Assembly: GCF_020733635.1 (NCBI RefSeq)
Contig: NZ_JAJFZL010000001.1
Coordinates: forward strand, 6,200,001-6,264,000
Origin: Nocardia spumae
Lineage (GTDB): Bacteria > Actinomycetota > Actinomycetes > Mycobacteriales > Mycobacteriaceae
Direction of reading: 5' to 3'
DNA: 64,000 nt
Of this stretch, positions 1 to 64,000 are shown one piece after another. The notes under the pieces are model-generated. The model was given only the letters and a program-made list of their open reading frames with translations, was not told where the DNA came from and did not search any database. Both the position numbers and the translations under genes were made by a program. How positions within the stretch are numbered: the stretch's first letter is position 1; each line of letters starts with the position of its first letter.

Positions 1-266
1 CCGACATGGAAGACAAGCGGGCCCGCTATGCGCGCGGAGGGATCCCCTGGTACTGGGAGGTCACCCTGGAACGCGAGAAGAGCGCGATAGCCATGATCCG
101 GATATTCGCGCTCGAACGAACCCACGGCGCCCTGCCCGCCGGCGTCCATCCCCTGTATCCGGCCAACTACCTGCTCACGGCCAAATGGACACCGAAGGAC
201 TCAGCAGCGATCGACACGGAATTCCCCTTCCTCATTCGCATCCCGTGGTCAGATCTCGAATTCTGA
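1..266 (+). CDS. Uma2-family nuclease-like protein, C-terminal part (5' end outside window)
   Basis: The reading frame is open from the window edge; the first visible codons read D-M-E-D-K-R. The segment DKRARYARGGIPWYWEV matches the Uma2/DUF820 family, PD-(D/E)XK nuclease-fold proteins that are widespread in actinobacteria and cyanobacteria and have no settled function. About 88 C-terminal residues are visible. The conserved Lys of the family active site would fall in this part; the upstream Asp/Glu residues cannot be seen. The gene converges on the rpsN operon. The internal ATG at position 6 is very unlikely to be the real start because it lies inside the conserved domain. Confidence 0.72.
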   Translation, partial: DMEDKRARYARGGIPWYWEVTLEREKSAIAMIRIFALERTHGALPAGVHPLYPANYLLTAKWTPKDSAAIDTEFPFLIRIPWSDLEF

Positions 267-285
267 ATCGTGGTCGACGAACGCG

Positions 286-314
286 TATGTAAGGTTGTCG
301 CACAACCTTACATA
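286..314. repeat. 29-bp perfect inverted repeat
   Basis: Two 13-base arms, tatgtaaggttgt and acaaccttacata, flank the 3-base spacer cgc. A further direct copy of the inner arm, aaggttgt, lies at 331-338. The element sits 20 bp after the Uma2 stop. It could be the Uma2 terminator, although no T run follows, or an operator. It is AT-richer than its surroundings and does not match the iron-box consensus. Confidence 0.6.
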
Positions 315-364
315 GGGCTTGTTCGTATCAAAGGTTGTCAGCACGAGCAGACCTCAACGCAAGA

Positions 365-396
365 AAAGGTACGGACTCGGCCGAGCCCGTACCTTT
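365..396 (-). terminator. Rho-independent terminator of the rplN-rplX-rplE-rpsN operon
   Basis: Read on the minus strand, the stem aaaggtacgg-(g)-ctcgg pairs with ccgag-(t)-ccgtacctttt, broken by one internal mismatch, and runs into tttctt. It starts about 50 bp after the rpsN stop. It therefore ends the ribosomal transcript here, with no rpsH, rplF or later spc gene behind it. Confidence 0.8.
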
Positions 397-447
397 CCTC
401 GATTCGATTGTCGCGCAACGCGCGTGCGCTACCTCAGTAGCGCGAGC

Positions 448-633
448 TCACCAGGAGCTCTTGTGCACGCCCGGCAGCTCACCGCGGTGCGCCATTTCAC
501 GGACGCAGACGCGGCACAGGCCGAACTTGCGGTAGACCGCGCGGGGGCGGCCGCAACGCTGGCAGCGGGTGTAGCCACGAACGGCGAACTTCGGCTTCGC
601 GGCGGCTTTGTTGACGAGAGCTTTCTTAGCCAT
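448..633 (-). CDS. rpsN: 30S ribosomal protein S14 type Z
   Basis: This 61-residue protein starts [20 protein letters not shown] and ends GVHKSSW. The CxxC pairs CQRC and CRVC form the zinc ribbon of the short zinc-binding (C+) S14, which sits in the 30S head. I chose the ATG at 633, which has aaggagaac just upstream; an open extension of 20 codons further upstream lies inside rplE. The gene starts 4 bp after the rplE stop and is last in its operon. In most bacteria rpsH follows; here a terminator does. Confidence 0.97.
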
Positions 634-637
634 GTGC

Positions 638-1210
638 TCAGTTCTCCTTGAACGGGAAGCCGAGGTGCTTGAGCAGGGCGCGGCCCTCCTCATCGTTGGT
701 CGCGGTGGTGACGACCGTGATGTCCATACCGCGCGGACGGTCGATGGAGTCCACGTCGATCTCGTGGAACATCGACTGCTCGCTCAGGCCGAACGTGTAG
801 TTGCCGTTGCCGTCGAACTGCTTCGGCGACAGGCCGCGGAAGTCGCGGATACGGGGCAGCGCGATGGACACCAGGCGGTCCAGGAACTCCCACATGCGGT
901 CGCCACGCAGGGTGACGCGCGCACCGATCGGCATGCCCTCGCGCAGCTTGAACTGCGCGATGGACTTACGGGCCTTACGGATCTCCGGCTTCTGACCGGT
1001 GATCAGGGCCAGGTCGTTGACGGCGCCGTTGATCAGCTTGGCGTCGCGGGCGGCGTCACCGACACCCATGTTGACGACGACCTTCACCACGCCCGGGATC
1101 TGCATCACGTTGGCGTAGTCGAACTCGCTGTTCAGCGCGTCCTTGATCTCCGCGCGGTAGCGCAGCTTCAGACGCGGAGCGATCTTCTCTGTGTTCTCTG
1201 CGGTGGTCAT
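638..1210 (-). CDS. rplE: 50S ribosomal protein L5
   Basis: This 190-residue protein has the usual length for actinobacterial L5. It carries the conserved stretches [15 protein letters not shown] and [17 protein letters not shown]5 binds 5S rRNA in the central protuberance of the large subunit. The ATG lies 2 bp after the rplX stop, so translation is probably coupled. The gene is third in rplN-rplX-rplE-rpsN. Confidence 0.98.
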
Positions 1211-1212
1211 GC

Positions 1213-1527
1213 TCAGATGTCCTTCCCGTTGCGACGGGAGATGCGCACCCGCTTGCCGTTCTCGTCGGTGCGGTAACCCACCCGGGTCGGCTTGCCGTCG
1301 GAGTCGACAACCATCACGTTGGACACGTGGATGGGCGCCTCCTGGGTCACGATGCCGCCGGAGCTGGCGCCGCGCTGGTTCGCGGAGTTCGCGACGTGCT
1401 TCTTGATCCGGTTCACGCCCTCGACCAGGACCCGGTTCTGCTGCGGGTAGGCCTGGATGACCTTGCCCTTGGCGCCCTTGTCCTTACCCGAGACGACGAT
1501 CACGGTGTCGCCCTTGTGCACCTTCAT
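1213..1527 (-). CDS. rplX: 50S ribosomal protein L24
   Basis: This 104-residue protein begins [18 protein letters not shown], the KOW motif of L24, an early 23S rRNA-binding assembly initiator. Later it has [10 protein letters not shown] and ends KDI. The ATG sits 1 bp from the rplN stop, in the standard spc-operon order L14-L24-L5-S14. Confidence 0.98.
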
Positions 1528-1528
1528 G

Positions 1529-1897
1529 TCAGAGCACCTCCGGGGCCAGCGAAACGATCTTCATGAAACGCTTGTCGCGCAGCTCACGGCCGACGGGGCC
1601 GAAGATGCGGGTGCCACGCGGATCGTTGTCCGCCTTGATCAGCACAGCAGCGTTCTCGTCGAACTTGATGTACGAACCGTCGGCGCGCCGGCGCTCCTTG
1701 ACGGTGCGCACGACGACCGCCTTGACGACATCACCCTTCTTGACGTTGCCGCCGGGGATGGCGTCCTTGACGGTGGCGACGATGACATCGCCGATACCGG
1801 CATAGCGACGCGACGACCCGCCGAGCACGCGGATGCACAGAATCTCCTTGGCACCCGTGTTGTCGGCGACGCGCAGCCGCGACTCCTGCTGAATCAC
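1529..1897 (-). CDS. rplN: 50S ribosomal protein L14
   Basis: This 122-residue protein starts (V)[17 protein letters not shown], the family N-terminus, and carries [16 protein letters not shown] and the C-terminal [19 protein letters not shown]. The start is the GTG at 1897, because aggaggag lies 5-6 bp upstream and the family begins exactly there. An open extension of 39 codons upstream has no L14 homology. Normally S17 precedes L14; here rplN leads its own transcription unit and rpsQ lies 52 kb away. Confidence 0.97.
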
Positions 1898-2039
1898 TTC
1901 AGCTCCTCCTAGACCTGGACGTAATGCACGCCGGATTACCGACCCGACGGGCATGGTCAGTTGCCCCTCAAAACGCGCGCCTGCCAGCGGCGATAGATAC
2001 TCCATGGAGATCAACCACTGTGGGTTCGCGGCCGAAGTG

Positions 2040-2069
2040 CGGGTACAGCACCCGCAGGCAACCGGTCAA
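2040..2069 (-). promoter_or_regulatory. Candidate promoter for rplN operon, in the 375-bp rplN/M13-peptidase divergent gap
   Basis: The gap 1898-2272 holds no gene I can support. On the minus strand TTGACC (2069-2064) is followed after 18 bp by TACCCG (2045-2040). The -35 is good and the -10 is weak. The rplN unit is cut off from the S10 operon, so a strong promoter must lie in this gap; this is the best candidate by eye. Confidence 0.35.
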
Positions 2070-2272
2070 GTGTAGCGAAGCCGCAGGTAGCCCCCAAATC
2101 GGGGCCGGTCGAGACGACGGCGGCGGACTCGCCACCGGCGGCGGCCGAACTCAGCCGATCCTCAGCAGCTCGAGCTAGCCTCTCACGGACACAACCGGCC
2201 CCGTCGTTCGGCGGGGCCGCGCTGATGCCGTCGGCATCGCAGGTGCACGAGAAGTCGGGGAGAGGAATTTCT

Positions 2273-4315
2273 GTGACATCGTCCGGTCGTGACATCCGCC
2301 TGGGTCGGCGCTCGTTCCTGATCGCCCTGGGTGCGATACCGGTGGCCACCGCCCTCACGGCGTGCAACAGCGACGACGCGAAGCCGAAACCGCTGACCGG
2401 GCCCGACCTGTCCGGCGCCGACACCGCGGTGCGACCGCAGGACGATCTGTATCGCAGTATCAACGGCACCTGGCTGCGGACCTATCAGCTGCCGCCGGAC
2501 AAGGTCTCCTACGGCACCTTCGCCGAGGTGTCGGACCGGGTGGAAGGGCAGCTGCGCGAGGTCATCGACGGTATCCACAACCCGAAGGACGGGTCCGAGG
2601 GCCAGCAGATCCGCGATCTCTACGACGCGCGGATGGATCTGGACACCCTCGAGAAGCTGGGCACCACCCCGTTGCAGCCGATGTTCGAGCGGATCGACGG
2701 CGCGGCGAACAAGGCCGAACTGGCGAAGGTGATGGGCGCGCTCCCCCTCGGCGGCCTGATGGGCCTGGGCGTGAGCATCGACCGCAAGAACTCCAACGCC
2801 TACATCCCCTCGGTGAGCCAATCCGGGCTGGGAATGAGCGAGCAGTACTACCGCAAACCCGAATTCGCGCAGTACCTCACGGCCTACCGGACGCTGCTGC
2901 ACAAGCTGGCCACCGGCGCCGGCCTGCCGGATCCCGACGGCGCCGCCGAACGCACGCTCGACCTCGAGCAGCGCATCGCCGCGGGGTTCTGGGACAACGT
3001 CCGCACCCGCGACGCCGATGCCACCTACAACCTCATGGGGTGGAACGAGATGGCCGCGCTGGCACCGACGTTCGACTGGGATCCGTGGCTGGCCGGCAGC
3101 ACCGACCGGCCCAAGGAACTGTTCGCGAACATGGTGGTCGGCGAGCCGTCGTTCGTCACCGCGGCCGGACAGCTGTGGGCCGAGGTCGACATCAACATCT
3201 GGCGGGAATGGTTGAAGCTCAGCCTGCTTCGCAAATACGCCAAGTACATGAAGCGGGATCTGTCGGATGCCAACTTCGAATTCCTCAAGGCCACCAGCGG
3301 AATCGAGCAGCGACCGGAGCTGTGGAAGTCGGCGGTGGGCGTGGTCGACAGCAATCTCGGCGAACAACTCGGCAAACTGTACGTCGCGAAATACTTTCCG
3401 CCGCAGGCCAAGACGCGCGCCAAGGAATTGGTCGACAATCTGCTCGCCGCCTATCGCGAGAATTTCCACAACTCGTCGTGGATGTCACCGCAGACTCGCG
3501 AGGCCGCGATCGCCAAATTGGACAAGATCACGGTCAAGATCGGATACCCGGACAAGTGGGTGGACTATTCGAAGCTGAAGGTCACCCGCGGCAAACTGGT
3601 CGAATCCCTGCTCGCCATCGAGGCTTTCGAGGCCAAACGGTCGATGGACAAACTGGGGACGCCGGTGGACAAGTCCGAGTGGGGTATGTCCCCGCAGACC
3701 GTCAACGCCTACTACGAGGCCACCTCCAATTCGATCAACTTCCCGGCCGCGATCCTGCAGGCGCCGTTCTTCGACACCGATGCCGAACCGGCCGTGAACT
3801 ACGGCGCAATCGGCGCCACCATCGGCCACGAGATCGGCCACGGATTCGACGATCAGGGGTCGAAGTACAACGGCGACGGGAACCGCGCGGACTGGTGGAA
3901 CCCGCAGGACAAGGCGGCATTCGAAGGCCGGACGAAACAGCTGATCGACCAGTACGACGCGCTGGTCCCCGAGGGCCTGCCGCCCAGTGACCACGTCAAC
4001 GGCCAGCTGACCGTCGGCGAGAACCTGGCCGATCTGCGCGGTCTCATGATCGCGCTGGCCGCCTTCCGCATCGAGGAGGGCAAGAACGGCCGCAGCACCC
4101 CGGACTACACGCCGATGTTCCAGTCCTGGGGCCGCAACTGGCGAGAGAAGCAGACCCAGCAGGCACTGGAACAGCAGGTCGCCACCGATCCGCACTCCCC
4201 CGGCGAATTCCGCTGCAACCAGGTCGTCCGCAATCTGCCCGAGTTCTACGCGACCTTCGGCGTCAAGGAGGGCGACAAGCTGTTCCTGCCCCAGGATCAG
4301 CGCGTCAGCCTGTAG
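2273..4315 (+). CDS. M13-family zinc metallopeptidase, predicted Tat-exported lipoprotein
   Basis: This protein of about 680 residues is a neprilysin/Zmp1-like (M13) endopeptidase. It shows the zinc motif HEIGH (519-523), the third ligand Glu in GENLADLRG (583) and the substrate-binding NAYY (478). The N-terminus has LGRRSFLIALG, a twin-arginine signal, ending in the lipobox LTA-C (Cys31). The mature enzyme is therefore probably folded before export and anchored by lipid to the outer face of the membrane. I prefer the GTG at 2273, which has ggggagagga 7 bp upstream, over the in-frame ATG at 2225, which has no ribosome site. The gene is divergent from rplN and closed by a strong hairpin. Mycobacterial Zmp1 is shorter and lacks such a lipoprotein signal. 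Confidence 0.93.
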   Translation: MTSSGRDIRLGRRSFLIALGAIPVATALTACNSDDAKPKPLTGPDLSGADTAVRPQDDLYRSINGTWLRTYQLPPDKVSYGTFAEVSDRVEGQLREVIDGIHNPKDGSEGQQIRDLYDARMDLDTLEKLGTTPLQPMFERIDGAANKAELAKVMGALPLGGLMGLGVSIDRKNSNAYIPSVSQSGLGMSEQYYRKPEFAQYLTAYRTLLHKLATGAGLPDPDGAAERTLDLEQRIAAGFWDNVRTRDADATYNLMGWNEMAALAPTFDWDPWLAGSTDRPKELFANMVVGEPSFVTAAGQLWAEVDINIWREWLKLSLLRKYAKYMKRDLSDANFEFLKATSGIEQRPELWKSAVGVVDSNLGEQLGKLYVAKYFPPQAKTRAKELVDNLLAAYRENFHNSSWMSPQTREAAIAKLDKITVKIGYPDKWVDYSKLKVTRGKLVESLLAIEAFEAKRSMDKLGTPVDKSEWGMSPQTVNAYYEATSNSINFPAAILQAPFFDTDAEPAVNYGAIGATIGHEIGHGFDDQGSKYNGDGNRADWWNPQDKAAFEGRTKQLIDQYDALVPEGLPPSDHVNGQLTVGENLADLRGLMIALAAFRIEEGKNGRSTPDYTPMFQSWGRNWREKQTQQALEQQVATDPHSPGEFRCNQVVRNLPEFYATFGVKEGDKLFLPQDQRVSL

Positions 4316-4318
4316 TCC

Positions 4319-4351
4319 GAGTGCCGCCGCCGGCGTCCGGCGGCGGCACTC
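4319..4351. terminator. Bidirectional hairpin terminator
   Basis: A perfect 15-base stem, gagtgccgccgccgg / ccggcggcggcactc, closes a 3-base loop between the ends of two convergent genes. It lacks a clear T tract, as is usual in GC-rich actinobacteria. Confidence 0.75.
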
Positions 4352-4361
4352 GGCGGCGCAC

Positions 4362-6470
4362 TCAGTGGGTGATGAGGTGCCAGTCCTCCGGGAGGTTGGT
4401 GGCGGTGACCTGATCACCGACCACGGCGATATCGACCGTGGTGCCGCCCAGGCGCAGGTCGGTGAGTTCGATACACCCCCAGCGCGGGGGCAGATGCGGG
4501 AGCACGGTCACCGTGCGATGCGGGACGTCGGGGTCGAGGCCGAGGAACGAGCGGACCAGCAGCAGCGGGGCCGCACTGGACCAGGCCTGCGGTGAACACG
4601 AGGTCGGATACGGGACCGGGGCCGAGAACCTGGTGCGCTGGAATCCGCAGAACAACTCCGGTAGCCGCCCACCGAACGCCGATGCGGCATCGAGCAAACC
4701 GTTGGACAGGCGGGTGGCCAGATCGACCGCACCGGGAATGTGGCGGTAGCGCAGCAGTCCGGCGACCGTGATGGCGGTGTCGTGCGGCCAGACCGAACCG
4801 TTGTGATAGCTCATCGGATTGAACGCACCCATACCGGAAGACAGTGTGCGCAAACCGAATCCGGAATCCATCTCCGCGGTGGACAGGTGGTGGATCAGCT
4901 GCTCGGCGTGTTCGTCGGGCACGATGCCCGACCACATGCAGTGGCCGACATTGCTCGTGAGCGCGTCGACACGCTGTTTGCGGCCATCCAATGCGATGGC
5001 ATACCAGCCCTTTTCGGGCATCCAGAAGGATTCGGCGAACTTGGTGCGCAGTTCGGCGGCCCGGTCGCGCCATGTGGCGGCCTTGTGCGCCTCACCGAAT
5101 TCCTCGGCGAGTTCGGCGCGGGCCAGCATGGCCGCGAAGACGTAGCTCTGCACCTCGCACAGCGCGATCGGGGCCTGCGCGAGATGTCCGGCGGCATCGT
5201 TGATACCGTCGAAGCTGTCCTTCCAGCCCTGATTGATCAGACCGCGGTCGGTGGCACGCTGGTATTCCACGAAGCCGTCGCCGTCGCGGTCGCCGAAATG
5301 CGATATCCAGTCCAGGGCGGCATCGGCGGCGGGCAACAACGTCTGCACCGCCTCCGGGGAAGCACCCCAGCGCCTGGTCTCGGCCAGCAACATCACGAAA
5401 AGCGGTGTGGCGTCGACGGTTCCGTAATAGACCTCACCGCCCAGAGCCAGACCGCCGGAGGGGCCGCGGCGGATCTCGTGCATGATCCGGCCGGGTTCCT
5501 CCTCGGTGAGGGCGTCGACCTGCTGGCCCTGCATCTCGGCCAGCTGCTGCATGGTGCCCAGTGCGAGCGAGGAATCCAGCGGCAACGCCATCCAGGCGGT
5601 GAGCAGCGAGTCGCGGCCGAACAGCGTCATGAACCAGGGCGCGCCGGCGGCCACGAAGGTGCGATGGCGGCGCTCCTCGCGAATCTGCAAGGCGCCCAGA
5701 TCGCTTTCCGTGCGCTGCAGTACGGCCGACAGGAGCGGGTCCCCGGTGGTGAGCTTGGTGGCGGTATCGCGCCAGGCCGCCATCTTGCGGCCGGGTTCGC
5801 TGGTGCGGTAGTGCTCGCCGGGACGCAGCGCGACGTGCACCCGCTGGTTGGCGACCGTCGGCTGGGCCAGGATCTCGGTCTGCCACCGTCCGGTCGCGGG
5901 CACCACGATCCGCCAGGTCAGCGATCCGGGCAGTACGGTCGGCAACTCCGAGGACGAGATCGCCAGGCCCCGAGCCCGATCGGAACGGTCGTTGAGCAGC
6001 AGCTCGTTGTCGGTGACCAGGGTTTCGGCGCGCCCGTGACCGGCCCGGCCCTCCTTGACCGCGAACAGGTCCACGAAGTCGGCGTCGGCGCGCAGTTCCA
6101 GCACCACGGCCGTGGGTTCGCGGCCGAGGTTCTCCAGAATGATCGTCTCGCGCATCCCGTCGGCGACCAGGCGTTCGCGCACAACCAGCAGGCTCGAGTC
6201 GGCGGCGCCGGAGCGGGGCGGACGGCGCAGGATGAATCGGGCGGTGAAGGCCTCCGGGCTCAGCACCGACAGTGGCTCGAGGCGCTGGCCGTCGACTCGC
6301 AGCTCCCAGCGCGAGACCACCCGGGCATCACGGTAGAACAGGCCCTGCGAGGTCCCCGATTCCACATCACCGACCCGGTCGGACAGGCAGAAGGTACTGC
6401 CCTCGACCAAAGTCACCGAGCCGTTGAGCAGCGCCGGTTCACCGGCATTGAGTGGCGACGGAGAGGTCAT
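4362..6470 (-). CDS. Glycogen-debranching / amylo-alpha-1,6-glucosidase-like protein
   Basis: This 702-residue protein has two parts. An N-terminal beta-rich domain (about 1-220) resembles the bacterial glycogen-debranching N-terminal family and includes QGLFYRDARVVSRWEL. A C-terminal (alpha/alpha)6 barrel includes WFMTLFGRDSLLTAWMALP, NQGWKDSFDGI and YHNGSVWPHD, typical of amylo-alpha-1,6-glucosidase and GH63-like barrels. The likely role is hydrolysis of alpha-1,6 or related glucosidic bonds in storage or compatible-solute glucans; the exact substrate cannot be read from the sequence. The start at 6470 has aagggggg 7 bp upstream. The gene stands alone, convergent with the M13 peptidase. The 217-bp gap upstream (6471-6687) holds no gene that I can support. 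Confidence 0.88.
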   Translation of the reverse strand: MTSPSPLNAGEPALLNGSVTLVEGSTFCLSDRVGDVESGTSQGLFYRDARVVSRWELRVDGQRLEPLSVLSPEAFTARFILRRPPRSGAADSSLLVVRERLVADGMRETIILENLGREPTAVVLELRADADFVDLFAVKEGRAGHGRAETLVTDNELLLNDRSDRARGLAISSSELPTVLPGSLTWRIVVPATGRWQTEILAQPTVANQRVHVALRPGEHYRTSEPGRKMAAWRDTATKLTTGDPLLSAVLQRTESDLGALQIREERRHRTFVAAGAPWFMTLFGRDSLLTAWMALPLDSSLALGTMQQLAEMQGQQVDALTEEEPGRIMHEIRRGPSGGLALGGEVYYGTVDATPLFVMLLAETRRWGASPEAVQTLLPAADAALDWISHFGDRDGDGFVEYQRATDRGLINQGWKDSFDGINDAAGHLAQAPIALCEVQSYVFAAMLARAELAEEFGEAHKAATWRDRAAELRTKFAESFWMPEKGWYAIALDGRKQRVDALTSNVGHCMWSGIVPDEHAEQLIHHLSTAEMDSGFGLRTLSSGMGAFNPMSYHNGSVWPHDTAITVAGLLRYRHIPGAVDLATRLSNGLLDAASAFGGRLPELFCGFQRTRFSAPVPYPTSCSPQAWSSAAPLLLVRSFLGLDPDVPHRTVTVLPHLPPRWGCIELTDLRLGGTTVDIAVVGDQVTATNLPEDWHLITH

Positions 6471-6687
6471 CGCCGAACCCCCCTTCGTCGGCGTCGCGGC
6501 CCGGCAAAGCCCTGGGCCGGTTCATCGAGTTCGTCGACTCGAGCATCACCATTGCGAACGGCTCCTCCCTGGATACCGGAACAGCGACTGATCCGGCGTG
6601 GGGTCTGTGTGGGCCTATCCGACAACCTTCGGACGAGAACGAGCACTTCGACATTCGAGAGTAACCGCTGCGGGGCACTCGACAGGG

Positions 6688-7824
6688 TCAATTGTCCGAC
6701 AGGTCGCGAATCGGCGCGGCCGCGTTCACGAGTGTGATGTCACCGTGGTAGTGGGCCAGTACCCGATGATCCATCACCGCTCGCCACAGCGGAGGCACCA
6801 CGGCGATCAGGATCACCGCGGCATAGCCGAGCGGCAGTTGTGGCGCCTGCTCGCTGCTGCGCAGCGTCTGATAGCGGCGTCCCGGATTGGCGTGATGGTC
6901 GCTGTGCCGCTGCAAATGGAAGAGGAAGACGTTCGTGACGAGGCTGTCGCTGTTCCAGCTGTCGCGCGGGGAGCACCGCGCGTACTGGCCGTCGGCACGT
7001 CGCGCCCGCAGCAGCCCGTAGTGCTCGACATAGTTCACCGTCTCCAGCAGGGCCACGCCGATCAGCGCCTGCAGCGCCAGGAACGGGATCACCCGATAGC
7101 CGAAGATCAGGATCAACGCGCCGAACAGTACGACGCTCATCGACCAGGCCTGCAACAGATGATTGGCCGGGCTGAACCAGCGCTTACCTCTCCGGGACAG
7201 GCGCTCGCCCTCCAGGGCGATGGCCGAGCGCAGACCGCCGAGCACGGTCCGGGGCAGAAACGCCCACAGCGATTCGCCGAACCGGGCGCTGGCGGGATCC
7301 TCCGGCGTCGCGACACGCGCATGATGGCCACGGTTGTGCTCGACGAAGAAGTGCCCGTACCCGGACTGCGCCAGCGCGACCTTGGACAGCCAGCGCTCCA
7401 GATGCTCGGATCGATGTCCGAGTTCATGGGCGGCGTTGATACCGATCCCCGACACCACCCCCAGGGTCACCGCCAACCCCAAGCTGTCGACCACGGACAA
7501 TTGACCGCTGGACCAGATGCGGCACGCGATGACCAGCCCGGTGAACTGCATCGGCAGGAAGAGGTATGTGCACCAGCGGTAATAGCGGTCGTGGGACAGC
7601 GCCTCGTAGTCGGCGTCGCGTGGATTACTTCCATCGATCCCCACTGCCCAATCCAGCAGCGGAATCACCACGAACACGATGATCGGGCCGATCCACCAGA
7701 ACACCTCGAGCCCTGTCCGGGCCACCAATTGCGCGGGAAACAGCGCACAGGCCGGGGCGATCAACCCCAGTGTCCACAAATAACGCTTGGGGTCGCGAGC
7801 TGTGGAATGTTCGAAGATCGCCAT
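6688..7824 (-). CDS. alkB: Alkane 1-monooxygenase (AlkB type)
   Basis: This 378-residue integral membrane non-haem di-iron hydroxylase oxidises the terminal methyl of n-alkanes with O2 and rubredoxin-delivered electrons. The histidine boxes HELGH (133-137), EHNRGHH (162-168) and LQRHSDHH (304-311) and the signature NYVEHYG (264-270) are all present. Hydrophobic segments near the N-terminus and around 230-260 fit the six-helix fold. I chose the ATG at 7824, which has gagagg close upstream, over an ATG five codons earlier that has no ribosome site. No rubredoxin or rubredoxin reductase gene lies beside it and none is fused to the C-terminus, so the electron partners must come from elsewhere. 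Confidence 0.95.
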   Translation of the reverse strand: MAIFEHSTARDPKRYLWTLGLIAPACALFPAQLVARTGLEVFWWIGPIIVFVVIPLLDWAVGIDGSNPRDADYEALSHDRYYRWCTYLFLPMQFTGLVIACRIWSSGQLSVVDSLGLAVTLGVVSGIGINAAHELGHRSEHLERWLSKVALAQSGYGHFFVEHNRGHHARVATPEDPASARFGESLWAFLPRTVLGGLRSAIALEGERLSRRGKRWFSPANHLLQAWSMSVVLFGALILIFGYRVIPFLALQALIGVALLETVNYVEHYGLLRARRADGQYARCSPRDSWNSDSLVTNVFLFHLQRHSDHHANPGRRYQTLRSSEQAPQLPLGYAAVILIAVVPPLWRAVMDHRVLAHYHGDITLVNAAAPIRDLSDN

Positions 7825-7990
7825 ACGCCTCTCGCCCATCCAGACGAAAAACAGCGGAATGAGGGCGCAGACACCGAGAGCGGTTGCGCCGGCCTGATGT
7901 TCTTCCAGGATAACCGGTTCGCCGAGTTCTGCCGGCGCTCGATCGAATTCACGTCTCGACCGGCGGTTCCGATGCCGCTACTCGCACAAT

Positions 7991-8033
7991 CGATTCCGGC
8001 GCCGTCCCGCTCGGGAGTCCGGCGCCGGAATCG
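7991..8033 (-). terminator. Hairpin downstream of lipase gene
   Basis: The 13-base arms cgattccggcgcc and ggcgccggaatcg are separated by 17 bp. The hairpin lies 23 bp after the lipase stop and before alkB, so the two genes are probably separate transcripts. Confidence 0.6.
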
Positions 8034-8055
8034 ACTGGGTCACTGCCGGGTGCGA

Positions 8056-9363
8056 TCAGGGCAGAGCGGCGCAATTGCTCGGCGCGGGCAGACCCGCGAG
8101 CCGATCCGTCATCCATGCCTGGGCTGTCGCCAACGACGGAAAGTAGGCCAGGTCGTGCGTACCCACGATGCCGGTGATGGCGGGCAGCTGAGTATTCGCG
8201 TCCAGCTGAACCGGCGTACCGCCGGCACACCACCCGGCGGCCACGGCGCGCACCGGCGGGTAGGGCGTGCCCTCGTCGTTCATGGCCGAGGCGATGAGCA
8301 CGGGCATCGACGGCGCTTGTGATCCGATGCGCTGTTCGTCGAACGCTTCTTTCAGGGCCGGGGATCGGTCGATGACCGCCGTGAGCGGTTCTCCACTGGT
8401 CGTGATGTGAGAAATTTGCCGGATTTGAATATCCAGCGAGGCGGCGATGGCGCATTTACCCAGCGCGTCGTTCATCAGCCCCTTGCCGACATCGTTGATT
8501 TCGGCATCGAGAATCGGACGCGTTTCGGGATAATCGGCGACGATGCCGTTGAGGGTGAGCGGGGCCGCGGACCCGACACCGGGCCGACCGTAGTTGTAGC
8601 CGATGAAATTCTCCGGATCGACGATGGGCCCGCCGACATAGGCGCCGCGCACATTCAGCTCGGGCGCGTAGCTCGACTGCAATTCCGCCGCCCCGGCGGA
8701 GGCCATACCGCCCTGGGAATATCCGAACAGCATGATCGGCGAGTGCGGATTCAGGCCCGAGCCGGGCATTTGCAACGCGGCGCGCGCGGAATCGAGCACC
8801 GCGTACGCCTGCGCCTTCCGGTTCAGGAAGTCGTGCACATCGGGGGTGCCCAGGCCGTGATAATCGGTCACCACGACGGCCATACCGCGCGCCAGCAGCG
8901 AGGACAGTGCGATCAGGTCGTATTCGGCCAGGGCGTCGTACGGCGGCCGGAACTGCGCGATCTGCGGCAACACCTTCGACGGTGCGCACTGATCGCCTTG
9001 GCCCTGCGAACCGACGCCGTACGCGACCAGCGGGCGTTCACCCGGACCCGTCCACGGCAGTATCGGCTCCAGGTAGGTGGCCACCACCGCGGTCGGCGCA
9101 TCGTGGGTATCGCTGCTGACGTACATCATCTTGGTCGACCGGGCCGGCATCACACCCGGCTGACCGGGAGCCGACAGCGCCAGCGCCGCGGGCTCGGTGC
9201 GCAGGATCGCGCCCGGTGGCACCGGCGGGAGCGGAGGCGGCACGTAGAAATCGCCGGCGGCTGCTTGTGCAGGGGGTTGCGCCCATGCGTGTGGAGCGTA
9301 AATTGCCCCGCTTGCGGCAAAAATGAGAATTACCAATGCCCAACTGCGTATCCGGCTCCGCAC
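8056..9363 (-). CDS. Secreted lipase family protein (LIP family)
   Basis: This 435-residue alpha/beta hydrolase belongs to the secretory lipase family common in Nocardia, Rhodococcus and Mycobacterium. The nucleophile elbow is GYSQGG (Ser216). A signal peptide spans about residues 1-28, (V)RSRIRSWALVILIFAASG followed by AHAWA-Q. The mature N-terminus is Pro-rich (YVPPPLPPVPPG). Late in the chain NDEGTPYPPV and VGTHDLAYF could supply the acid and the histidine of the triad. I chose the GTG at 9363, where aggaagga lies 7-8 bp upstream and the signal peptide begins; the open extension upstream has no export signal. It probably cleaves acyl esters outside the cell. Confidence 0.9.
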   Translation of the reverse strand: MRSRIRSWALVILIFAASGAIYAPHAWAQPPAQAAAGDFYVPPPLPPVPPGAILRTEPAALALSAPGQPGVMPARSTKMMYVSSDTHDAPTAVVATYLEPILPWTGPGERPLVAYGVGSQGQGDQCAPSKVLPQIAQFRPPYDALAEYDLIALSSLLARGMAVVVTDYHGLGTPDVHDFLNRKAQAYAVLDSARAALQMPGSGLNPHSPIMLFGYSQGGMASAGAAELQSSYAPELNVRGAYVGGPIVDPENFIGYNYGRPGVGSAAPLTLNGIVADYPETRPILDAEINDVGKGLMNDALGKCAIAASLDIQIRQISHITTSGEPLTAVIDRSPALKEAFDEQRIGSQAPSMPVLIASAMNDEGTPYPPVRAVAAGWCAGGTPVQLDANTQLPAITGIVGTHDLAYFPSLATAQAWMTDRLAGLPAPSNCAALP

Positions 9364-9509
9364 GATGGAGTCCTTCCTGATCTTTATGCACGCCTTGGAT
9401 AAACAATCGAATGTCGACAGTACCGGCAAGCGAGTGCGTGACCACGGAATCAGAGAGCGGACGATCGGCGTGTCCGCGCCGGCGACCGGGTCGGTCACCG
9501 GCGCTCGGA

Positions 9510-10379
9510 TCAGCTCTGCACGGCGCGACGATAGCCGCGCACGGCCAGTGCGCCGAAGACCGCGATCAGGCCCACTGCCCAGGCCACGGTCTGTAGGAAC
9601 GGGACCAACTGGGGGCCACCGAGAGTGAAATCGCGCATCGCTTCGATGGCACAGCTCATCGGCTGCCCCCGCACGATCGGCTGCAACCAGCCCGGGTAGT
9701 TCTCGACCGGGACGAATCCGGAATTGAAGAACATGCCGACCAGCACGACGATCGCGAACAGTTGCGTGACCTTGTCACCGACACTGCTCACACCGACCAT
9801 CACCACCACCGGGGTGAACCCGGCGATCACGATGACCGGCACCACCAGCACCCCGATCACCCCGCCCCAGCCCTCGTGGAAGCGCAGGCCCAACAGCATG
9901 CCGACGATCACCACCACCACGGTGGCGGCGAGGGCACGACCGCATTCGGCCAGCAGCCGACCGATCAGACCGGCCGCGCGATGGATCGGCAGCACCCAGA
10001 ACCGGCGTAACAGACCGCTCTGCCGTTCCCCGAACAGCGACATACCCGTACCCATCGCGCCGTACATGGCACCGGTGACCGCGATCATCGGCACGAATCC
10101 GTAGATGGGGTCGGTGTCGTGCATGGCGCCCAGTGACTTGTCGAGCACCAGGTCGTACATCAGCAGCAGCAGGATCGGGAAGATCAAGGTGGAGGTGATC
10201 ACCTCCGGCTGGCGCGACCAGCGGCGCAGCAGCCGACCGGCCTCCACCAGACTCTGCGACAGCAGCCCGCCCGCGAGGGGTTCACCGAACGCGGTCCCCG
10301 CCGAGAGGTCGACCCGCACCGCCTCGCTCACGCCGCCGCCTCCGGTCGCGTCGTTCATGCCTGCGTTCTCAGCGGGCAT
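9510..10379 (-). CDS. ABC-2 type exporter permease (second permease of pair)
   Basis: This 289-residue, DrrB-like permease has about six membrane segments (near 60-80, 95-115, 140-165, 175-200, 205-225 and 260-280) and the family motif GFVPVENYPGWLQPIVRGQPMS. It is the last gene of the iron-box-controlled unit ATPase, permease, permease. The ATG at 10379 has ggaggg 6-7 bp upstream and overlaps the stop of a preceding mini-ORF as TAATG. The next Met (10358) begins MNDATGG, the sequence repeated upstream, and may be the ancestral start. With its neighbours it likely exports a hydrophobic product, plausibly the siderophore. Confidence 0.9.
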   Translation of the reverse strand: MPAENAGMNDATGGGGVSEAVRVDLSAGTAFGEPLAGGLLSQSLVEAGRLLRRWSRQPEVITSTLIFPILLLLMYDLVLDKSLGAMHDTDPIYGFVPMIAVTGAMYGAMGTGMSLFGERQSGLLRRFWVLPIHRAAGLIGRLLAECGRALAATVVVVIVGMLLGLRFHEGWGGVIGVLVVPVIVIAGFTPVVVMVGVSSVGDKVTQLFAIVVLVGMFFNSGFVPVENYPGWLQPIVRGQPMSCAIEAMRDFTLGGPQLVPFLQTVAWAVGLIAVFGALAVRGYRRAVQS

Positions 10380-10583
10380 TACCGGCTCCCTCCGTGGTTA
10401 CGCACGCTGCCGCCTCCGGTCGCGTCGTTCATGCCTGCGTTCTCTGCGGGCATTACCGGCTCCCTCCGTGGTTACGCACGCTGCCGCCTCCGGTCGCGTC
10501 GTTCATGCCTGCGTTCTCTGCGGGCATTACCGGCTCCCTCCGTGGTTACGCACGCTGCCGCCTCCGGTCGCGTCGTTCATGCC
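10341..10583. repeat. 74-bp tandem repeat, three full copies plus a 21-bp part copy
   Basis: Units start at 10341, 10415, 10489 and 10563, with the last one partial. Units 2 and 3 are identical; unit 1 differs by one base (silent in the coding sense, GCT for GCA). The array spans the junction of the two permease genes. The period of 74 is not a multiple of three but equals a 75-base ORF minus the 1-base TAATG overlap, so each copy regenerates a stop, a ribosome site and a start. Confidence 0.93.
10379..10580 (-). other. Chain of three overlapping mini-ORFs between the permease genes
   Basis: A 17-codon ORF (10580-10527) begins in the ATGA overlap with the upstream permease stop. Two 24-codon ORFs (10527-10453 and 10453-10379) follow, each beginning in a TAATG overlap and each preceded by ggagggagccgg. 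The predicted peptide begins MPAENAGMNDATGGG. Ribosomes could re-initiate step by step into the last permease. Whether the peptides accumulate or matter is unknown; the structure may simply be a product of repeat expansion. Confidence 0.45.
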
Positions 10584-11380
10584 CGGCGCCCTTCCGCTCG
10601 CACCGCCAGGACGGCGCCGACAATCAGCAAGCCCACGATCCATGCCACGGCGACGCCCAGTTCGGAGACGTACCGGCCGTCGGCCAGGCCGCGCAGCGCG
10701 GCGGTGATCTGGGAGACCGGCTGATTGCGCACATAGGGCTGAATCCAGCCCGGGAAACCCTCTGCCGGAACGAAACCCGTCGAGGTCATGACCAGGAGCA
10801 GTTGCGGCCCGAACAGCACCGTGCCGCTGAGTTCGGAGTTGCGGGTGACGGTGCCGAGCGCATCGGTCGCGATGACCAGCGCGCCGCCGAAGGCCAGCAC
10901 CACCACCACGAAAACGACCGCGGCATCGGCGGAATGGAAGCGAAAGCCGAAGATCGTGCCGATGACCAGCGCCCCGATCAGGGCGGTCACCGACCGCAGC
11001 AGGCTGGCGGAGGTCCGGGCCGTCACCGGAATCCACGCCGGGACCGGCATGGACCGCAGCCGGGTGGCCATTCCGCCCACCACCTCCCGTGCGGCGCGGT
11101 CACCGGCGAACATGGAGGCGAAGAACATCGCGAACACCGCGATGATGGGCAGCAGGTACTGGGCGTAGTCGACCCCCGGCACCTCGAGCGACCGGCGCAG
11201 CGGTACGTAGAAGCACACGAAGAACACCAGTGGCTGGAAGAACGCGAGCACCATATCGCCTTGGCGCAGCGTGGTGCGGATACTCCGCCCGCTCAGCGCA
11301 CTCAGCTGCGTCCAGGCCGGGACATGGAAGTCTTCGTCCGAGAACTGCCGCGCGGCAGTGGATTTCGTCGCGACCGTCAT
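10577..11380 (-). CDS. ABC-2 type exporter permease (first permease of pair)
   Basis: This 267-residue permease has about six membrane segments and the family motif GFVPAEGFPGWIQPYVRNQPVS. The motif closely parallels that of the other permease, so the two are paralogous and probably form a heterodimer. Its ATG overlaps the ATPase stop by 4 bp (ATGA), and its own stop overlaps a mini-ORF start by ATGA. The start has a plausible ribosome site within the ATPase gene. It acts in the cytoplasmic membrane as part of a DrrAB/daunorubicin-type exporter. Confidence 0.92.
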   Translation of the reverse strand: MTVATKSTAARQFSDEDFHVPAWTQLSALSGRSIRTTLRQGDMVLAFFQPLVFFVCFYVPLRRSLEVPGVDYAQYLLPIIAVFAMFFASMFAGDRAAREVVGGMATRLRSMPVPAWIPVTARTSASLLRSVTALIGALVIGTIFGFRFHSADAAVVFVVVVLAFGGALVIATDALGTVTRNSELSGTVLFGPQLLLVMTSTGFVPAEGFPGWIQPYVRNQPVSQITAALRGLADGRYVSELGVAVAWIVGLLIVGAVLAVRAEGRRA

Positions 11381-12360
11381 GCGTCGGCCCCCATCGTCGG
11401 CTTGGTCAGCTGGATGAAGACCTCGTCCAGCGACGGGCGGCGCAGTGCGATATCGATCAATTCGATTCCGGCGGTGTTGATCCGGTCCAGCGCCTGCGAC
11501 AGGGTCGCCGCACCGCCCGGCGCCGGAATCGAGACCCGGTCCCGCGATTCGGCGACCGTCGGCTCACCCAGCTCCGCCAGCGCGGCGACCACGGCCGGCA
11601 CATCGGCGGCGTCGACCGGGACCACCTCGCAGTAGCTGTCACCCGAGCGCGCCTTGAGCTGGTCGGCGGTGCCCTCGGCGATGACGGTGCCCTTGTCGAC
11701 GACGATGATGTTGTCGCTCAACGCATCCGCCTCTTCGAGGTACTGCGTGGTGAGCAGAATCGTGACGCCCTGCTCCTTGAGCGAGCGGACCAGCGCCCAC
11801 AGGCTCTGGCGGCTGACCGGGTCCAGTCCGGTGGTCGGTTCGTCGAGGAAGACCACGCGCGGCGGGCGCACCAGACCGCAGGCGATATCGATGCGCCGGC
11901 GCATACCGCCGGAATACTGTCCGACCCGGCGATCACCGGCCTCGGTGAGTGAGAACTGGTCGAGCAGTTCCTCGGCCCGCTGCTGGGCGGGCTTACGCCG
12001 CAGTCCCATGAGACGGCCGAACAACACCAGATTCTCGCGACCGCTGAGCATCTCGTCGAGGGCCGCGTACTGGCCGGTGAGCATGATCGACGAGCGCACC
12101 CGGGCGGCATCGCGGACCACGTCGTATCCGGCGACCACCGCCCGCCCGGCATCGGGCCGGGTCAGGGTGGACAGGATGGATACGGTGGTGGTCTTCCCGG
12201 CCCCGTTCGGTCCCAGCACCCCCAGCACGCTGCCGGTCGGCACGCTGAAAGTGATGTCCCGCAGGGCTTTCACCTCACCGAACGACTTCCGCACCGATTC
12301 GACGACGATCGCGGTGTCCGCTCCCGAGACCCCGCCGAATTCTCCCACTGGTTCCGACAC
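11377..12360 (-). CDS. ABC-2 exporter ATP-binding protein (DrrA-like)
   Basis: This 327-residue ATPase has Walker A GPNGAGKTT (50-58), signature YSGGM (149-153) and Walker B FLDEP (171-175). The C-terminal region (about 240-327) carries the extension of the DrrA family, including RRPSLDEVF. It begins at a GTG (12360) with ggagaac just upstream. An iron box lies 35 bp before the start, making this the lead gene of a three-gene iron-repressed exporter unit immediately downstream of the siderophore PKS gene. DrrA-type ATPases power export of drugs and lipids; export of the siderophore is an inference from position and regulation. Confidence 0.93.
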   Translation of the reverse strand: MSEPVGEFGGVSGADTAIVVESVRKSFGEVKALRDITFSVPTGSVLGVLGPNGAGKTTTVSILSTLTRPDAGRAVVAGYDVVRDAARVRSSIMLTGQYAALDEMLSGRENLVLFGRLMGLRRKPAQQRAEELLDQFSLTEAGDRRVGQYSGGMRRRIDIACGLVRPPRVVFLDEPTTGLDPVSRQSLWALVRSLKEQGVTILLTTQYLEEADALSDNIIVVDKGTVIAEGTADQLKARSGDSYCEVVPVDAADVPAVVAALAELGEPTVAESRDRVSIPAPGGAATLSQALDRINTAGIELIDIALRRPSLDEVFIQLTKPTMGADA

Positions 12361-12394
12361 ACTGTTCTCCGTCTGAATACGACAAGCCGATTAA

Positions 12395-12413
12395 TTTGGT
12401 AACGCTAACCTAA
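12395..12413 (-). promoter_or_regulatory. Iron box (IdeR/DmdR-type) of the ABC exporter unit
   Basis: Tttggtaacgctaacctaa matches 16 of 19 positions of TTAGGTTAGGCTAACCTAA by my count. It sits between the PKS stop and the exporter ATPase start, so it can control only the exporter. IdeR with Fe2+ would repress it. Confidence 0.8.
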
Positions 12414-12480
12414 TAAGGATCCCACCTCCACCCCCTCGCCGGCGATCCGCCGCCTCGGAAAAGTGGCGGAGTGCGGTGGC

Positions 12481-15400
12481 TCAGACGAGCAGGGAGACCA
12501 CCTCGTCCAGCGACGCGCCGCCCAGGATCGCGGTGACCGGAAGATCGCGCCGCAACTCCGATTCGATCCGTTTGCGCAGGTCCAGCGCCTGCAGCGAATC
12601 CAGGCCGAGAGCGACCAGCGGAATGGTCCCGTCGATGGATTCGGCCGTGCCCAGCCCCATCACGGTGCGCAGGGCCGAGCGCACGGTCTCGGCGGTATCG
12701 GCACCCGGCTCCGCCACCGCGGCCGCGGCCGTTTCCGCCGCCGAATCCAGCACGGCGACAGGTGCATTCGAGGTCTCCGCCACCGGCGCCGCCGCGTCGT
12801 CCTGCTCCGGTTCGGGCAGTTCGGCGAACAACGGCTGATAGCCGAAGACCGCGTACAGATCGCTGATGCGGCCCCAATCCGCCGCGGCCACCAGCACATT
12901 CGCGGCGTCAGGTGCGAATCCCGCGGTCACCGCCCGGGCCGGATCCATCGGCAGCAGGCCCGTTCCGCTGATCTTGGCCAGCGCGTCGGCATTGTCGGCG
13001 CCGACCGCGCGCCACAGACCCCACTGGACCGAGGAACACCGCACCCCGTCGGCGCGGTAGCGGGCCGCGGCGACGTCGAGCAGCCGGTTGACCGCCGAGT
13101 ACACCATGTGACCGCGACCGCCGAGCGTCGCCGACAGCGATGAACACAGCACGATCCGGCCGTTGTCCGTACGCGGGATATGCCGGACGAGTCGCTCCAG
13201 CGCAATCGATTTGGCCTGTGCCGCGGCACGAATCGATTCGGGTGTCACGGCGGCCTCGGCGGCGGCGTAGTCGACGGCCGCGTGCACGATCAGCGAGACC
13301 GGGGTGTCCCGGAATTCGGCGCCGAGCGCGGCCACCGCCTCCTCGTCGCCGATATCGCAGCCGCGGCGCACGATCTCGGTCTCGCCGATCCGCTCGATAT
13401 CGCGCAGGCGCGCTATCGCCGCCGCATCGCCGCCGGAACGGCTGACCAGGGTGATCCGGCCCGCACCGGCGGCGGCGAATCGAGCGCAGAAGTCGAGTCC
13501 GAGTTTGCCGGTACCACCGATGATCACGACCTCGCGCAGGTCGGCGGCATCGAGCGGGCGATCGTTCGCGGTATCGTCGACGACCAATCGCTTGGCGTGG
13601 ACACCGCCGTCACGGACGGCGAGTTCGGGCTCCCCGGCGATATGCAGAGCACCGACGAGCGCCTTGGCCGATGCCGCCGGATCGGCGCCGGCGGGCAGAT
13701 CCACGTGCCGGACCGGGACACCCAGATATTCCGCGGCCAGACAACGGAATCCGGCCTGTGCCGCGGCATGGAACGGATCGGGCACCTCATCGGCCAGCAC
13801 CTGTTCACCACCGGTGGTGACGAGCCAGATATCGCTCACCCCGGTGTGATCGGCCTGCCACGATCGTTCACCGAGGAAGGCGGCGAGATCGTCGACCGCC
13901 GCCGCGGCCGTCGAGTCCGACGACGGCGGCACCAGGACCACGAGGGTATCGGCCGATCCGGAGCCGGCATCGGCGACGACGGTGGCGCCCTGGCGCGGGG
14001 CGGCCGCATCGATCGCGGTGACCAGATCACCGCACTGCCCGGTGTGGTCGACCACTGCGATCGCGCGCGGCGGCACCACCTTCCGGCGCCGCAGCTTCGT
14101 CCACCGCTCGACGTAGCGCTGCGGCACCACCGTGCCGTCGGCGTTGCGGGCCCCGGCCGCGCGCGGCGCGTCGGCGGTGGCGTACGGGTAGGGCGCCCAC
14201 AGTGTCTTGGGGCTCATCCGGGTATGCGGGAAGTCCAGCAGCGGCAGCGCCGGGACGCCCTCGCAGGCGCTGTCGCGCAGGCTCTCCCACGCGTAGTCGG
14301 CGTCGTGAACGGCGACGGTCGCCAGATTGCGGGTGAACTCGCGCAGATCCTCGGCGCTGCGCCGGGAGGTGCCCAGCGCCTGGAAGGCGCGCTTCGAGCC
14401 GGTCGCGGCGAGGTTCTCCTGGATGGCCAGCATCAGCGTGGGATGTTCGGAGATCTCGATGAACGTATCGGCGCCGCGGTCGGCGGCCACCCCGATGGCA
14501 CGATCGAAGCGAACCCGGTTGCGCAGGTTCAGATACCAGTAGTCGAGCACCGACTGCTCGATCTCGACGCGATCACCGAAGGTGGCGCCGATGAAGTCGA
14601 TATCACCGGGCAGGAACGAGTAGTTGTCCATACCGTCGCCGACGGTGCGGTTGAGAATCTCGCGGAAGCCGCTCACGTAGGAGGTGTGCGCGGGGTACTG
14701 AACCCGGATCTCCTTCGCGAATTTCCCTGCGCCATCGAGCAGTTCGATGATCGCCCGGACCACGTCGCGCTCACCGGAGATGGCCAGGATGTGCTCGGAG
14801 TTGACCACCGACAGTTCGGCGAAGCCGGCGTGCCGGGCGAGCAGATCCTCGCACTGGTCGCGGTCGATACCGAGTACGGCCATCGAGTATCCGGACAGCT
14901 GCAGACCGTCGACGATCCGCGCGCGGGTGGTGACTATGCGGACCGCGTCGCGCAGCGTCTGCGCACCGGATACGTACGCGGCGGTGATCTCACCCTGTGA
15001 ATGGCCCACCGTGGCCCGCGGGCGCACCCCGACCGCCTGCCACATCGCGGCCACGCCCACCATCTGCATGAACAACGCGGGCTGGACGTTCTGCGCGCTG
15101 TCGTCGGCCGGCGCCTCGGCATCCAGCAGATACGACAGCGGCGACCACCGATAGAGCTCGTGGAAGATCTTGTCGCATTCGTCGACCGCGGTGCGAAAGG
15201 CCTCGGAGTGGTCGTAGAGCATGCGGCCCATACCGGGTCGCTGGCTGCCCTGCCCGGGGAAGACGTAGGCGACCCGGCCCCGGGTCGCGGCGCGAGCCGA
15301 GACCACGACATCCGGATGCGGCTCCCCCGCGGCGACCGCGCGCAGTCCGCCGAGCAGGCTGTCGCGATCCGTGGCCATCACCAGGGCGCGATATCGCCGC

Positions 15401-15564
15401 GCGACCCGGGTGCGAAAGAGCATGTCGGCCACCTGATCCGGGGTGACCGCCCGGTGGCCGGCCAGGTAGTCGGCGACGGCCGCCGCTTCCCGGCCCAGCG
15501 CCTCGGGATTGTCCGCGGACAGCAGCACCGGCACGCTGCCGTCGGGCAGTCGGTAGCTAGACAT
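12481..15564 (-). CDS. Siderophore polyketide synthase, AT-KR-ACP (MbtD-like)
   Basis: This 1027-residue protein has an acyltransferase domain (about 85-400; GHSQG, Ser189), a linker, a ketoreductase (about 670-900; GGTGKLG 683-689, catalytic Tyr822 and Asn826) and an ACP (LGLDS, Ser990). It lacks a KS, which is supplied by the neighbouring gene, the same split as MbtC/MbtD. The pair extends and reduces an acyl chain to the beta-hydroxy acid that bridges the two lysines in mycobactin-type siderophores. The start at 15564 has gaggag 5 bp upstream and overlaps the KS gene by 8 bp. In N. farcinica the equivalent lies in the nbt operon. I leave the symbol empty because I cannot assign the nbt letter with certainty. 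Confidence 0.94.
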   Translation of the reverse strand: MSSYRLPDGSVPVLLSADNPEALGREAAAVADYLAGHRAVTPDQVADMLFRTRVARRYRALVMATDRDSLLGGLRAVAAGEPHPDVVVSARAATRGRVAYVFPGQGSQRPGMGRMLYDHSEAFRTAVDECDKIFHELYRWSPLSYLLDAEAPADDSAQNVQPALFMQMVGVAAMWQAVGVRPRATVGHSQGEITAAYVSGAQTLRDAVRIVTTRARIVDGLQLSGYSMAVLGIDRDQCEDLLARHAGFAELSVVNSEHILAISGERDVVRAIIELLDGAGKFAKEIRVQYPAHTSYVSGFREILNRTVGDGMDNYSFLPGDIDFIGATFGDRVEIEQSVLDYWYLNLRNRVRFDRAIGVAADRGADTFIEISEHPTLMLAIQENLAATGSKRAFQALGTSRRSAEDLREFTRNLATVAVHDADYAWESLRDSACEGVPALPLLDFPHTRMSPKTLWAPYPYATADAPRAAGARNADGTVVPQRYVERWTKLRRRKVVPPRAIAVVDHTGQCGDLVTAIDAAAPRQGATVVADAGSGSADTLVVLVPPSSDSTAAAAVDDLAAFLGERSWQADHTGVSDIWLVTTGGEQVLADEVPDPFHAAAQAGFRCLAAEYLGVPVRHVDLPAGADPAASAKALVGALHIAGEPELAVRDGGVHAKRLVVDDTANDRPLDAADLREVVIIGGTGKLGLDFCARFAAAGAGRITLVSRSGGDAAAIARLRDIERIGETEIVRRGCDIGDEEAVAALGAEFRDTPVSLIVHAAVDYAAAEAAVTPESIRAAAQAKSIALERLVRHIPRTDNGRIVLCSSLSATLGGRGHMVYSAVNRLLDVAAARYRADGVRCSSVQWGLWRAVGADNADALAKISGTGLLPMDPARAVTAGFAPDAANVLVAAADWGRISDLYAVFGYQPLFAELPEPEQDDAAAPVAETSNAPVAVLDSAAETAAAAVAEPGADTAETVRSALRTVMGLGTAESIDGTIPLVALGLDSLQALDLRKRIESELRRDLPVTAILGGASLDEVVSLLV

Positions 15565-16858
15565 GGATCTCCTCTTCCACGGCCGGAATGGCCACCAGCG
15601 CGTGGGCATTCGTGCCCGAAACCCCGAACGACGAGACGGCCCCGTAGCGAATTCCGTCGTGTGGCTCCCAGTACTCGAGGTCTGCGGCCAGCCGCAGACC
15701 CGTTGCCGCCCAGTCGACCTCGGCGGTCGGGTTGTCGGCGAATCGGGTGGGGGCGATGCTGCCGTGGAGTCCGCTCAGCAGTACCTTGATCAGGCCGAGC
15801 ATGCCCGCGGCCGCCTGAGCGTGGCCCAGATTGGATTTCACCGATCCCAGCCGTGCCGTGCCGCCGCCGTAGACCCGTTGCAGCGCTGTCAGTTCCAGCG
15901 GATCGCCGACCGCGGTGCCGGTCCCGTGACCTTCGATCATGCCGACCAGTTCCGGCGCGATACCCGCGGCGTCCACGGTCTTGCGGATCAGCCGCTCCTG
16001 GGCCTCGGCACTGGGCACCGCGATCGGCGCGCCGCTGCCGTTGTGGTTGACCCGGGTCGCCAGGATCCGGCCGTAGACGCGATGCCCCAGTTCCCGGGCC
16101 CGCGATTCCCGTTCCAGGACGACGATGCCGGCCCCTTCACCCCAGAGGGTGCCGCCGGCGTCGGCCGAATACGGTTTGCACTGCCCATCGGTGGCCAACG
16201 CGTTGTTCTTGGAGAATTCGAAGAACGCTCCGGCCGAACCCATGACGCACACCGCCCCGGCCAGTGCCCATTCGCAGTCACCGGCGCGGATCGCGGCGAC
16301 CGCCATGTGCAGCGCCGACAGCGAGGAGGCGCAGGCGGTATCGACCACGATGGACGGACCGCCCAGACCGAGACAGTTGGAGATGCGCCCGGCCACCGCG
16401 CCGAGCGCGGTGCCGGTGGCCCGATATCCGCTGTACTCGTTCACCTCGGCCGCATGCGGGCCGTATTCGGTCGGGGAGGCGCCCATGTAGCAGCCGACGT
16501 CCTCGCCGTCGATGGCGCCGGGATTGATGCCCGCGTTCTCCAGTGCCCGCCACGCGACCCGCAGCGCCACCCGCTGTTGCGGATCCATGGCCACGGCCTC
16601 GCGCGGGGTGATGCCGAAGAACATCGGATCGAATTCACCTGCGGTATAGAGGAATCCCCCCGCGTCGCGAACCTCGGACCAGCCCTCGATATCCGACAGC
16701 GTCAGCAGCCGCTCGAGCGGCCAGCCGCGATCGCGGGGGAACGGGCCGATGAGGTCCCGGGATTCCGCCAGTGCCGCCCAGTACTCGGCGGGTGTCTCGA
16801 CCCCGCCGGGCGCGTCGATACCGATGCCGGTGACGACGATCGGATCGTGCTCGCTCAT
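15557..16858 (-). CDS. Stand-alone beta-ketoacyl synthase (MbtC-like)
   Basis: This 433-residue KS has the full triad: Cys176 in DTACASSL, His311 in EGHGTGT and His346 in KSNLGH. It should condense malonyl (or another extender) on the ACP of the next gene with a long or short acyl starter, determining the lipid tail of the siderophore. The ATG at 16858 overlaps the thioesterase stop as ATGA. The C-terminus (FGVSGTNAHALV) is that of a complete KS with no further domain. Confidence 0.95.
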   Translation of the reverse strand: MSEHDPIVVTGIGIDAPGGVETPAEYWAALAESRDLIGPFPRDRGWPLERLLTLSDIEGWSEVRDAGGFLYTAGEFDPMFFGITPREAVAMDPQQRVALRVAWRALENAGINPGAIDGEDVGCYMGASPTEYGPHAAEVNEYSGYRATGTALGAVAGRISNCLGLGGPSIVVDTACASSLSALHMAVAAIRAGDCEWALAGAVCVMGSAGAFFEFSKNNALATDGQCKPYSADAGGTLWGEGAGIVVLERESRARELGHRVYGRILATRVNHNGSGAPIAVPSAEAQERLIRKTVDAAGIAPELVGMIEGHGTGTAVGDPLELTALQRVYGGGTARLGSVKSNLGHAQAAAGMLGLIKVLLSGLHGSIAPTRFADNPTAEVDWAATGLRLAADLEYWEPHDGIRYGAVSSFGVSGTNAHALVAIPAVEEEIHV

Positions 16859-17610
16859 CTCGCGGTCTCCAGCTCGGCGGCGAGCAGTTCGGCGATACCC
16901 TCGACCTGGTCGTGCAGATAGAAATGCCCGCCGTCGAACATCTCGACGGCGAGATCTCCGGTGGTATGCCGCTGCCATCCGTAGAGCTCGCCCATGGTGA
17001 CGAAGTCGTCGTCACTGCCGCCCATCGCCTGGATCGGGGCCCGCACCCGCACATCCCGCGCGCACGAATAGCGGTCGAAGGCCGCGTAATCGGCCTTCAG
17101 GACCGGCAGTGCCATCGTCATCAGATCGCGGTTGCCGAGCACATCGGCGCCGGTGCCCTGGAGCCCGACGAGATGGTCGAGCAGTTGCTCGTCCTCGGTC
17201 GGGTGGTTGGGCATATCGGCTACCCGCGACGGTGCGACGGCGCCGGAGACGGCGAGCAGTCGCACCGGCACACCGGCCGCCTCGGCCAGCCGGGCGAATT
17301 CGAAGGCCACGATCGAGCCCATGCTGTGCCCGAAGACGGTGATGGGCTCGCCGCGATGGAACGGAGAGCGGATGAACTCGTCGAACGCTCCGGCGGCGAA
17401 CTCCGGCAGGGTTTGCGGGGCGACCTCACGGGCCCGGTCCTGACGGCCCGGATACTGCAGGACCACGACATCGAAATTCTCCCGCAGCTGCTTGGAGAAC
17501 GGCCGGTAGGTCGAGGCGCCCCCGCCCGCGTGCGGACAGATCACCAGCGGCGCGGCGGCGGCCGCCCGAGGCTTGTGGAACTGTCGGATCCAACCGGGTG
17601 TTGTTGCCAT
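16855..17610 (-). CDS. Type II thioesterase of the siderophore pathway (MbtT-like)
   Basis: This 251-residue alpha/beta hydrolase belongs to the GrsT/TEII family. It shows GHSMG (nucleophile Ser96), an early CPHAGGG loop and a C-terminal GGHFYL with the catalytic His. Such enzymes clear mis-primed or stalled acyl groups from carrier domains rather than release product. It is the lead gene of TE-KS-PKS, with an iron box about 195 bp upstream. I chose the ATG at 17610, which has an agagag sequence at better spacing than the ATG three codons earlier. The family role predicts that its loss lowers rather than abolishes siderophore output. Confidence 0.92.
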   Translation of the reverse strand: MATTPGWIRQFHKPRAAAAAPLVICPHAGGGASTYRPFSKQLRENFDVVVLQYPGRQDRAREVAPQTLPEFAAGAFDEFIRSPFHRGEPITVFGHSMGSIVAFEFARLAEAAGVPVRLLAVSGAVAPSRVADMPNHPTEDEQLLDHLVGLQGTGADVLGNRDLMTMALPVLKADYAAFDRYSCARDVRVRAPIQAMGGSDDDFVTMGELYGWQRHTTGDLAVEMFDGGHFYLHDQVEGIAELLAAELETAR

Positions 17611-17804
17611 ATCACACATCTCTCTTCACAAGGACTGCCGGCTCGGCCCGGGCCCACGCATCGGCATGCGGGCGCCGGCGGGACGGTCCGGCACCGCCCG
17701 GCCGTTGGCATCGGCCGGAACCGCCTCGGACGTCGCGCGGGCGCCCAACTGTTTGCACCCCAAGGGCATTCGATGTGCGCTGGGCGACACAGCGACTCCC
17801 TTAG

Positions 17805-17823
17805 ATAGGTGAGGCAAACCTAA
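17805..17823 (-). promoter_or_regulatory. Iron box of the thioesterase-KS-PKS unit
   Basis: Ataggtgaggcaaacctaa matches 16 of 19 consensus positions. It lies in the 269-bp gap between the end of the NRPS gene and the thioesterase start, and so splits the left half of the biosynthetic genes into two transcription units. Confidence 0.78.
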
Positions 17824-17879
17824 TATACCCGAGGGTGATCTACCCGGACAGGGGTGGTCGGCCGGGCCGGACCACCGGA

Positions 17880-20800
17880 TCACTGCCACATCCGCCTCAT
17901 CACCAACAGGCCCTGGTCCTCGTCGCCGAGCACCGCGGCCGCGTCGATCCGCTGATCCGGGGCGTCCGCGATGGCGCGCAGGGTGTTGGAGAAGGCGGTT
18001 TCGATGATGCGGGCGTCGTCGTCCTCGAACGCGTCCTCGGCGTAGAAGATCGCCGCCTGCACCGAATCGCTGGGGAGCAGCGAGTTGGCCGGAAAGATCA
18101 TCAGCAACAGCGCGTTATCGGTCGCTCCCGCGCCCTCGAACGAGGCCAGCTCCAGCCCCGCGCTGCCGAGCAGGCCCTCGAGTTCCTTCCGTCCGGGCGG
18201 GTAGGACTCGAAGACGAACATGGTGTCGAACAGCTTGCGGCTGCCGGCGGCACGCAGCGCCGAGGTCAACGGATAGCTGTGGTACTCCATCAGTTCCATG
18301 CGCCGGGACTGGACCTCGCTCAGATGCTCGCGCCAGGTGCGGGCGCCGGAGAAGCCGATCACCGCCGGAATGATGTTGGCGAAGCAGCCGATGGCGTTGT
18401 CGACCTCGTCGAGATCGGCCGGACGTCCGGAGACCGCCTCACCGAAGACAGTGGTCTCCGCACCCGCCACGTAGCGCAGCGCATTCGCCCACGCCAGCTG
18501 GCACACCACACTGAAGGTGGTACCCACCTCGGAAGCCAGCACGGTGAGCCGTTCCACCAACTCGTCGTCGATGGCGAACGAACGCTCGCACGGAATGCCG
18601 TCACTGCCCGGTCCCCGGCCGGGCGCGACGAGGCAAGGCCGCACGCCTTCGAGCACCGGCTGCCAGGCCGCCTCCACCGCCTCCCGTTCGGCCTCGACCA
18701 TGGTCAGGAACTTCCCGAAGGTCTCCGGAGTCGCGATCGGATCCGCTCCCGCGACGGCATATTCGGCGAACACCTCACGCGCCACGAGCTGTCCGGACCA
18801 CCCGTCGAGCAGCATGTGGTGCATGGTCAGCACCACGGTGTGCACATCGCCGGGCATATGCGCCACGGTGACCCGGGTCAGCGGTCCACGGGCCAGGTCG
18901 AACTGCTCGGCCTGGTCGGCCCGATAGAACTCGTGCAGCCGCTCGGTCGCGTCCGGCACGCTCGTCAGATCGATCTCACGCACCGGAATCGGCATATGCC
19001 CGGCCACGATCGCGTACGGCCTGCCCGCGTGTGACACCGACAGTGTCACACGCAGATTCGGATACCGGTTCAGGACCGTGTCGAAGGCGCGCCCCAGCCG
19101 CGCCACCTCCAGCTCGCCGCGCACCCCGATCAGGGTCTGCACGTTGTAGACGTCGCGAGCGCCGGCGCTCAACGCGGTCAGGTACAGCCCCGCCTGCATC
19201 GGCGCGAGCGGGTACACGTCCTCGTATTCGCCGTAGATATCGCGCCAGCGGTCCAGATCGAGCTGAGTCGGACCCACGGCGAGCACATCGCTGGGGCTCA
19301 GCCGGCGCATCTGGTCGTCGCGCACCGCCTTCGCCAGTTCGGCCAGCCCCGATTCCCAGAGCCCGGCCACTTCGCGCACATCGTCCTCGGACAGCGGCCC
19401 GGCCGGGAAGCGGAAGGACGCCTGCAGAGTCACCCGCTCGCCCTCGGTCAGGGCCACGGTGTTGATGTCGAGCAGCGCCGGAGCGGGCATGGAAGGATTC
19501 GCGTGACCTCCCATGTAGCCGAATTCCGGTGCCGCCGAGAAGTTCTCGACGCACTCCTCGGAGCCCGCCGCGGCGAACCGGCCCATGTAGTTGAAGCTGA
19601 TCTGCGGCGTGCGGTGCCGTGCGAGGGCGGGGCGGGTGTCGGCGTTGAGCCAGCGCAACAGACCCCAGCCGATACCGGATTCGGGCACCGCCAGCAGCTG
19701 TTCCTTCACCGCCTTGACCGCCGACTCCACCTCGGAGCCGCCGCTGACGTCGAGGTTCACCGGATAGGTGGTGGTGAACCAGCCCACGGTGTTGGCCAGA
19801 TCCACTCCGGCGAACAGTGTTTCGACGCGGCCGTGCCGCTCCATGGTCAGCGACACCGTCGCGGCGTCGGATTCGCGGCGCTGCCGGAACCGGTGCACCG
19901 CCACCGCCAGCGAGGCGACCTGGATGTCGAGGAAATCGCAACCGAATGCCGTAGTGGCCGTGGTCATCAGGAAGGCGGTGTCGTCGGAGTCCAGCGACGT
20001 GGTGATCTCGCGCACCGTGGCGACGGTGTCCACCGCGGGATCCAGTTCGCGGCTGCCGAGCGGCGGATCCACGCCCTCGGCCGCGGCGGTCCAGTACGGC
20101 AGGGTGTCGAGCACGCTGTCGGCGGTGGCCAGTCCGGCCAGACTGGTGTTCCAGGTCTTCACCGATGTTCCCGATTCCGCTGCCGCCCCGGGGTTCTCCC
20201 ACAGCTGGCGCAGATCGTCGTGGATGACGCGCCACGAGACGCCGTCCACCACCAGATGGTGGATCACCAGCAGCAGCCGGCCCTGGGCACCCGCGTCCGA
20301 TCGCACCCAGATCGCCGCGACCATCCGCCCGGCCGCCGGGTCGAGCAGTTCACTGCCGTGGCGAAGTTGTTCGCGCAGTCGCGAACCCGCCTGCCGATTC
20401 CACTCCGCGGCGGGCACGACGATCTCGGTGAGCGTCGGTGCGGGGACCTGCTCGTCCGCGCCCGGGATGTAGTAGGCGGTATGCCCGTCGGGATCGGTGG
20501 CCAGCCGGGCTCGCAGCATCGGGTGCCGGTCCACCAGGGCCGCGACCACGGCGGTGACCCGGTCCCGTGTGCTGTGCGGCGGCGTCACCACCGCGGTGGC
20601 CTGGCTGTAGGCGCTGTGTTCGGGTGCGGTCTCGGCGAGCACGGTGGCGATCGGATTGAGCGGAATCCAGCCGGTCGCGGCACCGACCTCGGCCAGTGCC
20701 GGGGCGCCGCCCGCGACGATCGGCTCGGCCGCCGCCGCGATGCGCGCGATCGTGCGTGCGTCGAACAGCGCGCTGGTGGTGATGAGCAGTCCGCGCTTCT

Positions 20801-23800
20801 TCAGCGCCGACGCCATCCGGATGGCGGTGATGGAATCGCCGCCCAGCGCGAGGAAGTCGTCGTCGGCGGCCAATGCGGTGGTCTCGGCGATACCGAGTAC
20901 CTGGCGCACCGCGTCGGCGACGCCGCGTTCGGCCTCGTCGCGCAGCGCACGACCCCGGCCGGTGCTGCCACCGAGATCCGGCGCCGGCAGTGCGCGCCGA
21001 TCCAGTTTGCCGTTGGCGGTCAGCGGTAGCTCGTCGAGCCGGACCAGTGCCGACGGGATCATGTACTCCGGAAGTCGCCGCGAAAGATACGACGTGATCC
21101 GATCGGCGTCCGCGCCTGCGGTGGCGAACTCCGAATCGGCTTCGGGCACGTAGTAGGCCACCAGTGCGAGATCGCCCGCGCTCTGCGGCGCGGTCACCGC
21201 CACCGCCGAGGCGATACCCGGCATCCGGCGCAGCACGGTGCCGATCTCACCCAGTTCGATACGGTGGCCGCGCACCTTGACCTGATCGTCGACGCGGCCC
21301 AGATATTCCATGCGGCCCTGCGAATTCCAGCGCACGATATCGCCGGTGCGATACATCCGCGCTCCGGGCTCGCCGGCGAAGGGGCAGGCCACGAAGGCCG
21401 CGGCGCTCAAATCGGGGCGGCGATGATAGCCGCGGGCCAGCTGCACACCGCCGAGGTAGAGCTCACCGACCACGCCGGGCGGCACTTGCCGCAGGCGCTC
21501 ATCGAGCACGTAGACCGACGAATTCCATTCGGGCGCACCGATGAGCGCGGAGCGGATGGCGTCCTCGTGCGGATCGATACCGGCGAAGTCCTCGTGCATG
21601 AGGTCCATCGCACCCTCGGTCGGGCCGTACAGCCCGAGAACCGTGCCGCCGAAGAAGCGGCTCGATTCCTCGACCAGCGCCGGCGGCACCGATTCACCGC
21701 CCAGGTACACGTAGCGCATCGACCGCAGCCGGGCCGGATCCGGGCCGGCGTCGATGAAGGCGCGAACCACACTGGGCACCAGCGAGATCTGCGTGATCCG
21801 GTGCCGATGGATGATCCCGGCCAGCGCTTCCACATCCGCCTGCCACCAGTCCGGCGGGGGCAGCACGGTCGCCGAGCCGGTGCACAGCGCGTTCACCAGT
21901 TCGAAGACCGAGACGTCGAAGCCGATCGGCGCCTTCTGCAGGATGCGCTCCTCGCCGAACTCCAGATAGTCCCGCATCCACTGCACGTGGTTGGTGACGC
22001 CGCGCTGATGAACGATGACGCCCTTGGGGCGGCCGGTGGTTCCGGAGGTGTAGAGCAGATAGGCGGCGTCGAGAGGGTGGATCGGCCGCGGCGGCAGAAC
22101 CGGTGGCAGCTCGGCGCCGTCGCCGGCGGCCAGTTCCGCGACGACCGCCGGATCGGCGAGATCCACTGTCGGAACGGTGATCTCGACGCTCGGACCCTCG
22201 GCCGCCGACACCAGCAGCAAGGTGGGCTCGGCGTCGTCGAGCATGTATTCGACGCGATCGATCGGATAACTGGGATCCACCGGGAAATAGACCGCGCCGA
22301 CGCGCTGTACGGCCGCGAAGGCGATCGGCAGCCGCTCACTGCGCTCGGCGTAGACCCCGACCCGATCACCCGGGCGCACACCGCGTGCCAGCAGCAGCCG
22401 CGCGAGCTCGTCGACCCGGCGATCGAATTCGCGATAGGTCAACTCGAGATCGCCGAACACCACCGCGGTCCGATCCGGATACCGCGCGGTGGCCGCGCGG
22501 ATCATCGCGTCGATGGAGTCGGCCTCGATATCCACCACGGAGCCGTGCGACCACGCGGACAGCGCGGTGCGATCGGACCGCGACAGCGTCGTCAGCTCGG
22601 TGATCGGCCGATCCGCGGTGGCCGCGGCGAGTACCTGGTCGATGTACTCGTGCAGCCGGTCGATGGTCGCGGCGTCGAAAAGATCGGTGCGGTAGGTGAT
22701 CTGCACATCGGTGCGATCGACGTGCATGAACGTCTCGACCACCAGCGGCAGTAGCGCGGCGCCGTTGTGCATCAGCTCCCAGCTGGTGACGACGCCCGGA
22801 AGCTGTGGACCGTCGATCTTCTGATGCAGGAACAGCACCATGGTGTCGAACAGGTTCGAGCCGACGTTGCCGGTGGCCGCGTTGACCGCGCGCACGATGC
22901 CTTCCTGCGGGAAGTGCTTGTGGCCGAACCCGTCGGTGATCACCCCGCGCACCTGTGCCACCAGTTCGGCGACGGACACCTCTCCCTCGGCGGCGATTCG
23001 CAGCGGAAGCATATTGCTGAGGTTGCCGATCAGCAGCTCCATGCCGGATTCCTCGCGGTTGGCCACGGTGGTGCCGATCACCATGTCGGCGCGGCCGGTC
23101 ATCTGTCGCAGCGCGAGGTAGTAGGCGGACAGGAACACCGAGAACGGCGTGGTGCGCAACTGTGCGGTCAGTTGGCGCAGGGCGGCGTCGGCGCGCTCGC
23201 TCAGCGGCTTGTCGGAACGCTCGCCGCGTTCGGTGACCGCGACCGGACGACGATCGTAGGGCAGCGCCAGTTCGGGCAGCTCGTCACCGAAGCGGCTCTG
23301 CCAGAAGCGAATATCCTCGTCGTGATCGTCGGCGGCGAAGCGGTCGGCCTCCCACTCGGCGAAGTCGGCCACCTGCAATCGCAGCGGTTCGGCCTCGACC
23401 CGGCCGGTGCGGGCCTGCCGGTAGAACGTCTCCACATCGCGCGAGAGCGCCGGCAGCGTCATACCGTCCCACGCGATGTGCTGAATGACCACGATCGCGA
23501 CCAGTTCAGTGGCCCGCACCCGGGCGAAGGTGACACGCAGCGACGATTCGGCGGTCAGATCGAAACTCTCGCGGGCCGCGGTCTCGGTGAGCTCGCGCAC
23601 CCGCGCGCGCGCCGCCTCGGCCCCCGCCGCGGACAGATCCACCTCGCGCAGCCGGGGCGCCAGCTCGGCGTGGATCCGCTGATAGGGCTCGCCGTCGTCA
23701 TCGGTGTGATAGGTGGTGCGCAGGACCTCGTGCCGACGCACCAGCGCCTCGAACGCCACGTGCAACGCGCGGGTGTCGACCTCGCCGGAGAAGGTCAGCG

Positions 23801-23984
23801 CCAGGCACAAGTTGTAGGCGGTGCTACCGGGCGAGATCTGCTGGTGCGCCCAGACGTAGCGCTGCCCGAACGACAGCGGCGCCCGCTCGGGATCTCGCCG
23901 GACCGGCACCGCGGCGGCGGTGGCCAATCCTTCCTCGGCGAGCCGAGCCGCCATCGCTGCCTGCAGGTCTTCGAGCGAACGCAT
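17880..23984 (-). CDS. Siderophore NRPS, C-A-T-E-C (MbtE-like lysine module with added E)
   Basis: This protein of about 2034 residues has the order condensation (about 40-470; QHIAWDG), adenylation (about 490-1000; LYTSGTTGRPKG), carrier (LGGDS), epimerisation (HHLVVDGVSW, FNYMGRF, VGWFTTTYPV) and a terminal condensation domain (HHMLLDGWSG, about 1580-2030). No thioesterase follows. It probably loads a (hydroxy)lysine, condenses it with the salicyl-oxazoline from the preceding NRPS and epimerises it. The last C domain could then form the ester with the PKS-made beta-hydroxy acid. My hand reading of the A-domain specificity residues (D-V-F-S-Y-G-L-M-D) is not a firm assignment. It starts 42 bp after the MbtB-like gene; the ATG at 23984 was preferred to a TTG four codons upstream. 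Confidence 0.92.
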   Translation of the reverse strand: MRSLEDLQAAMAARLAEEGLATAAAVPVRRDPERAPLSFGQRYVWAHQQISPGSTAYNLCLALTFSGEVDTRALHVAFEALVRRHEVLRTTYHTDDDGEPYQRIHAELAPRLREVDLSAAGAEAARARVRELTETAARESFDLTAESSLRVTFARVRATELVAIVVIQHIAWDGMTLPALSRDVETFYRQARTGRVEAEPLRLQVADFAEWEADRFAADDHDEDIRFWQSRFGDELPELALPYDRRPVAVTERGERSDKPLSERADAALRQLTAQLRTTPFSVFLSAYYLALRQMTGRADMVIGTTVANREESGMELLIGNLSNMLPLRIAAEGEVSVAELVAQVRGVITDGFGHKHFPQEGIVRAVNAATGNVGSNLFDTMVLFLHQKIDGPQLPGVVTSWELMHNGAALLPLVVETFMHVDRTDVQITYRTDLFDAATIDRLHEYIDQVLAAATADRPITELTTLSRSDRTALSAWSHGSVVDIEADSIDAMIRAATARYPDRTAVVFGDLELTYREFDRRVDELARLLLARGVRPGDRVGVYAERSERLPIAFAAVQRVGAVYFPVDPSYPIDRVEYMLDDAEPTLLLVSAAEGPSVEITVPTVDLADPAVVAELAAGDGAELPPVLPPRPIHPLDAAYLLYTSGTTGRPKGVIVHQRGVTNHVQWMRDYLEFGEERILQKAPIGFDVSVFELVNALCTGSATVLPPPDWWQADVEALAGIIHRHRITQISLVPSVVRAFIDAGPDPARLRSMRYVYLGGESVPPALVEESSRFFGGTVLGLYGPTEGAMDLMHEDFAGIDPHEDAIRSALIGAPEWNSSVYVLDERLRQVPPGVVGELYLGGVQLARGYHRRPDLSAAAFVACPFAGEPGARMYRTGDIVRWNSQGRMEYLGRVDDQVKVRGHRIELGEIGTVLRRMPGIASAVAVTAPQSAGDLALVAYYVPEADSEFATAGADADRITSYLSRRLPEYMIPSALVRLDELPLTANGKLDRRALPAPDLGGSTGRGRALRDEAERGVADAVRQVLGIAETTALAADDDFLALGGDSITAIRMASALKKRGLLITTSALFDARTIARIAAAAEPIVAGGAPALAEVGAATGWIPLNPIATVLAETAPEHSAYSQATAVVTPPHSTRDRVTAVVAALVDRHPMLRARLATDPDGHTAYYIPGADEQVPAPTLTEIVVPAAEWNRQAGSRLREQLRHGSELLDPAAGRMVAAIWVRSDAGAQGRLLLVIHHLVVDGVSWRVIHDDLRQLWENPGAAAESGTSVKTWNTSLAGLATADSVLDTLPYWTAAAEGVDPPLGSRELDPAVDTVATVREITTSLDSDDTAFLMTTATTAFGCDFLDIQVASLAVAVHRFRQRRESDAATVSLTMERHGRVETLFAGVDLANTVGWFTTTYPVNLDVSGGSEVESAVKAVKEQLLAVPESGIGWGLLRWLNADTRPALARHRTPQISFNYMGRFAAAGSEECVENFSAAPEFGYMGGHANPSMPAPALLDINTVALTEGERVTLQASFRFPAGPLSEDDVREVAGLWESGLAELAKAVRDDQMRRLSPSDVLAVGPTQLDLDRWRDIYGEYEDVYPLAPMQAGLYLTALSAGARDVYNVQTLIGVRGELEVARLGRAFDTVLNRYPNLRVTLSVSHAGRPYAIVAGHMPIPVREIDLTSVPDATERLHEFYRADQAEQFDLARGPLTRVTVAHMPGDVHTVVLTMHHMLLDGWSGQLVAREVFAEYAVAGADPIATPETFGKFLTMVEAEREAVEAAWQPVLEGVRPCLVAPGRGPGSDGIPCERSFAIDDELVERLTVLASEVGTTFSVVCQLAWANALRYVAGAETTVFGEAVSGRPADLDEVDNAIGCFANIIPAVIGFSGARTWREHLSEVQSRRMELMEYHSYPLTSALRAAGSRKLFDTMFVFESYPPGRKELEGLLGSAGLELASFEGAGATDNALLLMIFPANSLLPSDSVQAAIFYAEDAFEDDDARIIETAFSNTLRAIADAPDQRIDAAAVLGDEDQGLLVMRRMWQ

Positions 23985-24026
23985 GTGACGAACCAATCTG
24001 TGTACGACGAGAAATCCGGACCGCGA

Positions 24027-27000
24027 TCAGCGTCCGCTACCGGCGAGCGCCGAATCCGCTTGCGGCACTTCGACCTCGGCGAGCTCGAGCAGGATTCGCG
24101 AGACCCGCGCGAGCCGACCGGGTGTGGTTTCGGCGGCGAGCAGCCCCGCGCTGATGCGCCGCACCGTGCGGCCGCCGAAAACCTCGGTGACACCGAACTT
24201 CTCGACCGCCAGCAGGCCGCGCACCGTGGCGGTGAGGGTGGTGGCCAGAATCGAGTTGCCGCCGATTTCGAAGAAGTCGGTCTCCACTCCCACGCTCTCG
24301 ACACCGAGAATCTGTGCCGCGATATACGCCACCGCCGCCTCGACCTCGTTCGCGGGGGCGACGAATTCCGATGCCGCCGTCGGCGATCCGCTGTCGAGAC
24401 CGCGCTTGATCGCCGCCCGGTCGAATTTGCCGTTGGGGGTGAGCGGAATGGTGTCGAGAACGTCGATGAGCTCCGGAATCATGTGCGCGGGAAGGAGGTC
24501 GCGCAGTCGCTCGCGCAGCTCGCCGCCGGTGGTTCCCGGTGCGCTGACCGCGGCGGCCAGCCGGCCGGAGTCCGTGACCAGCGCCACGGCCTGCCGCACC
24601 TCCGGCAGCGTGGTCAGCGCGGATTCGACCTCACCGAGTTCCACCCGGTAACCGCGGATCTTGACCTGGTGGTCGGCGCGGCCGAGGAAGTCCACGGTGC
24701 CATCGGGCAGGTAGCGGGCGAGATCGCCGGTGCGGTACCAGCGCACCCCGTCCGCCTCCGTGAAACGCTGCGCGGTGCGCTCGGGATCGCCGCGGTAGCC
24801 GTCGGCGATACTCGTTCCGCCGAGCCACAATTCGCCGGCCACCCAGTCCGGGCAGTCCTCCCCGCGCTCGTTGACCACCCGCATCCGCACGTTGGCCAGC
24901 GGGGTGCCGTAGGGCACGCTCGACCGGTCGGCGGGGAAATCGTCGGTGACCTCGCAGACCGTGGAGTGGATCGCCGCCTCGGTGGCGCCGCCGAGACCGG
25001 CGAAGCGCAGGCCGGGAACGAGGGCACGCAGGCGGTGCCCCAGATCGGTCCCGACCCGATCACCACCGGTGATCACCAGCCGCAGCGAGCGCAACTGCGC
25101 GGCGGCGCTACCCATGACGGCGGGAGCGGCTCCCCCCGTGGTCGCGCGAGCCGCCGCCTCCGGTAGCGTCGCTCCGGCCACGGTGTCGAGCAGCATGCCG
25201 ATCAGGCCGGGCGCGCAGTTGAGCACGGAGACACCGTGTTCGGCGATCAGCCGTGCCCAGCCCTGGGCGTCGCGCTCGATGCCGGCGTCCACGCAGACCA
25301 GGGCGCCACCGACGGCGAGCGGGGCGAAGATGTCGTACACCGATAGATCGAACTCCAGCGACGACAGGCCGAGCAGGCGATCGTCGGCGCCGAGCCCGAA
25401 GTGCGCGGCGAGCGCGTCGATGGTGTTGGCGGCAGCGCGGTGGCTGACCTCGACTCCCTTCGGTTCGCCGGTGGATCCGGACGTGAACAGCACGTAGGCG
25501 ATGCTGTCGGGCGATGCGGAGTGCGCGTGCTCGAGTTTCGGCCCGGTGAGCGCGGTCGTCAGGTCGATCGCCGTGACCTCGCCGGGCAACTCGGCCGGGG
25601 AGTCGACGAGGGCGACCCGTGCGCCGGCGCGGGCCAGAATGCGATCCCGGCGCGCGGCGGGCTGCCCGGTGCCGATCGGCACATAGCTGGCACCGGCGGC
25701 CAGCACCCCCAGGACGGCGGGAATCTGCCGGTGGCCCTTGCCGATCACGACCGCGACGGTATCGCCGGGACGCACACCCGCATCGGTGAGCGCGTGGCCC
25801 ACGGCCAGTGCCTGATCGGACAGCTCGCCGTAGCCACTCGCACCGCCGTCGGACCACAGCAGCGCGGGCCGCCGCGGATCCTGTTGCGCGTGTGCGAAGA
25901 ACGCGTCGTGCAGGGTGCGCTGCCCCAGATCCACCGCGGTGTCGTTGACCTTCGCCCGCACCGCGGCCTGTTCGGCCGGTAGCGCGATGGACAGCGGAGC
26001 GTTCCAGTCCGCGCCGGGTTCGACCAGGGCCAGCAGCAGCCGGCGGAATTCGGCGAACATCGCCTCCACCACGCCCTCGGGCATGGCGTCGCGACGCACA
26101 TCCCAGTTCACCAGCAGGCCCCCGGCCAGCTCGGCCACCTGGGCGTCCAGATCCACCTGCGGGCCCTGCGAGAGCACCCACACCGGCGCACCGAACAGGC
26201 GAGTCACAGTGTCGGCGAACAACTCACCGAGGTTCAGGCCGGAGGTGAAGACCACCGACGGGGTCACCGGCGCACCGCGCGACCGGCCCAGATCGCGCAG
26301 CACGTCCAGGCCCTCGTAGGTGGAATGGACCGCGCACGTGTGCAATTCGCGCTGTAGCCGCTTGGCACGCGCGACCGCCGACTCCGGGGTGCGGGCGTCG
26401 ACGTCCACGAGGACCGAATTGGTGAAATCGCCCACCACACGGTCGATATCGTCGTGGAAGGGCTCCCGATCGAACAGCGGCACGTTCAGCAGGAAGCGCT
26501 GGTGCGCCGACCAGCGCGCGATCGCCTCGGAGAAGACGGTGGCCAGGGTGACCGCGGGGGTGACGCCGTGGCTGTGCGCGACCTTGTTCAGCTGCGCCTT
26601 GGCCTCGGGTGGGAACCAGTGGTGCAGGCGGATACTGCGGGCCGGATCGCCGCGCTCGTCCTCGGGGACGACGGGCAGGGCGGGGATATCGGGCAAATCG
26701 GCGAGCCGTTCGCGCCACCAGGCCCGTGCGGCCGAATTGTCCGGCGCGGTGCGCTGTTTGGTGTCGAGATAGTCGCGGAAGGTGTAGCCGATCGCATCCG
26801 CCGGTTCGGCATCGGTCTCGTAGCACGTGGCCAGATCGTCCAGGATGCGACGGTAGCTCTGCGCGTCGCCGGCGAGCATATCGACGTCGACGTGGACGCG
26901 ATGGGCATTGCCGGGCAGCAGAGTGAGAGTGATGTCGATGACCTCACCGGCCTCGACGTCCATCCGCTGATGGCTCTTCTCGTGACGCAGCCGTTCCAGT

Positions 27001-27551
27001 TCGGCGGCCGGGTCGGCGGCAGCTGTCAGATCCACCGCGCGGAATACCGGGCGTTGCGGTTCGGGCAGCACCCGCTGAGTGCCGTTGTCGGTGAACTGCA
27101 CCCGCAGCTGCGGATGCCGCCGCACGACCCGGTCCACCGCACGCCGCATCCGATCGGCGTCGAGGCCGTGCCCGTCGAATTCCACGTACAGATGGGCGGC
27201 CACACCGCCGAGCCGCTGATCCTGGCGACGGCCCACCCAGTAGGCGTGCTGCATGGTGGCCAGGGGGAATTCCTCACCCTCGGCGGTCTCCGACACGGGT
27301 GCCGCGGGCTCGGATTCCCCGGCCGGTGCGGATTCGGCGCCGAGCAGCTGCGCCCAGGCGCCCACGGTCGGCTGCAGCGCCAGCTCGGAGCTGCGCACCT
27401 CGTGGCCCTGCTTGCGCCAGCGCCCGGCCAGCCGCATCAGCAACATCGAGTGCATGCCGAGTCCGACCAGATCGTCGTCGTATCCGATCGATTCGGGTTG
27501 TATCCCCAGCTCCGCCGCCACGATGTCACGTACATCCGCTTTGCCGAGCAT
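24027..27551 (-). CDS. Siderophore NRPS, ArCP-Cy-A-T (MbtB-like)
   Basis: This 1174-residue protein has an N-terminal aryl carrier (GLGMHS, Ser35), a cyclisation domain (DMLAGDAQS at 224-232, the DxxxxDxxS motif), an adenylation domain (about 545-1030; FTSGSTGEPKG) and a C-terminal carrier (IGGNS). In mycobactin and nocobactin assembly this enzyme takes salicyl-AMP onto the ArCP, couples it to Ser or Thr and closes the oxazoline. The A-domain residues D-L-Y then N (235, 236, 239, 278 by hand alignment) are those of cyclising modules. The start at 27551 has gaggag 9 bp upstream. An iron box lies about 50 bp upstream. The salicyl-AMP ligase that must feed it is not in the window. Confidence 0.95.
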   Translation of the reverse strand: MLGKADVRDIVAAELGIQPESIGYDDDLVGLGMHSMLLMRLAGRWRKQGHEVRSSELALQPTVGAWAQLLGAESAPAGESEPAAPVSETAEGEEFPLATMQHAYWVGRRQDQRLGGVAAHLYVEFDGHGLDADRMRRAVDRVVRRHPQLRVQFTDNGTQRVLPEPQRPVFRAVDLTAAADPAAELERLRHEKSHQRMDVEAGEVIDITLTLLPGNAHRVHVDVDMLAGDAQSYRRILDDLATCYETDAEPADAIGYTFRDYLDTKQRTAPDNSAARAWWRERLADLPDIPALPVVPEDERGDPARSIRLHHWFPPEAKAQLNKVAHSHGVTPAVTLATVFSEAIARWSAHQRFLLNVPLFDREPFHDDIDRVVGDFTNSVLVDVDARTPESAVARAKRLQRELHTCAVHSTYEGLDVLRDLGRSRGAPVTPSVVFTSGLNLGELFADTVTRLFGAPVWVLSQGPQVDLDAQVAELAGGLLVNWDVRRDAMPEGVVEAMFAEFRRLLLALVEPGADWNAPLSIALPAEQAAVRAKVNDTAVDLGQRTLHDAFFAHAQQDPRRPALLWSDGGASGYGELSDQALAVGHALTDAGVRPGDTVAVVIGKGHRQIPAVLGVLAAGASYVPIGTGQPAARRDRILARAGARVALVDSPAELPGEVTAIDLTTALTGPKLEHAHSASPDSIAYVLFTSGSTGEPKGVEVSHRAAANTIDALAAHFGLGADDRLLGLSSLEFDLSVYDIFAPLAVGGALVCVDAGIERDAQGWARLIAEHGVSVLNCAPGLIGMLLDTVAGATLPEAAARATTGGAAPAVMGSAAAQLRSLRLVITGGDRVGTDLGHRLRALVPGLRFAGLGGATEAAIHSTVCEVTDDFPADRSSVPYGTPLANVRMRVVNERGEDCPDWVAGELWLGGTSIADGYRGDPERTAQRFTEADGVRWYRTGDLARYLPDGTVDFLGRADHQVKIRGYRVELGEVESALTTLPEVRQAVALVTDSGRLAAAVSAPGTTGGELRERLRDLLPAHMIPELIDVLDTIPLTPNGKFDRAAIKRGLDSGSPTAASEFVAPANEVEAAVAYIAAQILGVESVGVETDFFEIGGNSILATTLTATVRGLLAVEKFGVTEVFGGRTVRRISAGLLAAETTPGRLARVSRILLELAEVEVPQADSALAGSGR

Positions 27552-27599
27552 CAGACAAAACTCCTCACCGGCCGGGAAACAGGCCTCACCTCACACTTA

Positions 27600-27618
27600 G
27601 AAGGCTAGGCTTGCCTAA
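27600..27618 (-). promoter_or_regulatory. Iron box of the MbtB-like NRPS unit
   Basis: Gaaggctaggcttgcctaa matches 14 of 19 consensus positions. It is the left one of two boxes in the divergent gap 27552-27698 and lies nearest the minus-strand NRPS gene. Confidence 0.7.
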
Positions 27619-27661
27619 CCCGCATGCATAGTAACCCAGACAGCCCCTGCTGCTGTAGGTA

Positions 27662-27680
27662 TGTGGTTTGGCTAACCTAA
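27662..27680 (+). promoter_or_regulatory. Iron box and promoter of the siderophore-interacting protein
   Basis: Tgtggtttggctaacctaa matches 16 of 19 positions. A -10 hexamer TACTCT lies at 27687-27692 and the ATG at 27699 starts 6 bp later. The transcript is therefore probably leaderless, and bound IdeR would cover the -35 region. Confidence 0.8.
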
Positions 27681-27698
27681 CCCGGATACTCTAGCCCT

Positions 27699-28397
27699 AT
27701 GGGCAAAGGCTTCAACGGCATCGTTCTCAAGGCATTCGGCGCCGACGATTACCGGTTCACGGTGACGGCTACCGAACGGGTCAGCGACAAATACCTGCGT
27801 ATCGGGTTCACCGGCGGCGGCCTGCTGGCCGCGCATCCGGTACACCCCACCCAGTGGGTGCGGATCTGGTTCGCCGAGGACAACGGCAATCTCGTCCAGC
27901 GCGGCTACACCCTGGTCGATCCGAACCCCGAGGCCGACACCTTCGATATCGAATTCGCCCTGCACGGCGGGCCCGCGTCGCGCTGGGCCGAGCAGGCCAC
28001 TGTCGGCGATGTCCTCGACGCCACGGTGATGGGTTCGAAATTCGCTGTCCCCGATCCGGTTCCCTCGGAATTCCTGATCTTCGGCGACAGCGCGTCCCTG
28101 CCCGCCATCAACTCTCTGCTGGACGCCATCGACGAAACCCCCGCGCGGGTGTGGCTGGAATGGCAGGACGAATCCGAACAGTCCCTGCCCGTACGCACCG
28201 GCCCCGAAACCGAGGTGACCTGGGTGCAGCGCGTCAACTACGGACAACTGCTGCGCCAGGCCGCCGAATCGGTGACCTGCTCCCCCGACGCCTTCGGCTG
28301 GGCGGCCTGCGATGCCGCCACCACCCGCGCGATCACCAAATCGCTGAAATCCAAACTGCCCAAGGGAAATGTGGCCGCGCGCGGTTACTGGCGCTGA
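27699..28397 (+). CDS. Siderophore-interacting FAD-binding protein (ferric-siderophore reductase)
   Basis: This 232-residue protein belongs to the SIP/ViuB family. RGYT (68-71) is the FAD-binding RxYS/T motif, FGDSASLPAI is the nicotinamide-site loop and the C-terminus ends AARGYWR as in the family. It should reduce ferric siderophore in the cytoplasm and free Fe2+. In mycobacteria this domain is fused to the N-terminus of the ABC importer IrtA; here it is a separate divergent gene, 1.0 kb from two unfused half-transporters. No ribosome site precedes the ATG, which fits leaderless translation. Confidence 0.94.
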   Translation: MGKGFNGIVLKAFGADDYRFTVTATERVSDKYLRIGFTGGGLLAAHPVHPTQWVRIWFAEDNGNLVQRGYTLVDPNPEADTFDIEFALHGGPASRWAEQATVGDVLDATVMGSKFAVPDPVPSEFLIFGDSASLPAINSLLDAIDETPARVWLEWQDESEQSLPVRTGPETEVTWVQRVNYGQLLRQAAESVTCSPDAFGWAACDAATTRAITKSLKSKLPKGNVAARGYWR

Positions 28398-28534
28398 GCA
28401 GGGGCACACCCGTCGTGCGCCGCCGAAGCGATTCGCGGACGCCGGGGCCCGGGAGGAACGGTTCGCGTGGCCCCAGCCCTGCCGTCGCACCGGACCGGTA
28501 CCGGGCCCGGGGAACATTTGTCCAATCTCCGGGG

Positions 28535-28548
28535 CGACCGATCGGTCG
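28535..28548. promoter_or_regulatory. Palindrome cgaccgatcggtcg, TetR-operator-like
   Basis: A perfect 14-bp palindrome lies 84 bp before the DUF998 gene start, in the 234-bp gap 28398-28631. Sequences of the type gaccgatcggtc are frequent TetR-family operators in actinobacteria. No TetR gene lies nearby, so the link is a guess. Confidence 0.4.
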
Positions 28549-28631
28549 ATAGTGGTGTTCACCTCGGGTGCGGTCGGCGAACCGCCACGCTCCCCGAGTT
28601 GTCACCCCGATCGACGACGAGAGGACATGTC

Positions 28632-29348
28632 GTGACCGGCACCCTCGGCCCCGCGAAGCCACAGTCCGCCCGAACCCCGGCACACCCTGCCGGAGAGCAC
28701 TCGGCGGCGAGGAGACTGCTGCTGACGTGCGGTGTCATCGCTCCGCTGCTCAACATTGTTGTCATTCACGCCCTTGGGGCCATACGCCCTGACTACAACG
28801 CCTGGGTGGTCCCCGACAGCAACCTCGAACTGGGGCCCGGCGGATGGATGCAGATAACCAACTACGTCGTCACCGGATCGCTCCTGCTCGCCTTCGCCGT
28901 CGGGATGAGGCGGCTTCCGCGTACCGGACGCGGTGCCACCTGGGGCCCCCTCCTGCTGGGCAGCTATGGCCTCACCTTCGTCGCCATCGGGCCTGTCCTT
29001 CCCGACCCGTCGCTGGGTTACCCGCCGGGAGCGTCGGAAGCGCTGACCGTTCACGGCGCCGTTCACAGTCTTCTCGGTCTGGTTCAGTTCATGTCGCTGA
29101 CCGCGGCTTGCTTCGTCCTGGCCCGGCGCGATGACGCGCTCGAAAGTCGCGGCTGGTACCGGTATTCGGTTGCCACCGGCCTGCTGGTCCCCACCTCCTA
29201 CGTCGCCTTCGCCCTCACCGCCCGATCGGTGGACGGGGGGCCGGCGGGGCTCATCGAGCGGATCGGAATCATTGCCTGCGGCATGTGGATTGCGCTGTTG
29301 GCAATCCGCCTGCTGAGAAGAGCGGGCTCACGCGTGTCTGTCGAATAG
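28632..29348 (+). CDS. DUF998-family membrane protein
   Basis: This 238-residue protein has about six hydrophobic segments and an arrangement typical of DUF998 proteins: LLLTCGVIAPLLNIVVI, a periplasmic loop with YNAWVVPDSNLELGPGGW, GVGM-like repeats and HGAVHSLLG. Function is unknown. It starts at the GTG at 28632, which has gagagga 7 bp upstream; the longer open frame upstream has no such site. It lies in the siderophore island but has no iron box of its own. A hairpin separates it from the convergent transporter genes. Confidence 0.8.
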   Translation: MTGTLGPAKPQSARTPAHPAGEHSAARRLLLTCGVIAPLLNIVVIHALGAIRPDYNAWVVPDSNLELGPGGWMQITNYVVTGSLLLAFAVGMRRLPRTGRGATWGPLLLGSYGLTFVAIGPVLPDPSLGYPPGASEALTVHGAVHSLLGLVQFMSLTAACFVLARRDDALESRGWYRYSVATGLLVPTSYVAFALTARSVDGGPAGLIERIGIIACGMWIALLAIRLLRRAGSRVSVE

Positions 29349-29372
29349 CCGAGGGCCGGTCCGCGCGGACGC

Positions 29373-29401
29373 CAACGGCTCGAGATGGCCTCGGGCCGTT
29401 G
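29373..29401. terminator. Bidirectional hairpin between convergent genes
   Basis: Caacggctcgag pairs with ctcgggccgttg with one mismatched position and a 5-base loop, and is followed by atctt on the plus strand. It separates the DUF998 gene from the end of the minus-strand transporter operon. Confidence 0.6.
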
Positions 29402-29436
29402 ATCTTCGGCAGGGTACATCCGGCTGCCGATGTCGA

Positions 29437-31167
29437 TCAGGCGTCGACCAGGTGCCAGCCCGTGGCGCGCGACCGCTCGGACCAGAAGTGGGCGTAGCGC
29501 CCACCCAGATCGAGGAGTTCCACATGCGTGCCGCGTTCGAGGATCTGCCCGCCTTCGACGAACAGAATCTGATCGGCGTGGGCGATGGTGGACAGGCGAT
29601 GCGCCACCACCACGACGGTCTTGTCACGGGTCAGTTCGTGGATGCCGCGGACCACGGCGGCCTCACTGTGTGGATCCAGGGCGCTGGTGGCCTCGTCGAG
29701 CAGGATGATCGGAGCGTCCTTCAGCAGGGCGCGGGCGATCGAGACTCGTTGTCGCTCACCGCCGGACAGGGCGGCGCCACCTTCGCCGACGGCGGCGTCC
29801 CAGCCGTCGGGCAGTTGTTCCACGATCTCGTCCACCCGGGCGATGTCGGCGGCCCGGCGTACCTGCTCGTCGGTGGCGTCCGGGTTGCCGATGCGGATGT
29901 TGTCGAAGATGGTCTCGTTGAACAGGTAGACGTCCTGGAAGACCGGTGACACCTGGCGCAGCAGGGTTTCCGACGGCTGCCGCCGCACATCGTGGCCGCC
30001 GACGGTGATGGCGCCGGCGCCGACGTCGTAGAAGCGGGAGGCCAGCTTCAGCAACGTGGTCTTGCCGCCACCGGAGGGGCCGACGATCGCCGTCGTGGTG
30101 CCGGCGGGCACGGTGAACGAGACTCCGTCGATGACCTTCTCGCCCTCGCGGTAGCCGAATTCGACCTTGTCGAACACGATCTCGGGTGCACCGGGGGTCA
30201 CCGGTTCGGCGGCCTCGGCCAGATCGTGCTCGGCCAGGAAATCGGTGATGCGGTCGGCCGCATCACCGGCGCTGCGGATGGCGGTGCTCAGCTGCGCGGC
30301 ACGGTTGATCGGCTCGATGAACCGGGCCGTCACCGCGATCAGCGCGATGGTGGCGGGAATGGACAGCTCACCGCCGGTCCCCCGGGCCACGATCACTGCC
30401 ACCACGACCAGGAACACGACCTGCACACAGAGCGCGAACACCATCAGGCCGGGGACGCTGGCGGCGATCATCCGACGCGCGGCGCCACGTTGGTCTCGCA
30501 GCGCCCGGTCGAGGGCGCGGTTACCGGCACCGACCGCACCGAAGGCCCGCAGTACCGGCTGCGCCTGCGCGAATTCCACGACTCGCGAATTCGCTTCGGC
30601 CGCAGTGGCATCGAGCTGCCGATCGGCGCGGGTGTAGCTGTTGTTGGCCCAGCGGCTGACCAGCAGCAGAATCGGCAGGCTCACCAGCATGACCAACGCG
30701 ATCCGCCAGTCGATGAACAGGACGCCGATCGCGACGCCGACGGGAACGACAACCGCGGTCACCACCGGCGCGAGCAGATAGTTGACGACCCCCATGATCT
30801 CGCGCACACCGCCGACGACCATGCGCGAGATGGATCCGGAATTGGCGGTGGCGAACCAGCCCAGCGGCAAGGTGCTCAGATGGTCACCGAGGCTGGTCTG
30901 CACCCCGCGCATCATGCCGACGCCGATCCGCAGGCCCACCAGCAACTGCTGATAGGAGCACAGCGAGGCCACGATCACCGCGACCGCCAGCGATACGGTC
31001 CACTGCCACGCCCGCCCGAAATCGCCGTCGAACAGCGCCTGCAGGACGGGAATCAGCAGCAGGTACGACGCGATCTGACCCAACGCCCCGGCGCCGATCA
31101 GCGCCAGATAGCGCGGCACGTAGCGGCGCAGGTCCGGCGGGATGAGCGCGAAGATCTTCCTGATCAC
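29437..31167 (-). CDS. Half ABC transporter, permease-ATPase fusion (IrtB-like)
   Basis: This 576-residue protein has an exporter-fold membrane domain (about 15-310, six helices) and a nucleotide-binding domain with Walker A GPSGGGKTT, signature LSGGE and Walker B IILLDEAT. It starts at the GTG at 31167, which forms a GTGA overlap with the stop of the previous half-transporter; the two surely form a heterodimer. IrtAB of mycobacteria and YbtPQ of Yersinia are exporter-fold ABC proteins that import ferric siderophores. Operon position behind a siderophore-binding lipoprotein makes import the best guess; export cannot be excluded from sequence alone. Confidence 0.9.
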   Translation of the reverse strand: MIRKIFALIPPDLRRYVPRYLALIGAGALGQIASYLLLIPVLQALFDGDFGRAWQWTVSLAVAVIVASLCSYQQLLVGLRIGVGMMRGVQTSLGDHLSTLPLGWFATANSGSISRMVVGGVREIMGVVNYLLAPVVTAVVVPVGVAIGVLFIDWRIALVMLVSLPILLLVSRWANNSYTRADRQLDATAAEANSRVVEFAQAQPVLRAFGAVGAGNRALDRALRDQRGAARRMIAASVPGLMVFALCVQVVFLVVVAVIVARGTGGELSIPATIALIAVTARFIEPINRAAQLSTAIRSAGDAADRITDFLAEHDLAEAAEPVTPGAPEIVFDKVEFGYREGEKVIDGVSFTVPAGTTTAIVGPSGGGKTTLLKLASRFYDVGAGAITVGGHDVRRQPSETLLRQVSPVFQDVYLFNETIFDNIRIGNPDATDEQVRRAADIARVDEIVEQLPDGWDAAVGEGGAALSGGERQRVSIARALLKDAPIILLDEATSALDPHSEAAVVRGIHELTRDKTVVVVAHRLSTIAHADQILFVEGGQILERGTHVELLDLGGRYAHFWSERSRATGWHLVDA

Positions 31168-33077
31168 CGGAGTTCCCCTTCCACGTCGCGGACCGCCACC
31201 GGGGATTGCCCGAGCACCCCGATCGACGCCTCGTTCTGTTCCCACAACCGCTGATAGAGACCACCGGCCACCGACAGCGTCGCGTGCTCGCCGGACTCGG
31301 CGACGGCGCCGTTGTCCAGCACCAGAATGCGGTTCACACCGGTGATGGTGTGCAGGCGATGCGCGATCACCACTACCGTGCGCCCCGCGACCAGCACCGC
31401 GAGCGCATCCTGCACCGCGGCCTCCGATTCCGGATCGGCGAAGGCGGTCGCCTCGTCGAGTACCAGGATGGGGGTGTCGGCCAGCAGGGTGCGCGCGATC
31501 GACAACCGTTGCGCCTCACCGCCGGACAGCACCGCGTCGACACCGATCTCGGAGTCGTATCCGCGTGGCAGTTCCAGGATCCGATCGTGGATCTGCGCGG
31601 CGCGGGCGGCGCGTTCGATGGTCTCGGCATCGGCCTCCGGCCGGGCCAGGGCGATGTTCTCGCGGATCGTGCCGCGAATCATCCGCACATCCTGCAGGAC
31701 GAATCCCACGGTGCGGTAGAGCTCCTCGGTCGAGAAGTCCCGGACATCCCTGTCACCGATGGTGATGCGGCCGTCGGTGACGTCGTAGAACCGGGGCAGC
31801 AGCCGGGCCAGCGTGGACTTTCCGGAACCGCTCGGACCCACCAGCGCGGTGATCGTGCCGGGCGCGAGTTCGAAGTCGAGTTCCCGCAGCACCGTTCGAT
31901 CGGCGCGGTAGCCGAAGCTGACGTTCTCGAATCGCACCACCGGCCCGACCGGAGCCTCGGTCGCCGTCGCCGTCGCCGGCGCCGTCGCCGGGCCGCCGCC
32001 GGCGCGGGTCGCCAGTTCCGGGGTCTGCTGCAATTCGTGCAGTCGCAATGCGGCGGCGCCACCCTCACGCAGTGCCTGACCACCGAATCCGATGCCGAGC
32101 AGCGCACTGCCCAAACCGATTCCGAGCAGGAGGAACGGCAGGATGTCGACCGGATCCATCCAGCCGAGATCGGCGAAGCCGAGTCCGGCGACCACCACGA
32201 CCAGCATCAGCAGGACCGGGGTCAGCAGCAGCTCGGAGGCCGACTGCAACCTGGTCATCGGCGTCTTCCACGCCAGCAGGCTGTCTGCGGTGTTGTCGAC
32301 CGCGCGCTGGTAGGTGCTGTGCGCCTTGCGGGCCCGGCCGAACGCCCGCACCACCTGAATTCCGTCGACGAATTCGATGATGGACTGCTCGATGGTGCGC
32401 TCGTGGTTGTTGAAGACGGCGAACCGCGCCTGATGGTCCTTGCCCATCATGGCCGCCAGGCCACGGGTGTAGAGCACCAACGGCACCAGCAAGATCAGGG
32501 TCAGTCGCCAGTCGACGGTGAAAAGGTAGATCAGCGCGACCAATTGGACGGTCACCGCACCCACGAATTCCAGCCGCGCATGCGCCACCAGATAGTGCAG
32601 TGCCTCCACATCGTCCTGCAGGAACTTCTTGACCTCGCCGGAACTGCGGTCGGTGAACCAGCCCAGCGGCACCCGGGTCAATTTGGCGGCCAGCAGCTGT
32701 CGCAGGCCGAGCTGGAAGGAGGCGTCGACCGCGTGTGTCCACACCAGCGCCACCACCTGCAGCAGTCCGCGCAGCACCAGCACGAGGACCGCCGCGATCA
32801 CCAGCCACCACACCCGGCCGGTATCGATCGGCGTGGACAACAGTGCGCGGCAGGCCTCGACGATGAGGACGAACGGGACCACCGAGCAGATCGACGACAG
32901 CACGATCACGAGACTCGCTCCGGTCAGCGTGCCGTTGACCGGTCGCAGGACCTGTTTGCGCGCGAGGCCGTCGGCACGCTTCTGCTGTTTGCGCGCCACC
33001 CGATCCGGCTGTAGCGGTTCGGCCTGGTCCGCGGCGCGCTGCCGCGACTCGACCGGCTCGGCGGTATCGACCGTCAT
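31164..33077 (-). CDS. Half ABC transporter, permease-ATPase fusion (IrtA-like without SIP domain)
   Basis: This 637-residue protein has a charged cytoplasmic N-terminus of about 45 residues, a six-helix membrane domain (about 48-340) and, after an Ala/Thr/Pro-rich linker (about 360-378), a nucleotide-binding domain. The last shows Walker A GPSGSGKST, signature LSGGE and Walker B ILVLDEAT. The start has gggaggg upstream. It follows the C-A-T-E NRPS by 46 bp in the same operon. Compared with mycobacterial IrtA it lacks the N-terminal siderophore-interaction domain, which is encoded separately at 27699-28397. Confidence 0.9.
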   Translation of the reverse strand: MTVDTAEPVESRQRAADQAEPLQPDRVARKQQKRADGLARKQVLRPVNGTLTGASLVIVLSSICSVVPFVLIVEACRALLSTPIDTGRVWWLVIAAVLVLVLRGLLQVVALVWTHAVDASFQLGLRQLLAAKLTRVPLGWFTDRSSGEVKKFLQDDVEALHYLVAHARLEFVGAVTVQLVALIYLFTVDWRLTLILLVPLVLYTRGLAAMMGKDHQARFAVFNNHERTIEQSIIEFVDGIQVVRAFGRARKAHSTYQRAVDNTADSLLAWKTPMTRLQSASELLLTPVLLMLVVVVAGLGFADLGWMDPVDILPFLLLGIGLGSALLGIGFGGQALREGGAAALRLHELQQTPELATRAGGGPATAPATATATEAPVGPVVRFENVSFGYRADRTVLRELDFELAPGTITALVGPSGSGKSTLARLLPRFYDVTDGRITIGDRDVRDFSTEELYRTVGFVLQDVRMIRGTIRENIALARPEADAETIERAARAAQIHDRILELPRGYDSEIGVDAVLSGGEAQRLSIARTLLADTPILVLDEATAFADPESEAAVQDALAVLVAGRTVVVIAHRLHTITGVNRILVLDNGAVAESGEHATLSVAGGLYQRLWEQNEASIGVLGQSPVAVRDVEGELR

Positions 33078-33123
33078 CGGCTCGTCCCTCCCATGGTTGG
33101 CCCTCCCATATCAGTCACCCTGC

Positions 33124-36100
33124 TCATACCCGGCCCGCGAATTCGGGCGCCGCGAACTCGCTCAGCACGGCCCGCCAGCGCTCGGCGCGCTCATCGGCTC
33201 CGGCCTCGTCGAGCACCGCGGAGTTCATATCGAACACCGCCACGAGTGACGGTCCGGAATCCCGGGCCACCACAGCGGTATTCACATCGATGGTGAACCG
33301 GAGCGGCAGATCGGGATGGACGGCGATACCGAATTCGGCGCTGAGATCCGACAGCGGCACCGGCGACCAGGGGCCACTGCCGAACCGCAGGACGTCGAAC
33401 CGGCCCAAATGATTGAGCCGGATCTGCCCGCGAGCGGCGAATGTGCGCTCCGCCAGCAGTCCGGGTCCCGACTCCGGCGTCCAAGCCGCGAGCTCGGCCG
33501 CCGGTACCAGCACCGTCTCCTCGACGGTGAACCAGCCCACCCGGCGGGTGTCGTCATCGGGTGCGCGGCCGTGGGATTCGCGGGTCACCGCGATCCGGCC
33601 GGACTCGTCACCGGTATCGGAGACCAGTCGCGCGCAGGCCGTCAACAGCAGTTCTTCCAGTGCCGCACCGGTTTCCGAACACCGCCGCAGCAGTGCCTCG
33701 GTGATCTCGGGGCCCAGATCCACCGTGCGGTGGATCGCCCGGCCCGCCCGGTCGCGACGCGGATCGGTGAATCGGCCCGACAGCGGCGCACCCAGGGTCG
33801 GCGGAACAGGAGCGGCCGGTGTCGTCACCGGCTCGCCCGGAATCTCGTTCAGCGGCAGCTGTCCCTGCCCCATCCGCCGCAGATCGTCGACCAGAATCAG
33901 CCAGGACACCACATCCACCGCGAGGTGGTGAATCGACAGCACCAGGCGTGGCCGCGGTCCCGCGAGCAGGGTGGCGGCAACCATCCGGCCCGTGTCCGGG
34001 TCCAGACGGCGCACGGTGTCGGCCAGCTGCTGTGTCGCACCGGCACTGTCGTCGTGCTCGTCGACCACCACGAGCAGTTCGGCCACGCTGGAGGTCTCAC
34101 CGGTGATCAGCACCGGACCGCCCTCGGCATTCGCCGCCACGCGTGAACGCAAGCTCGGATGTGCGGTGGCCAGCGCCTCCAGCCGTTCGATCACCGCGGC
34201 CGCGGTGGTGTCGGCGTCGAGCGAAATGACCTGTGACTGAGCGAGATAGCGGTAGTCGCCGTACGAGATGATCTCGTGTGCGAGCGGAGTCAGCGGCAGC
34301 ACGGTCCCGGCCGCGGTCACCTCGGCGACGGTTTCCGCCTCGTCCGCCGGCTGGTCCAGCCGCCGGGCCAGATCACGAAGATCGGCCGACGCCAGCACCT
34401 CTCGCGCGGAGACGTGATAACCGCTACCGCGCAACCGGGACACCAGATCGATGACGCCGATACTGTCGATTCCCAGATCGACCAGGCTGTCGAGGATGCC
34501 CACCCGGGGATCCGGGCCCGCCTCACCGCCGGTGCTCATCGCCGCGATCAGCGCGAGCAGACTGCGTTCGGTATCGGTCCGTGGTCGCGCCGCGTCGCCG
34601 GTGACCGCCGGCCGGGCCAGCAGTGCCGTGGCCGCGTGCACATCGAGTTTGTCGTTGCGGTTCAACGGAATCTCGTCGACTCCGACGATCCGCGTGGGTA
34701 CCAGGAATTGCGGCAGCCGCCGCGCGAGTTCCGATCGGATGCCCGCGATCGGCCGATCGCCGACGACCAGCGCACCGAGCCGGATGCGTCCGTTATCGGT
34801 GAAGGCCAGCGCCGCCGCATGTCGTACTCCGTCGAGTTCGCGCAGTACGACGCTCACCTCGTCGGGTTCGACCCGGTAGCCGTTGATCTTCACCTGGGTG
34901 TCGACGCGGCCTTCGTAGGACACCGTGCCGTCTGCCGCGCGACGCACCAGATCGCCGGTGCGATAACGCCTTTCCCCCGCGGCACCGGCGACGAAGGCCG
35001 CCGCGGTCGTGCCGGGGCGCGCCAGATACCCGAGTGCGAGTTGCGGGCCGGACAGATACAACTCCCCCTGTCCACCCGGCGGCACCGGCCGCAGCCGATG
35101 GTCCAGGACGTGGGCGAGCATCGCGTCGAACGGCCGCCCGATGGTCGGAGCGGCATGATCGTGCACATCGGCCATCAAGGCCTCGACCGTGGTCTCGGTG
35201 GGACCGTAGAAGTTGATCACCCGCGTCGTAGGCAGCCCCCGCAGACGCCGCCAGGTATCCGGGCTGATCGCCTCGCCGCCGAGCGCCAGAATCGCGAGCG
35301 GACAGGATTCCACGCCGTCGCGGGTGCGGAACAGCCCCGCGGCGATCAGGCGATTGAGCATCGACGGGGAGGTGTCGAAGATATCGATGCCGAATTCGTC
35401 GATGGCACCGACGATCCGCTCGGCATCGGTGCGCACCTCGTCGCCGAGCAGCACGACGGTATGCCCGCTGAGCAGAGCGACCGTCGGCTGCCAGGCCGCG
35501 TCGAAACCGGTCGACCACCCGTGCCCGATCCGCAGCGCGCGACCGATCGCGGCCGAGGTGGGGGCGAAGATCCGGCGTTCGTGATTGGACCAGTGGTCGA
35601 GCAGCGCGCGATGCGGAATCGCGACGCCCTTCGGGCGGCCGGTGGTTCCGGAGGTGAACACGACGTAGAAGGGGGCATCGGGAAGGCCGCGGGGGCGCTG
35701 GTTCGCGAGCGGATCGGCACCGCCGCCCACGCCGTTGCCATCGACATCGGCACCGCCGCCCACGCCGTTGCCATCGACATCGGCATCGCCATCGCCATCG
35801 GCATCGGCATCGACATCGACATCGGCATCGGCATCGGTGAACCGGAGGCGACCGGTGTCGTCGGGTACGCCGTGACGGCAGCGCACTCCCTGCTCCCGCA
35901 CCTGCGCGAGCACGTCGGCGCGATCGGCATCGGCCAGCACCACACGGGCGCCGCTGGTGGCGAGCAGATAGGCCACCCGGTCGGCGGGGGTGGCCGGGTC
36001 GACGTGCACGCAGGTCGCACCGGCCGCCCCGACCGCGAAGGGCGCGTGCAGCACCCGGCGATCGCGCGGGAGCATGACGGCGACGGCATCGCCCGCGCGC

Positions 36101-37623
36101 ACGCCACAGGATCGGATTTCCGCGGCCAGAGTGCCTACCGCGGCGCCGAATTCGGCATAGGTATGGGTACCGCGCGCATCGACGACCGCGATGTTCTCCC
36201 GTGCCGCGTCGACCGCCGAGAACAATGCCTCCGGAACCGTCCGGAATCCGCGGTCCGCAGCATCGTGAGTACTCGCGCTCGTGTCCGCGGGGGGCGCTGT
36301 CGTCGTGGTGGCCGTCAGCACGGCGGGTTCGTCCGGGAGCAGCACATCGACCGCACCGCAGGTCTCGGCGGCGATGATCCGCGAGGCGACCGCGAGCACC
36401 CGGCGCGCCATCCGATCCGGATCGAAGGTGGTCAGCACATCGGGGCGGGTCTCGACCCGGCAGATCAGCTCGCCGTTCTCCAGCACCGGCACGATCGCGA
36501 GCGGATAGTGGCTCGGGGAGTCGACGCGGCGCGGGGTCAGCGTCGCGCCGCCACCCATCGGCATCGCGGCGGTCACCGAACCGGTGGGCGAGTTCTCGAA
36601 CACCAGCAGGGTGTCGAACAGCTGCCCCCCACCGGCCTGGCGGGTGATTTCGGCGATGCCGAGATATTCGTGCGCTCGCGTCCGGGCGACCGTGCGCTGC
36701 AACAGCGCACCCACCTCGGCGGGTGCGCGATCGTCCATGCGCACCCGGACCGGAATGGTGGTGACCAGAGCGCCGACCAGACGTTCGGCATTCGGCAGTG
36801 AGGCGTCGCGGCCGGAGGTGGTCTGGCCGAACACCACGTCGTCGCGGCCGGTGAGACCGGAAAGAATACGGCCCCAAGCCAATTGGAGCACCGTGTTGAG
36901 GGTCAGCCCGTGGCCGCGCGCCCACGAGGTGAGCGCCTCGGTGGCGGCGCGGTCGAGCCGGGCCTCACCGATGTTCGGCAGATCGATATCGACCGGAGCG
37001 GGCGGTCCGATCATCGGCATCGGCACCAGGCCGTCGAGCGCCTCGGCCCAGGCGCGGGCCGAGGCCTGCGTGTCACGGGTGGCGAGCCAGGCGGCGTGTT
37101 CGCGCAGCGGCGGAGCGGGCGGCAGGGCCGCGCCGGCTCCGCTGTGCAGGGCGATCAGATCGGAGAACAGCAACGGGATGGACCATCCGTCGACGACGAT
37201 GTGGTGTGCGGTGCACACCAATTCGTAGTCGTCGTCGGCGACCCGGGCCGCCACCACCCGGAACAGCGGGCCCCGGTCCAGGTCGATGCGACGCCGCGCC
37301 TCGGCCCAGTACAGGTCTCGCGCCGCCGCATCCGGATCGCCGGACTCGCGCAGATCCACCTCGCGCCAGCCGATCCGGCCGTCGGAGGTGACGACGAGCA
37401 CCGGATGCGGCACATCCTCGGCGAGCACCGCGGCACCGAGGTGCGGATACCGCTCCAGCACCCCGTCGAACGCCCGCCGCAGCGCGGCGAGATCGGTGAG
37501 CCCCTCCACTCGTACCGCGAAGGTGACCAGGTAGGGGTCCACGCCCTCCGACAGCGAGCTGACCGTATACAAACCGCGCTGCAACGGTGAGAGGGCGATG
37601 ACGTCGAGGATTCGGGTACTCAC
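33124..37623 (-). CDS. Siderophore NRPS, C-A-T-E (MbtF-like terminal module)
   Basis: This 1499-residue protein, close to the length of MbtF, has condensation (about 8-430; HHIVVDGWS), adenylation (about 460-975; VFTSGTTGRPKG, A10 lysine in NDKLD), carrier (LGIDS) and an epimerase/condensation-type end domain (HHLAVDVVSW, VGWFTVEE, LNHLGRF). No thioesterase is present. In mycobactin the corresponding enzyme adds the second lysine, and release is by closure to the caprolactam. An Asp-rich insertion at about 596-637 lies just before the A3 core. My reading of the specificity residues (D-A-Q-D-A-G-F-V-E) is tentative and not obviously lysine. It starts at a GTG overlapping the C*-T gene stop (GTGA). 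Confidence 0.92.
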   Translation of the reverse strand: MSTRILDVIALSPLQRGLYTVSSLSEGVDPYLVTFAVRVEGLTDLAALRRAFDGVLERYPHLGAAVLAEDVPHPVLVVTSDGRIGWREVDLRESGDPDAAARDLYWAEARRRIDLDRGPLFRVVAARVADDDYELVCTAHHIVVDGWSIPLLFSDLIALHSGAGAALPPAPPLREHAAWLATRDTQASARAWAEALDGLVPMPMIGPPAPVDIDLPNIGEARLDRAATEALTSWARGHGLTLNTVLQLAWGRILSGLTGRDDVVFGQTTSGRDASLPNAERLVGALVTTIPVRVRMDDRAPAEVGALLQRTVARTRAHEYLGIAEITRQAGGGQLFDTLLVFENSPTGSVTAAMPMGGGATLTPRRVDSPSHYPLAIVPVLENGELICRVETRPDVLTTFDPDRMARRVLAVASRIIAAETCGAVDVLLPDEPAVLTATTTTAPPADTSASTHDAADRGFRTVPEALFSAVDAARENIAVVDARGTHTYAEFGAAVGTLAAEIRSCGVRAGDAVAVMLPRDRRVLHAPFAVGAAGATCVHVDPATPADRVAYLLATSGARVVLADADRADVLAQVREQGVRCRHGVPDDTGRLRFTDADADVDVDADADGDGDADVDGNGVGGGADVDGNGVGGGADPLANQRPRGLPDAPFYVVFTSGTTGRPKGVAIPHRALLDHWSNHERRIFAPTSAAIGRALRIGHGWSTGFDAAWQPTVALLSGHTVVLLGDEVRTDAERIVGAIDEFGIDIFDTSPSMLNRLIAAGLFRTRDGVESCPLAILALGGEAISPDTWRRLRGLPTTRVINFYGPTETTVEALMADVHDHAAPTIGRPFDAMLAHVLDHRLRPVPPGGQGELYLSGPQLALGYLARPGTTAAAFVAGAAGERRYRTGDLVRRAADGTVSYEGRVDTQVKINGYRVEPDEVSVVLRELDGVRHAAALAFTDNGRIRLGALVVGDRPIAGIRSELARRLPQFLVPTRIVGVDEIPLNRNDKLDVHAATALLARPAVTGDAARPRTDTERSLLALIAAMSTGGEAGPDPRVGILDSLVDLGIDSIGVIDLVSRLRGSGYHVSAREVLASADLRDLARRLDQPADEAETVAEVTAAGTVLPLTPLAHEIISYGDYRYLAQSQVISLDADTTAAAVIERLEALATAHPSLRSRVAANAEGGPVLITGETSSVAELLVVVDEHDDSAGATQQLADTVRRLDPDTGRMVAATLLAGPRPRLVLSIHHLAVDVVSWLILVDDLRRMGQGQLPLNEIPGEPVTTPAAPVPPTLGAPLSGRFTDPRRDRAGRAIHRTVDLGPEITEALLRRCSETGAALEELLLTACARLVSDTGDESGRIAVTRESHGRAPDDDTRRVGWFTVEETVLVPAAELAAWTPESGPGLLAERTFAARGQIRLNHLGRFDVLRFGSGPWSPVPLSDLSAEFGIAVHPDLPLRFTIDVNTAVVARDSGPSLVAVFDMNSAVLDEAGADERAERWRAVLSEFAAPEFAGRV
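35717..35836. repeat. Tandem 33-bp and 6-bp repeats inside the A domain
   Basis: Two identical 33-bp units (35717-35749 and 35750-35782) encode DVDGNGVGGGA twice. They adjoin nine hexamers of the form ncatcg (35783-35836) that encode alternating Asp with Ala, Gly or Val. All periods are multiples of three, so copy changes keep the frame. The segment lies in the loop before the ATP-binding A3 motif. Confidence 0.92.
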
Positions 37624-39341
37624 CGGGCAGCGAACTTCCCGGCCACTGCCCGCAGCGCCGCGGGGTCCAGACCGGAGGCGCTCATGGGGGCGACCGCGGC
37701 CGGTTCGGCGGCCTGCTCCTGCCCCGGTTCGGCCGCGACCAGCCGCGACGCCATCTCACGGACGGCCGGGAATTCGAACACGTGCTGCACATCGAGGGTG
37801 TAGCCACGCTCACCCAGCAGCGTCACCAGCCGCAGTGCCGCGATGCTGTCACCGCCCAGGGAGAAGAAGGTGTCGGACCGGCCCACCGGATCGTCGGAGT
37901 CCAGATCCAGGACCTCGCGAATACCCTCGGCGAGTAGGCGTTCGGCGTCGGTCTCGGGTTCACCACCCAGTCCGGTCATCCCGGCGTAGGCGGCGTCGAA
38001 GCGCTCGAACAGCGTCGGGACCTCGCCGGCGCCGATCGGCAGCGAATCATCCGGCGCCGCCGCCCATTGCGCGAACCGCTGCTCGAAAGCCTGTGTGATC
38101 GCATCGATTTCGGGCCTGCCCGCCATCTTCGCGGGGAAGTCGACGGTCACCGTCGCGTCGCCGTCGCCGGTGACGATATCGACGACGATATCCGCGCCGT
38201 GCGGACGCGCGACGCGGCGCTCCAGTTCCCGCACCGAGAGCCCGGCGGTGGGCTCGGTGCGGACGTTGACCAGCGCCTGGAAGGGCACCCCGTCGGCGAC
38301 CGCGACCGCGCCGCGCAGTTGATGAGTCAGCCGCTCGATCCGGGTACCGGCATGCGAGCGGGCCGCGACGGCGAGATCGGATACGGCGGTGACGAGCGCA
38401 CGCGGGGTGCGGGCCGAGGCCGTATCCACCCGCAGCACCAGATAATTGGCGTAGGCGCCGAACGCGACGGCGTCGTCGGCACGGCCGGCGTCGACGATGC
38501 CCACCGCGACGTCGGCTCCCAGACCGGCTTCGGCCAGCACCGTGGCCAGCACCGCGGTAGTGGCCGCTTCGAGATCCGCGGCGCCGGTCAGCGCGGCGAC
38601 CACGTCGGCCGGCAGCCGCAGCGTGCGCCGCGCGGACGCCGGAACATCCTGCCCGGCAGCGCTGTCGGAGCCGGCCCCGGCGCCGCTCGAGGAGACCACG
38701 ACGGCCGCCCGCTCGGGCAGGCCCGCGAGGCACTCCAGCCAGTAGCCCAGTTCACCGTCGTCGGCGGCATTTCCAGCGAGCGTCTTGACCTGCGCGAGCG
38801 CATGGGCGCGGTACTGCCGAACCGAGTCGGCGGCAGCGGTATCGGCGCCCAGCAGTTCCGCGATGAGCACATCGACCGTGCGGTCGTCCGCGGCGATCGG
38901 ATGTACGGCGATCGACAGCACCGCACCCGTTGCCGACCGGTACAGCCGCAGCCGAACCGGGAGATCGGCGGTCAGGTCGAACCGGTGCGCGGCATCGGCG
39001 CGCAGTGCCGCCGCGAGGTCGTCGCCGGGGGCGAGATCGACCACCTCGAGCACCGACTCGGGCGCGTCGGCGACCCGCTGATACGGAATGCGGCGATCGG
39101 CCGGGTACACCGTCCGCAGGATCTCGTGCCGGGACAGCGTCGCTACCGCCGCGCGGCCGAGCTCCGTCACATCGATATCACCGGTGATCTCCAGTGCGGC
39201 CGAGAGATTGGCCGCCGGTGTGCCGCGCAGCCGTTCGGGCAGCAGGGCGGCCTGCTGCGCCGGCGACAACGGCACCCCCCGGCCGCCGGAGCGTGGTTCC
39301 GCACCCGGCCCGGCTGTGTTGAATACGGACGAGTCAGACAT
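37620..39341 (-). CDS. NRPS fragment C*-T: degenerate condensation domain plus carrier, no A domain
   Basis: This 573-residue protein has a condensation-fold domain (about 20-440) whose catalytic HHxxxDG reads HPIAADD (147-153), so the second His is Pro and the Gly is Asp. A carrier domain with LGGDS follows near 500, then an Ala/Pro/Gln tail. No adenylation domain is present, so the carrier must be charged in trans. The ATG at 39341 lies 10 bp after the lipoprotein stop, and the gene overlaps the C-A-T-E NRPS by 4 bp. The frame is intact and tightly coupled, which argues against a decayed remnant. It has no counterpart in the mycobactin pathway. Confidence 0.85.
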   Translation of the reverse strand: MSDSSVFNTAGPGAEPRSGGRGVPLSPAQQAALLPERLRGTPAANLSAALEITGDIDVTELGRAAVATLSRHEILRTVYPADRRIPYQRVADAPESVLEVVDLAPGDDLAAALRADAAHRFDLTADLPVRLRLYRSATGAVLSIAVHPIAADDRTVDVLIAELLGADTAAADSVRQYRAHALAQVKTLAGNAADDGELGYWLECLAGLPERAAVVVSSSGAGAGSDSAAGQDVPASARRTLRLPADVVAALTGAADLEAATTAVLATVLAEAGLGADVAVGIVDAGRADDAVAFGAYANYLVLRVDTASARTPRALVTAVSDLAVAARSHAGTRIERLTHQLRGAVAVADGVPFQALVNVRTEPTAGLSVRELERRVARPHGADIVVDIVTGDGDATVTVDFPAKMAGRPEIDAITQAFEQRFAQWAAAPDDSLPIGAGEVPTLFERFDAAYAGMTGLGGEPETDAERLLAEGIREVLDLDSDDPVGRSDTFFSLGGDSIAALRLVTLLGERGYTLDVQHVFEFPAVREMASRLVAAEPGQEQAAEPAAVAPMSASGLDPAALRAVAGKFAAR

Positions 39342-39351
39342 GCCTAATCCC

Positions 39352-40356
39352 TTACTTGGCGACGTTCGCGAGCGTCGGTTCGAGCTTGCCGAGCACATAG
39401 GGCACCGACAGCGCCGTGGGCAGGTTGATGGCGTTGATCGTGGCCATGTCGACGAACGAGATGCCCCCCTGGCGCACCGACGGCAGATCGGCGTAGCCCG
39501 GCAGCTGAGTGAACTTCTCCTGCAAGCCCGGAGCGGCGCCGCACACCAGCAGATCCGAAGTCAGATCGCCGAGCCGTTCCGGCGACAACGCCAACCGACC
39601 GCCCGAGGGCGCCTCGGCCACCAGCTTCTCCGGCATGGTCATACCGAGCCGGATGAAGGTCTGCGCGGAACCGTCCTTGGGATCGGCCAGCACCATCAGC
39701 TGCGTCGGCGTGGTGAGCATGCAGGTCAGGAAGGTCTTCCCCGTCAGCTTGGGGTATTTCGCCGCGACCGCGTCGATCTTGCCGTCCACGTCCGCGACGA
39801 CCTTGCGGGCCGCGTCCTCCTGGTGCAACGCCTTGCCCAGCGCGGTCACCTCGTCCTGCCACGGATCGATCTGGGCGGAACCGATACTGCCGATGGTCGG
39901 CGCCAGTTTCGACAGTTTGTCGTACATGGCCTTGTCCATCAGATAGTTCGGGGCCACGATGAGATCCGGCTCCAGCGCCGCGATCTGTTCGACCAGGTCG
40001 CCGCCGGCGGTGAGGGACTTCGCCCCCTCGAGTTGCGCGGGCTGAATCCACGGCGCGGAGGTGGTCGGCCCGGCACCCGGGATCAGATAGCCGACCGGCT
40101 TGACGCCCAGCGCCACAGCGGTTTCCACCCATTGGTTACCGATGGCCACCACGCGCTTCGGAGTGCCCTCGATCTGGGTCCGCCCGAGGCTGTGATCGAT
40201 GGTCACCGCGGCACCGGAATCCGTGGCGTCGTCGCTCGATCCACACGCGACCGCGGTGGCGGCCACGCCGAATGCCATCACGACCAGACCCGCCCGCCGC
40301 AGGGCGGTGCGCAGGCGCACGCCGGTGCGGCGCGCGGAAGCTCGATCTCGATTCAT
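39352..40356 (-). CDS. Ferric-siderophore-binding lipoprotein (FecB/FepB-type)
   Basis: This 334-residue protein has a signal peptide and the lipobox VA-C (TAVAC-GSSDD), followed by the periplasmic-binding fold of the FecB/BtuF class: TPKRVVAIGNQWVETAVALGVKPVGY, EPDLIVAPNYL and a C-terminal VPYVLGKLEP. It should catch the iron-loaded siderophore outside the membrane and hand it to a permease. It leads the operon lipoprotein, C*-T, C-A-T-E, two half ABC transporters, with an iron box about 75 bp upstream. I chose the ATG at 40356, with aaggag 8 bp upstream; an ATG six codons earlier lacks one. No FecCD-type permease lies in the window. Confidence 0.93.
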   Translation of the reverse strand: MNRDRASARRTGVRLRTALRRAGLVVMAFGVAATAVACGSSDDATDSGAAVTIDHSLGRTQIEGTPKRVVAIGNQWVETAVALGVKPVGYLIPGAGPTTSAPWIQPAQLEGAKSLTAGGDLVEQIAALEPDLIVAPNYLMDKAMYDKLSKLAPTIGSIGSAQIDPWQDEVTALGKALHQEDAARKVVADVDGKIDAVAAKYPKLTGKTFLTCMLTTPTQLMVLADPKDGSAQTFIRLGMTMPEKLVAEAPSGGRLALSPERLGDLTSDLLVCGAAPGLQEKFTQLPGYADLPSVRQGGISFVDMATINAINLPTALSVPYVLGKLEPTLANVAK

Positions 40357-40428
40357 GACGTCAACTCCTTGCACTTCACACTCCGCCGCGCGCGGGGCAC
40401 CGCGGCGATCATCCGATCTTCGAAGATC

Positions 40429-40447
40429 GTAGCTTAGGCTAAGCTAA
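40429..40447 (-). promoter_or_regulatory. Iron box of the lipoprotein-NRPS-ABC operon
   Basis: Gtagcttaggctaagctaa matches 16 of 19 positions and is itself nearly a perfect palindrome. Next to it is a separate perfect 16-bp palindrome, cgatcttcgaagatcg (40414-40429), which may be a second operator. Confidence 0.8.
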
Positions 40448-40469
40448 TATCGATCGGGAGGGAACCCGC

Positions 40470-43400
40470 TCAGTAGACTTCGACCGGCGCCTGGTGCACG
40501 GTGCGCACCTCCACGCGGGTCGCCAAGCCCGACACCGTCGGGTTGTCGAAAAGCTCACGGACACCGATTCGCACGCCGAATTCGCTGCGAACCCAGGCCA
40601 GCAACCGCACCGCCAGCAGCGAGTGCCCGCCCAATTCGAAGAACGAATCATCGGCGCCGATGCGCTCGCGGCCGAACATCTGCCCGAACATCTCCGCGAT
40701 CCTGGCCTCGACCGCCGTGCCCGGATCGCGGAACAACTCCGCACCGGCGAGCTCGGGCCGCGGCAGCGCGCGGCGATCCAGCTTTCCGTGTTCGGTCAAC
40801 GGGATCTCGCCGATGATCGCGAACGCCGCCGGAACCATGAAGCGCGGCAACACCGCCGCGGCATGAGCACGCACCGCGTCGACATCCACCACGGCGACCC
40901 CCGGCGCCGCGACGAGGTAGGCGGCCAGCACCGATCCGATCACGGCATCGGAAACCGCGGCGGCCACACACTGGCCCACATCGGGATGGCCGGCCACCGC
41001 CGCCTGGACCTCGGCCAGTTCGATCCGATAACCGCGCACCTTCACCTGGTCGTCGGCGCGCCCCAGGAATTCGAGTGCACCGTCACCGTTGCGACGCGCC
41101 AGATCACCGGTGCGATACAACCGGCCGCCGGGGGTGAACGGATCGGCCACGAAACGCTCGGCGCTCGCGCCGCCGCGATGCAGGTACCCGCGCGCCAATT
41201 GGCTTCCGCCCAGATAGATCTCGCCGGCCGCGCCGGTGGGCACCAGCCGCAATCGCTCGTCGAGCAGATACAGGTGGACATTGCGGTTGGGGTAGCCGAT
41301 CGGGACGATCCGGGTGCCCTGCGGCCCTTCGACCGTCAGATGAGTGGACGAGACCACCGCCTCGGTCGGCCCGTAGTGATTGCGCAGTTCGGCGTCGAAG
41401 TGACCGAGGAAGCGGTCGGCGACCTCGCCGTAGAGCGCCTCCCCGCCGACGGGTACGTGTCGCAGCGCACGCCAGCCGCTCACCTCGGGCAGCATCAGCA
41501 GCGTGCTGAGCAGCGACGGCACCATATGCAGCACCGTGACCCCACAGCGCGAGATCACCTCGGCCACATAGGGAATGTCGTCGAAGGCATCGGATTTGGG
41601 CACCACCAGGCAAGCGCCCAGGGTGAGCGTCACGAAGACGTCGAGCAGGGAGGCGTCGAATCCCACCGACGACGATTGCAGCAGCCGATCCGAGGCGGTC
41701 ATATCCCACTGGGCGCAGAACCCGTCGAGGTGTTCGGCGATCGCGGCATGGGATACCGGTACGCCCTTGGGCATTCCGGTCGATCCGGAGGTGTAGATCA
41801 CGTAGGCCAGGTGGGCGGGCCGCAGCGGCCGCACCCGGTCGGCATCGACGGGATCGTGGTCGGGCAGCTCCGCGGCGGCGGCTTCGGCCGCCCGCAGCTC
41901 CGCGATGCCGTACACGGCCACCGGCCGCGCGTCGGACAGCAGGAACTCGGCGCGGTCGGCCGGATACGCCGGATCGATGGGCAGATACGCGGCACCGGAT
42001 TTCAGCACGGCCAGGACACCGATGACGAACTCCACCGACGTGCCCAGATGCAGCGCGACGATGTCCTCGGCGCCGACACCCTGCCCGATCAGCCGGTGTG
42101 CCAGCCGATTCGCGCGCTGGTTCAACTCGCCGTAACTCAGTTCGAGATCCGTATCGGGTGCGGCCACCGCGATGGCGCCGGGGTTCGCGGCGACCCGCCG
42201 CTGGAACAGCTCGACCACTGTCGTCTGCGGTACGTCGACCAGCTCACCGTGCGACAGTTCCAGGATCGTCTCCCGATCCCGGCTGCCGAAGATGTCGAGT
42301 TCACCGATGCGACGCCGCGGTTCGCGTACCGCGCTGTCGAGGACCCGCAGGTAGTGACCGAGAAAACGGTCGACGATCCGCGCATCGAATTCGTCGGCCT
42401 GATAGACGATCTCGACCCGGGCACGCCCCGGATCGGTGACGACGGTGAGCGACAGCGGCGTCCGCGTGGTGGGGTTGCCCAGCTCGACCGATTCGGTGTG
42501 GATACCGTCGAACTCCGGGCTCACACCGCGACGCACACCGAATTCCATGCGCGCCAGGAGTTCCAGGCCGTCGCGGCCGCCGGTCCGTTCCGGATTGAGT
42601 GCGGCGACCACGCGATCGATACCGGCCCGGCGCCGTTCGAAGGCCGCGGTGACCCGTTCATCGACGGTCCGGACGTAGGTGTCGACCGCGGCGGCCGGAT
42701 CCAGGACCGACCGCACCAGCAGGGTATTGCCGAAATAGCCGATGCCCGCGGTATCGGCCGCGGTCCGCGTCGAGGCGGGCACGCAGACCAGGAAGTCGGT
42801 GGCGGCGGTGTAGCGATGGACGAGCACGTCGTAGGCGGCGAGCAGAACGGAGAAGGTCGTGGTCGAAGCCGCCCGGGCGAACGCCTCGACCCGCTCCCAG
42901 GTCTCGGCCGGTAGTTCGGCCACGGTGCGCGCGGTCCGCAGGGTGGCCGCGACCGCGGGCGCGATCCGGCCCGGCAGTTCGACCGGCTGCGGCAGCGGGG
43001 TCAGTGCGTCCCGCCAGAAGCCCAGGTCCGCATCGGATTCGCGCTCGGCCACCGCGACCGGCGGCAGCGGCGGCAAGAGCTGTCCGTTGTACCGCGCACC
43101 GAGTTCGGCACAGAACGGTTCCCAGGACTGCTCGTCCCAGCCGATGGCGTGCACCACCAGCGCGAGGACGTAGGCCCGCGCCCCGGTTCGAATCACCGTG
43201 CAGCGCAACGGAGTTTCGACGGTGAGGTCGAACGGCCGTCCGGCCTCCCGGCGGATGAGCACCTCGACCCGCCGATCGCGGCCGGCCTCCGGGAGCTCCC
43301 GCAGGTCGACCTCCTGCCACGCGGGCGCGGCGGTCGGGCGGATCACCCGGCGCGGCTCGTCGTCACCGTCGCAGCAGTAGGTACTGCGCAGCATCTCGTG

Positions 43401-43550
43401 GCGCGCGACGATATCGGCGACCGCGGCCCGCAGCCGTTCGACGTCCAGCGCACCGTCCAGCCGGTAGACCGCGCAACTGTTGAGTGTGGTGTCCTCGGGA
43501 TCGCGGGTCTGCAGGAACCAGATGCGGCGCTGAGCCGCCGACAGGGACAT
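40470..43550 (-). CDS. NRPS C*-A-T with degenerate condensation motif
   Basis: This 1026-residue protein has an N-terminal condensation-fold domain (about 1-440) whose HHxxxDG motif reads HAIGWDE (134-140), so the catalytic second His is Ala and the Gly is Glu. An adenylation domain (about 455-940; YTSGSTGMPKG, A10 HGKLDR) and a carrier (LGGHS) follow. My reading of the specificity residues is D-A-L-H-P-G-H-V-S, which I cannot assign. The ATG overlaps the formyltransferase stop (TGATG), so the two are co-translated. That suggests this module activates or handles N-formyl-N-hydroxylysine or a precursor. A longer open frame upstream lies inside the formyltransferase gene and was rejected. Confidence 0.9.
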   Translation of the reverse strand: MSLSAAQRRIWFLQTRDPEDTTLNSCAVYRLDGALDVERLRAAVADIVARHEMLRSTYCCDGDDEPRRVIRPTAAPAWQEVDLRELPEAGRDRRVEVLIRREAGRPFDLTVETPLRCTVIRTGARAYVLALVVHAIGWDEQSWEPFCAELGARYNGQLLPPLPPVAVAERESDADLGFWRDALTPLPQPVELPGRIAPAVAATLRTARTVAELPAETWERVEAFARAASTTTFSVLLAAYDVLVHRYTAATDFLVCVPASTRTAADTAGIGYFGNTLLVRSVLDPAAAVDTYVRTVDERVTAAFERRRAGIDRVVAALNPERTGGRDGLELLARMEFGVRRGVSPEFDGIHTESVELGNPTTRTPLSLTVVTDPGRARVEIVYQADEFDARIVDRFLGHYLRVLDSAVREPRRRIGELDIFGSRDRETILELSHGELVDVPQTTVVELFQRRVAANPGAIAVAAPDTDLELSYGELNQRANRLAHRLIGQGVGAEDIVALHLGTSVEFVIGVLAVLKSGAAYLPIDPAYPADRAEFLLSDARPVAVYGIAELRAAEAAAAELPDHDPVDADRVRPLRPAHLAYVIYTSGSTGMPKGVPVSHAAIAEHLDGFCAQWDMTASDRLLQSSSVGFDASLLDVFVTLTLGACLVVPKSDAFDDIPYVAEVISRCGVTVLHMVPSLLSTLLMLPEVSGWRALRHVPVGGEALYGEVADRFLGHFDAELRNHYGPTEAVVSSTHLTVEGPQGTRIVPIGYPNRNVHLYLLDERLRLVPTGAAGEIYLGGSQLARGYLHRGGASAERFVADPFTPGGRLYRTGDLARRNGDGALEFLGRADDQVKVRGYRIELAEVQAAVAGHPDVGQCVAAAVSDAVIGSVLAAYLVAAPGVAVVDVDAVRAHAAAVLPRFMVPAAFAIIGEIPLTEHGKLDRRALPRPELAGAELFRDPGTAVEARIAEMFGQMFGRERIGADDSFFELGGHSLLAVRLLAWVRSEFGVRIGVRELFDNPTVSGLATRVEVRTVHQAPVEVY

Positions 43551-44491
43551 CACTGTGGTGCGTCGGTGAGATACCCGCCGCGCACGAAGAATTCGGCCGC
43601 GTCGCGCTCGGTTCCGTCGGCGGTGCGGACGCGGGTGATCAACAGGCCGAGGTTGCCGCCCCGATGGGCGTCCGGTCCGCAGATCACCACGCCGCCCCCC
43701 TCCTGGACCACGACCCGGCCGGGGGTGCCGCCGTAGCGCGCCCGCGACAGCGCGGCCGCGACGATCTCGACCTTCTCCCCGCGGTAGTACGAGAACGCCC
43801 GCGGATACGGCTCCGACAATGCGCGCACGAACCGTTCGAGATCGACCGCGTCCCACTGCCAGTCGATGCGGCTGTCACGTTCGGAACGCTTGTGGAAGTA
43901 GGTCCGTTCGGCCTTGTCCTGCGGACGCCACACCGCGGTGCCGGATTCGATCGCCGACAACGCCTCGTGCACCGCGCCGGGAATCAACTCCATGCCCGCG
44001 AGCACCAGTTCGGTACCGGTGGCGGTCGGGCCGATCGGCAGCGAACGCTGGACGATGATGTCGCCGGTGTCGAGCTGTTCGTCCATCCGATGCACGGTGA
44101 GGCCGAATTCGGACTCACCGCTGATCAGCGCCCACAGCACCGGGGAGAACCCGGTGAACTTCGGCAGCAGCGAATCGTGCAGGTTCACCGTGCCGTGCCG
44201 CGGCATCAGATACAGCTCCGGCGGCATCCAGGTGTACCAGCTGTTCACCACGATGATGTCGGGTTCGGCCCGCTTGACCAGATCGATGGTCTCGGCGTCG
44301 GCCCGTTCGGTCAGATGAACCGGGATCCCGTGTTCGCGGGCCAGTTCCTCCACCGAATCCGACCAGATGCCCTTGTAGGCGTGCTCACTGGCCGGATGCG
44401 TCACCGCCAGCACCACCTCGTGTTCCGAATCGATCAGAGCCTGCAGCGTTTTCCGACCCCAGGTCTGATAACCGAACGACACGATACGCAT
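43550..44491 (-). CDS. N-hydroxylysine formyltransferase (methionyl-tRNA formyltransferase-like)
   Basis: This 313-residue protein has the N10-formyl-tetrahydrofolate transferase fold. Asn103 and His105 in VNLHDSLLP, with the Asp of LDTGDII (141-144), form the catalytic set of the Fmt/ArnA family. It is shorter than and unlike housekeeping Fmt in its C-terminal region, and resembles siderophore formyltransferases that make N-formyl-N-hydroxy-ornithine or -lysine. It sits between the lysine N-hydroxylase and an NRPS, with an iron box directly upstream. It would put a formyl group on the hydroxylamine made by NbtG, where mycobacteria use the acyltransferase MbtK. No MbtK-like gene is seen in the window. 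Confidence 0.9.
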   Translation of the reverse strand: MRIVSFGYQTWGRKTLQALIDSEHEVVLAVTHPASEHAYKGIWSDSVEELAREHGIPVHLTERADAETIDLVKRAEPDIIVVNSWYTWMPPELYLMPRHGTVNLHDSLLPKFTGFSPVLWALISGESEFGLTVHRMDEQLDTGDIIVQRSLPIGPTATGTELVLAGMELIPGAVHEALSAIESGTAVWRPQDKAERTYFHKRSERDSRIDWQWDAVDLERFVRALSEPYPRAFSYYRGEKVEIVAAALSRARYGGTPGRVVVQEGGGVVICGPDAHRGGNLGLLITRVRTADGTERDAAEFFVRGGYLTDAPQ

Positions 44492-44517
44492 GAAAACCGA
44501 ACCTCATTCCCTGTAAC

Positions 44518-44536
44518 TAAGGGTAGCCTAGCCTAC
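44518..44536 (-). promoter_or_regulatory. Iron box of the formyltransferase-NRPS unit
   Basis: Taagggtagcctagcctac matches 14-15 of 19 positions depending on strand. It fills the 60-bp gap between nbtG and the formyltransferase, so the two genes are separately controlled. Confidence 0.72.
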
Positions 44537-44551
44537 TGATTCGAGCCGTGG

Positions 44552-45841
44552 TCAGCGCGGTCCGGCCACTCCGGCGACGCGCCCCGCGCCGACCGCCGAA
44601 TGCGCCGGGACGCCACCGAGTACGCGATCCGAAAGTTCGCCCAGGCAGCTGAGATTCGGGAATCCCGGCCCCTGCGCCATCCCCGACAGGTTGGGCAGAT
44701 ACAACTTCGCGTCCAGCCCCGCGACCGCCAGATCGTGCCCCATCGACGCCTCCAGCCGGCCCTGGGTGATGGGACCACCGACGGCCAGCTCCACCAGATC
44801 CGCGGCGTCGGAGTCGAACAGGTCCAGGAACCACAGCGGCTGACCGCCGGTGGCGTCGACCACCAGATCGAAGGCGTGCAGCTGATCGGGGCGACGCTCG
44901 TTGCGCAGCGTGAGCGAGACCCCGTCGCCGCGTTCGGCCACCCGCACCACCCGGCCCTGCAAATGATGAACGCGATTGTCCGCCAGCACGTTCTCCTGCA
45001 CCCGCACCGAGAACACACCGCGATCGGTGCGGCGGATGACATCGCGACGCTCCTGCAGACTCAGTGCCCGCCACTTCGCCGGATCACTGAACAGCGAGTT
45101 CTCGAAATAGCTCTCACCGCGGGTGTAGATGGTCGCGCCCGGTGAGATCACCGAGACGGTCAGCACATCGTGGCGCACCAGCTCATCGACCGCGGATCCG
45201 GCGGTCTCACCACCGCCGATGACCGCGGCCCGCGAGGACACCGGCAACCGGCGCTTACCCGCCAGATCCCAGAACTCGGCGATACTCAGCACTTTCGGGT
45301 GCTGCGCGAGCGCCCGGCGGCTGTTGCCCGGCCCGGTGATCATCAGACCGTCGGTATCGATCTCCGTCTCGACCCCCTGGGAGTCGGCCACCGCGACCAG
45401 CCAGCCGTCGGCCGCCGCACGCACGCGGCGCACGGTGCCGAGCACGATCTCCACTCCGGACTTGCGCGCCACCCACTGCAGATAGTTGGCCCAGACGTGA
45501 TGGTGCGGACTCGGCCGGCCCCGGTCCACCCACTCGGCATAGGTGCCGTTCTCCACCAGGAAGGAGTGCCAGCTGTAGGCGACCATCTCACGGTCGATAT
45601 CGCGGTTGCGGCCGCGGGCCCAGGTGGAGTGATACGGGAAGCCGACATCCTTCTCCGGGCTGGTGCCCAGCCGGTGCTGGCCGTCGGTCCAACCGCCGCT
45701 GGGCAGCCAATTGCCACCTACCGCATGGGATTCCACCACCACCACGCGGGGCGCGGCTATGCCCAGGTCGCGCAGCACCCGTGCCTTCGCCGCCACTGCC
45801 ATCGCCTTAGGTCCGGCTCCGACCACGAGAAGCGTCTTCAC
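44552..45841 (-). CDS. nbtG: L-lysine N6-monooxygenase (MbtG-type)
   Basis: This 429-residue flavoprotein hydroxylates the side-chain amine of lysine to make the hydroxamate precursor. Near the N-terminus is the FAD motif VVGAGPKAMA, in the middle the NADPH motif VIGGGETAGS. Further family stretches are SGGWTDGQHRLGTSPEKDVGFPY, here split by position, and the C-terminal LSGMAQGPGFPNLSCLG, which M. tuberculosis MbtG also shows. The GTG at 45841 has gggaga 5 bp upstream and starts right at the Rossmann fold. The iron box at 45961-45979 lies in the divergent gap upstream. N. farcinica nbtG is likewise reported to have its own IdeR site. Confidence 0.95.
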   Translation of the reverse strand: MKTLLVVGAGPKAMAVAAKARVLRDLGIAAPRVVVVESHAVGGNWLPSGGWTDGQHRLGTSPEKDVGFPYHSTWARGRNRDIDREMVAYSWHSFLVENGTYAEWVDRGRPSPHHHVWANYLQWVARKSGVEIVLGTVRRVRAAADGWLVAVADSQGVETEIDTDGLMITGPGNSRRALAQHPKVLSIAEFWDLAGKRRLPVSSRAAVIGGGETAGSAVDELVRHDVLTVSVISPGATIYTRGESYFENSLFSDPAKWRALSLQERRDVIRRTDRGVFSVRVQENVLADNRVHHLQGRVVRVAERGDGVSLTLRNERRPDQLHAFDLVVDATGGQPLWFLDLFDSDAADLVELAVGGPITQGRLEASMGHDLAVAGLDAKLYLPNLSGMAQGPGFPNLSCLGELSDRVLGGVPAHSAVGAGRVAGVAGPR

Positions 45842-45960
45842 TGGTTCTCCCGTTCTGTGATTCCAGCCACCGCACACCCGGCACCGAGTGCGCTCAGCTG
45901 CACATATCCGACATACCGGGAGTCGATACCCACCGCATTGCCGATTCAGCGCTACCTACC

Positions 45961-45979
45961 TTTGCATAGGCTTACCTTA
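45961..45979. promoter_or_regulatory. Iron box shared by nbtG and the MTB12-like gene
   Basis: Tttgcataggcttacctta matches 14 of 19 positions. A plus-strand -10 candidate, TATATT, overlaps its right edge at 45978-45983, so the box may repress the secreted-protein gene as well as nbtG. Confidence 0.68.
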
Positions 45980-46055
45980 TATTGCTAGTGGTGCCGGACC
46001 TCGCGAAGCGAATGCGACATACGGCACTCCTGTCCCACAACGATCGGAAGCGACC

Positions 46056-46520
46056 ATGATCAAGATCAAATCCCGTGCCGTTGCGGCCTTTTCGCTGGCC
46101 GCCGTGGTCTTCGCCGGTGGAGTGGCCTCGGTGACCCCCGCGGTCGCCGCACCGATCGCCGCACCGGTGCACGCCGCCGCGCCGGGCGCCGGCGAGCTGC
46201 AGAGCAAGCTGCAGCTGGTGCTCGACCCGAACGGCCCGCGCGCCGCGCGCGCCGCGGAACTGGAGGCCGGCGAGGCCGGATTGCCCCTGGTCGACCAGGT
46301 CGGCGGCGTGATGGCCTCGGTTCCGGGCTTCCAGTGGCAGGCCGTCGACCCGGTCGACGTCAACGGCGACACCCTGACCCACAACCTGCAGATCAACGTC
46401 CCCAGCTTCGATGCCATGTACATCGAGCTGAAGTGGAAAGAGATCGACGGCAGCTGGAAGCTGACCCGCGAATCCGAGTGCACCATCGCGTACTACGCGA
46501 ACCTCCCCTGCACCGTGTAG
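46056..46520 (+). CDS. Secreted low-molecular-weight antigen MTB12-like protein
   Basis: This 154-residue protein has a signal peptide (MIKIKSRAVAAFSLAAVVFAG to about AVAA, residue 31). The mature region resembles the Mtb12/CFP2 C-terminal domain: LQLVLDPNGPRAARAAELE, then DPVDVNGDTLTHNL and W-K-x-I-D-G-S-W-K-L-T-R-E-S-x-C-T-I-A. Two cysteines near the end (CTIAYYANLPC) could form a disulfide. Function of the family is unknown. It is divergent from nbtG with an iron box between, so it may be iron-repressed and serve siderophore or iron handling outside the cell; that is inference. Confidence 0.82.
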   Translation: MIKIKSRAVAAFSLAAVVFAGGVASVTPAVAAPIAAPVHAAAPGAGELQSKLQLVLDPNGPRAARAAELEAGEAGLPLVDQVGGVMASVPGFQWQAVDPVDVNGDTLTHNLQINVPSFDAMYIELKWKEIDGSWKLTRESECTIAYYANLPCTV

Positions 46521-46534
46521 CGGTTCGCCGCGTC

Positions 46535-46566
46535 GCGGTCCCGGACGGCCCCTGCCCCGGGACCGC
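46535..46566 (+). terminator. Hairpin after the MTB12-like gene
   Basis: Gcggtcccgg and ccgggaccgc form a 10-base stem, 15 bp after the stop codon. Confidence 0.6.
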
Positions 46567-46631
46567 GGCCCCGCTCCCCGAGCCCGCCACCTGCGCGATC
46601 GACTGCCGGCACGGATGGTTAGTGTCGTCGG

Positions 46632-47600
46632 GTGAGACGCCGGCAGAAGCCGCCGCTACCCAAGCGCCACGGACTCGATCCGGCGCGGCTGCGGTTACCC
46701 GAAGAAGGAACCTGGGACACCATCCGCGACCATCTGGTCGAGCGGCTGCCCCGGGTCCCCGCGGCGCGCATCGATGAACTACTCGCCGAGGGCGGCATCG
46801 TCGACCTCGACGGCCCGATAGCACCCGACGCGCCCTACGTGCCCGGCGGTGCGGTGTGGTTCCATCGCGATCTGCCCGATGAGACGCCGGTTCCGTTCGA
46901 GGTCACCGTCGTTCATCGCGACGACAGCCTGCTCGTCGTCGACAAACCGCATTTCCTGTCCACGATTCCGCGCGGCCAGCACATCCTGGAGACCGCGCTG
47001 GTGCGGCTGCGCCGCGAGCTGGACCTCCCCGATCTGATTCCGGCCCATCGCCTCGACCGGGCCACCGCCGGACTCGTACTGTTCGTGGTCGATCCCGCTC
47101 GGCGCGGGGCCTACCAGACGCTGTTCCACAAGCGCCGGGTGCACAAACAGTACGAGGCGATCGCGCCCTACGATCCCGAACTCGCCCTCCCCCGCACGGT
47201 GCGCAGCCGGATCGTCAAGGAGCGCACGATTCTTCGCGCGTTCGAGGTCGAGGGCGAACCCAACGCGGAAACACTGGTGGAATTGCTCGAACATCGCGAC
47301 GGGCTGGGTCGCTATCGATTGAGCCCGCATACCGGGCGCACCCACCAGCTGCGGGTCCACATGAACGGGCTCGGCGTACCGATTCTCGGCGACGACTTCT
47401 ATCCCGAACTCACCGATCGCCCGGTCGATGACTTCACCCGGCCACTGCAACTCCTGGCGGCGACCCTCGCGTTCACCGATCCGATCACCGGGGCCGAGCG
47501 CCGATTCGAGACCGGGCGGACGCTACAGGCGTGGACCGACCGTCGGGGCTGGGCGGCCGGGAGCGACCCGTGCCGGGCCCCCGGCGGTCGGCCGGACTGA
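46632..47600 (+). CDS. RluA-family rRNA pseudouridine synthase
   Basis: This 322-residue enzyme isomerises a uridine in rRNA or tRNA. The catalytic Asp is in HRLDRATAG (Asp142), and PHTGRTHQLRVHM is the family's uridine-binding motif. The N-terminal 80 residues form an S4-like or linker region. The target site cannot be read from sequence. It starts at a GTG; TAGTGT (46620-46625) six bases before it could be the -10 of a leaderless transcript, as there is no ribosome site. The last 30 residues are low-complexity. Confidence 0.93.
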   Translation: MRRRQKPPLPKRHGLDPARLRLPEEGTWDTIRDHLVERLPRVPAARIDELLAEGGIVDLDGPIAPDAPYVPGGAVWFHRDLPDETPVPFEVTVVHRDDSLLVVDKPHFLSTIPRGQHILETALVRLRRELDLPDLIPAHRLDRATAGLVLFVVDPARRGAYQTLFHKRRVHKQYEAIAPYDPELALPRTVRSRIVKERTILRAFEVEGEPNAETLVELLEHRDGLGRYRLSPHTGRTHQLRVHMNGLGVPILGDDFYPELTDRPVDDFTRPLQLLAATLAFTDPITGAERRFETGRTLQAWTDRRGWAAGSDPCRAPGGRPD

Positions 47601-47748
47601 ACACCGATCGACGGGCGCCCCGCGATTCGGCCCGGTCGTCCGAGCGAGCGCCGTCGCGACCCGGACCCGATGCCGCATGGGGTGACCAGCACCCGCGCGC
47701 GACCGGTGGAACAGGCGTGCGGGCGACAGTGAACGTACACTGGCCGTG

Positions 47749-48507
47749 ATGTCTCGAAACGATAACGGCGTCGCGGTGGCCGAGGCGCCGTCCGGTCCGA
47801 GCCGCCGGTTCCACGCTTACCTCGATGTCGCCGTCGTCGTGGCCGTCCTCGCGGGCACCAACCTCATCGCGCACTTCACCTCGCAGTGGGCCAACATCGC
47901 GACGGTTCCGATCGCCGCGGTGGTTCTCGTGGCGCTGATGCGGCGGCGCGGACTGGGCTGGGCCGAACTCGGCCTGTCACCACGGCACTGGCGGCGGGGC
48001 ACGCTGTACGCACTCGGGGCGGTGGCCATCGTCTTGGGCGCGGTGGCGATCGGGGCGTTGCTGCCCATGACCCGGCCGTTCTTCCTCGCCAATCGATACG
48101 CCACCGTCTCGGGCGCGCTGATCGCCTCGATGATCGTGATTCCGCTGCAGACGGTGATCCCGGAGGAACTGGCGTTCCGCGGAGTGCTGCACGGCACACT
48201 CGACCGGGCCTACGGCGCGCGCGGAGTGTTCATCGCCGGATCTCTGCTGTTCGGTTGCTGGCATATCGCCTCATCGCTCGGGCTCACCACCGGCAACCGC
48301 GGACTGAGTACCCTGCTGGGCGGCGGCGCCGGCGGGCAGATCGCCGGAATCGCCCTCGCCGTCCTGGCGACCGCGGGCGCCGGAGCCGTCTTCACCTGGC
48401 TGCGCCGGCGCAGCGGCAGCCTGCTCGCGCCGATCGCACTGCACTGGTCACTCAACGGCGCCGGCGCGCTCGCCGCCGCCATCGTCTGGCATACCGCCGT
48501 GCATTGA
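47749..48507 (+). CDS. CPBP-family intramembrane metalloprotease
   Basis: This 252-residue protein has seven to eight hydrophobic segments and the CPBP (CaaX protease and bacteriocin-processing, Abi) motifs: EELAFRG with Glu139-Glu140, CWHIASS and a C-terminal HWSLNGAG. Such proteases cleave peptides within the membrane; the substrate is unknown. TACACT at 47736-47741 is a good -10, and the ATG at 47749 falls seven bases after it, so the mRNA is probably leaderless. The GTG one codon before (47746) is an alternative start. It lies 148 bp after the pseudouridine synthase. Confidence 0.9.
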   Translation: MSRNDNGVAVAEAPSGPSRRFHAYLDVAVVVAVLAGTNLIAHFTSQWANIATVPIAAVVLVALMRRRGLGWAELGLSPRHWRRGTLYALGAVAIVLGAVAIGALLPMTRPFFLANRYATVSGALIASMIVIPLQTVIPEELAFRGVLHGTLDRAYGARGVFIAGSLLFGCWHIASSLGLTTGNRGLSTLLGGGAGGQIAGIALAVLATAGAGAVFTWLRRRSGSLLAPIALHWSLNGAGALAAAIVWHTAVH

Positions 48508-48652
48508 CGTCCACGCGTGAGCCGCTACCGTCCGGCACACCGCCGCGCGTCGAATTCCGGCGCGCGGCAATTCGTTTCCGGGCGCGTCTTTCGAATCACC
48601 CCGGCGATCAGCCGATTTGCACTTTCTTCCGAACTGATGTTCGGTGAAAGCG

Positions 48653-48681
48653 TTGACCACGAGTTGGTCACGGATTACTCT
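48653..48681 (+). promoter_or_regulatory. Promoter with overlapping inverted repeat, upstream of the large membrane protein gene
   Basis: TTGACC (48653-48658), a 17-bp spacer and TACTCT (48676-48681) form a good promoter. The repeat tgacca-N5-tggtca (48654-48670) overlaps the -35 and spacer, so a dimeric repressor could block it. The rest of the 250-bp gap 48508-48757 shows no gene. Confidence 0.6.
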
Positions 48682-48757
48682 CACCTCGATCACACATATG
48701 TTCGAGTACTCGGGTAATCGACCTCGGTAGCGCGGCTGCTGCCGGGAAAGGCACGCC

Positions 48758-50719
48758 ATGCTCGACGAGCAGTCGACCGGAACAACCGCAGCGCAATCCG
48801 CGGATTCCGCACACCGTTCGCGCGGCGAGGCCGCATCCTCTCCCACCGCGCGAGTCACGACCTCGGTTCCGGCCGAGCTCAGCGCCCTGGCCCAGCGCGT
48901 CGCCACCGCACGCGACAAATTGCCACTCCAGGCCGATCCGGCCCTGTTCGCCGAATTGTCCGACCGGGAAATCACCGCGGAACGCGAACTCGCCGAATGG
49001 ATTCGCACGCAGCGGCGCCGGCAGCGCAAGCGGGCGGTATCCGAGGAATTGATCGCCGAGAAGCGGGATCGCCGCGTGGCGCTGGCATTGCGGCGGGCCG
49101 ACGAATCCGACGCGCGCTGGCATCGGCGCGCACGTGCGGCCCGGATGCGGGTGTCGAATTCCGATGCGCGACTGGCGCAATTGTTCCGGCGCGCCGAATG
49201 GTCGTCGCGGGCATTGATCGGCGTCGTGATCCTGGGGATGGTGTGGGCCGGCGTGAACGTCCAGCACAATCTGGTGCCCAGCGGCGACATGTCCGATCCG
49301 CTGTACTGGCTCAGCTACGGCTTCGAGGCGATGATCTCCATTCCGATCATCACCATCATGGTGGTCGCCACCACCGCCGCCCGCTGGGGCCGCGAGATCG
49401 ATCGCGGCAAAGTGGTCTTCCTGGAGACGGCACTGCTCGGCGTCACCATCGCGCTGAACGCCGGACCGCATCTGGTCGCCGGAGAGCCGGCCCGGGCCGC
49501 GGAGGCGGCCGTGGCTCCCGTCATGGTGGGCGTGGTGATCTGGCTGCATTCCTGGGTTTCGGCCCGATATGCGCAATTGATCGACGATATTCCGGTCGAC
49601 GGCATCGATTCCGACGATCGCCCCCCGTCCGGATATCGCACCAGCTACCGATCCGACACCCTGCCGGGTTGGGCCGAACCACAGTCGCTGCCGGCCAGTG
49701 ACCTGTCCACGGATTTCCACAACTATCCACAGCTCGCACACCTCACGGTGCCGCACGAGCTCGCCCACGACGAGGCCGCGGAAATCGCGCAGCCGGATAT
49801 GGCCGCACCGCAGCATCATTCGCCGCAACCGATCGATACCCGGCCCATCGAGCGACCCGGTCCGGCCGAGACGCCGGATAGCGCTGTGCCGACACAGAAC
49901 CCGACGCGCCCTGCCGATTTCGCCGCGCAATCCGCCGCGATGGCCCCGGAGCCGGAATCCGCCGCCGTACCGCCGGTGGCGGACTCGCCGGCCTCCGCGC
50001 ACATCGCACCGGTACCCACCGCCGAGGCGATGATTTCCGAATCGGATTCGGCAACATCATCGTTCGAGCCCACAACCGACACCGCGGCCGCGCCGGCGGC
50101 GTCCGGATCCGCCACATCCGTACCCGCTGAGGACTTGTCCGCGCCCGAGCAACCGGCGGCGCGTCCCGCTCCCGGCGCGGGGCTGCGCATCGTCTCCGAC
50201 GAACCGCGCCGGACCCGGACCCGCCGCGCCGTCGACGATGCGGTCCAGCTGGTGCTGGGCGAACCGATCGCGGAATCCCCGCGAAACCCCTCCCACGCGG
50301 CGGCCGCTGTCGCGGCCACCGAGGCCGCCACGGAGCGCATCGGGCGCGAAACCCGCCCGGAGCTCTCGGACGACCGCCACGACGACAGTGCCGACCCGAC
50401 GGGGACCGACGTGGACGATCAGGTGGAATTCGACGTCCCGGATGCCGCCGAGAACGAATTCGACGACCTCGAATCGGTGGGTGCCGACCCCGCCGAACCC
50501 GAGACCGGCGAGGTCGCGATCTGGTCCGTGGCGCGGGAGATCCGCAGGCGCGGACTGTCCAAACTCACGGTCGAGCAGCTGGCTGAAGTTCTCACCCTCA
50601 CCGACGAATCCTGGACCCCGGCGGCGATCGGCGCGGCCGTCGGTCTCCCCGGCTCCCGGGTGCTCGGCATTCTGGAGACCGCCCGTCGCATCAGCATGCC
50701 GATCGCCGTCGGCGGCTGA
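48758..50719 (+). CDS. Large uncharacterised membrane protein with acidic Pro/Ala-rich region and C-terminal helix-turn-helix-like end
   Basis: This 653-residue protein is not one I can assign with confidence. It has a low-complexity start, a basic, charged helical stretch (about 65-145, likely coiled coil), about four membrane helices (about 150-270) and a long acidic, Ala/Pro/Ser-rich segment (about 280-570). The C-terminal end of about 70 residues (ARE-IRRRGLSKLTVEQLAEVLTLT and AIGAAVGLPGSRVLGIL) looks like a winged-helix or helix-turn-helix pair. The membrane part resembles DUF2637/SpdB-type proteins of actinobacterial mobile elements, but I see no other transfer gene. Gggaaagg lies just before the ATG. 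Confidence 0.7.
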   Translation: MLDEQSTGTTAAQSADSAHRSRGEAASSPTARVTTSVPAELSALAQRVATARDKLPLQADPALFAELSDREITAERELAEWIRTQRRRQRKRAVSEELIAEKRDRRVALALRRADESDARWHRRARAARMRVSNSDARLAQLFRRAEWSSRALIGVVILGMVWAGVNVQHNLVPSGDMSDPLYWLSYGFEAMISIPIITIMVVATTAARWGREIDRGKVVFLETALLGVTIALNAGPHLVAGEPARAAEAAVAPVMVGVVIWLHSWVSARYAQLIDDIPVDGIDSDDRPPSGYRTSYRSDTLPGWAEPQSLPASDLSTDFHNYPQLAHLTVPHELAHDEAAEIAQPDMAAPQHHSPQPIDTRPIERPGPAETPDSAVPTQNPTRPADFAAQSAAMAPEPESAAVPPVADSPASAHIAPVPTAEAMISESDSATSSFEPTTDTAAAPAASGSATSVPAEDLSAPEQPAARPAPGAGLRIVSDEPRRTRTRRAVDDAVQLVLGEPIAESPRNPSHAAAAVAATEAATERIGRETRPELSDDRHDDSADPTGTDVDDQVEFDVPDAAENEFDDLESVGADPAEPETGEVAIWSVAREIRRRGLSKLTVEQLAEVLTLTDESWTPAAIGAAVGLPGSRVLGILETARRISMPIAVGG

Positions 50720-50742
50720 CACGCCGTTCCGCCCTCTCTACC

Positions 50743-50759
50743 AGGCAATTCAGTTGCCT
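50743..50759 (+). terminator. Small hairpin after the large membrane protein gene
   Basis: Aggcaa-ttcag-ttgcct lies 24 bp after the stop. A separate 12-bp palindrome, tgaggatcctca, lies at 50772-50783 in the same 197-bp gap and may be an operator for the next gene. Confidence 0.4.
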
Positions 50760-50916
50760 CGAAGGGGTCGATGAGGATCCTCACAGGTTTGATCGCGATC
50801 ATGGAAGTGACGACCGACTCGAGGATGCAGATGATCGACACCTTTCCGCGAGCGCATTCGTCGGCGACCTTGCTGCGCGACGGACGGTGCTCCTGCCCAC
50901 CGAACGCGGCCGCCTT

Positions 50917-52188
50917 ATGAGCTTGACTGCGGCAATTTCGGTGACCGAACGGCCGGCCGACGGGGACTCCGCGCGGCCCGAACCGTCACGGCCCTACCTC
51001 CATCAAGTCAACCTGTTCCGAATTCTGACCTTCGCCTGTGTCATCGGCGTCCACGTCATCGACAGATCCAGCGATCCGAACAATGTGGCGGCCAACGGGG
51101 TCATGGTGCTGCTGCACTTTCCCCGCGAAGCCTTCTTCACCTTGACCGCGTTCGTCCTGATCTATCAGTACGCCGACCGGTCCTTCGTCGCGCGCGGATT
51201 CTGGCGCCGACGCTTCGCCCTCGTCGGCATCCCGTATGTGGTCTGGTCGGTGTTCTACTGGGGCTATTCGATCGTCGCCGGAATCCATCAGGAGACCGCC
51301 GGGCAGGCGGTGCGCCGGCTGGCCCTCGAACTGGCCACCGGTGAAGCCTGGTACCAGCTGTACTTCCTGTTGGTGTCGATGCAGATCTATCTGTTGTTCC
51401 CGGCACTGCTGCAGCTCGTGCGACGCACCGTCGGCTGTCACCGATGGCTGCTGGGGGCGAGCGCGATCGTCCAGCTGGGCCTGCTGTGGGCGCTGTCGCA
51501 CCCACCGACCCTGACCGGAATTCCGGCACAACTGTGGGACCACCTGTACGTGACGGTGCTGCCGTATCAGTTCTATGTGCTGTTCGGTGCGGTCGCGGCA
51601 TGGCATATCGGCACCGTCGATCGTGTCGTGCGACGCTTCGGTCCATTCCTGCTGGCCGGTACCGTCGCGGCCGCCCTCGGCGCCGAGCTGTGGTACCAGC
51701 GGTCCGTGGCGGGCGGCAGCACACCGTGGCAGGCCGACAACGTTTTCAACCCGTATATGGCGGTCTACTTCCTCGCGTTGATCGCCGGGCTCTACACCGT
51801 CAGCACCTGGTGGTCGTGGCTACGGCCCAATTATCGTGTCGTCGCCCGCATCTCACGCTACGGCGCCGACCGCTCCTTCGCGGTGTTCCTCATACATCCG
51901 ATCGTGCTGGAGTTGCTGATGCCCTTGGCGCCCCACCTGAACAGCGGCGTGGGCGCGGGCGGAGGTACCGCGATACTGTTCGTCGCTGTCCTCGCGACGA
52001 CACTGGCGGTCGTCGAGGTGGTGCGCCACGCTCCCGGCAGTATCTGGCTCACCGGCCGCGCACGGATCGAAGGGCCGACCGCTCTGGGGCGCTGGTTTCG
52101 TTCACTGCAGGGCACGGATCTGTCGAATCCGCGTCGCGTCCTCGAGCTCGAGTCGAATGGCGCACTATCGGATTCGTACGGACGGTAG
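50917..52188 (+). CDS. Acyltransferase 3 family membrane protein
   Basis: This protein of about 423 residues has ten or so membrane helices and the acyltransferase-3 pattern: VNLFRILTFACVIGVHVID with the early conserved Arg and His, then FFTLTAFVLIYQYADR and FWRRRFALVGIPYVVWSVFY. Family members O-acylate sugars, peptidoglycan or lipids at the membrane. A late FAVFLIHPIVLELL is also typical. The substrate is unknown. The start is uncertain: the ATG at 50917 and the GTG at 50887 both lack a clear ribosome site. The 3' end overlaps the convergent flavoprotein gene by 24 bp. Confidence 0.85.
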   Translation: MSLTAAISVTERPADGDSARPEPSRPYLHQVNLFRILTFACVIGVHVIDRSSDPNNVAANGVMVLLHFPREAFFTLTAFVLIYQYADRSFVARGFWRRRFALVGIPYVVWSVFYWGYSIVAGIHQETAGQAVRRLALELATGEAWYQLYFLLVSMQIYLLFPALLQLVRRTVGCHRWLLGASAIVQLGLLWALSHPPTLTGIPAQLWDHLYVTVLPYQFYVLFGAVAAWHIGTVDRVVRRFGPFLLAGTVAAALGAELWYQRSVAGGSTPWQADNVFNPYMAVYFLALIAGLYTVSTWWSWLRPNYRVVARISRYGADRSFAVFLIHPIVLELLMPLAPHLNSGVGAGGGTAILFVAVLATTLAVVEVVRHAPGSIWLTGRARIEGPTALGRWFRSLQGTDLSNPRRVLELESNGALSDSYGR

Positions 52189-53415
52189 ATCGGCCGAGCC
52201 GGCTGCTCCGGCGCCCCGATACGCGCCGGCCAACTGAGCCAATTCGGCCTCGGTCAGCACGTCCTCGATGCGGTCGAAACCGTCGGGCGCCCGTTCGGTC
52301 ACCGTATGCAGGATTCGATCCATCGGCATATCCCGGTTCACCAGCACGATGGCGTTGGCGATCTCGCGGCGTGCCGCCTCGTACCGGGCCAGCCCGGCGA
52401 CGGGATCGGTCGCGGCGGCGAGTTCGGTGGCCAGCGCCCGGGCATCGAGGACGGCCTGCGAACCGCCGTTGGACCCGACCGGGTACATCGGATGGGCGGC
52501 GTCGCCCATCAGGGTCACCCCGCCGACCCCCCAGCGCGGCAGCGGATCTCGATCGACCATCGGATATTCGAGGATTTCTCCACTGGCCGACAGCATTTCG
52601 GCCAGATCCACACCGGCGAGTCGCCAACCCTCGTAATGCGGCAGCACATCGCGCAACCGCCCCACGCGATTCCAGTCCGGGCTCGGCACGGCGGTGTCGT
52701 CGCCCACCCGTACCTCGGCGACCCAGTTGATCAATGCCCGTTGACTGTGCTCGGCCGCCGGTCCGATGGGGTACATCACCATCTTCGCCGCCCGATTCGA
52801 CCCCGCGATCACCATGGTGCGACCGTCCAGGAAGGGGCGCATCTGTGCGGTCCCCCGCCAGATCCGGATGCCGTTCCACACCGGTCGCCCCTCCCCCGGA
52901 TGCAGCTGCGCCCGGACGGTGGAGTGCAGTCCGTCCGCACCGATCAGCACATCGGCGAACTGTTCGACGACGAGACCGGTTGCGCGGTCCAGGATCCGGC
53001 AGCGCACACCACCCGCCTCCTGCGTGAACGAACGCAACGCCATACCCGCGCGCACCGCATCGGTTCCGAGCCGCTCCCGCACGGTGGCCAGCAGCAGGCC
53101 CTGTAGTTCCCCGCGGTGGATCGAATATTGCGGCAGCTCGTGTCCCGCGGCGAGTCCGCGCGGTTGCGTCCAGATCCGGTTGCCGAACCGGTCGAGATGC
53201 ACCGCCGCGGTGGTCGCGATCGCGCAATCGGCCAGTGCCGCAGCGAGTCCCAGCTCGTGCAGTACGTGCACGGCGTGCGGGAGCAGATTGATCCCGACAC
53301 CCAGCGGCCGCAGTTCGGTGACCGCGTCGACCACAACCGCGTCGATGCCGACCCGCTGCAGACATGCCGCCGCGGTCAGCCCGGCGATCCCGGCGCCGGC
53401 GATCAGCACGCGCAT
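52165..53415 (-). CDS. Flavin-dependent monooxygenase, PhzS-like
   Basis: This 416-residue class A flavoprotein has GAGIAGL at the N-terminus (FAD Rossmann motif), LIGADGLHSTVR (the DG motif) and GDAAHPMYPVGSNGGSQAVLDA (FAD ribityl site). The stretches PQYSIHRGELQ, IWRGTAQMRPFLDGRT and SNRAAKMVMYPI are those of PhzS-like oxidoreductases, which hydroxylate aromatic acids such as 5-methylphenazine-1-carboxylate or salicylate-like compounds using NADH. The substrate here is unknown. Its presence near a salicylate-derived siderophore island is suggestive only, as it has no iron box. The ATG at 53415 begins the fold but has no ribosome site. The 180-bp gap 53416-53595 shows nothing further. Confidence 0.88.
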   Translation of the reverse strand: MRVLIAGAGIAGLTAAACLQRVGIDAVVVDAVTELRPLGVGINLLPHAVHVLHELGLAAALADCAIATTAAVHLDRFGNRIWTQPRGLAAGHELPQYSIHRGELQGLLLATVRERLGTDAVRAGMALRSFTQEAGGVRCRILDRATGLVVEQFADVLIGADGLHSTVRAQLHPGEGRPVWNGIRIWRGTAQMRPFLDGRTMVIAGSNRAAKMVMYPIGPAAEHSQRALINWVAEVRVGDDTAVPSPDWNRVGRLRDVLPHYEGWRLAGVDLAEMLSASGEILEYPMVDRDPLPRWGVGGVTLMGDAAHPMYPVGSNGGSQAVLDARALATELAAATDPVAGLARYEAARREIANAIVLVNRDMPMDRILHTVTERAPDGFDRIEDVLTEAELAQLAGAYRGAGAAGSADLPSVRIR

Positions 53416-53595
53416 CACGGCGTCACGGACACTGTGCGCGCCAGAGCAATTCGACCACGCGCGATCACGTGCTCGAAACCACCGGCCGGCGAACCGTGCC
53501 TCTTCCCGACGAACAAGCTGATCGGCCAATACATTTCGGTCCTCCCCTACCTGCCGAATCCTACCGATCCGCCCGCGTCCTTCCCGGCGGTGACA

Positions 53596-54303
53596 TCAAC
53601 GCTCCGGAAGCAACCTGCTGGTGAATCCGGCCGCCACCAGCCGGGTGAATGCCGACCGCACCGTATCCGGCACGTCCTGATCGATCGCCCACCCCTCGGC
53701 CGCATACCGCCACACCCGCTGCGTATCCCCCACCAGCATATCGATCACCCCCACCGTATCCCCGATGCGTTCGATGTAGCGTTCCATCGATTCCGGTAGC
53801 GAACCGCAGATGACATCGACATCCGGCCAGCGCTTGCGGCACGTGGCATAACCGCGCCGCTGTTGATACGGCCGGCAGATCAGCATCACCGAATCCACCC
53901 GCCGACCCGACTCCCGCAGTAGCGCATGCGAGAAGTCGATGTTCTCCGCGGTATTGCGCGCCTCGGTCTCGGTGAGCACCGCGGCTTGCGGAACCCCCAG
54001 TGCGACAGCATGTTCGCGATAGTGCACCGCCTCGCCCCGCGGAAACACCGCCGTGGTGGTCGGCGCGTTGGCCCCGCTGAAGACGAGCACCGGAAAGACA
54101 CCGCGCCGGAACAGTCCCGCCGCCCAGGTGGCGACCCCGATATCGTGGCTCCCCAGCCCGATTCCCGCGTCCACCCGCCGGATATCGTGCCCCATCGAGT
54201 TGTAATCCCAGAGCGACCGCACATCGGCCCGGAGCCCGGCCGGCAACTCGGCGAACGACAGCGTGCGCTCCGGTTCGATCCCGTCCTCGCCCACGGCTCC
54301 CAT
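53596..54303 (-). CDS. YdcF/DUF218-family protein
   Basis: This 235-residue protein has the family features AGLFRRGVFPVLVFSGANAPTT, FPRGEAVHYREHAVALGVP, TEARNTAENIDF and LICRPYQQRRGYAT. YdcF-type proteins have a nucleotide-binding-like fold and unknown chemistry. No signal peptide is seen, unlike the SanA/ElyC branch, so it is probably cytoplasmic. The start at 54303 lacks a ribosome site; Met37 is an alternative but would cut into the fold. It lies next to the S10 operon terminator. Confidence 0.85.
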   Translation of the reverse strand: MGAVGEDGIEPERTLSFAELPAGLRADVRSLWDYNSMGHDIRRVDAGIGLGSHDIGVATWAAGLFRRGVFPVLVFSGANAPTTTAVFPRGEAVHYREHAVALGVPQAAVLTETEARNTAENIDFSHALLRESGRRVDSVMLICRPYQQRRGYATCRKRWPDVDVICGSLPESMERYIERIGDTVGVIDMLVGDTQRVWRYAAEGWAIDQDVPDTVRSAFTRLVAAGFTSRLLPER

Positions 54304-54369
54304 GCTACGCAGCGCCCGCGCGGGATAGCCGCGAGCGGATCGCCCCGCGAATTCGCGCCCGGAAACACA

Positions 54370-54405
54370 CGAAGGCCCGCTTCCCGTACGGGAAGCGGGC
54401 CTTCG
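54370..54405 (-). terminator. 36-bp perfect palindrome terminating the S10 operon
   Basis: Cgaaggcccgcttcccgt is followed directly by its reverse complement, giving a very stable hairpin 31 bp after the rpsQ stop. Tgtgttt follows on the minus strand. This ends the transcript at rpsQ, so rplN 52 kb away needs its own promoter. Confidence 0.85.
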
Positions 54406-54436
54406 CGATTCGACTACACAGCCGGAGCCGGAAAGA

Positions 54437-54733
54437 CTACTTCGCCTTTTCCAGAACCTCCACCAGCCGCCACCGCTTGGTAGCGGACAGCGGACGGGTC
54501 TCCATCAGCTGCACGCGGTCGCCGACACCGGCAACCTCGTTCTCGTCGTGCGCCTTCACCTTGGAGGTGGTGCGGATGATCTTGCCGTACAGCGGGTGCC
54601 GGTTACGATCTTCCAGCTCGACGACGATCGTCTTGTTCATCTTGTCGGAGACGACGTAGCCGACACGCACCTTGCGGCTGCCACGCACCTCCTCCTTGGC
54701 CGGCGTCTTGGCCGGGCCCTTGGCGTCACTCAT
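54437..54733 (-). CDS. rpsQ: 30S ribosomal protein S17
   Basis: This 98-residue protein has the core [20 protein letters not shown] and [19 protein letters not shown] of S17, an early-assembly 16S rRNA binder. The N-terminal 18 residues (Ala/Lys/Pro-rich) are the actinobacterial extension. The ATG overlaps the rpmC stop by 4 bp. It is the last gene of the S10 operon, where rplN would follow in most bacteria. Confidence 0.97.
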
Positions 54734-54969
54734 GCCGCGTCTCCCTTGCCTTCAGGACCGGAGGCCAGGCCGAGCTCGCGCTCACGCATGACCGTGTAGA
54801 TGCGCGCGATCTCGTGGCGGACCACACGCAGGCGCCGGTTGTTCGTCATCTGGCCGGTCGCCATCTGGAAGCGCAGGTTGAACAGCTCTTCCTTCGATTC
54901 GCGCAGGCGGGCGACGAGCTCGTCCTCGTTGAGCTCGCGCAGGTCTGCGGCCGGAGTTCCGGTAGCCAT
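54730..54969 (-). CDS. rpmC: 50S ribosomal protein L29
   Basis: This 79-residue protein has [31 protein letters not shown] and [23 protein letters not shown], the two helices of L29 at the tunnel exit. I chose the ATG at 54969, which overlaps the rplP stop as TGATG; an upstream open extension lies within rplP. Confidence 0.97.
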
Positions 54970-55385
54970 CAGAACTGCTCCTCCCTGGTCACGATCCTGC
55001 ACTTCATCGGGAGCTTGTGCATCGCGCGGCGCAGCGCCTCACGAGCGATCTCCTCGTTCGGGTAGGACATCTCGAACATCACCCGACCCGGCTTGACGTT
55101 CGCGATCCACCACTCCGGCGAACCCTTACCGGAACCCATGCGGGTCTCGGCGGGCTTCTTGGTCAGCGGGCGATCCGGGTAGATGTTGATCCAGATCTTG
55201 CCGCCACGCTTGATGTGGCGGGTCATCGCGATACGCGCCGACTCGATCTGCCGGTTGGTGACGTAGGCGGGCTCGAGAGCCTGGATGCCGAACTCACCGA
55301 ACGCCACCGAAGTGCCGCCCTTGGCCATACCGGAACGACCCGGGTGGTGCTGCTTGCGGTGCTTGACCTTGCGGGGCATCAGCAT
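54969..55385 (-). CDS. rplP: 50S ribosomal protein L16
   Basis: This 138-residue protein starts [19 protein letters not shown] and has [28 protein letters not shown], the loop that contacts the tRNA near the A site. It ends [10 protein letters not shown], with the full family length. It lies 3 bp after rpsC. The ATG at 55385 matches the family N-terminus. Confidence 0.98.
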
Positions 55386-55388
55386 GGG

Positions 55389-56189
<801 letters not shown>

Positions 56190-56624
56190 TTACTTAGCCC
56201 CTCCCTTCCGGCGGTTGCGCGAGGAGGCGCTGGCAGTGTTAGGCAAGCTCTCGACCTCGATCGTGATGTGGCTGGTGCGCTTGCGGATCCGGAACGCGCG
56301 GCCCTGGGCGCGCGGCTGGAAACGCTTCATGGTCGCGCCCTCGTCGACATACGCCGTCGAGATGACCAGGGTGTCGGGGTTCAGGCCGAAGTTGTTCTCG
56401 GCGTTCGCCGCGGCGCTGGCCACGACCTTGGCGACCGGTTCGCTGGCGGCCTGCGGCGCGAACCGCAGGATGTTCAGCGCATCCTCGACCCGCTTGCCGC
56501 GGACCAGGTCCACGACACGGCGAGCCTTCATCGGAGTGACGCGAACGTGCTTCGCGGTCGCGCGCGCGGTCGGGTTCGCCTCGGGTTCGCTCAGCTGTGC
56601 TGTCTGGCTCTTCGCTTCGCTCAT
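56190..56624 (-). CDS. rplV: 50S ribosomal protein L22
   Basis: This 144-residue protein has [23 protein letters not shown] and the long hairpin region [25 protein letters not shown] that lines the exit tunnel near the macrolide site. An actinobacterial N-terminal extension of about 20 residues is present. The ATG overlaps the rpsS stop by 4 bp. Confidence 0.98.
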
Positions 56625-56902
56625 CGCCGCTTGCTCTTCCGATCTTCCTTCACGTGGCTACGGAAAGTCCTGGTCGGCGCGAACTCACCGAGCTTGTGCC
56701 CAACCATGTTCTCCGACACGAACACCGGCACGTGCTTGCGGCCGTCGTGGACCGAGAACGTGTGGCCGATGAAATCGGGGATGATGGTCGAACGACGCGA
56801 CCAGGTCTTGATGACCTGCTTCGTGTTCTTCTCGTTCTGGACGTCCACCTTCTTGAGGAGGTGTTCGTCGACGAACGGGCCCTTCTTGAGGCTGCGTGGC
56901 AT
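56621..56902 (-). CDS. rpsS: 30S ribosomal protein S19
   Basis: This 93-residue protein begins [19 protein letters not shown] and has VYV-class [22 protein letters not shown] near the C-terminus, complete for the family. It sits in the 30S head with S13. Ggaggtt lies before the ATG, 14 bp after rplB. Confidence 0.98.
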
Positions 56903-56916
56903 CTTTAACCTCCTCC

Positions 56917-57747
<831 letters not shown>

Positions 57748-57780
57748 GAGTTCTTCTCTGCTTTCTGGATTCCCCGCCGC

Positions 57781-58086
57781 TTACGCGACCGGGCCTCCGA
57801 AGATCTCGATGGGCTTGCTGTCGGCCGAGATGGTCACGAGCGCGCGCTTGGTGCTCTTGCGCTGGCCGTAACCGAAGCGGGTCCGCTTGCGCTTGCCCTG
57901 ACGGTTGGCAGTGTTGACGCTGGTCACGGTGACGCCGAAAACCTTCTCGACGGCGATCTTGATCTGCGTCTTGTTCGAGTCGGGGTGCACCAGGAAGGTA
58001 TAGGTGCCCTCTTCGATCAGCCCATAGGACTTCTCGGAGATCACCGGCGCGAGCAGGATGTCGCGCGGATCTGCGATGGTGGTCAC
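57781..58086 (-). CDS. rplW: 50S ribosomal protein L23
   Basis: This 101-residue protein starts at the GTG at 58086, (V)[22 protein letters not shown], with aggaggag just upstream and a GTGA overlap with rpl[25 protein letters not shown] is the family core. L23 forms the docking site for trigger factor and SRP at the exit. The longer open frame upstream is rplD in another frame. Confidence 0.98.
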
Positions 58087-58787
58087 TTGCTCTCCTCCTG
58101 TGCACTCGCAGCGCTCTGCGGGGATTCCGCGGGGCCGTGCACGAACGCGTTGAGCGCCTCGACGCTGAACACGACATCGTCGCTGTACAGCACGTCGTAG
58201 GTGTTCAACTGATCCGGCGAAATCGGGTGCACACCCTGCAGGTTCGCCACGCTCTTCCACGCGGTCACATCTTCGCGGCCGACCACGACCAGCACCTTCT
58301 TGCGGTCCGACAGCTCGGCCAGGAAGTTCTTGGCGGCCTTGGTGGACGGCGTCTGGCCGGAGACCAGTTCGGTGATGACGTGGATGCGCTCGTTGCGGGC
58401 CCGGTCCGACAGGGCGCCACGCAGGGCGGCGGCCTTCATCTTCTTGGGCAGGCGCTGCGAGTAGTCGCGCGGCTGCGGGCCGTGCACGGTGCCACCGCCG
58501 GCGAACTGCGGCGCCCGGGTCGAACCCTGGCGGGCGCGGCCGGTGCCCTTCTGGCGGTACGGCTTCTTACCACCACCGCGGACGTCGCCGCGGGTCTTGG
58601 TGGCGTGCGTGCCCTGGCGAGCCGCGGCCTGCTGGGCCACGACGACCTGGTGCATCAGCGCGATGTTGGCAGTCGCGTCGAAGATCTCCGCGGGGAGGTC
58701 GACGGTGCCGTTGGTCTTGCCGCCCGGCTCTTTCACCGGAAGCGTAAGATTGGTCGCCTTTTCGGACGTCACAGTGTCGGTGCTCAT
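58083..58787 (-). CDS. rplD: 50S ribosomal protein L4
   Basis: This 234-residue protein has the tunnel loop [34 protein letters not shown]. An actinobacterial C-terminal tail rich in Ala, Ser and Glu is present. In gamma-proteobacteria L4 represses its own operon; whether that applies here is not known. The ATG overlaps the rplC stop by 4 bp. Confidence 0.98.
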
Positions 58788-59449
58788 GCCCGGGCACCAC
58801 CCTTCGCAGCGCTCTTGACGATCACGATGCCGCCCTTGCGACCCGGGATCGCGCCCTTGATCAGCAGCAGGCCGTTCTCGGCGTCCACCTTGTGGACCGA
58901 GAGGTTCTGCGTGGTCACGCGGTCGTTACCCATCCGGCCGGCCATCCGCATGCCTTTGAAAACACGGCCGGGCGTCGAACATCCACCGATGGACCCCGGA
59001 CGGCGGTGCACGGCCTGCGCACCGTGAGCGGCGCCCTGACCCTTGAAGCCGTGACGCTTCATGACACCGGCGTAGCCCTTGCCCTTGCTGGTGCCGGTCA
59101 CGTCGACGTAGGTGCCTTCTTCGAAGACCTCGGCCGACAGTTCCTGTCCCACCTCGAACTGAGCGGCGTCGGCGACGCGGATCTCGGCGATGTGGCGACG
59201 CGGGGTGACACCGGCCTTGGCGAACTGCCCGGCGACGGGCTTGTTCACCTTGCGCGGGTCGATCGCGCCGAAGGCGATCTGAACGGCGGAGTAGCCGTCG
59301 CGCTCTTCGGTGCGGATCTGGGTCACGACGTTCGGTCCGGCCTTGATGACGGTCACGGGGACGACGCGGTTCTTCTCGTCGAACACCTGGGTCATACCGA
59401 GCTTGGTGCCCAGGATGCCGGCCGCCGGCCTGTTCTTGTTGTCAGTCAT
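58784..59449 (-). CDS. rplC: 50S ribosomal protein L3
   Basis: This 221-residue protein starts [25 protein letters not shown] and has the long loop [32 protein letters not shown] that reaches the peptidyl-transferase centre. I prefer the ATG at 59449 (ggggatt 8 bp upstream) over the in-frame GTG at 59467, which overlaps the rpsJ stop as GTGA but has no ribosome site. Confidence 0.97.
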
Positions 59450-59463
59450 ATCTGCAATCCCCG

Positions 59464-59769
59464 TCACTGAATGTTGACGTCGACGCTGGCCGGCAGATCG
59501 ATGCGCATGAGCGCGTCGACCGTCTTCGGCGTCGGGTCGAGGATGTCGATCAGCCGCTTGTGCGTGCGCATCTCGAAGTGCTCGCGCGAGTCCTTGTACT
59601 TGTGCGGCGAGCGGATGACGCAGTACACGTTCTTCTCGGTCGGCAACGGCACAGGCCCGACGACGCGGGCACCGGTGCGGGTCACCGTTTCGACGATCTT
59701 GCGCGCAGACGCGTCGATCGCCTCATGGTCGTAGGCCTTGAGCCTGATGCGGATCTTCTGTCCCGCCAC
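59464..59769 (-). CDS. rpsJ: 30S ribosomal protein S10
   Basis: This 101-residue protein has (M)[28 protein letters not shown] and [24 protein letters not shown]10 is also the transcription anti-termination factor NusE. It starts at the GTG at 59769 with aaaagga upstream and is the first gene of the S10 operon. Confidence 0.98.
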
Positions 59770-60174
59770 GCTGAGTGTCCTTTTCTCCGCTTACGTTGTG
59801 CTCCAGAAGCTTTCGCTTCCGAACCACCCTCATTTGCACAGCCCGAACACACGAAGACGCATCAGCCACCATCACGACCGGGGCGCACCCGATCCATCGC
59901 CGCTGTTCATCTGTCATGGTTCTTCCGGTCCACGCGGTCGGGCGTGTCGCCTCTCCGCTCATTCTTCGGCCCTGGGCAAACTTCACCTATTGGCCTCGGA
60001 ACTTCGTCCCGGACGTACCCGCGCCGGACTCGACGCCGATACTCAGTGGGTACTGCTCGCCTGCCACCGATGGACGCACGCCACCGCTGCAGGCAACCCG
60101 AACAGTATGCCCGAGCCCCCCGGACGCCTCCAAATCGGGGGTCGAATACCCCGGTGACGGCTGCCGATCGCAGG
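59770..60174 (-). promoter_or_regulatory. 405-bp leader and promoter region of the S10 operon
   Basis: No gene is supported here. On the minus strand a compact hairpin gaagc-gaaa-gcttc with a GNRA tetraloop lies at 59819-59806, about 37 bp before the rpsJ start, within the expected leader. The region must contain the S10 promoter, but I cannot fix the -35 and -10 by eye. Confidence 0.45.
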
Positions 60175-60729
60175 TCAGACCGGTAGCGAGCGCAACCGCG
60201 GCCGGGTCCGCCGCCACGCTACCGCAAGGAAGACCAGCAGGCCCAGTAGCGGCAGGGTCCCCAGCACCCAGCTCATTCCGAGCGGCGGCCCCGGCTGATC
60301 CAGCACCCGCAGTCCGTCCAGCGCGCCCTCGCCGTGGCCCTGGGGCCCGTCGATCGCGAAAGCGAAGCGATAACTTCCGGGCGCGTCGAGAGCCTTGACG
60401 TCCAGGCCCCACGAATCCCGTTTGCGGGGATGCCGGACCAGCGGCCGGGTGCGGACGGATTTCAAACCCGGACCGTCCACCCGCAGCGTGCCGGCCCTGC
60501 CGTCGATCCCGCCCTCGGGCAGGAAGGTGAAGTCCAGCGACTGCATCGCCCGCAGCGGCCAGGTCGAGAAGCCGACCGTCAGGTCGTAGGGGCCGACCCG
60601 GACGCGCTCGGTGTGGACCACGTTCACCGGCTGGTACGCGGCCGCCGGCCCGGCCCCGGCCGCCGCCGACAGCAGTAACACCAGCAGTACGAGCAGATAC
60701 CGAACCGGACGTCGGGCGTTGGTGTTCAT
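60175..60729 (-). CDS. Membrane-anchored secreted protein of unknown function, last gene of a FixH-like operon
   Basis: This 184-residue protein has an N-terminal signal (YLLVLLVLLLSAAAGAGPAAAYQ) and a beta-sandwich-like outer domain (about 33-145), beginning HTERVRVGPYDLTVGFSTWPLRAMQSLDFTFLPEGG. A C-terminal membrane helix (SWVLGTLPLLGLLVFLAVAW) and a short Arg-rich tail follow. The outer domain recalls FixH/YtkA-like or CopC-like folds, but no clear metal site is visible. The ATG overlaps the stop of the preceding membrane protein (ATGA). Confidence 0.78.
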   Translation of the reverse strand: MNTNARRPVRYLLVLLVLLLSAAAGAGPAAAYQPVNVVHTERVRVGPYDLTVGFSTWPLRAMQSLDFTFLPEGGIDGRAGTLRVDGPGLKSVRTRPLVRHPRKRDSWGLDVKALDAPGSYRFAFAIDGPQGHGEGALDGLRVLDQPGPPLGMSWVLGTLPLLGLLVFLAVAWRRTRPRLRSLPV

Positions 60730-61880
60730 CGGGTCTCCCCCGCGGTGAGCGTGCGCAGCATCGCGGCGAACGCGCCGCCCAGATATCCGGCGAGCAGACC
60801 CAGCGGAAGCGCGACCACGATCAGGGTGACGACGGTGACGGCCGAGATATGCGGATCCGGATAGGTCGCGATCACCTGCAGCGGCAGTCCCACGCCGATG
60901 ATCAGGCTCGCGACGAGCCCGGCCACCGGCAGCAGCGTCGGTATTCCCAGCCCCGCGGGCGGACGGCGACGAAACCACAGCAGCAGCGCCTCCACCGCGA
61001 AGGCCGCGACGAACAGGAACATCGGGATGATGCTCGGGAAGGTCGGCGGCTTGGGCGTGAGCCCGTCCCGCAGTGGCAGCCCCACCGCGGAGGCGTAGAC
61101 GTGCGCGGCCCACGGCGAGAACCACCACAGCACTGCCTGCAGCACCGCGGTGGCCACCCCGATGGCCAGCGCCGACCCGGGACGCCCCAGCGCCAGTGTG
61201 CCGGTGATCAGCAGCAGTGGCGCGAACAGCACGGTCGCCACCACGACCGCGTCGACCGGGAGCGCGAGATTGTTCAGCGCGTCGGCCGGAATCGGCGTGA
61301 AGGCGATGAGGATGACGGTCGCGCACACGACCCCGACCCGGCCCCACGGCTCGTCGCGATGGGCGGCGAACACCATCAGGCTGCCGATCATGGTGATGGT
61401 GATCGACAGGAACAGCGCGACGTGCGAGGGCGTGTTCAATACCGCGTCGAATCCGTAGATCGAATGCCATTCCAGATCGAACAGGCCGTAGAGCAGGAAC
61501 AACGCCGCTCCGGCACCGGAGACCATATAGCCGACGGGTGCGGTGAGCGTCGAGCCGAAGACGCGGATCGGCGTCCCCCCGGCGGCGGGCACGGGACGGC
61601 CCGCGCGCTGCGCCGAGGTCGCCAGCACCACCATGGCGAGACTGGCGAAACCGGCGATCGCACTGCCCGAGTACAGCAACAGGTGCGGCAGCGTGAAGAA
61701 GGTGTCCGGCCCGACCTCGTTGTGCCACTGGATATCCCAGCTGATGCCGACGGTGGTGACAACGGTTCCGAACAGCACGATCCACGCGCCCGCGCGGGCC
61801 GCCGTCCCGGATCGGGCAGCGACGGTCGTGGCCGAAGCCGTAGGCGATCCGCTCGCGATCGCGGTGTACGGGACACTCAT
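60726..61880 (-). CDS. Polytopic membrane protein of unknown function
   Basis: This 384-residue protein has about ten hydrophobic helices across nearly its whole length. Conserved-looking His/Trp/Asp positions in the outer loops (GISWDIQWHNEVGPDTFFTLPHLLLY and LEWHSIYGFDAVLNTPSHVALF) could bind metal or haem. I do not recognise the family. It is third in the four-gene unit and is overlapped by the downstream gene. I chose the ATG at 61880, with aaagga 8 bp upstream, over an ATG eleven codons earlier. Confidence 0.8.
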   Translation of the reverse strand: MSVPYTAIASGSPTASATTVAARSGTAARAGAWIVLFGTVVTTVGISWDIQWHNEVGPDTFFTLPHLLLYSGSAIAGFASLAMVVLATSAQRAGRPVPAAGGTPIRVFGSTLTAPVGYMVSGAGAALFLLYGLFDLEWHSIYGFDAVLNTPSHVALFLSITITMIGSLMVFAAHRDEPWGRVGVVCATVILIAFTPIPADALNNLALPVDAVVVATVLFAPLLLITGTLALGRPGSALAIGVATAVLQAVLWWFSPWAAHVYASAVGLPLRDGLTPKPPTFPSIIPMFLFVAAFAVEALLLWFRRRPPAGLGIPTLLPVAGLVASLIIGVGLPLQVIATYPDPHISAVTVVTLIVVALPLGLLAGYLGGAFAAMLRTLTAGETR

Positions 61881-61916
61881 GGAATCATCCTTTCCTGCGG
61901 TCGGGCGGTGCACCGA

Positions 61917-62498
61917 TCAACCGCCGATCCACAGTGGCAGGGACAGGTTCTCGACACCGTCGCCGGTGGTGATCGACAGCCGCAGCTGCCACGGCCCGGT
62001 CGTCATGAAGGCCACGTTCGCGGCGTGATACCGACCGGATCCGGTATCGGCCGCCGGTACCGGTTCGCCCGCGAAGCCCATGCGCGGCTCGACGGACTGC
62101 ACCCGAATCATCGCGCGCGGCACCGGATTGCCGGCACGATCGGATAATTCGATATCGATATCGGAGGCGCCGGCCCGATGGCCGAGAGTCACGGTCACCT
62201 GATGGGTGAGCGTGCCGCCGTGCAGTACCACCGTCGAATCCCGCGCGGGCCACGACCACCACGCGATCGCGCCGATCGCGGCCACCACGACCACGACCGC
62301 GCCGAGTACTCGCGATATCCGGCGCGGAGCCCGCCGTCCCGCACCGCCCACCGGATCGGCCGCGAACCGCTCGGGCGGATCGATCGACCGCGAATTCTGC
62401 ACGGCGGCAGCGGAATCGGTGTCCGAGGTGGCGGATGGTGGCGCCGCGCGCGGCCCGGGGGACCCGGTACCGCGCGCATCATCGGGCCCGGCGCTCAT
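61917..62498 (-). CDS. FixH/YtkA-like membrane-anchored protein
   Basis: This 193-residue protein has a disordered cytoplasmic N-terminus of about 60 residues, one membrane helix (ISRVLGAVVVVVAAIGAIAWWSW) and an outer domain of about 105 residues: TLTHQVTVTLGHRAGASDIDIELSDRAGNPV, then PRMGFAGEPVPAADTGSGRYHAANVAFMTTGPWQLRLSI, here broken by position. This domain has the FixH/YtkA pattern. FixH proteins assist copper delivery to cbb3-type oxidases; the role of the actinobacterial ones is unknown. The ATG overlaps the stop of the preceding gene (ATGA). Confidence 0.8.
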   Translation of the reverse strand: MSAGPDDARGTGSPGPRAAPPSATSDTDSAAAVQNSRSIDPPERFAADPVGGAGRRAPRRISRVLGAVVVVVAAIGAIAWWSWPARDSTVVLHGGTLTHQVTVTLGHRAGASDIDIELSDRAGNPVPRAMIRVQSVEPRMGFAGEPVPAADTGSGRYHAANVAFMTTGPWQLRLSITTGDGVENLSLPLWIGG

Positions 62499-64000
62499 CG
62501 CGGCACTCCCGCACCGACCTCGAGCAGTACCGGAATCGTGAGGACGGTGTAGTTCCGTTCGACCTGGATCCATATCCGGTACGTGCCCGGGGCCGCGAAG
62601 GTGTAGGTGAACGGCACGGCGGGACCGTAGGCGGCGACGGTTTCGTCGGGAGCGCTGTCTCCGTTCACGGGCGGCATCAGCATCGCGCCATCGGTCGACA
62701 TATCGCCCATTCCGGGCATCTTCGCCATATGGTCGGCCGGCATCGCCCCCATCGAGTGGGCGTGACCCCACACCGGCGCCTGCTGGACCGCGGTGCCGAG
62801 ATCGTTGTCGCCGGTGAGCGGTCCGGCGACGATCATATGCCCGACCATGCCGAGCCACGGCTGGAGTTCGGCGGTCCCGCCCACGGTCGCGGTCACCGTG
62901 GCCGGGGCGCCGGCCCGGGCCGTGGTGGCGCTGACCCGGATCGGAATACCGTCGACAGCCGAGGTCGCGGCGCCGTCCGGGCCGGGACGCAGCGCCGCGC
63001 CGTCCTCCCGCCGATCGCCCGCGGCGCGATCGCCGCCGATATCGAAACCGGTTGCGGCGCGCACCATCTGGACACCGCCGCCGCGACGCTCGAGTTCCAC
63101 CGACAGGGCGTAGTGCCCGGCCTCGGGAGCGCTCACGCGCAACCGATACTCGCCCGGTCCGATCCGGATCGGATGCAGATGTGCGAGTCGCCCGCTCGGA
63201 CTCACCACCAGCGCATGGATCAGGGCCTCGTCCACGACGACCAGGTCGTCGACGGGAATGCCGGTCGCCGCGTCGATCAGGTTCAGCTCCAGATCTGCGG
63301 GCGTACCGGCTCGCGGCGGAACACCGGCGACCGACACCATGACCGGCGGACGGGAGTAGTCCGACAGCTGCGGTTGCCGCGCGGCATAGGGATCGGCGGC
63401 CTCGTCCACACTCGGATCGAGCTGTATGCCGGGCTGCGGCGGTAACGGCAGCGAGGTGGAGAGCATCGCGGCGGTGAGCGCGACCGCGACACCGGCCACC
63501 ACACCCGCTCCCGGCAGCAGCGCCCACGCACTGCGCCGGGCTCGGATCGCGACCACGGCGGCCACCGGCAACAGCACGCCGGCGACCACGAAGCCGCCGT
63601 ACACGAATCGCTCCGGCGGCGTGACGATCTGCGCGGGCACCACGAACGGGATCCGCGCCGCCCGGGCGCCGTCGTCGACCGCCAGTTCCCACGGTCCCGG
63701 GCGGTCCACCCGCAGCGTCGTCGAGAACATGCCGGGCGTACCGGCCAGCTCGACCGCGCCGCGCTCGGTGGGAGCGCCGGGGGCCGGCCTGTGCGCCGAT
63801 GACGCCGCGCCGGTCGGCGTGAGCTCGAGGGCCAGCCTTCCCGCGGCGGTCCCGGCATGTGCCACCACCTCGATCCGCAGTGGGCCCGGTACCGAGGTCA
63901 CCCGCCGCAGGATCACGGTGAGCTCGCGATCACCGAGGGTCTGCGCGATCGACACGTCCCCACCCGCCGCGGGCGCGTCTGCGGTGGCGGGCCCGGCGAC
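62495..64000 (-). CDS. Exported protein with YtkA-like domain and Met/His-rich segment (5' end outside window)
   Basis: The frame is open to the right edge, so at least 500 residues are present and the true start is not seen. The N-terminal part (to about residue 110 of the visible chain) is a beta domain. Two membrane helices follow (VYGGFVVAGVLLPVAAVVAI and AWALLPGAGVVAGVAVALTAAML). Next comes a YtkA/FixH-like domain with the HLHP motif (VSPSGRLAHLHPIRIGPGEYRLRV). A second outer domain contains a stretch of eight Met and several His (VWGHAHSMGAMPADHMAKM and on), typical of Cu(I)-binding segments. With its three downstream genes it forms an overlapping operon, plausibly for copper or oxidase assembly. 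Confidence 0.78.
   Translation of the reverse strand, partial: VAGPATADAPAAGGDVSIAQTLGDRELTVILRRVTSVPGPLRIEVVAHAGTAAGRLALELTPTGAASSAHRPAPGAPTERGAVELAGTPGMFSTTLRVDRPGPWELAVDDGARAARIPFVVPAQIVTPPERFVYGGFVVAGVLLPVAAVVAIRARRSAWALLPGAGVVAGVAVALTAAMLSTSLPLPPQPGIQLDPSVDEAADPYAARQPQLSDYSRPPVMVSVAGVPPRAGTPADLELNLIDAATGIPVDDLVVVDEALIHALVVSPSGRLAHLHPIRIGPGEYRLRVSAPEAGHYALSVELERRGGGVQMVRAATGFDIGGDRAAGDRREDGAALRPGPDGAATSAVDGIPIRVSATTARAGAPATVTATVGGTAELQPWLGMVGHMIVAGPLTGDNDLGTAVQQAPVWGHAHSMGAMPADHMAKMPGMGDMSTDGAMLMPPVNGDSAPDETVAAYGPAVPFTYTFAAPGTYRIWIQVERNYTVLTIPVLLEVGAGVPR

What the first reader, a model, noticed from the sequence alone, without database searches (positions are those of the whole stretch)
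37620..43550. Two extra NRPS proteins with inactivated condensation motifs inside a mycobactin/nocobactin-type locus
Seen: the C*-A-T protein reads HAIGWDE and the C*-T protein reads HPIAADD in place of HHxxxDG; both lack the catalytic second His. Known: a mycobactin-type pathway needs only the MbtB, MbtE and MbtF NRPS types, and those are already present (24027-27551, 17880-23984, 33124-37623). Inference: the extra pair may serve as an amino-acid loading and carrier platform, for example holding lysine for hydroxylation and formylation before transfer, rather than as an extension module. It could also add a residue, giving an undescribed siderophore.
Basis: partly seen in the sequence, partly recalled or inferred. 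Interest (0 to 1): 0.85.

Follow-up and report, generated by a model that had tools for sequence, protein, structure and literature searches.

The report
Lysine synthetase module with silenced joiners
An enzyme that normally joins a lysine into an iron-scavenging molecule has lost its joining residues but kept its lysine-loading parts, and the same loss recurs in many related bacteria, so it looks like an assembly-line module reused as a loading platform.

Summary
The motifs are real (HAIGWDE, HPIAADD), but the two proteins are not the extra ones. This layout is published for four nocobactin subfamilies, whose tested strains make two-lysine nocobactins (PMC7413640); three of those very strains carry both lost histidines. 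I found no report of that loss. Full-length NbtD keeps both C-domain histidines in 52 of 52 loci read (39 Nocardia, 13 other genera); 57 loci (56 Nocardia, 1 Gordonia) have lost the first. Specificity code and carrier serine are kept, and C1 alone evolves faster. The tree needs at least three changes; the lysine monooxygenase and formyltransferase genes sit upstream in 44 of 57 silenced but 7 of 52 intact loci. Thirteen genomes keep a silenced module without C-T or C-A-T-E-C. Best reading: a condensation-silent loading platform for formyl-hydroxylysine, with joining here probably taken over by C-A-T-E-C. An added residue is not supported.

The parts
40470..43550 (-). C*-A-T protein, NbtD/MbtE-type lysine module with silenced condensation domain (1026 aa)
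   Evidence: Pfam; 58% identity to full-length NbtD over 1025 aa; A code DALHVVHVS as in NbtD
43131..43151 (-). HAIGWDE motif: second His of HHxxxDG replaced by Ala
37620..39341 (-). C*-T didomain protein, homologue of NbtD's terminal C-T (573 aa); stop overlaps the start of the C-A-T-E gene
38883..38903 (-). HPIAADD motif: second His replaced by Pro
17880..23984 (-). C-A-T-E-C protein (QHIAWDG, HHLVVDG, HHMLLDG): the truly added NRPS, C1 and A paralogous to those of NbtD; proposed to have taken over the joining steps
43550..44491 (-). formyltransferase (TerH type), directly upstream of C*-A-T
   Evidence: Pfam Formyl_trans_N/C; linkage count
44552..45877 (-). lysine N-monooxygenase (NbtG/MbtG type)
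   Evidence: Pfam Lys_Orn_oxgnase; linkage count
39352..40356 (-). siderophore-binding lipoprotein (Peripla_BP_2) between the two NRPS genes
40429..40447 (.). IdeR/DtxR-type iron box in front of the binding-protein/C*-T/C-A-T-E operon
   Evidence: 3 mismatches to a recalled consensus; 4 such sites in the window, 0 in 100 shuffles
33124..37623 (-). C-A-T-E protein, NbtE/MbtF type (A code DAQDLLFVE)
24027..27551 (-). T-Cy-A-T protein, NbtF/MbtB type
12481..17619 (-). thioesterase, ketosynthase and AT-KR-T polyketide genes of the nocobactin pathway
29437..33077 (-). two ABC transporter genes

Best explanation
C*-A-T is the NbtD lysine module and C*-T a homologue of its terminal C-T didomain. Shown by sequence: both C domains lack the catalytic histidine while the A-domain code and carrier serines are kept; a C-A-T-E-C protein whose C1 and A are paralogues of NbtD's accompanies the C*-T gene. 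Inferred: C-A-T-E-C now makes the bond from the salicyl-oxazoline to the central lysine and the following ester, and epimerises that lysine. Inferred: C*-A-T activates N6-formyl-N6-hydroxylysine made by the adjacent monooxygenase and formyltransferase and holds it as a loading/carrier platform, its silent C domains remaining as docking scaffolds. Inferred: C*-T, translationally coupled to the C-A-T-E gene, still serves as a carrier for the acyl or depsipeptide intermediate.
For: C1 His lost in 57 aligned loci and present in 52; C2 is HH in 52 of 52 of the latter. C*-T occurs in 43 and C-A-T-E-C in 44 of 148 genus genomes, the same 43 plus one 88%-complete genome. A code unchanged (37 of 40 split loci DALHVVHVS, 3 DALHVVHVC; full-length 11 of 20 one of these two, the rest differ by one or a few positions). 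C1/A distance slope 2.31 in silenced against 1.66 in intact Nocardia modules, T/A 1.27 against 1.25; C1 dN/dS 0.45 against 0.39. C-A-T-E-C C1 is sister to NbtD C1 (0.999) and its A to NbtD A (SH-aLRT 91, long branches). NMO and FMT genes upstream in 44 of 57 silenced and 7 of 52 intact loci. Same-strain chemistry shows two lysines only. Window genome has one NbtD-type match. Six genomes with the silenced module have no orthologue of the nocobactin ketosynthase.
Against: The second His is not essential in every C domain (PMC11546977, passages). C-A-T-E-C has its own A-T, so why C*-A-T is kept is not explained. Thirteen genomes have silenced modules without C-A-T-E-C, so takeover cannot be the only cause. 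In 4 relatives (L078-L081) the E motif of C-A-T-E-C is degenerate. Two silenced modules keep HH in a residual C2 (L088, L090). More than one origin is only weakly supported (p-AU 0.031) and the linkage correlation has three independent pairs (p 0.25). No biochemistry.
Confidence: 0.55

Rival explanations
1. The C* domains still condense without the second His (substrate positioning), and C*-A-T remains the true central lysine module; C-A-T-E-C serves another purpose such as a stereochemical alternative.
For: Loss of this His is tolerated in some C domains (PMC11546977 passages). The first His and the Asp are kept in all 57 silenced rows. C1 dN/dS is well below 1 (0.45). Silenced modules persist in 13 genomes without C-A-T-E-C.
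Against: Both C domains changed together in the split lineage, C1 is relaxed relative to A and T, the second C domain is heavily degenerate in several relatives (DRFVADE, DRLVADD), and a paralogue with intact motifs is at hand.
Confidence: 0.22
2. C* acts like the X domain of glycopeptide synthetases: a non-catalytic scaffold that docks the lysine monooxygenase and formyltransferase on carrier-bound lysine.
Against: Shared fold and motif show no function; many ordinary C domains score higher in Z. C* groups with NbtD C1 in the trees. NbtG is listed as acting on lysine (PMC7347517 table), so carrier-bound modification is not required. Docking untested.
Confidence: 0.15
3. The pair are decaying leftovers without a role.
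For: C1 is relaxed; second C and A copies degenerate in relatives; L091 lacks a readable C*-T C motif.
Against: Open reading frames in 43 genomes; A and T as constrained as in intact NbtD, A dN/dS 0.24 against 0.26; kept where the rest of the pathway is gone.
Confidence: 0.05
4. The pair adds a further residue, giving an undescribed siderophore.
For: The cluster encodes four A domains where nocobactin needs three.
Against: Strains with the same silenced pair make two-lysine products by MS/MS; an extension module needs a working C domain.
Confidence: 0.03

Closest known systems
NbtD of the N. farcinica nocobactin NA pathway (C-A-T-C-T; MbtE type)
   Same: Orthologous C-A-T (58% identity), same A code; C*-T matches its C-terminal C-T
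   Different: Split over two genes; both C domains lack the catalytic His that full-length NbtD relatives keep (52 of 52 loci).
Nocobactin-like BGC subfamilies II, VI, VIII, IX (PMC7413640)
   Same: Discrete C-T didomain plus C-A-T-E-C plus formyltransferase; same genes in named strains of all four
   Different: The paper's text does not mention the histidine loss (0 hits for histidine or inactive) and assigns C-A-T-E-C no function
X domain of glycopeptide antibiotic synthetases
   Different: C* groups with NbtD C domains; different place in the assembly line; docking of an oxygenase untested

Membership tests
NbtD/MbtE lysine module | Orthologous C-A-T with the NbtD specificity code | tested here: met
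   58% identity over 1025 aa; code DALHVVHVS; A-T tree nests it among NbtD
NbtD/MbtE lysine module | Single C-A-T-C-T polypeptide | tested here: not met
   C-A-T and C-T on separate genes; C*-T is a sister paralogue of NbtD C2 in the tree
NbtD/MbtE lysine module | Active-site HHxxxD in C1 and C2 | tested here: not met
   HAIGWDE and HPIAADD
Catalytically competent C domain | HHxxxDG with second His | tested here: not met
   Ala and Pro at that position; activity itself not tested
Nocobactin-like subfamilies II/VI/VIII/IX | Discrete C-T protein, C-A-T-E-C protein, formyltransferase, nbtF in the same cluster | tested here: met
Nocobactin-like subfamilies II/VI/VIII/IX | Makes a two-lysine, formylated nocobactin-type siderophore | not testable with these tools
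   Reported for relatives; not for this strain
X domain | C fold lacking the catalytic His | tested here: met
X domain | Groups with X domains by descent | tested here: inconclusive
   Groups with NbtD C domains, but no X-domain sequence was put in the tree
X domain | Recruits an oxygenase to a carrier-bound substrate | not testable with these tools
   Only gene linkage seen

The most novel reading that the evidence does not exclude
The lysine monooxygenase, formyltransferase and C*-A-T form a portable cassette in which a condensation domain has repeatedly been turned into a non-catalytic, X-domain-like scaffold on a loaded carrier. It works with C-A-T-E-C in nocobactin lines and, on its own, in undescribed siderophore pathways of other species.
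Probability: 0.2. Interest if true: 0.8.

Novelty: new variant of a known kind. Interest (0 to 1): 0.58.

Why it matters
It would explain why about 30% of the Nocardia genomes searched (44 of 148 with C-A-T-E-C) carry more lysine-type modules than their siderophores need, which the 2020 survey left open. It offers matched intact and silenced modules on which the debated role of the second C-domain histidine, and the reuse of C domains as scaffolds, can be tested. It also warns genome-mining tools not to count these modules as extension steps.

Tried and rejected
Pair as an addition to MbtE: rejected, since C*-A-T is itself the NbtD/MbtE orthologue.

C*-T as simply the broken-off end of NbtD: softened. 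Nine relatives have a residual C2 on the C*-A-T protein as well as a C*-T gene, and the tree makes C*-T a sister paralogue on a long branch.

A stand-alone C domain like C1 of C-A-T-E-C in G144 and G018 as proof of trans action on C*-A-T: dropped, because G067 and G095 have the same stand-alone C and no C*-A-T match. It belongs to another siderophore-like cluster.

Takeover by C-A-T-E-C as the sole cause of the loss: rejected. Thirteen genomes with a silenced module have neither C*-T nor C-A-T-E-C among the strong hits: G144, G018, G088, G003, G096, G108, G014, G103, G140, G092, G099, and the silenced copies of G070 and G134. The ketosynthase was sought in the first six only.

Central D-lysine as proof of the E domain of C-A-T-E-C: only suggestive. 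Brasilibactin A is D and nocobactin NA is L at that place, but amamistatin A is D too and I do not know its cluster type.

Literature: searches in the held open-licence library listed no paper that I recognised as reporting the histidine loss; most hits were seen as listings only. Passages were read of PMC7413640 (plus part 1 of 2 of its section 10), PMC11546977 and PMC7347517, and parts 1-2 of 3 of PMC8978914. The original nbt paper was not available. Fold search covered C*-T only; C* was folded but not searched. Search of solved structures for C*-A-T gave general NRPS modules.

Not read or dropped: 25 of 133 genus matches to C1-A-T were not fetched (open frames 1681-2271 aa, the full-length size). 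L255 is truncated and G042's copy lies on a contig not fetched. One search left out loci under 800 bits (L155, L185, L257-L267), whose motifs are. The tree used 89 of 109 rows (those with 93% identity or more to a kept row removed). C-domain rows include pieces of the wrong domain (17 of 55 for C1, 19 of 56 for C2), not counted.

Full report
What was checked. The window lies at C1:6200001-6264000 of a 7.07 Mb genome whose relatives by name are Nocardia. The two proteins of the finding are real minus-strand genes. C*-A-T (40470-43550) shares one base with the stop of the formyltransferase gene. C*-T (37620-39341) overlaps the start of the C-A-T-E gene at 37623. A siderophore-binding lipoprotein gene (39352-40356) lies between them with an iron box in front. 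HAIGWDE and HPIAADD keep the first His and the Asp and replace the second His by Ala and Pro.

What the pair is. A survey of Nocardia (PMC7413640; passages, part 1 of section 10, term search) gives N. farcinica NbtD as C-A-T-C-T. It describes four subfamilies with a discrete C-T protein and an extra C-A-T-E-C protein without an assigned role. The window has that layout.

Histidine census. Of 148 genus genomes (window's included) the discrete C*-T is found in 43 and a C-A-T-E-C orthologue in 44: the same 43 plus G122, which is 88% complete. The gap to the next hits is wide (59% or more identity against 37%). In 20 full-length loci C1 and C2 both read HH. In 41 split loci plus the window C1 has Ala, Thr or Ser. 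Of 43 C*-T rows 42 are readable: 41 Pro, 1 Ser; the GGDS carrier motif is in all 63 rows of that alignment. With further loci (L157) the alignment holds 52 HH loci (39 Nocardia, 13 of other genera) and 57 without (56 Nocardia with the window, and Gordonia effusa), after dropping truncated L255. Eleven more partial Nocardia loci are HH. L185 (G154, another genus of the family) reads HRICWDE. In the HH loci C2 is HH in 52 of 52. Where a silenced module still has its own C2, 17 of 19 are silenced as well; L088 and L090 are the exceptions. 25 of the 133 matches were not read.

How often it happened. On a tree of the A-T part, without C1, the main silenced group (38 rows) is one branch (SH-aLRT 99) among HH rows. 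L253/L254 (HRICWDD) sit inside a second HH branch, and Gordonia effusa is a third, on a long branch. Starred branches force three changes. Holding all silenced rows together is rejected weakly (p-AU 0.031). The monooxygenase and formyltransferase genes lie within 2.5 kb upstream on the same strand in 44 of 57 silenced loci. Of the other 13, eight show the formyltransferase and then run out of sequence, three (L082, L249, L254) show the monooxygenase only, and two (L253, L256) show neither with 1.1 kb or less of flank. In HH loci both are there in 7 of 52 and one in 1. Three independent comparisons mostly go the same way, too few for significance (median p 0.25).

Without the rest of the pathway. 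Thirteen genomes have a silenced module without C*-T or C-A-T-E-C; G070 and G134 among them also have a second, full-length-size NbtD match (G134's was read and is HH). For six of the thirteen the nocobactin ketosynthase was sought and no orthologue found (best hits 41-46% against 66-91% in two genomes with the pathway). In G154 the unit is C*-A-T, monooxygenase, formyltransferase and what looks from its translation like a siderophore-interacting reductase; nothing else in the 18 kb read matched the NRPS/PKS query set.

Who does the joining. C1 of C-A-T-E-C is sister to NbtD's C1 (0.999) and its A to NbtD's A (SH-aLRT 91, with a long-branch warning); its second C groups with NbtE's C (0.998). 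Motifs: QHIAWDG in 37 C1 rows, HHxxxDG in 37 C2 rows (one of them an NbtE-like protein, L104), HHLxVDG in 31 of 37 E rows; the E motif is degenerate in L078-L081. The window genome has one NbtD-type match. Named strains with the layout were read directly: N. elegans NBRC 108235, N. brasiliensis IFM 10847 and NBRC 14402, N. jejuensis NBRC 103114, N. rhamnosiphila NBRC 108938, N. cyriacigeorgica CNM20110624; all six lack the second His in C1 and in C*-T. For three of these same strains (N. elegans, N. jejuensis, N. rhamnosiphila), and for N. cyriacigeorgica GUH-2, the survey predicts two-lysine nocobactins from MS/MS. The simplest account is that C-A-T-E-C has taken over condensation of the central lysine and C*-A-T no longer condenses. 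Brasilibactin A is described with a D and nocobactin NA with an L central lysine, in line with the E domain, but amamistatin A (D) does not settle it.

Limits. The role of the second His is debated and its loss is tolerated in some C domains (PMC11546977 passages). Why an A-T platform is kept beside C-A-T-E-C's own A-T is unexplained. NbtG is listed with lysine as substrate (PMC7347517 table), so on-carrier hydroxylation is not required. The survey's own text does not mention the histidines, and my searches found no other report (calls listed under Tried and rejected). No chemistry was done here.

Noticed in passing
L192:174-18196 (G144), L187 (G018), L195 (G067), L197 (G095): A different siderophore-like cluster: T-Cy-A-T, stand-alone C 54-61% identical to C1 of C-A-T-E-C proteins, Lys/Orn N-monooxygenase, PLP decarboxylase, penicillin amidase, T-Cy-GNAT; resembles what a nocardichelin pathway would need (recalled).
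   Followed up: partly
L176:15769-16821, L177:3020-4072, L178:3279-4331, L179:15702-16751; tails of L068, L074, L085, L088 C*-A-T proteins: A shortened adenylation-like piece, fused behind C*-A-T in some relatives and a separate gene of about 350 aa beside the monooxygenase in others, well conserved between species.
   Followed up: partly
L185:7142-14150 (G154, another genus): Lone unit of C*-A-T (HRICWDE), monooxygenase, formyltransferase and a siderophore-interacting-like protein: possible minimal siderophore locus.
   Followed up: partly
window 12395, 17805, 27662, 40429: Four iron-box-like sites at gene starts of the cluster, none expected by chance.
   Followed up: partly
G110, G134, G070: Genomes with both a silenced C*-A-T and a second NbtD-type gene of full-length size.
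   Followed up: no
L157 (Gordonia effusa), L155 (Antrihabitans cavernicola): The C*-T gene outside Nocardia; G. effusa has the whole set including C-A-T-E-C.
   Followed up: partly
window genome C1:1079394-1129004: A very long NRPS open frame of 16,830 aa.
   Followed up: no
window 48758-50719 (+): 653-aa ORF without a Pfam match at E 0.001.
   Followed up: no
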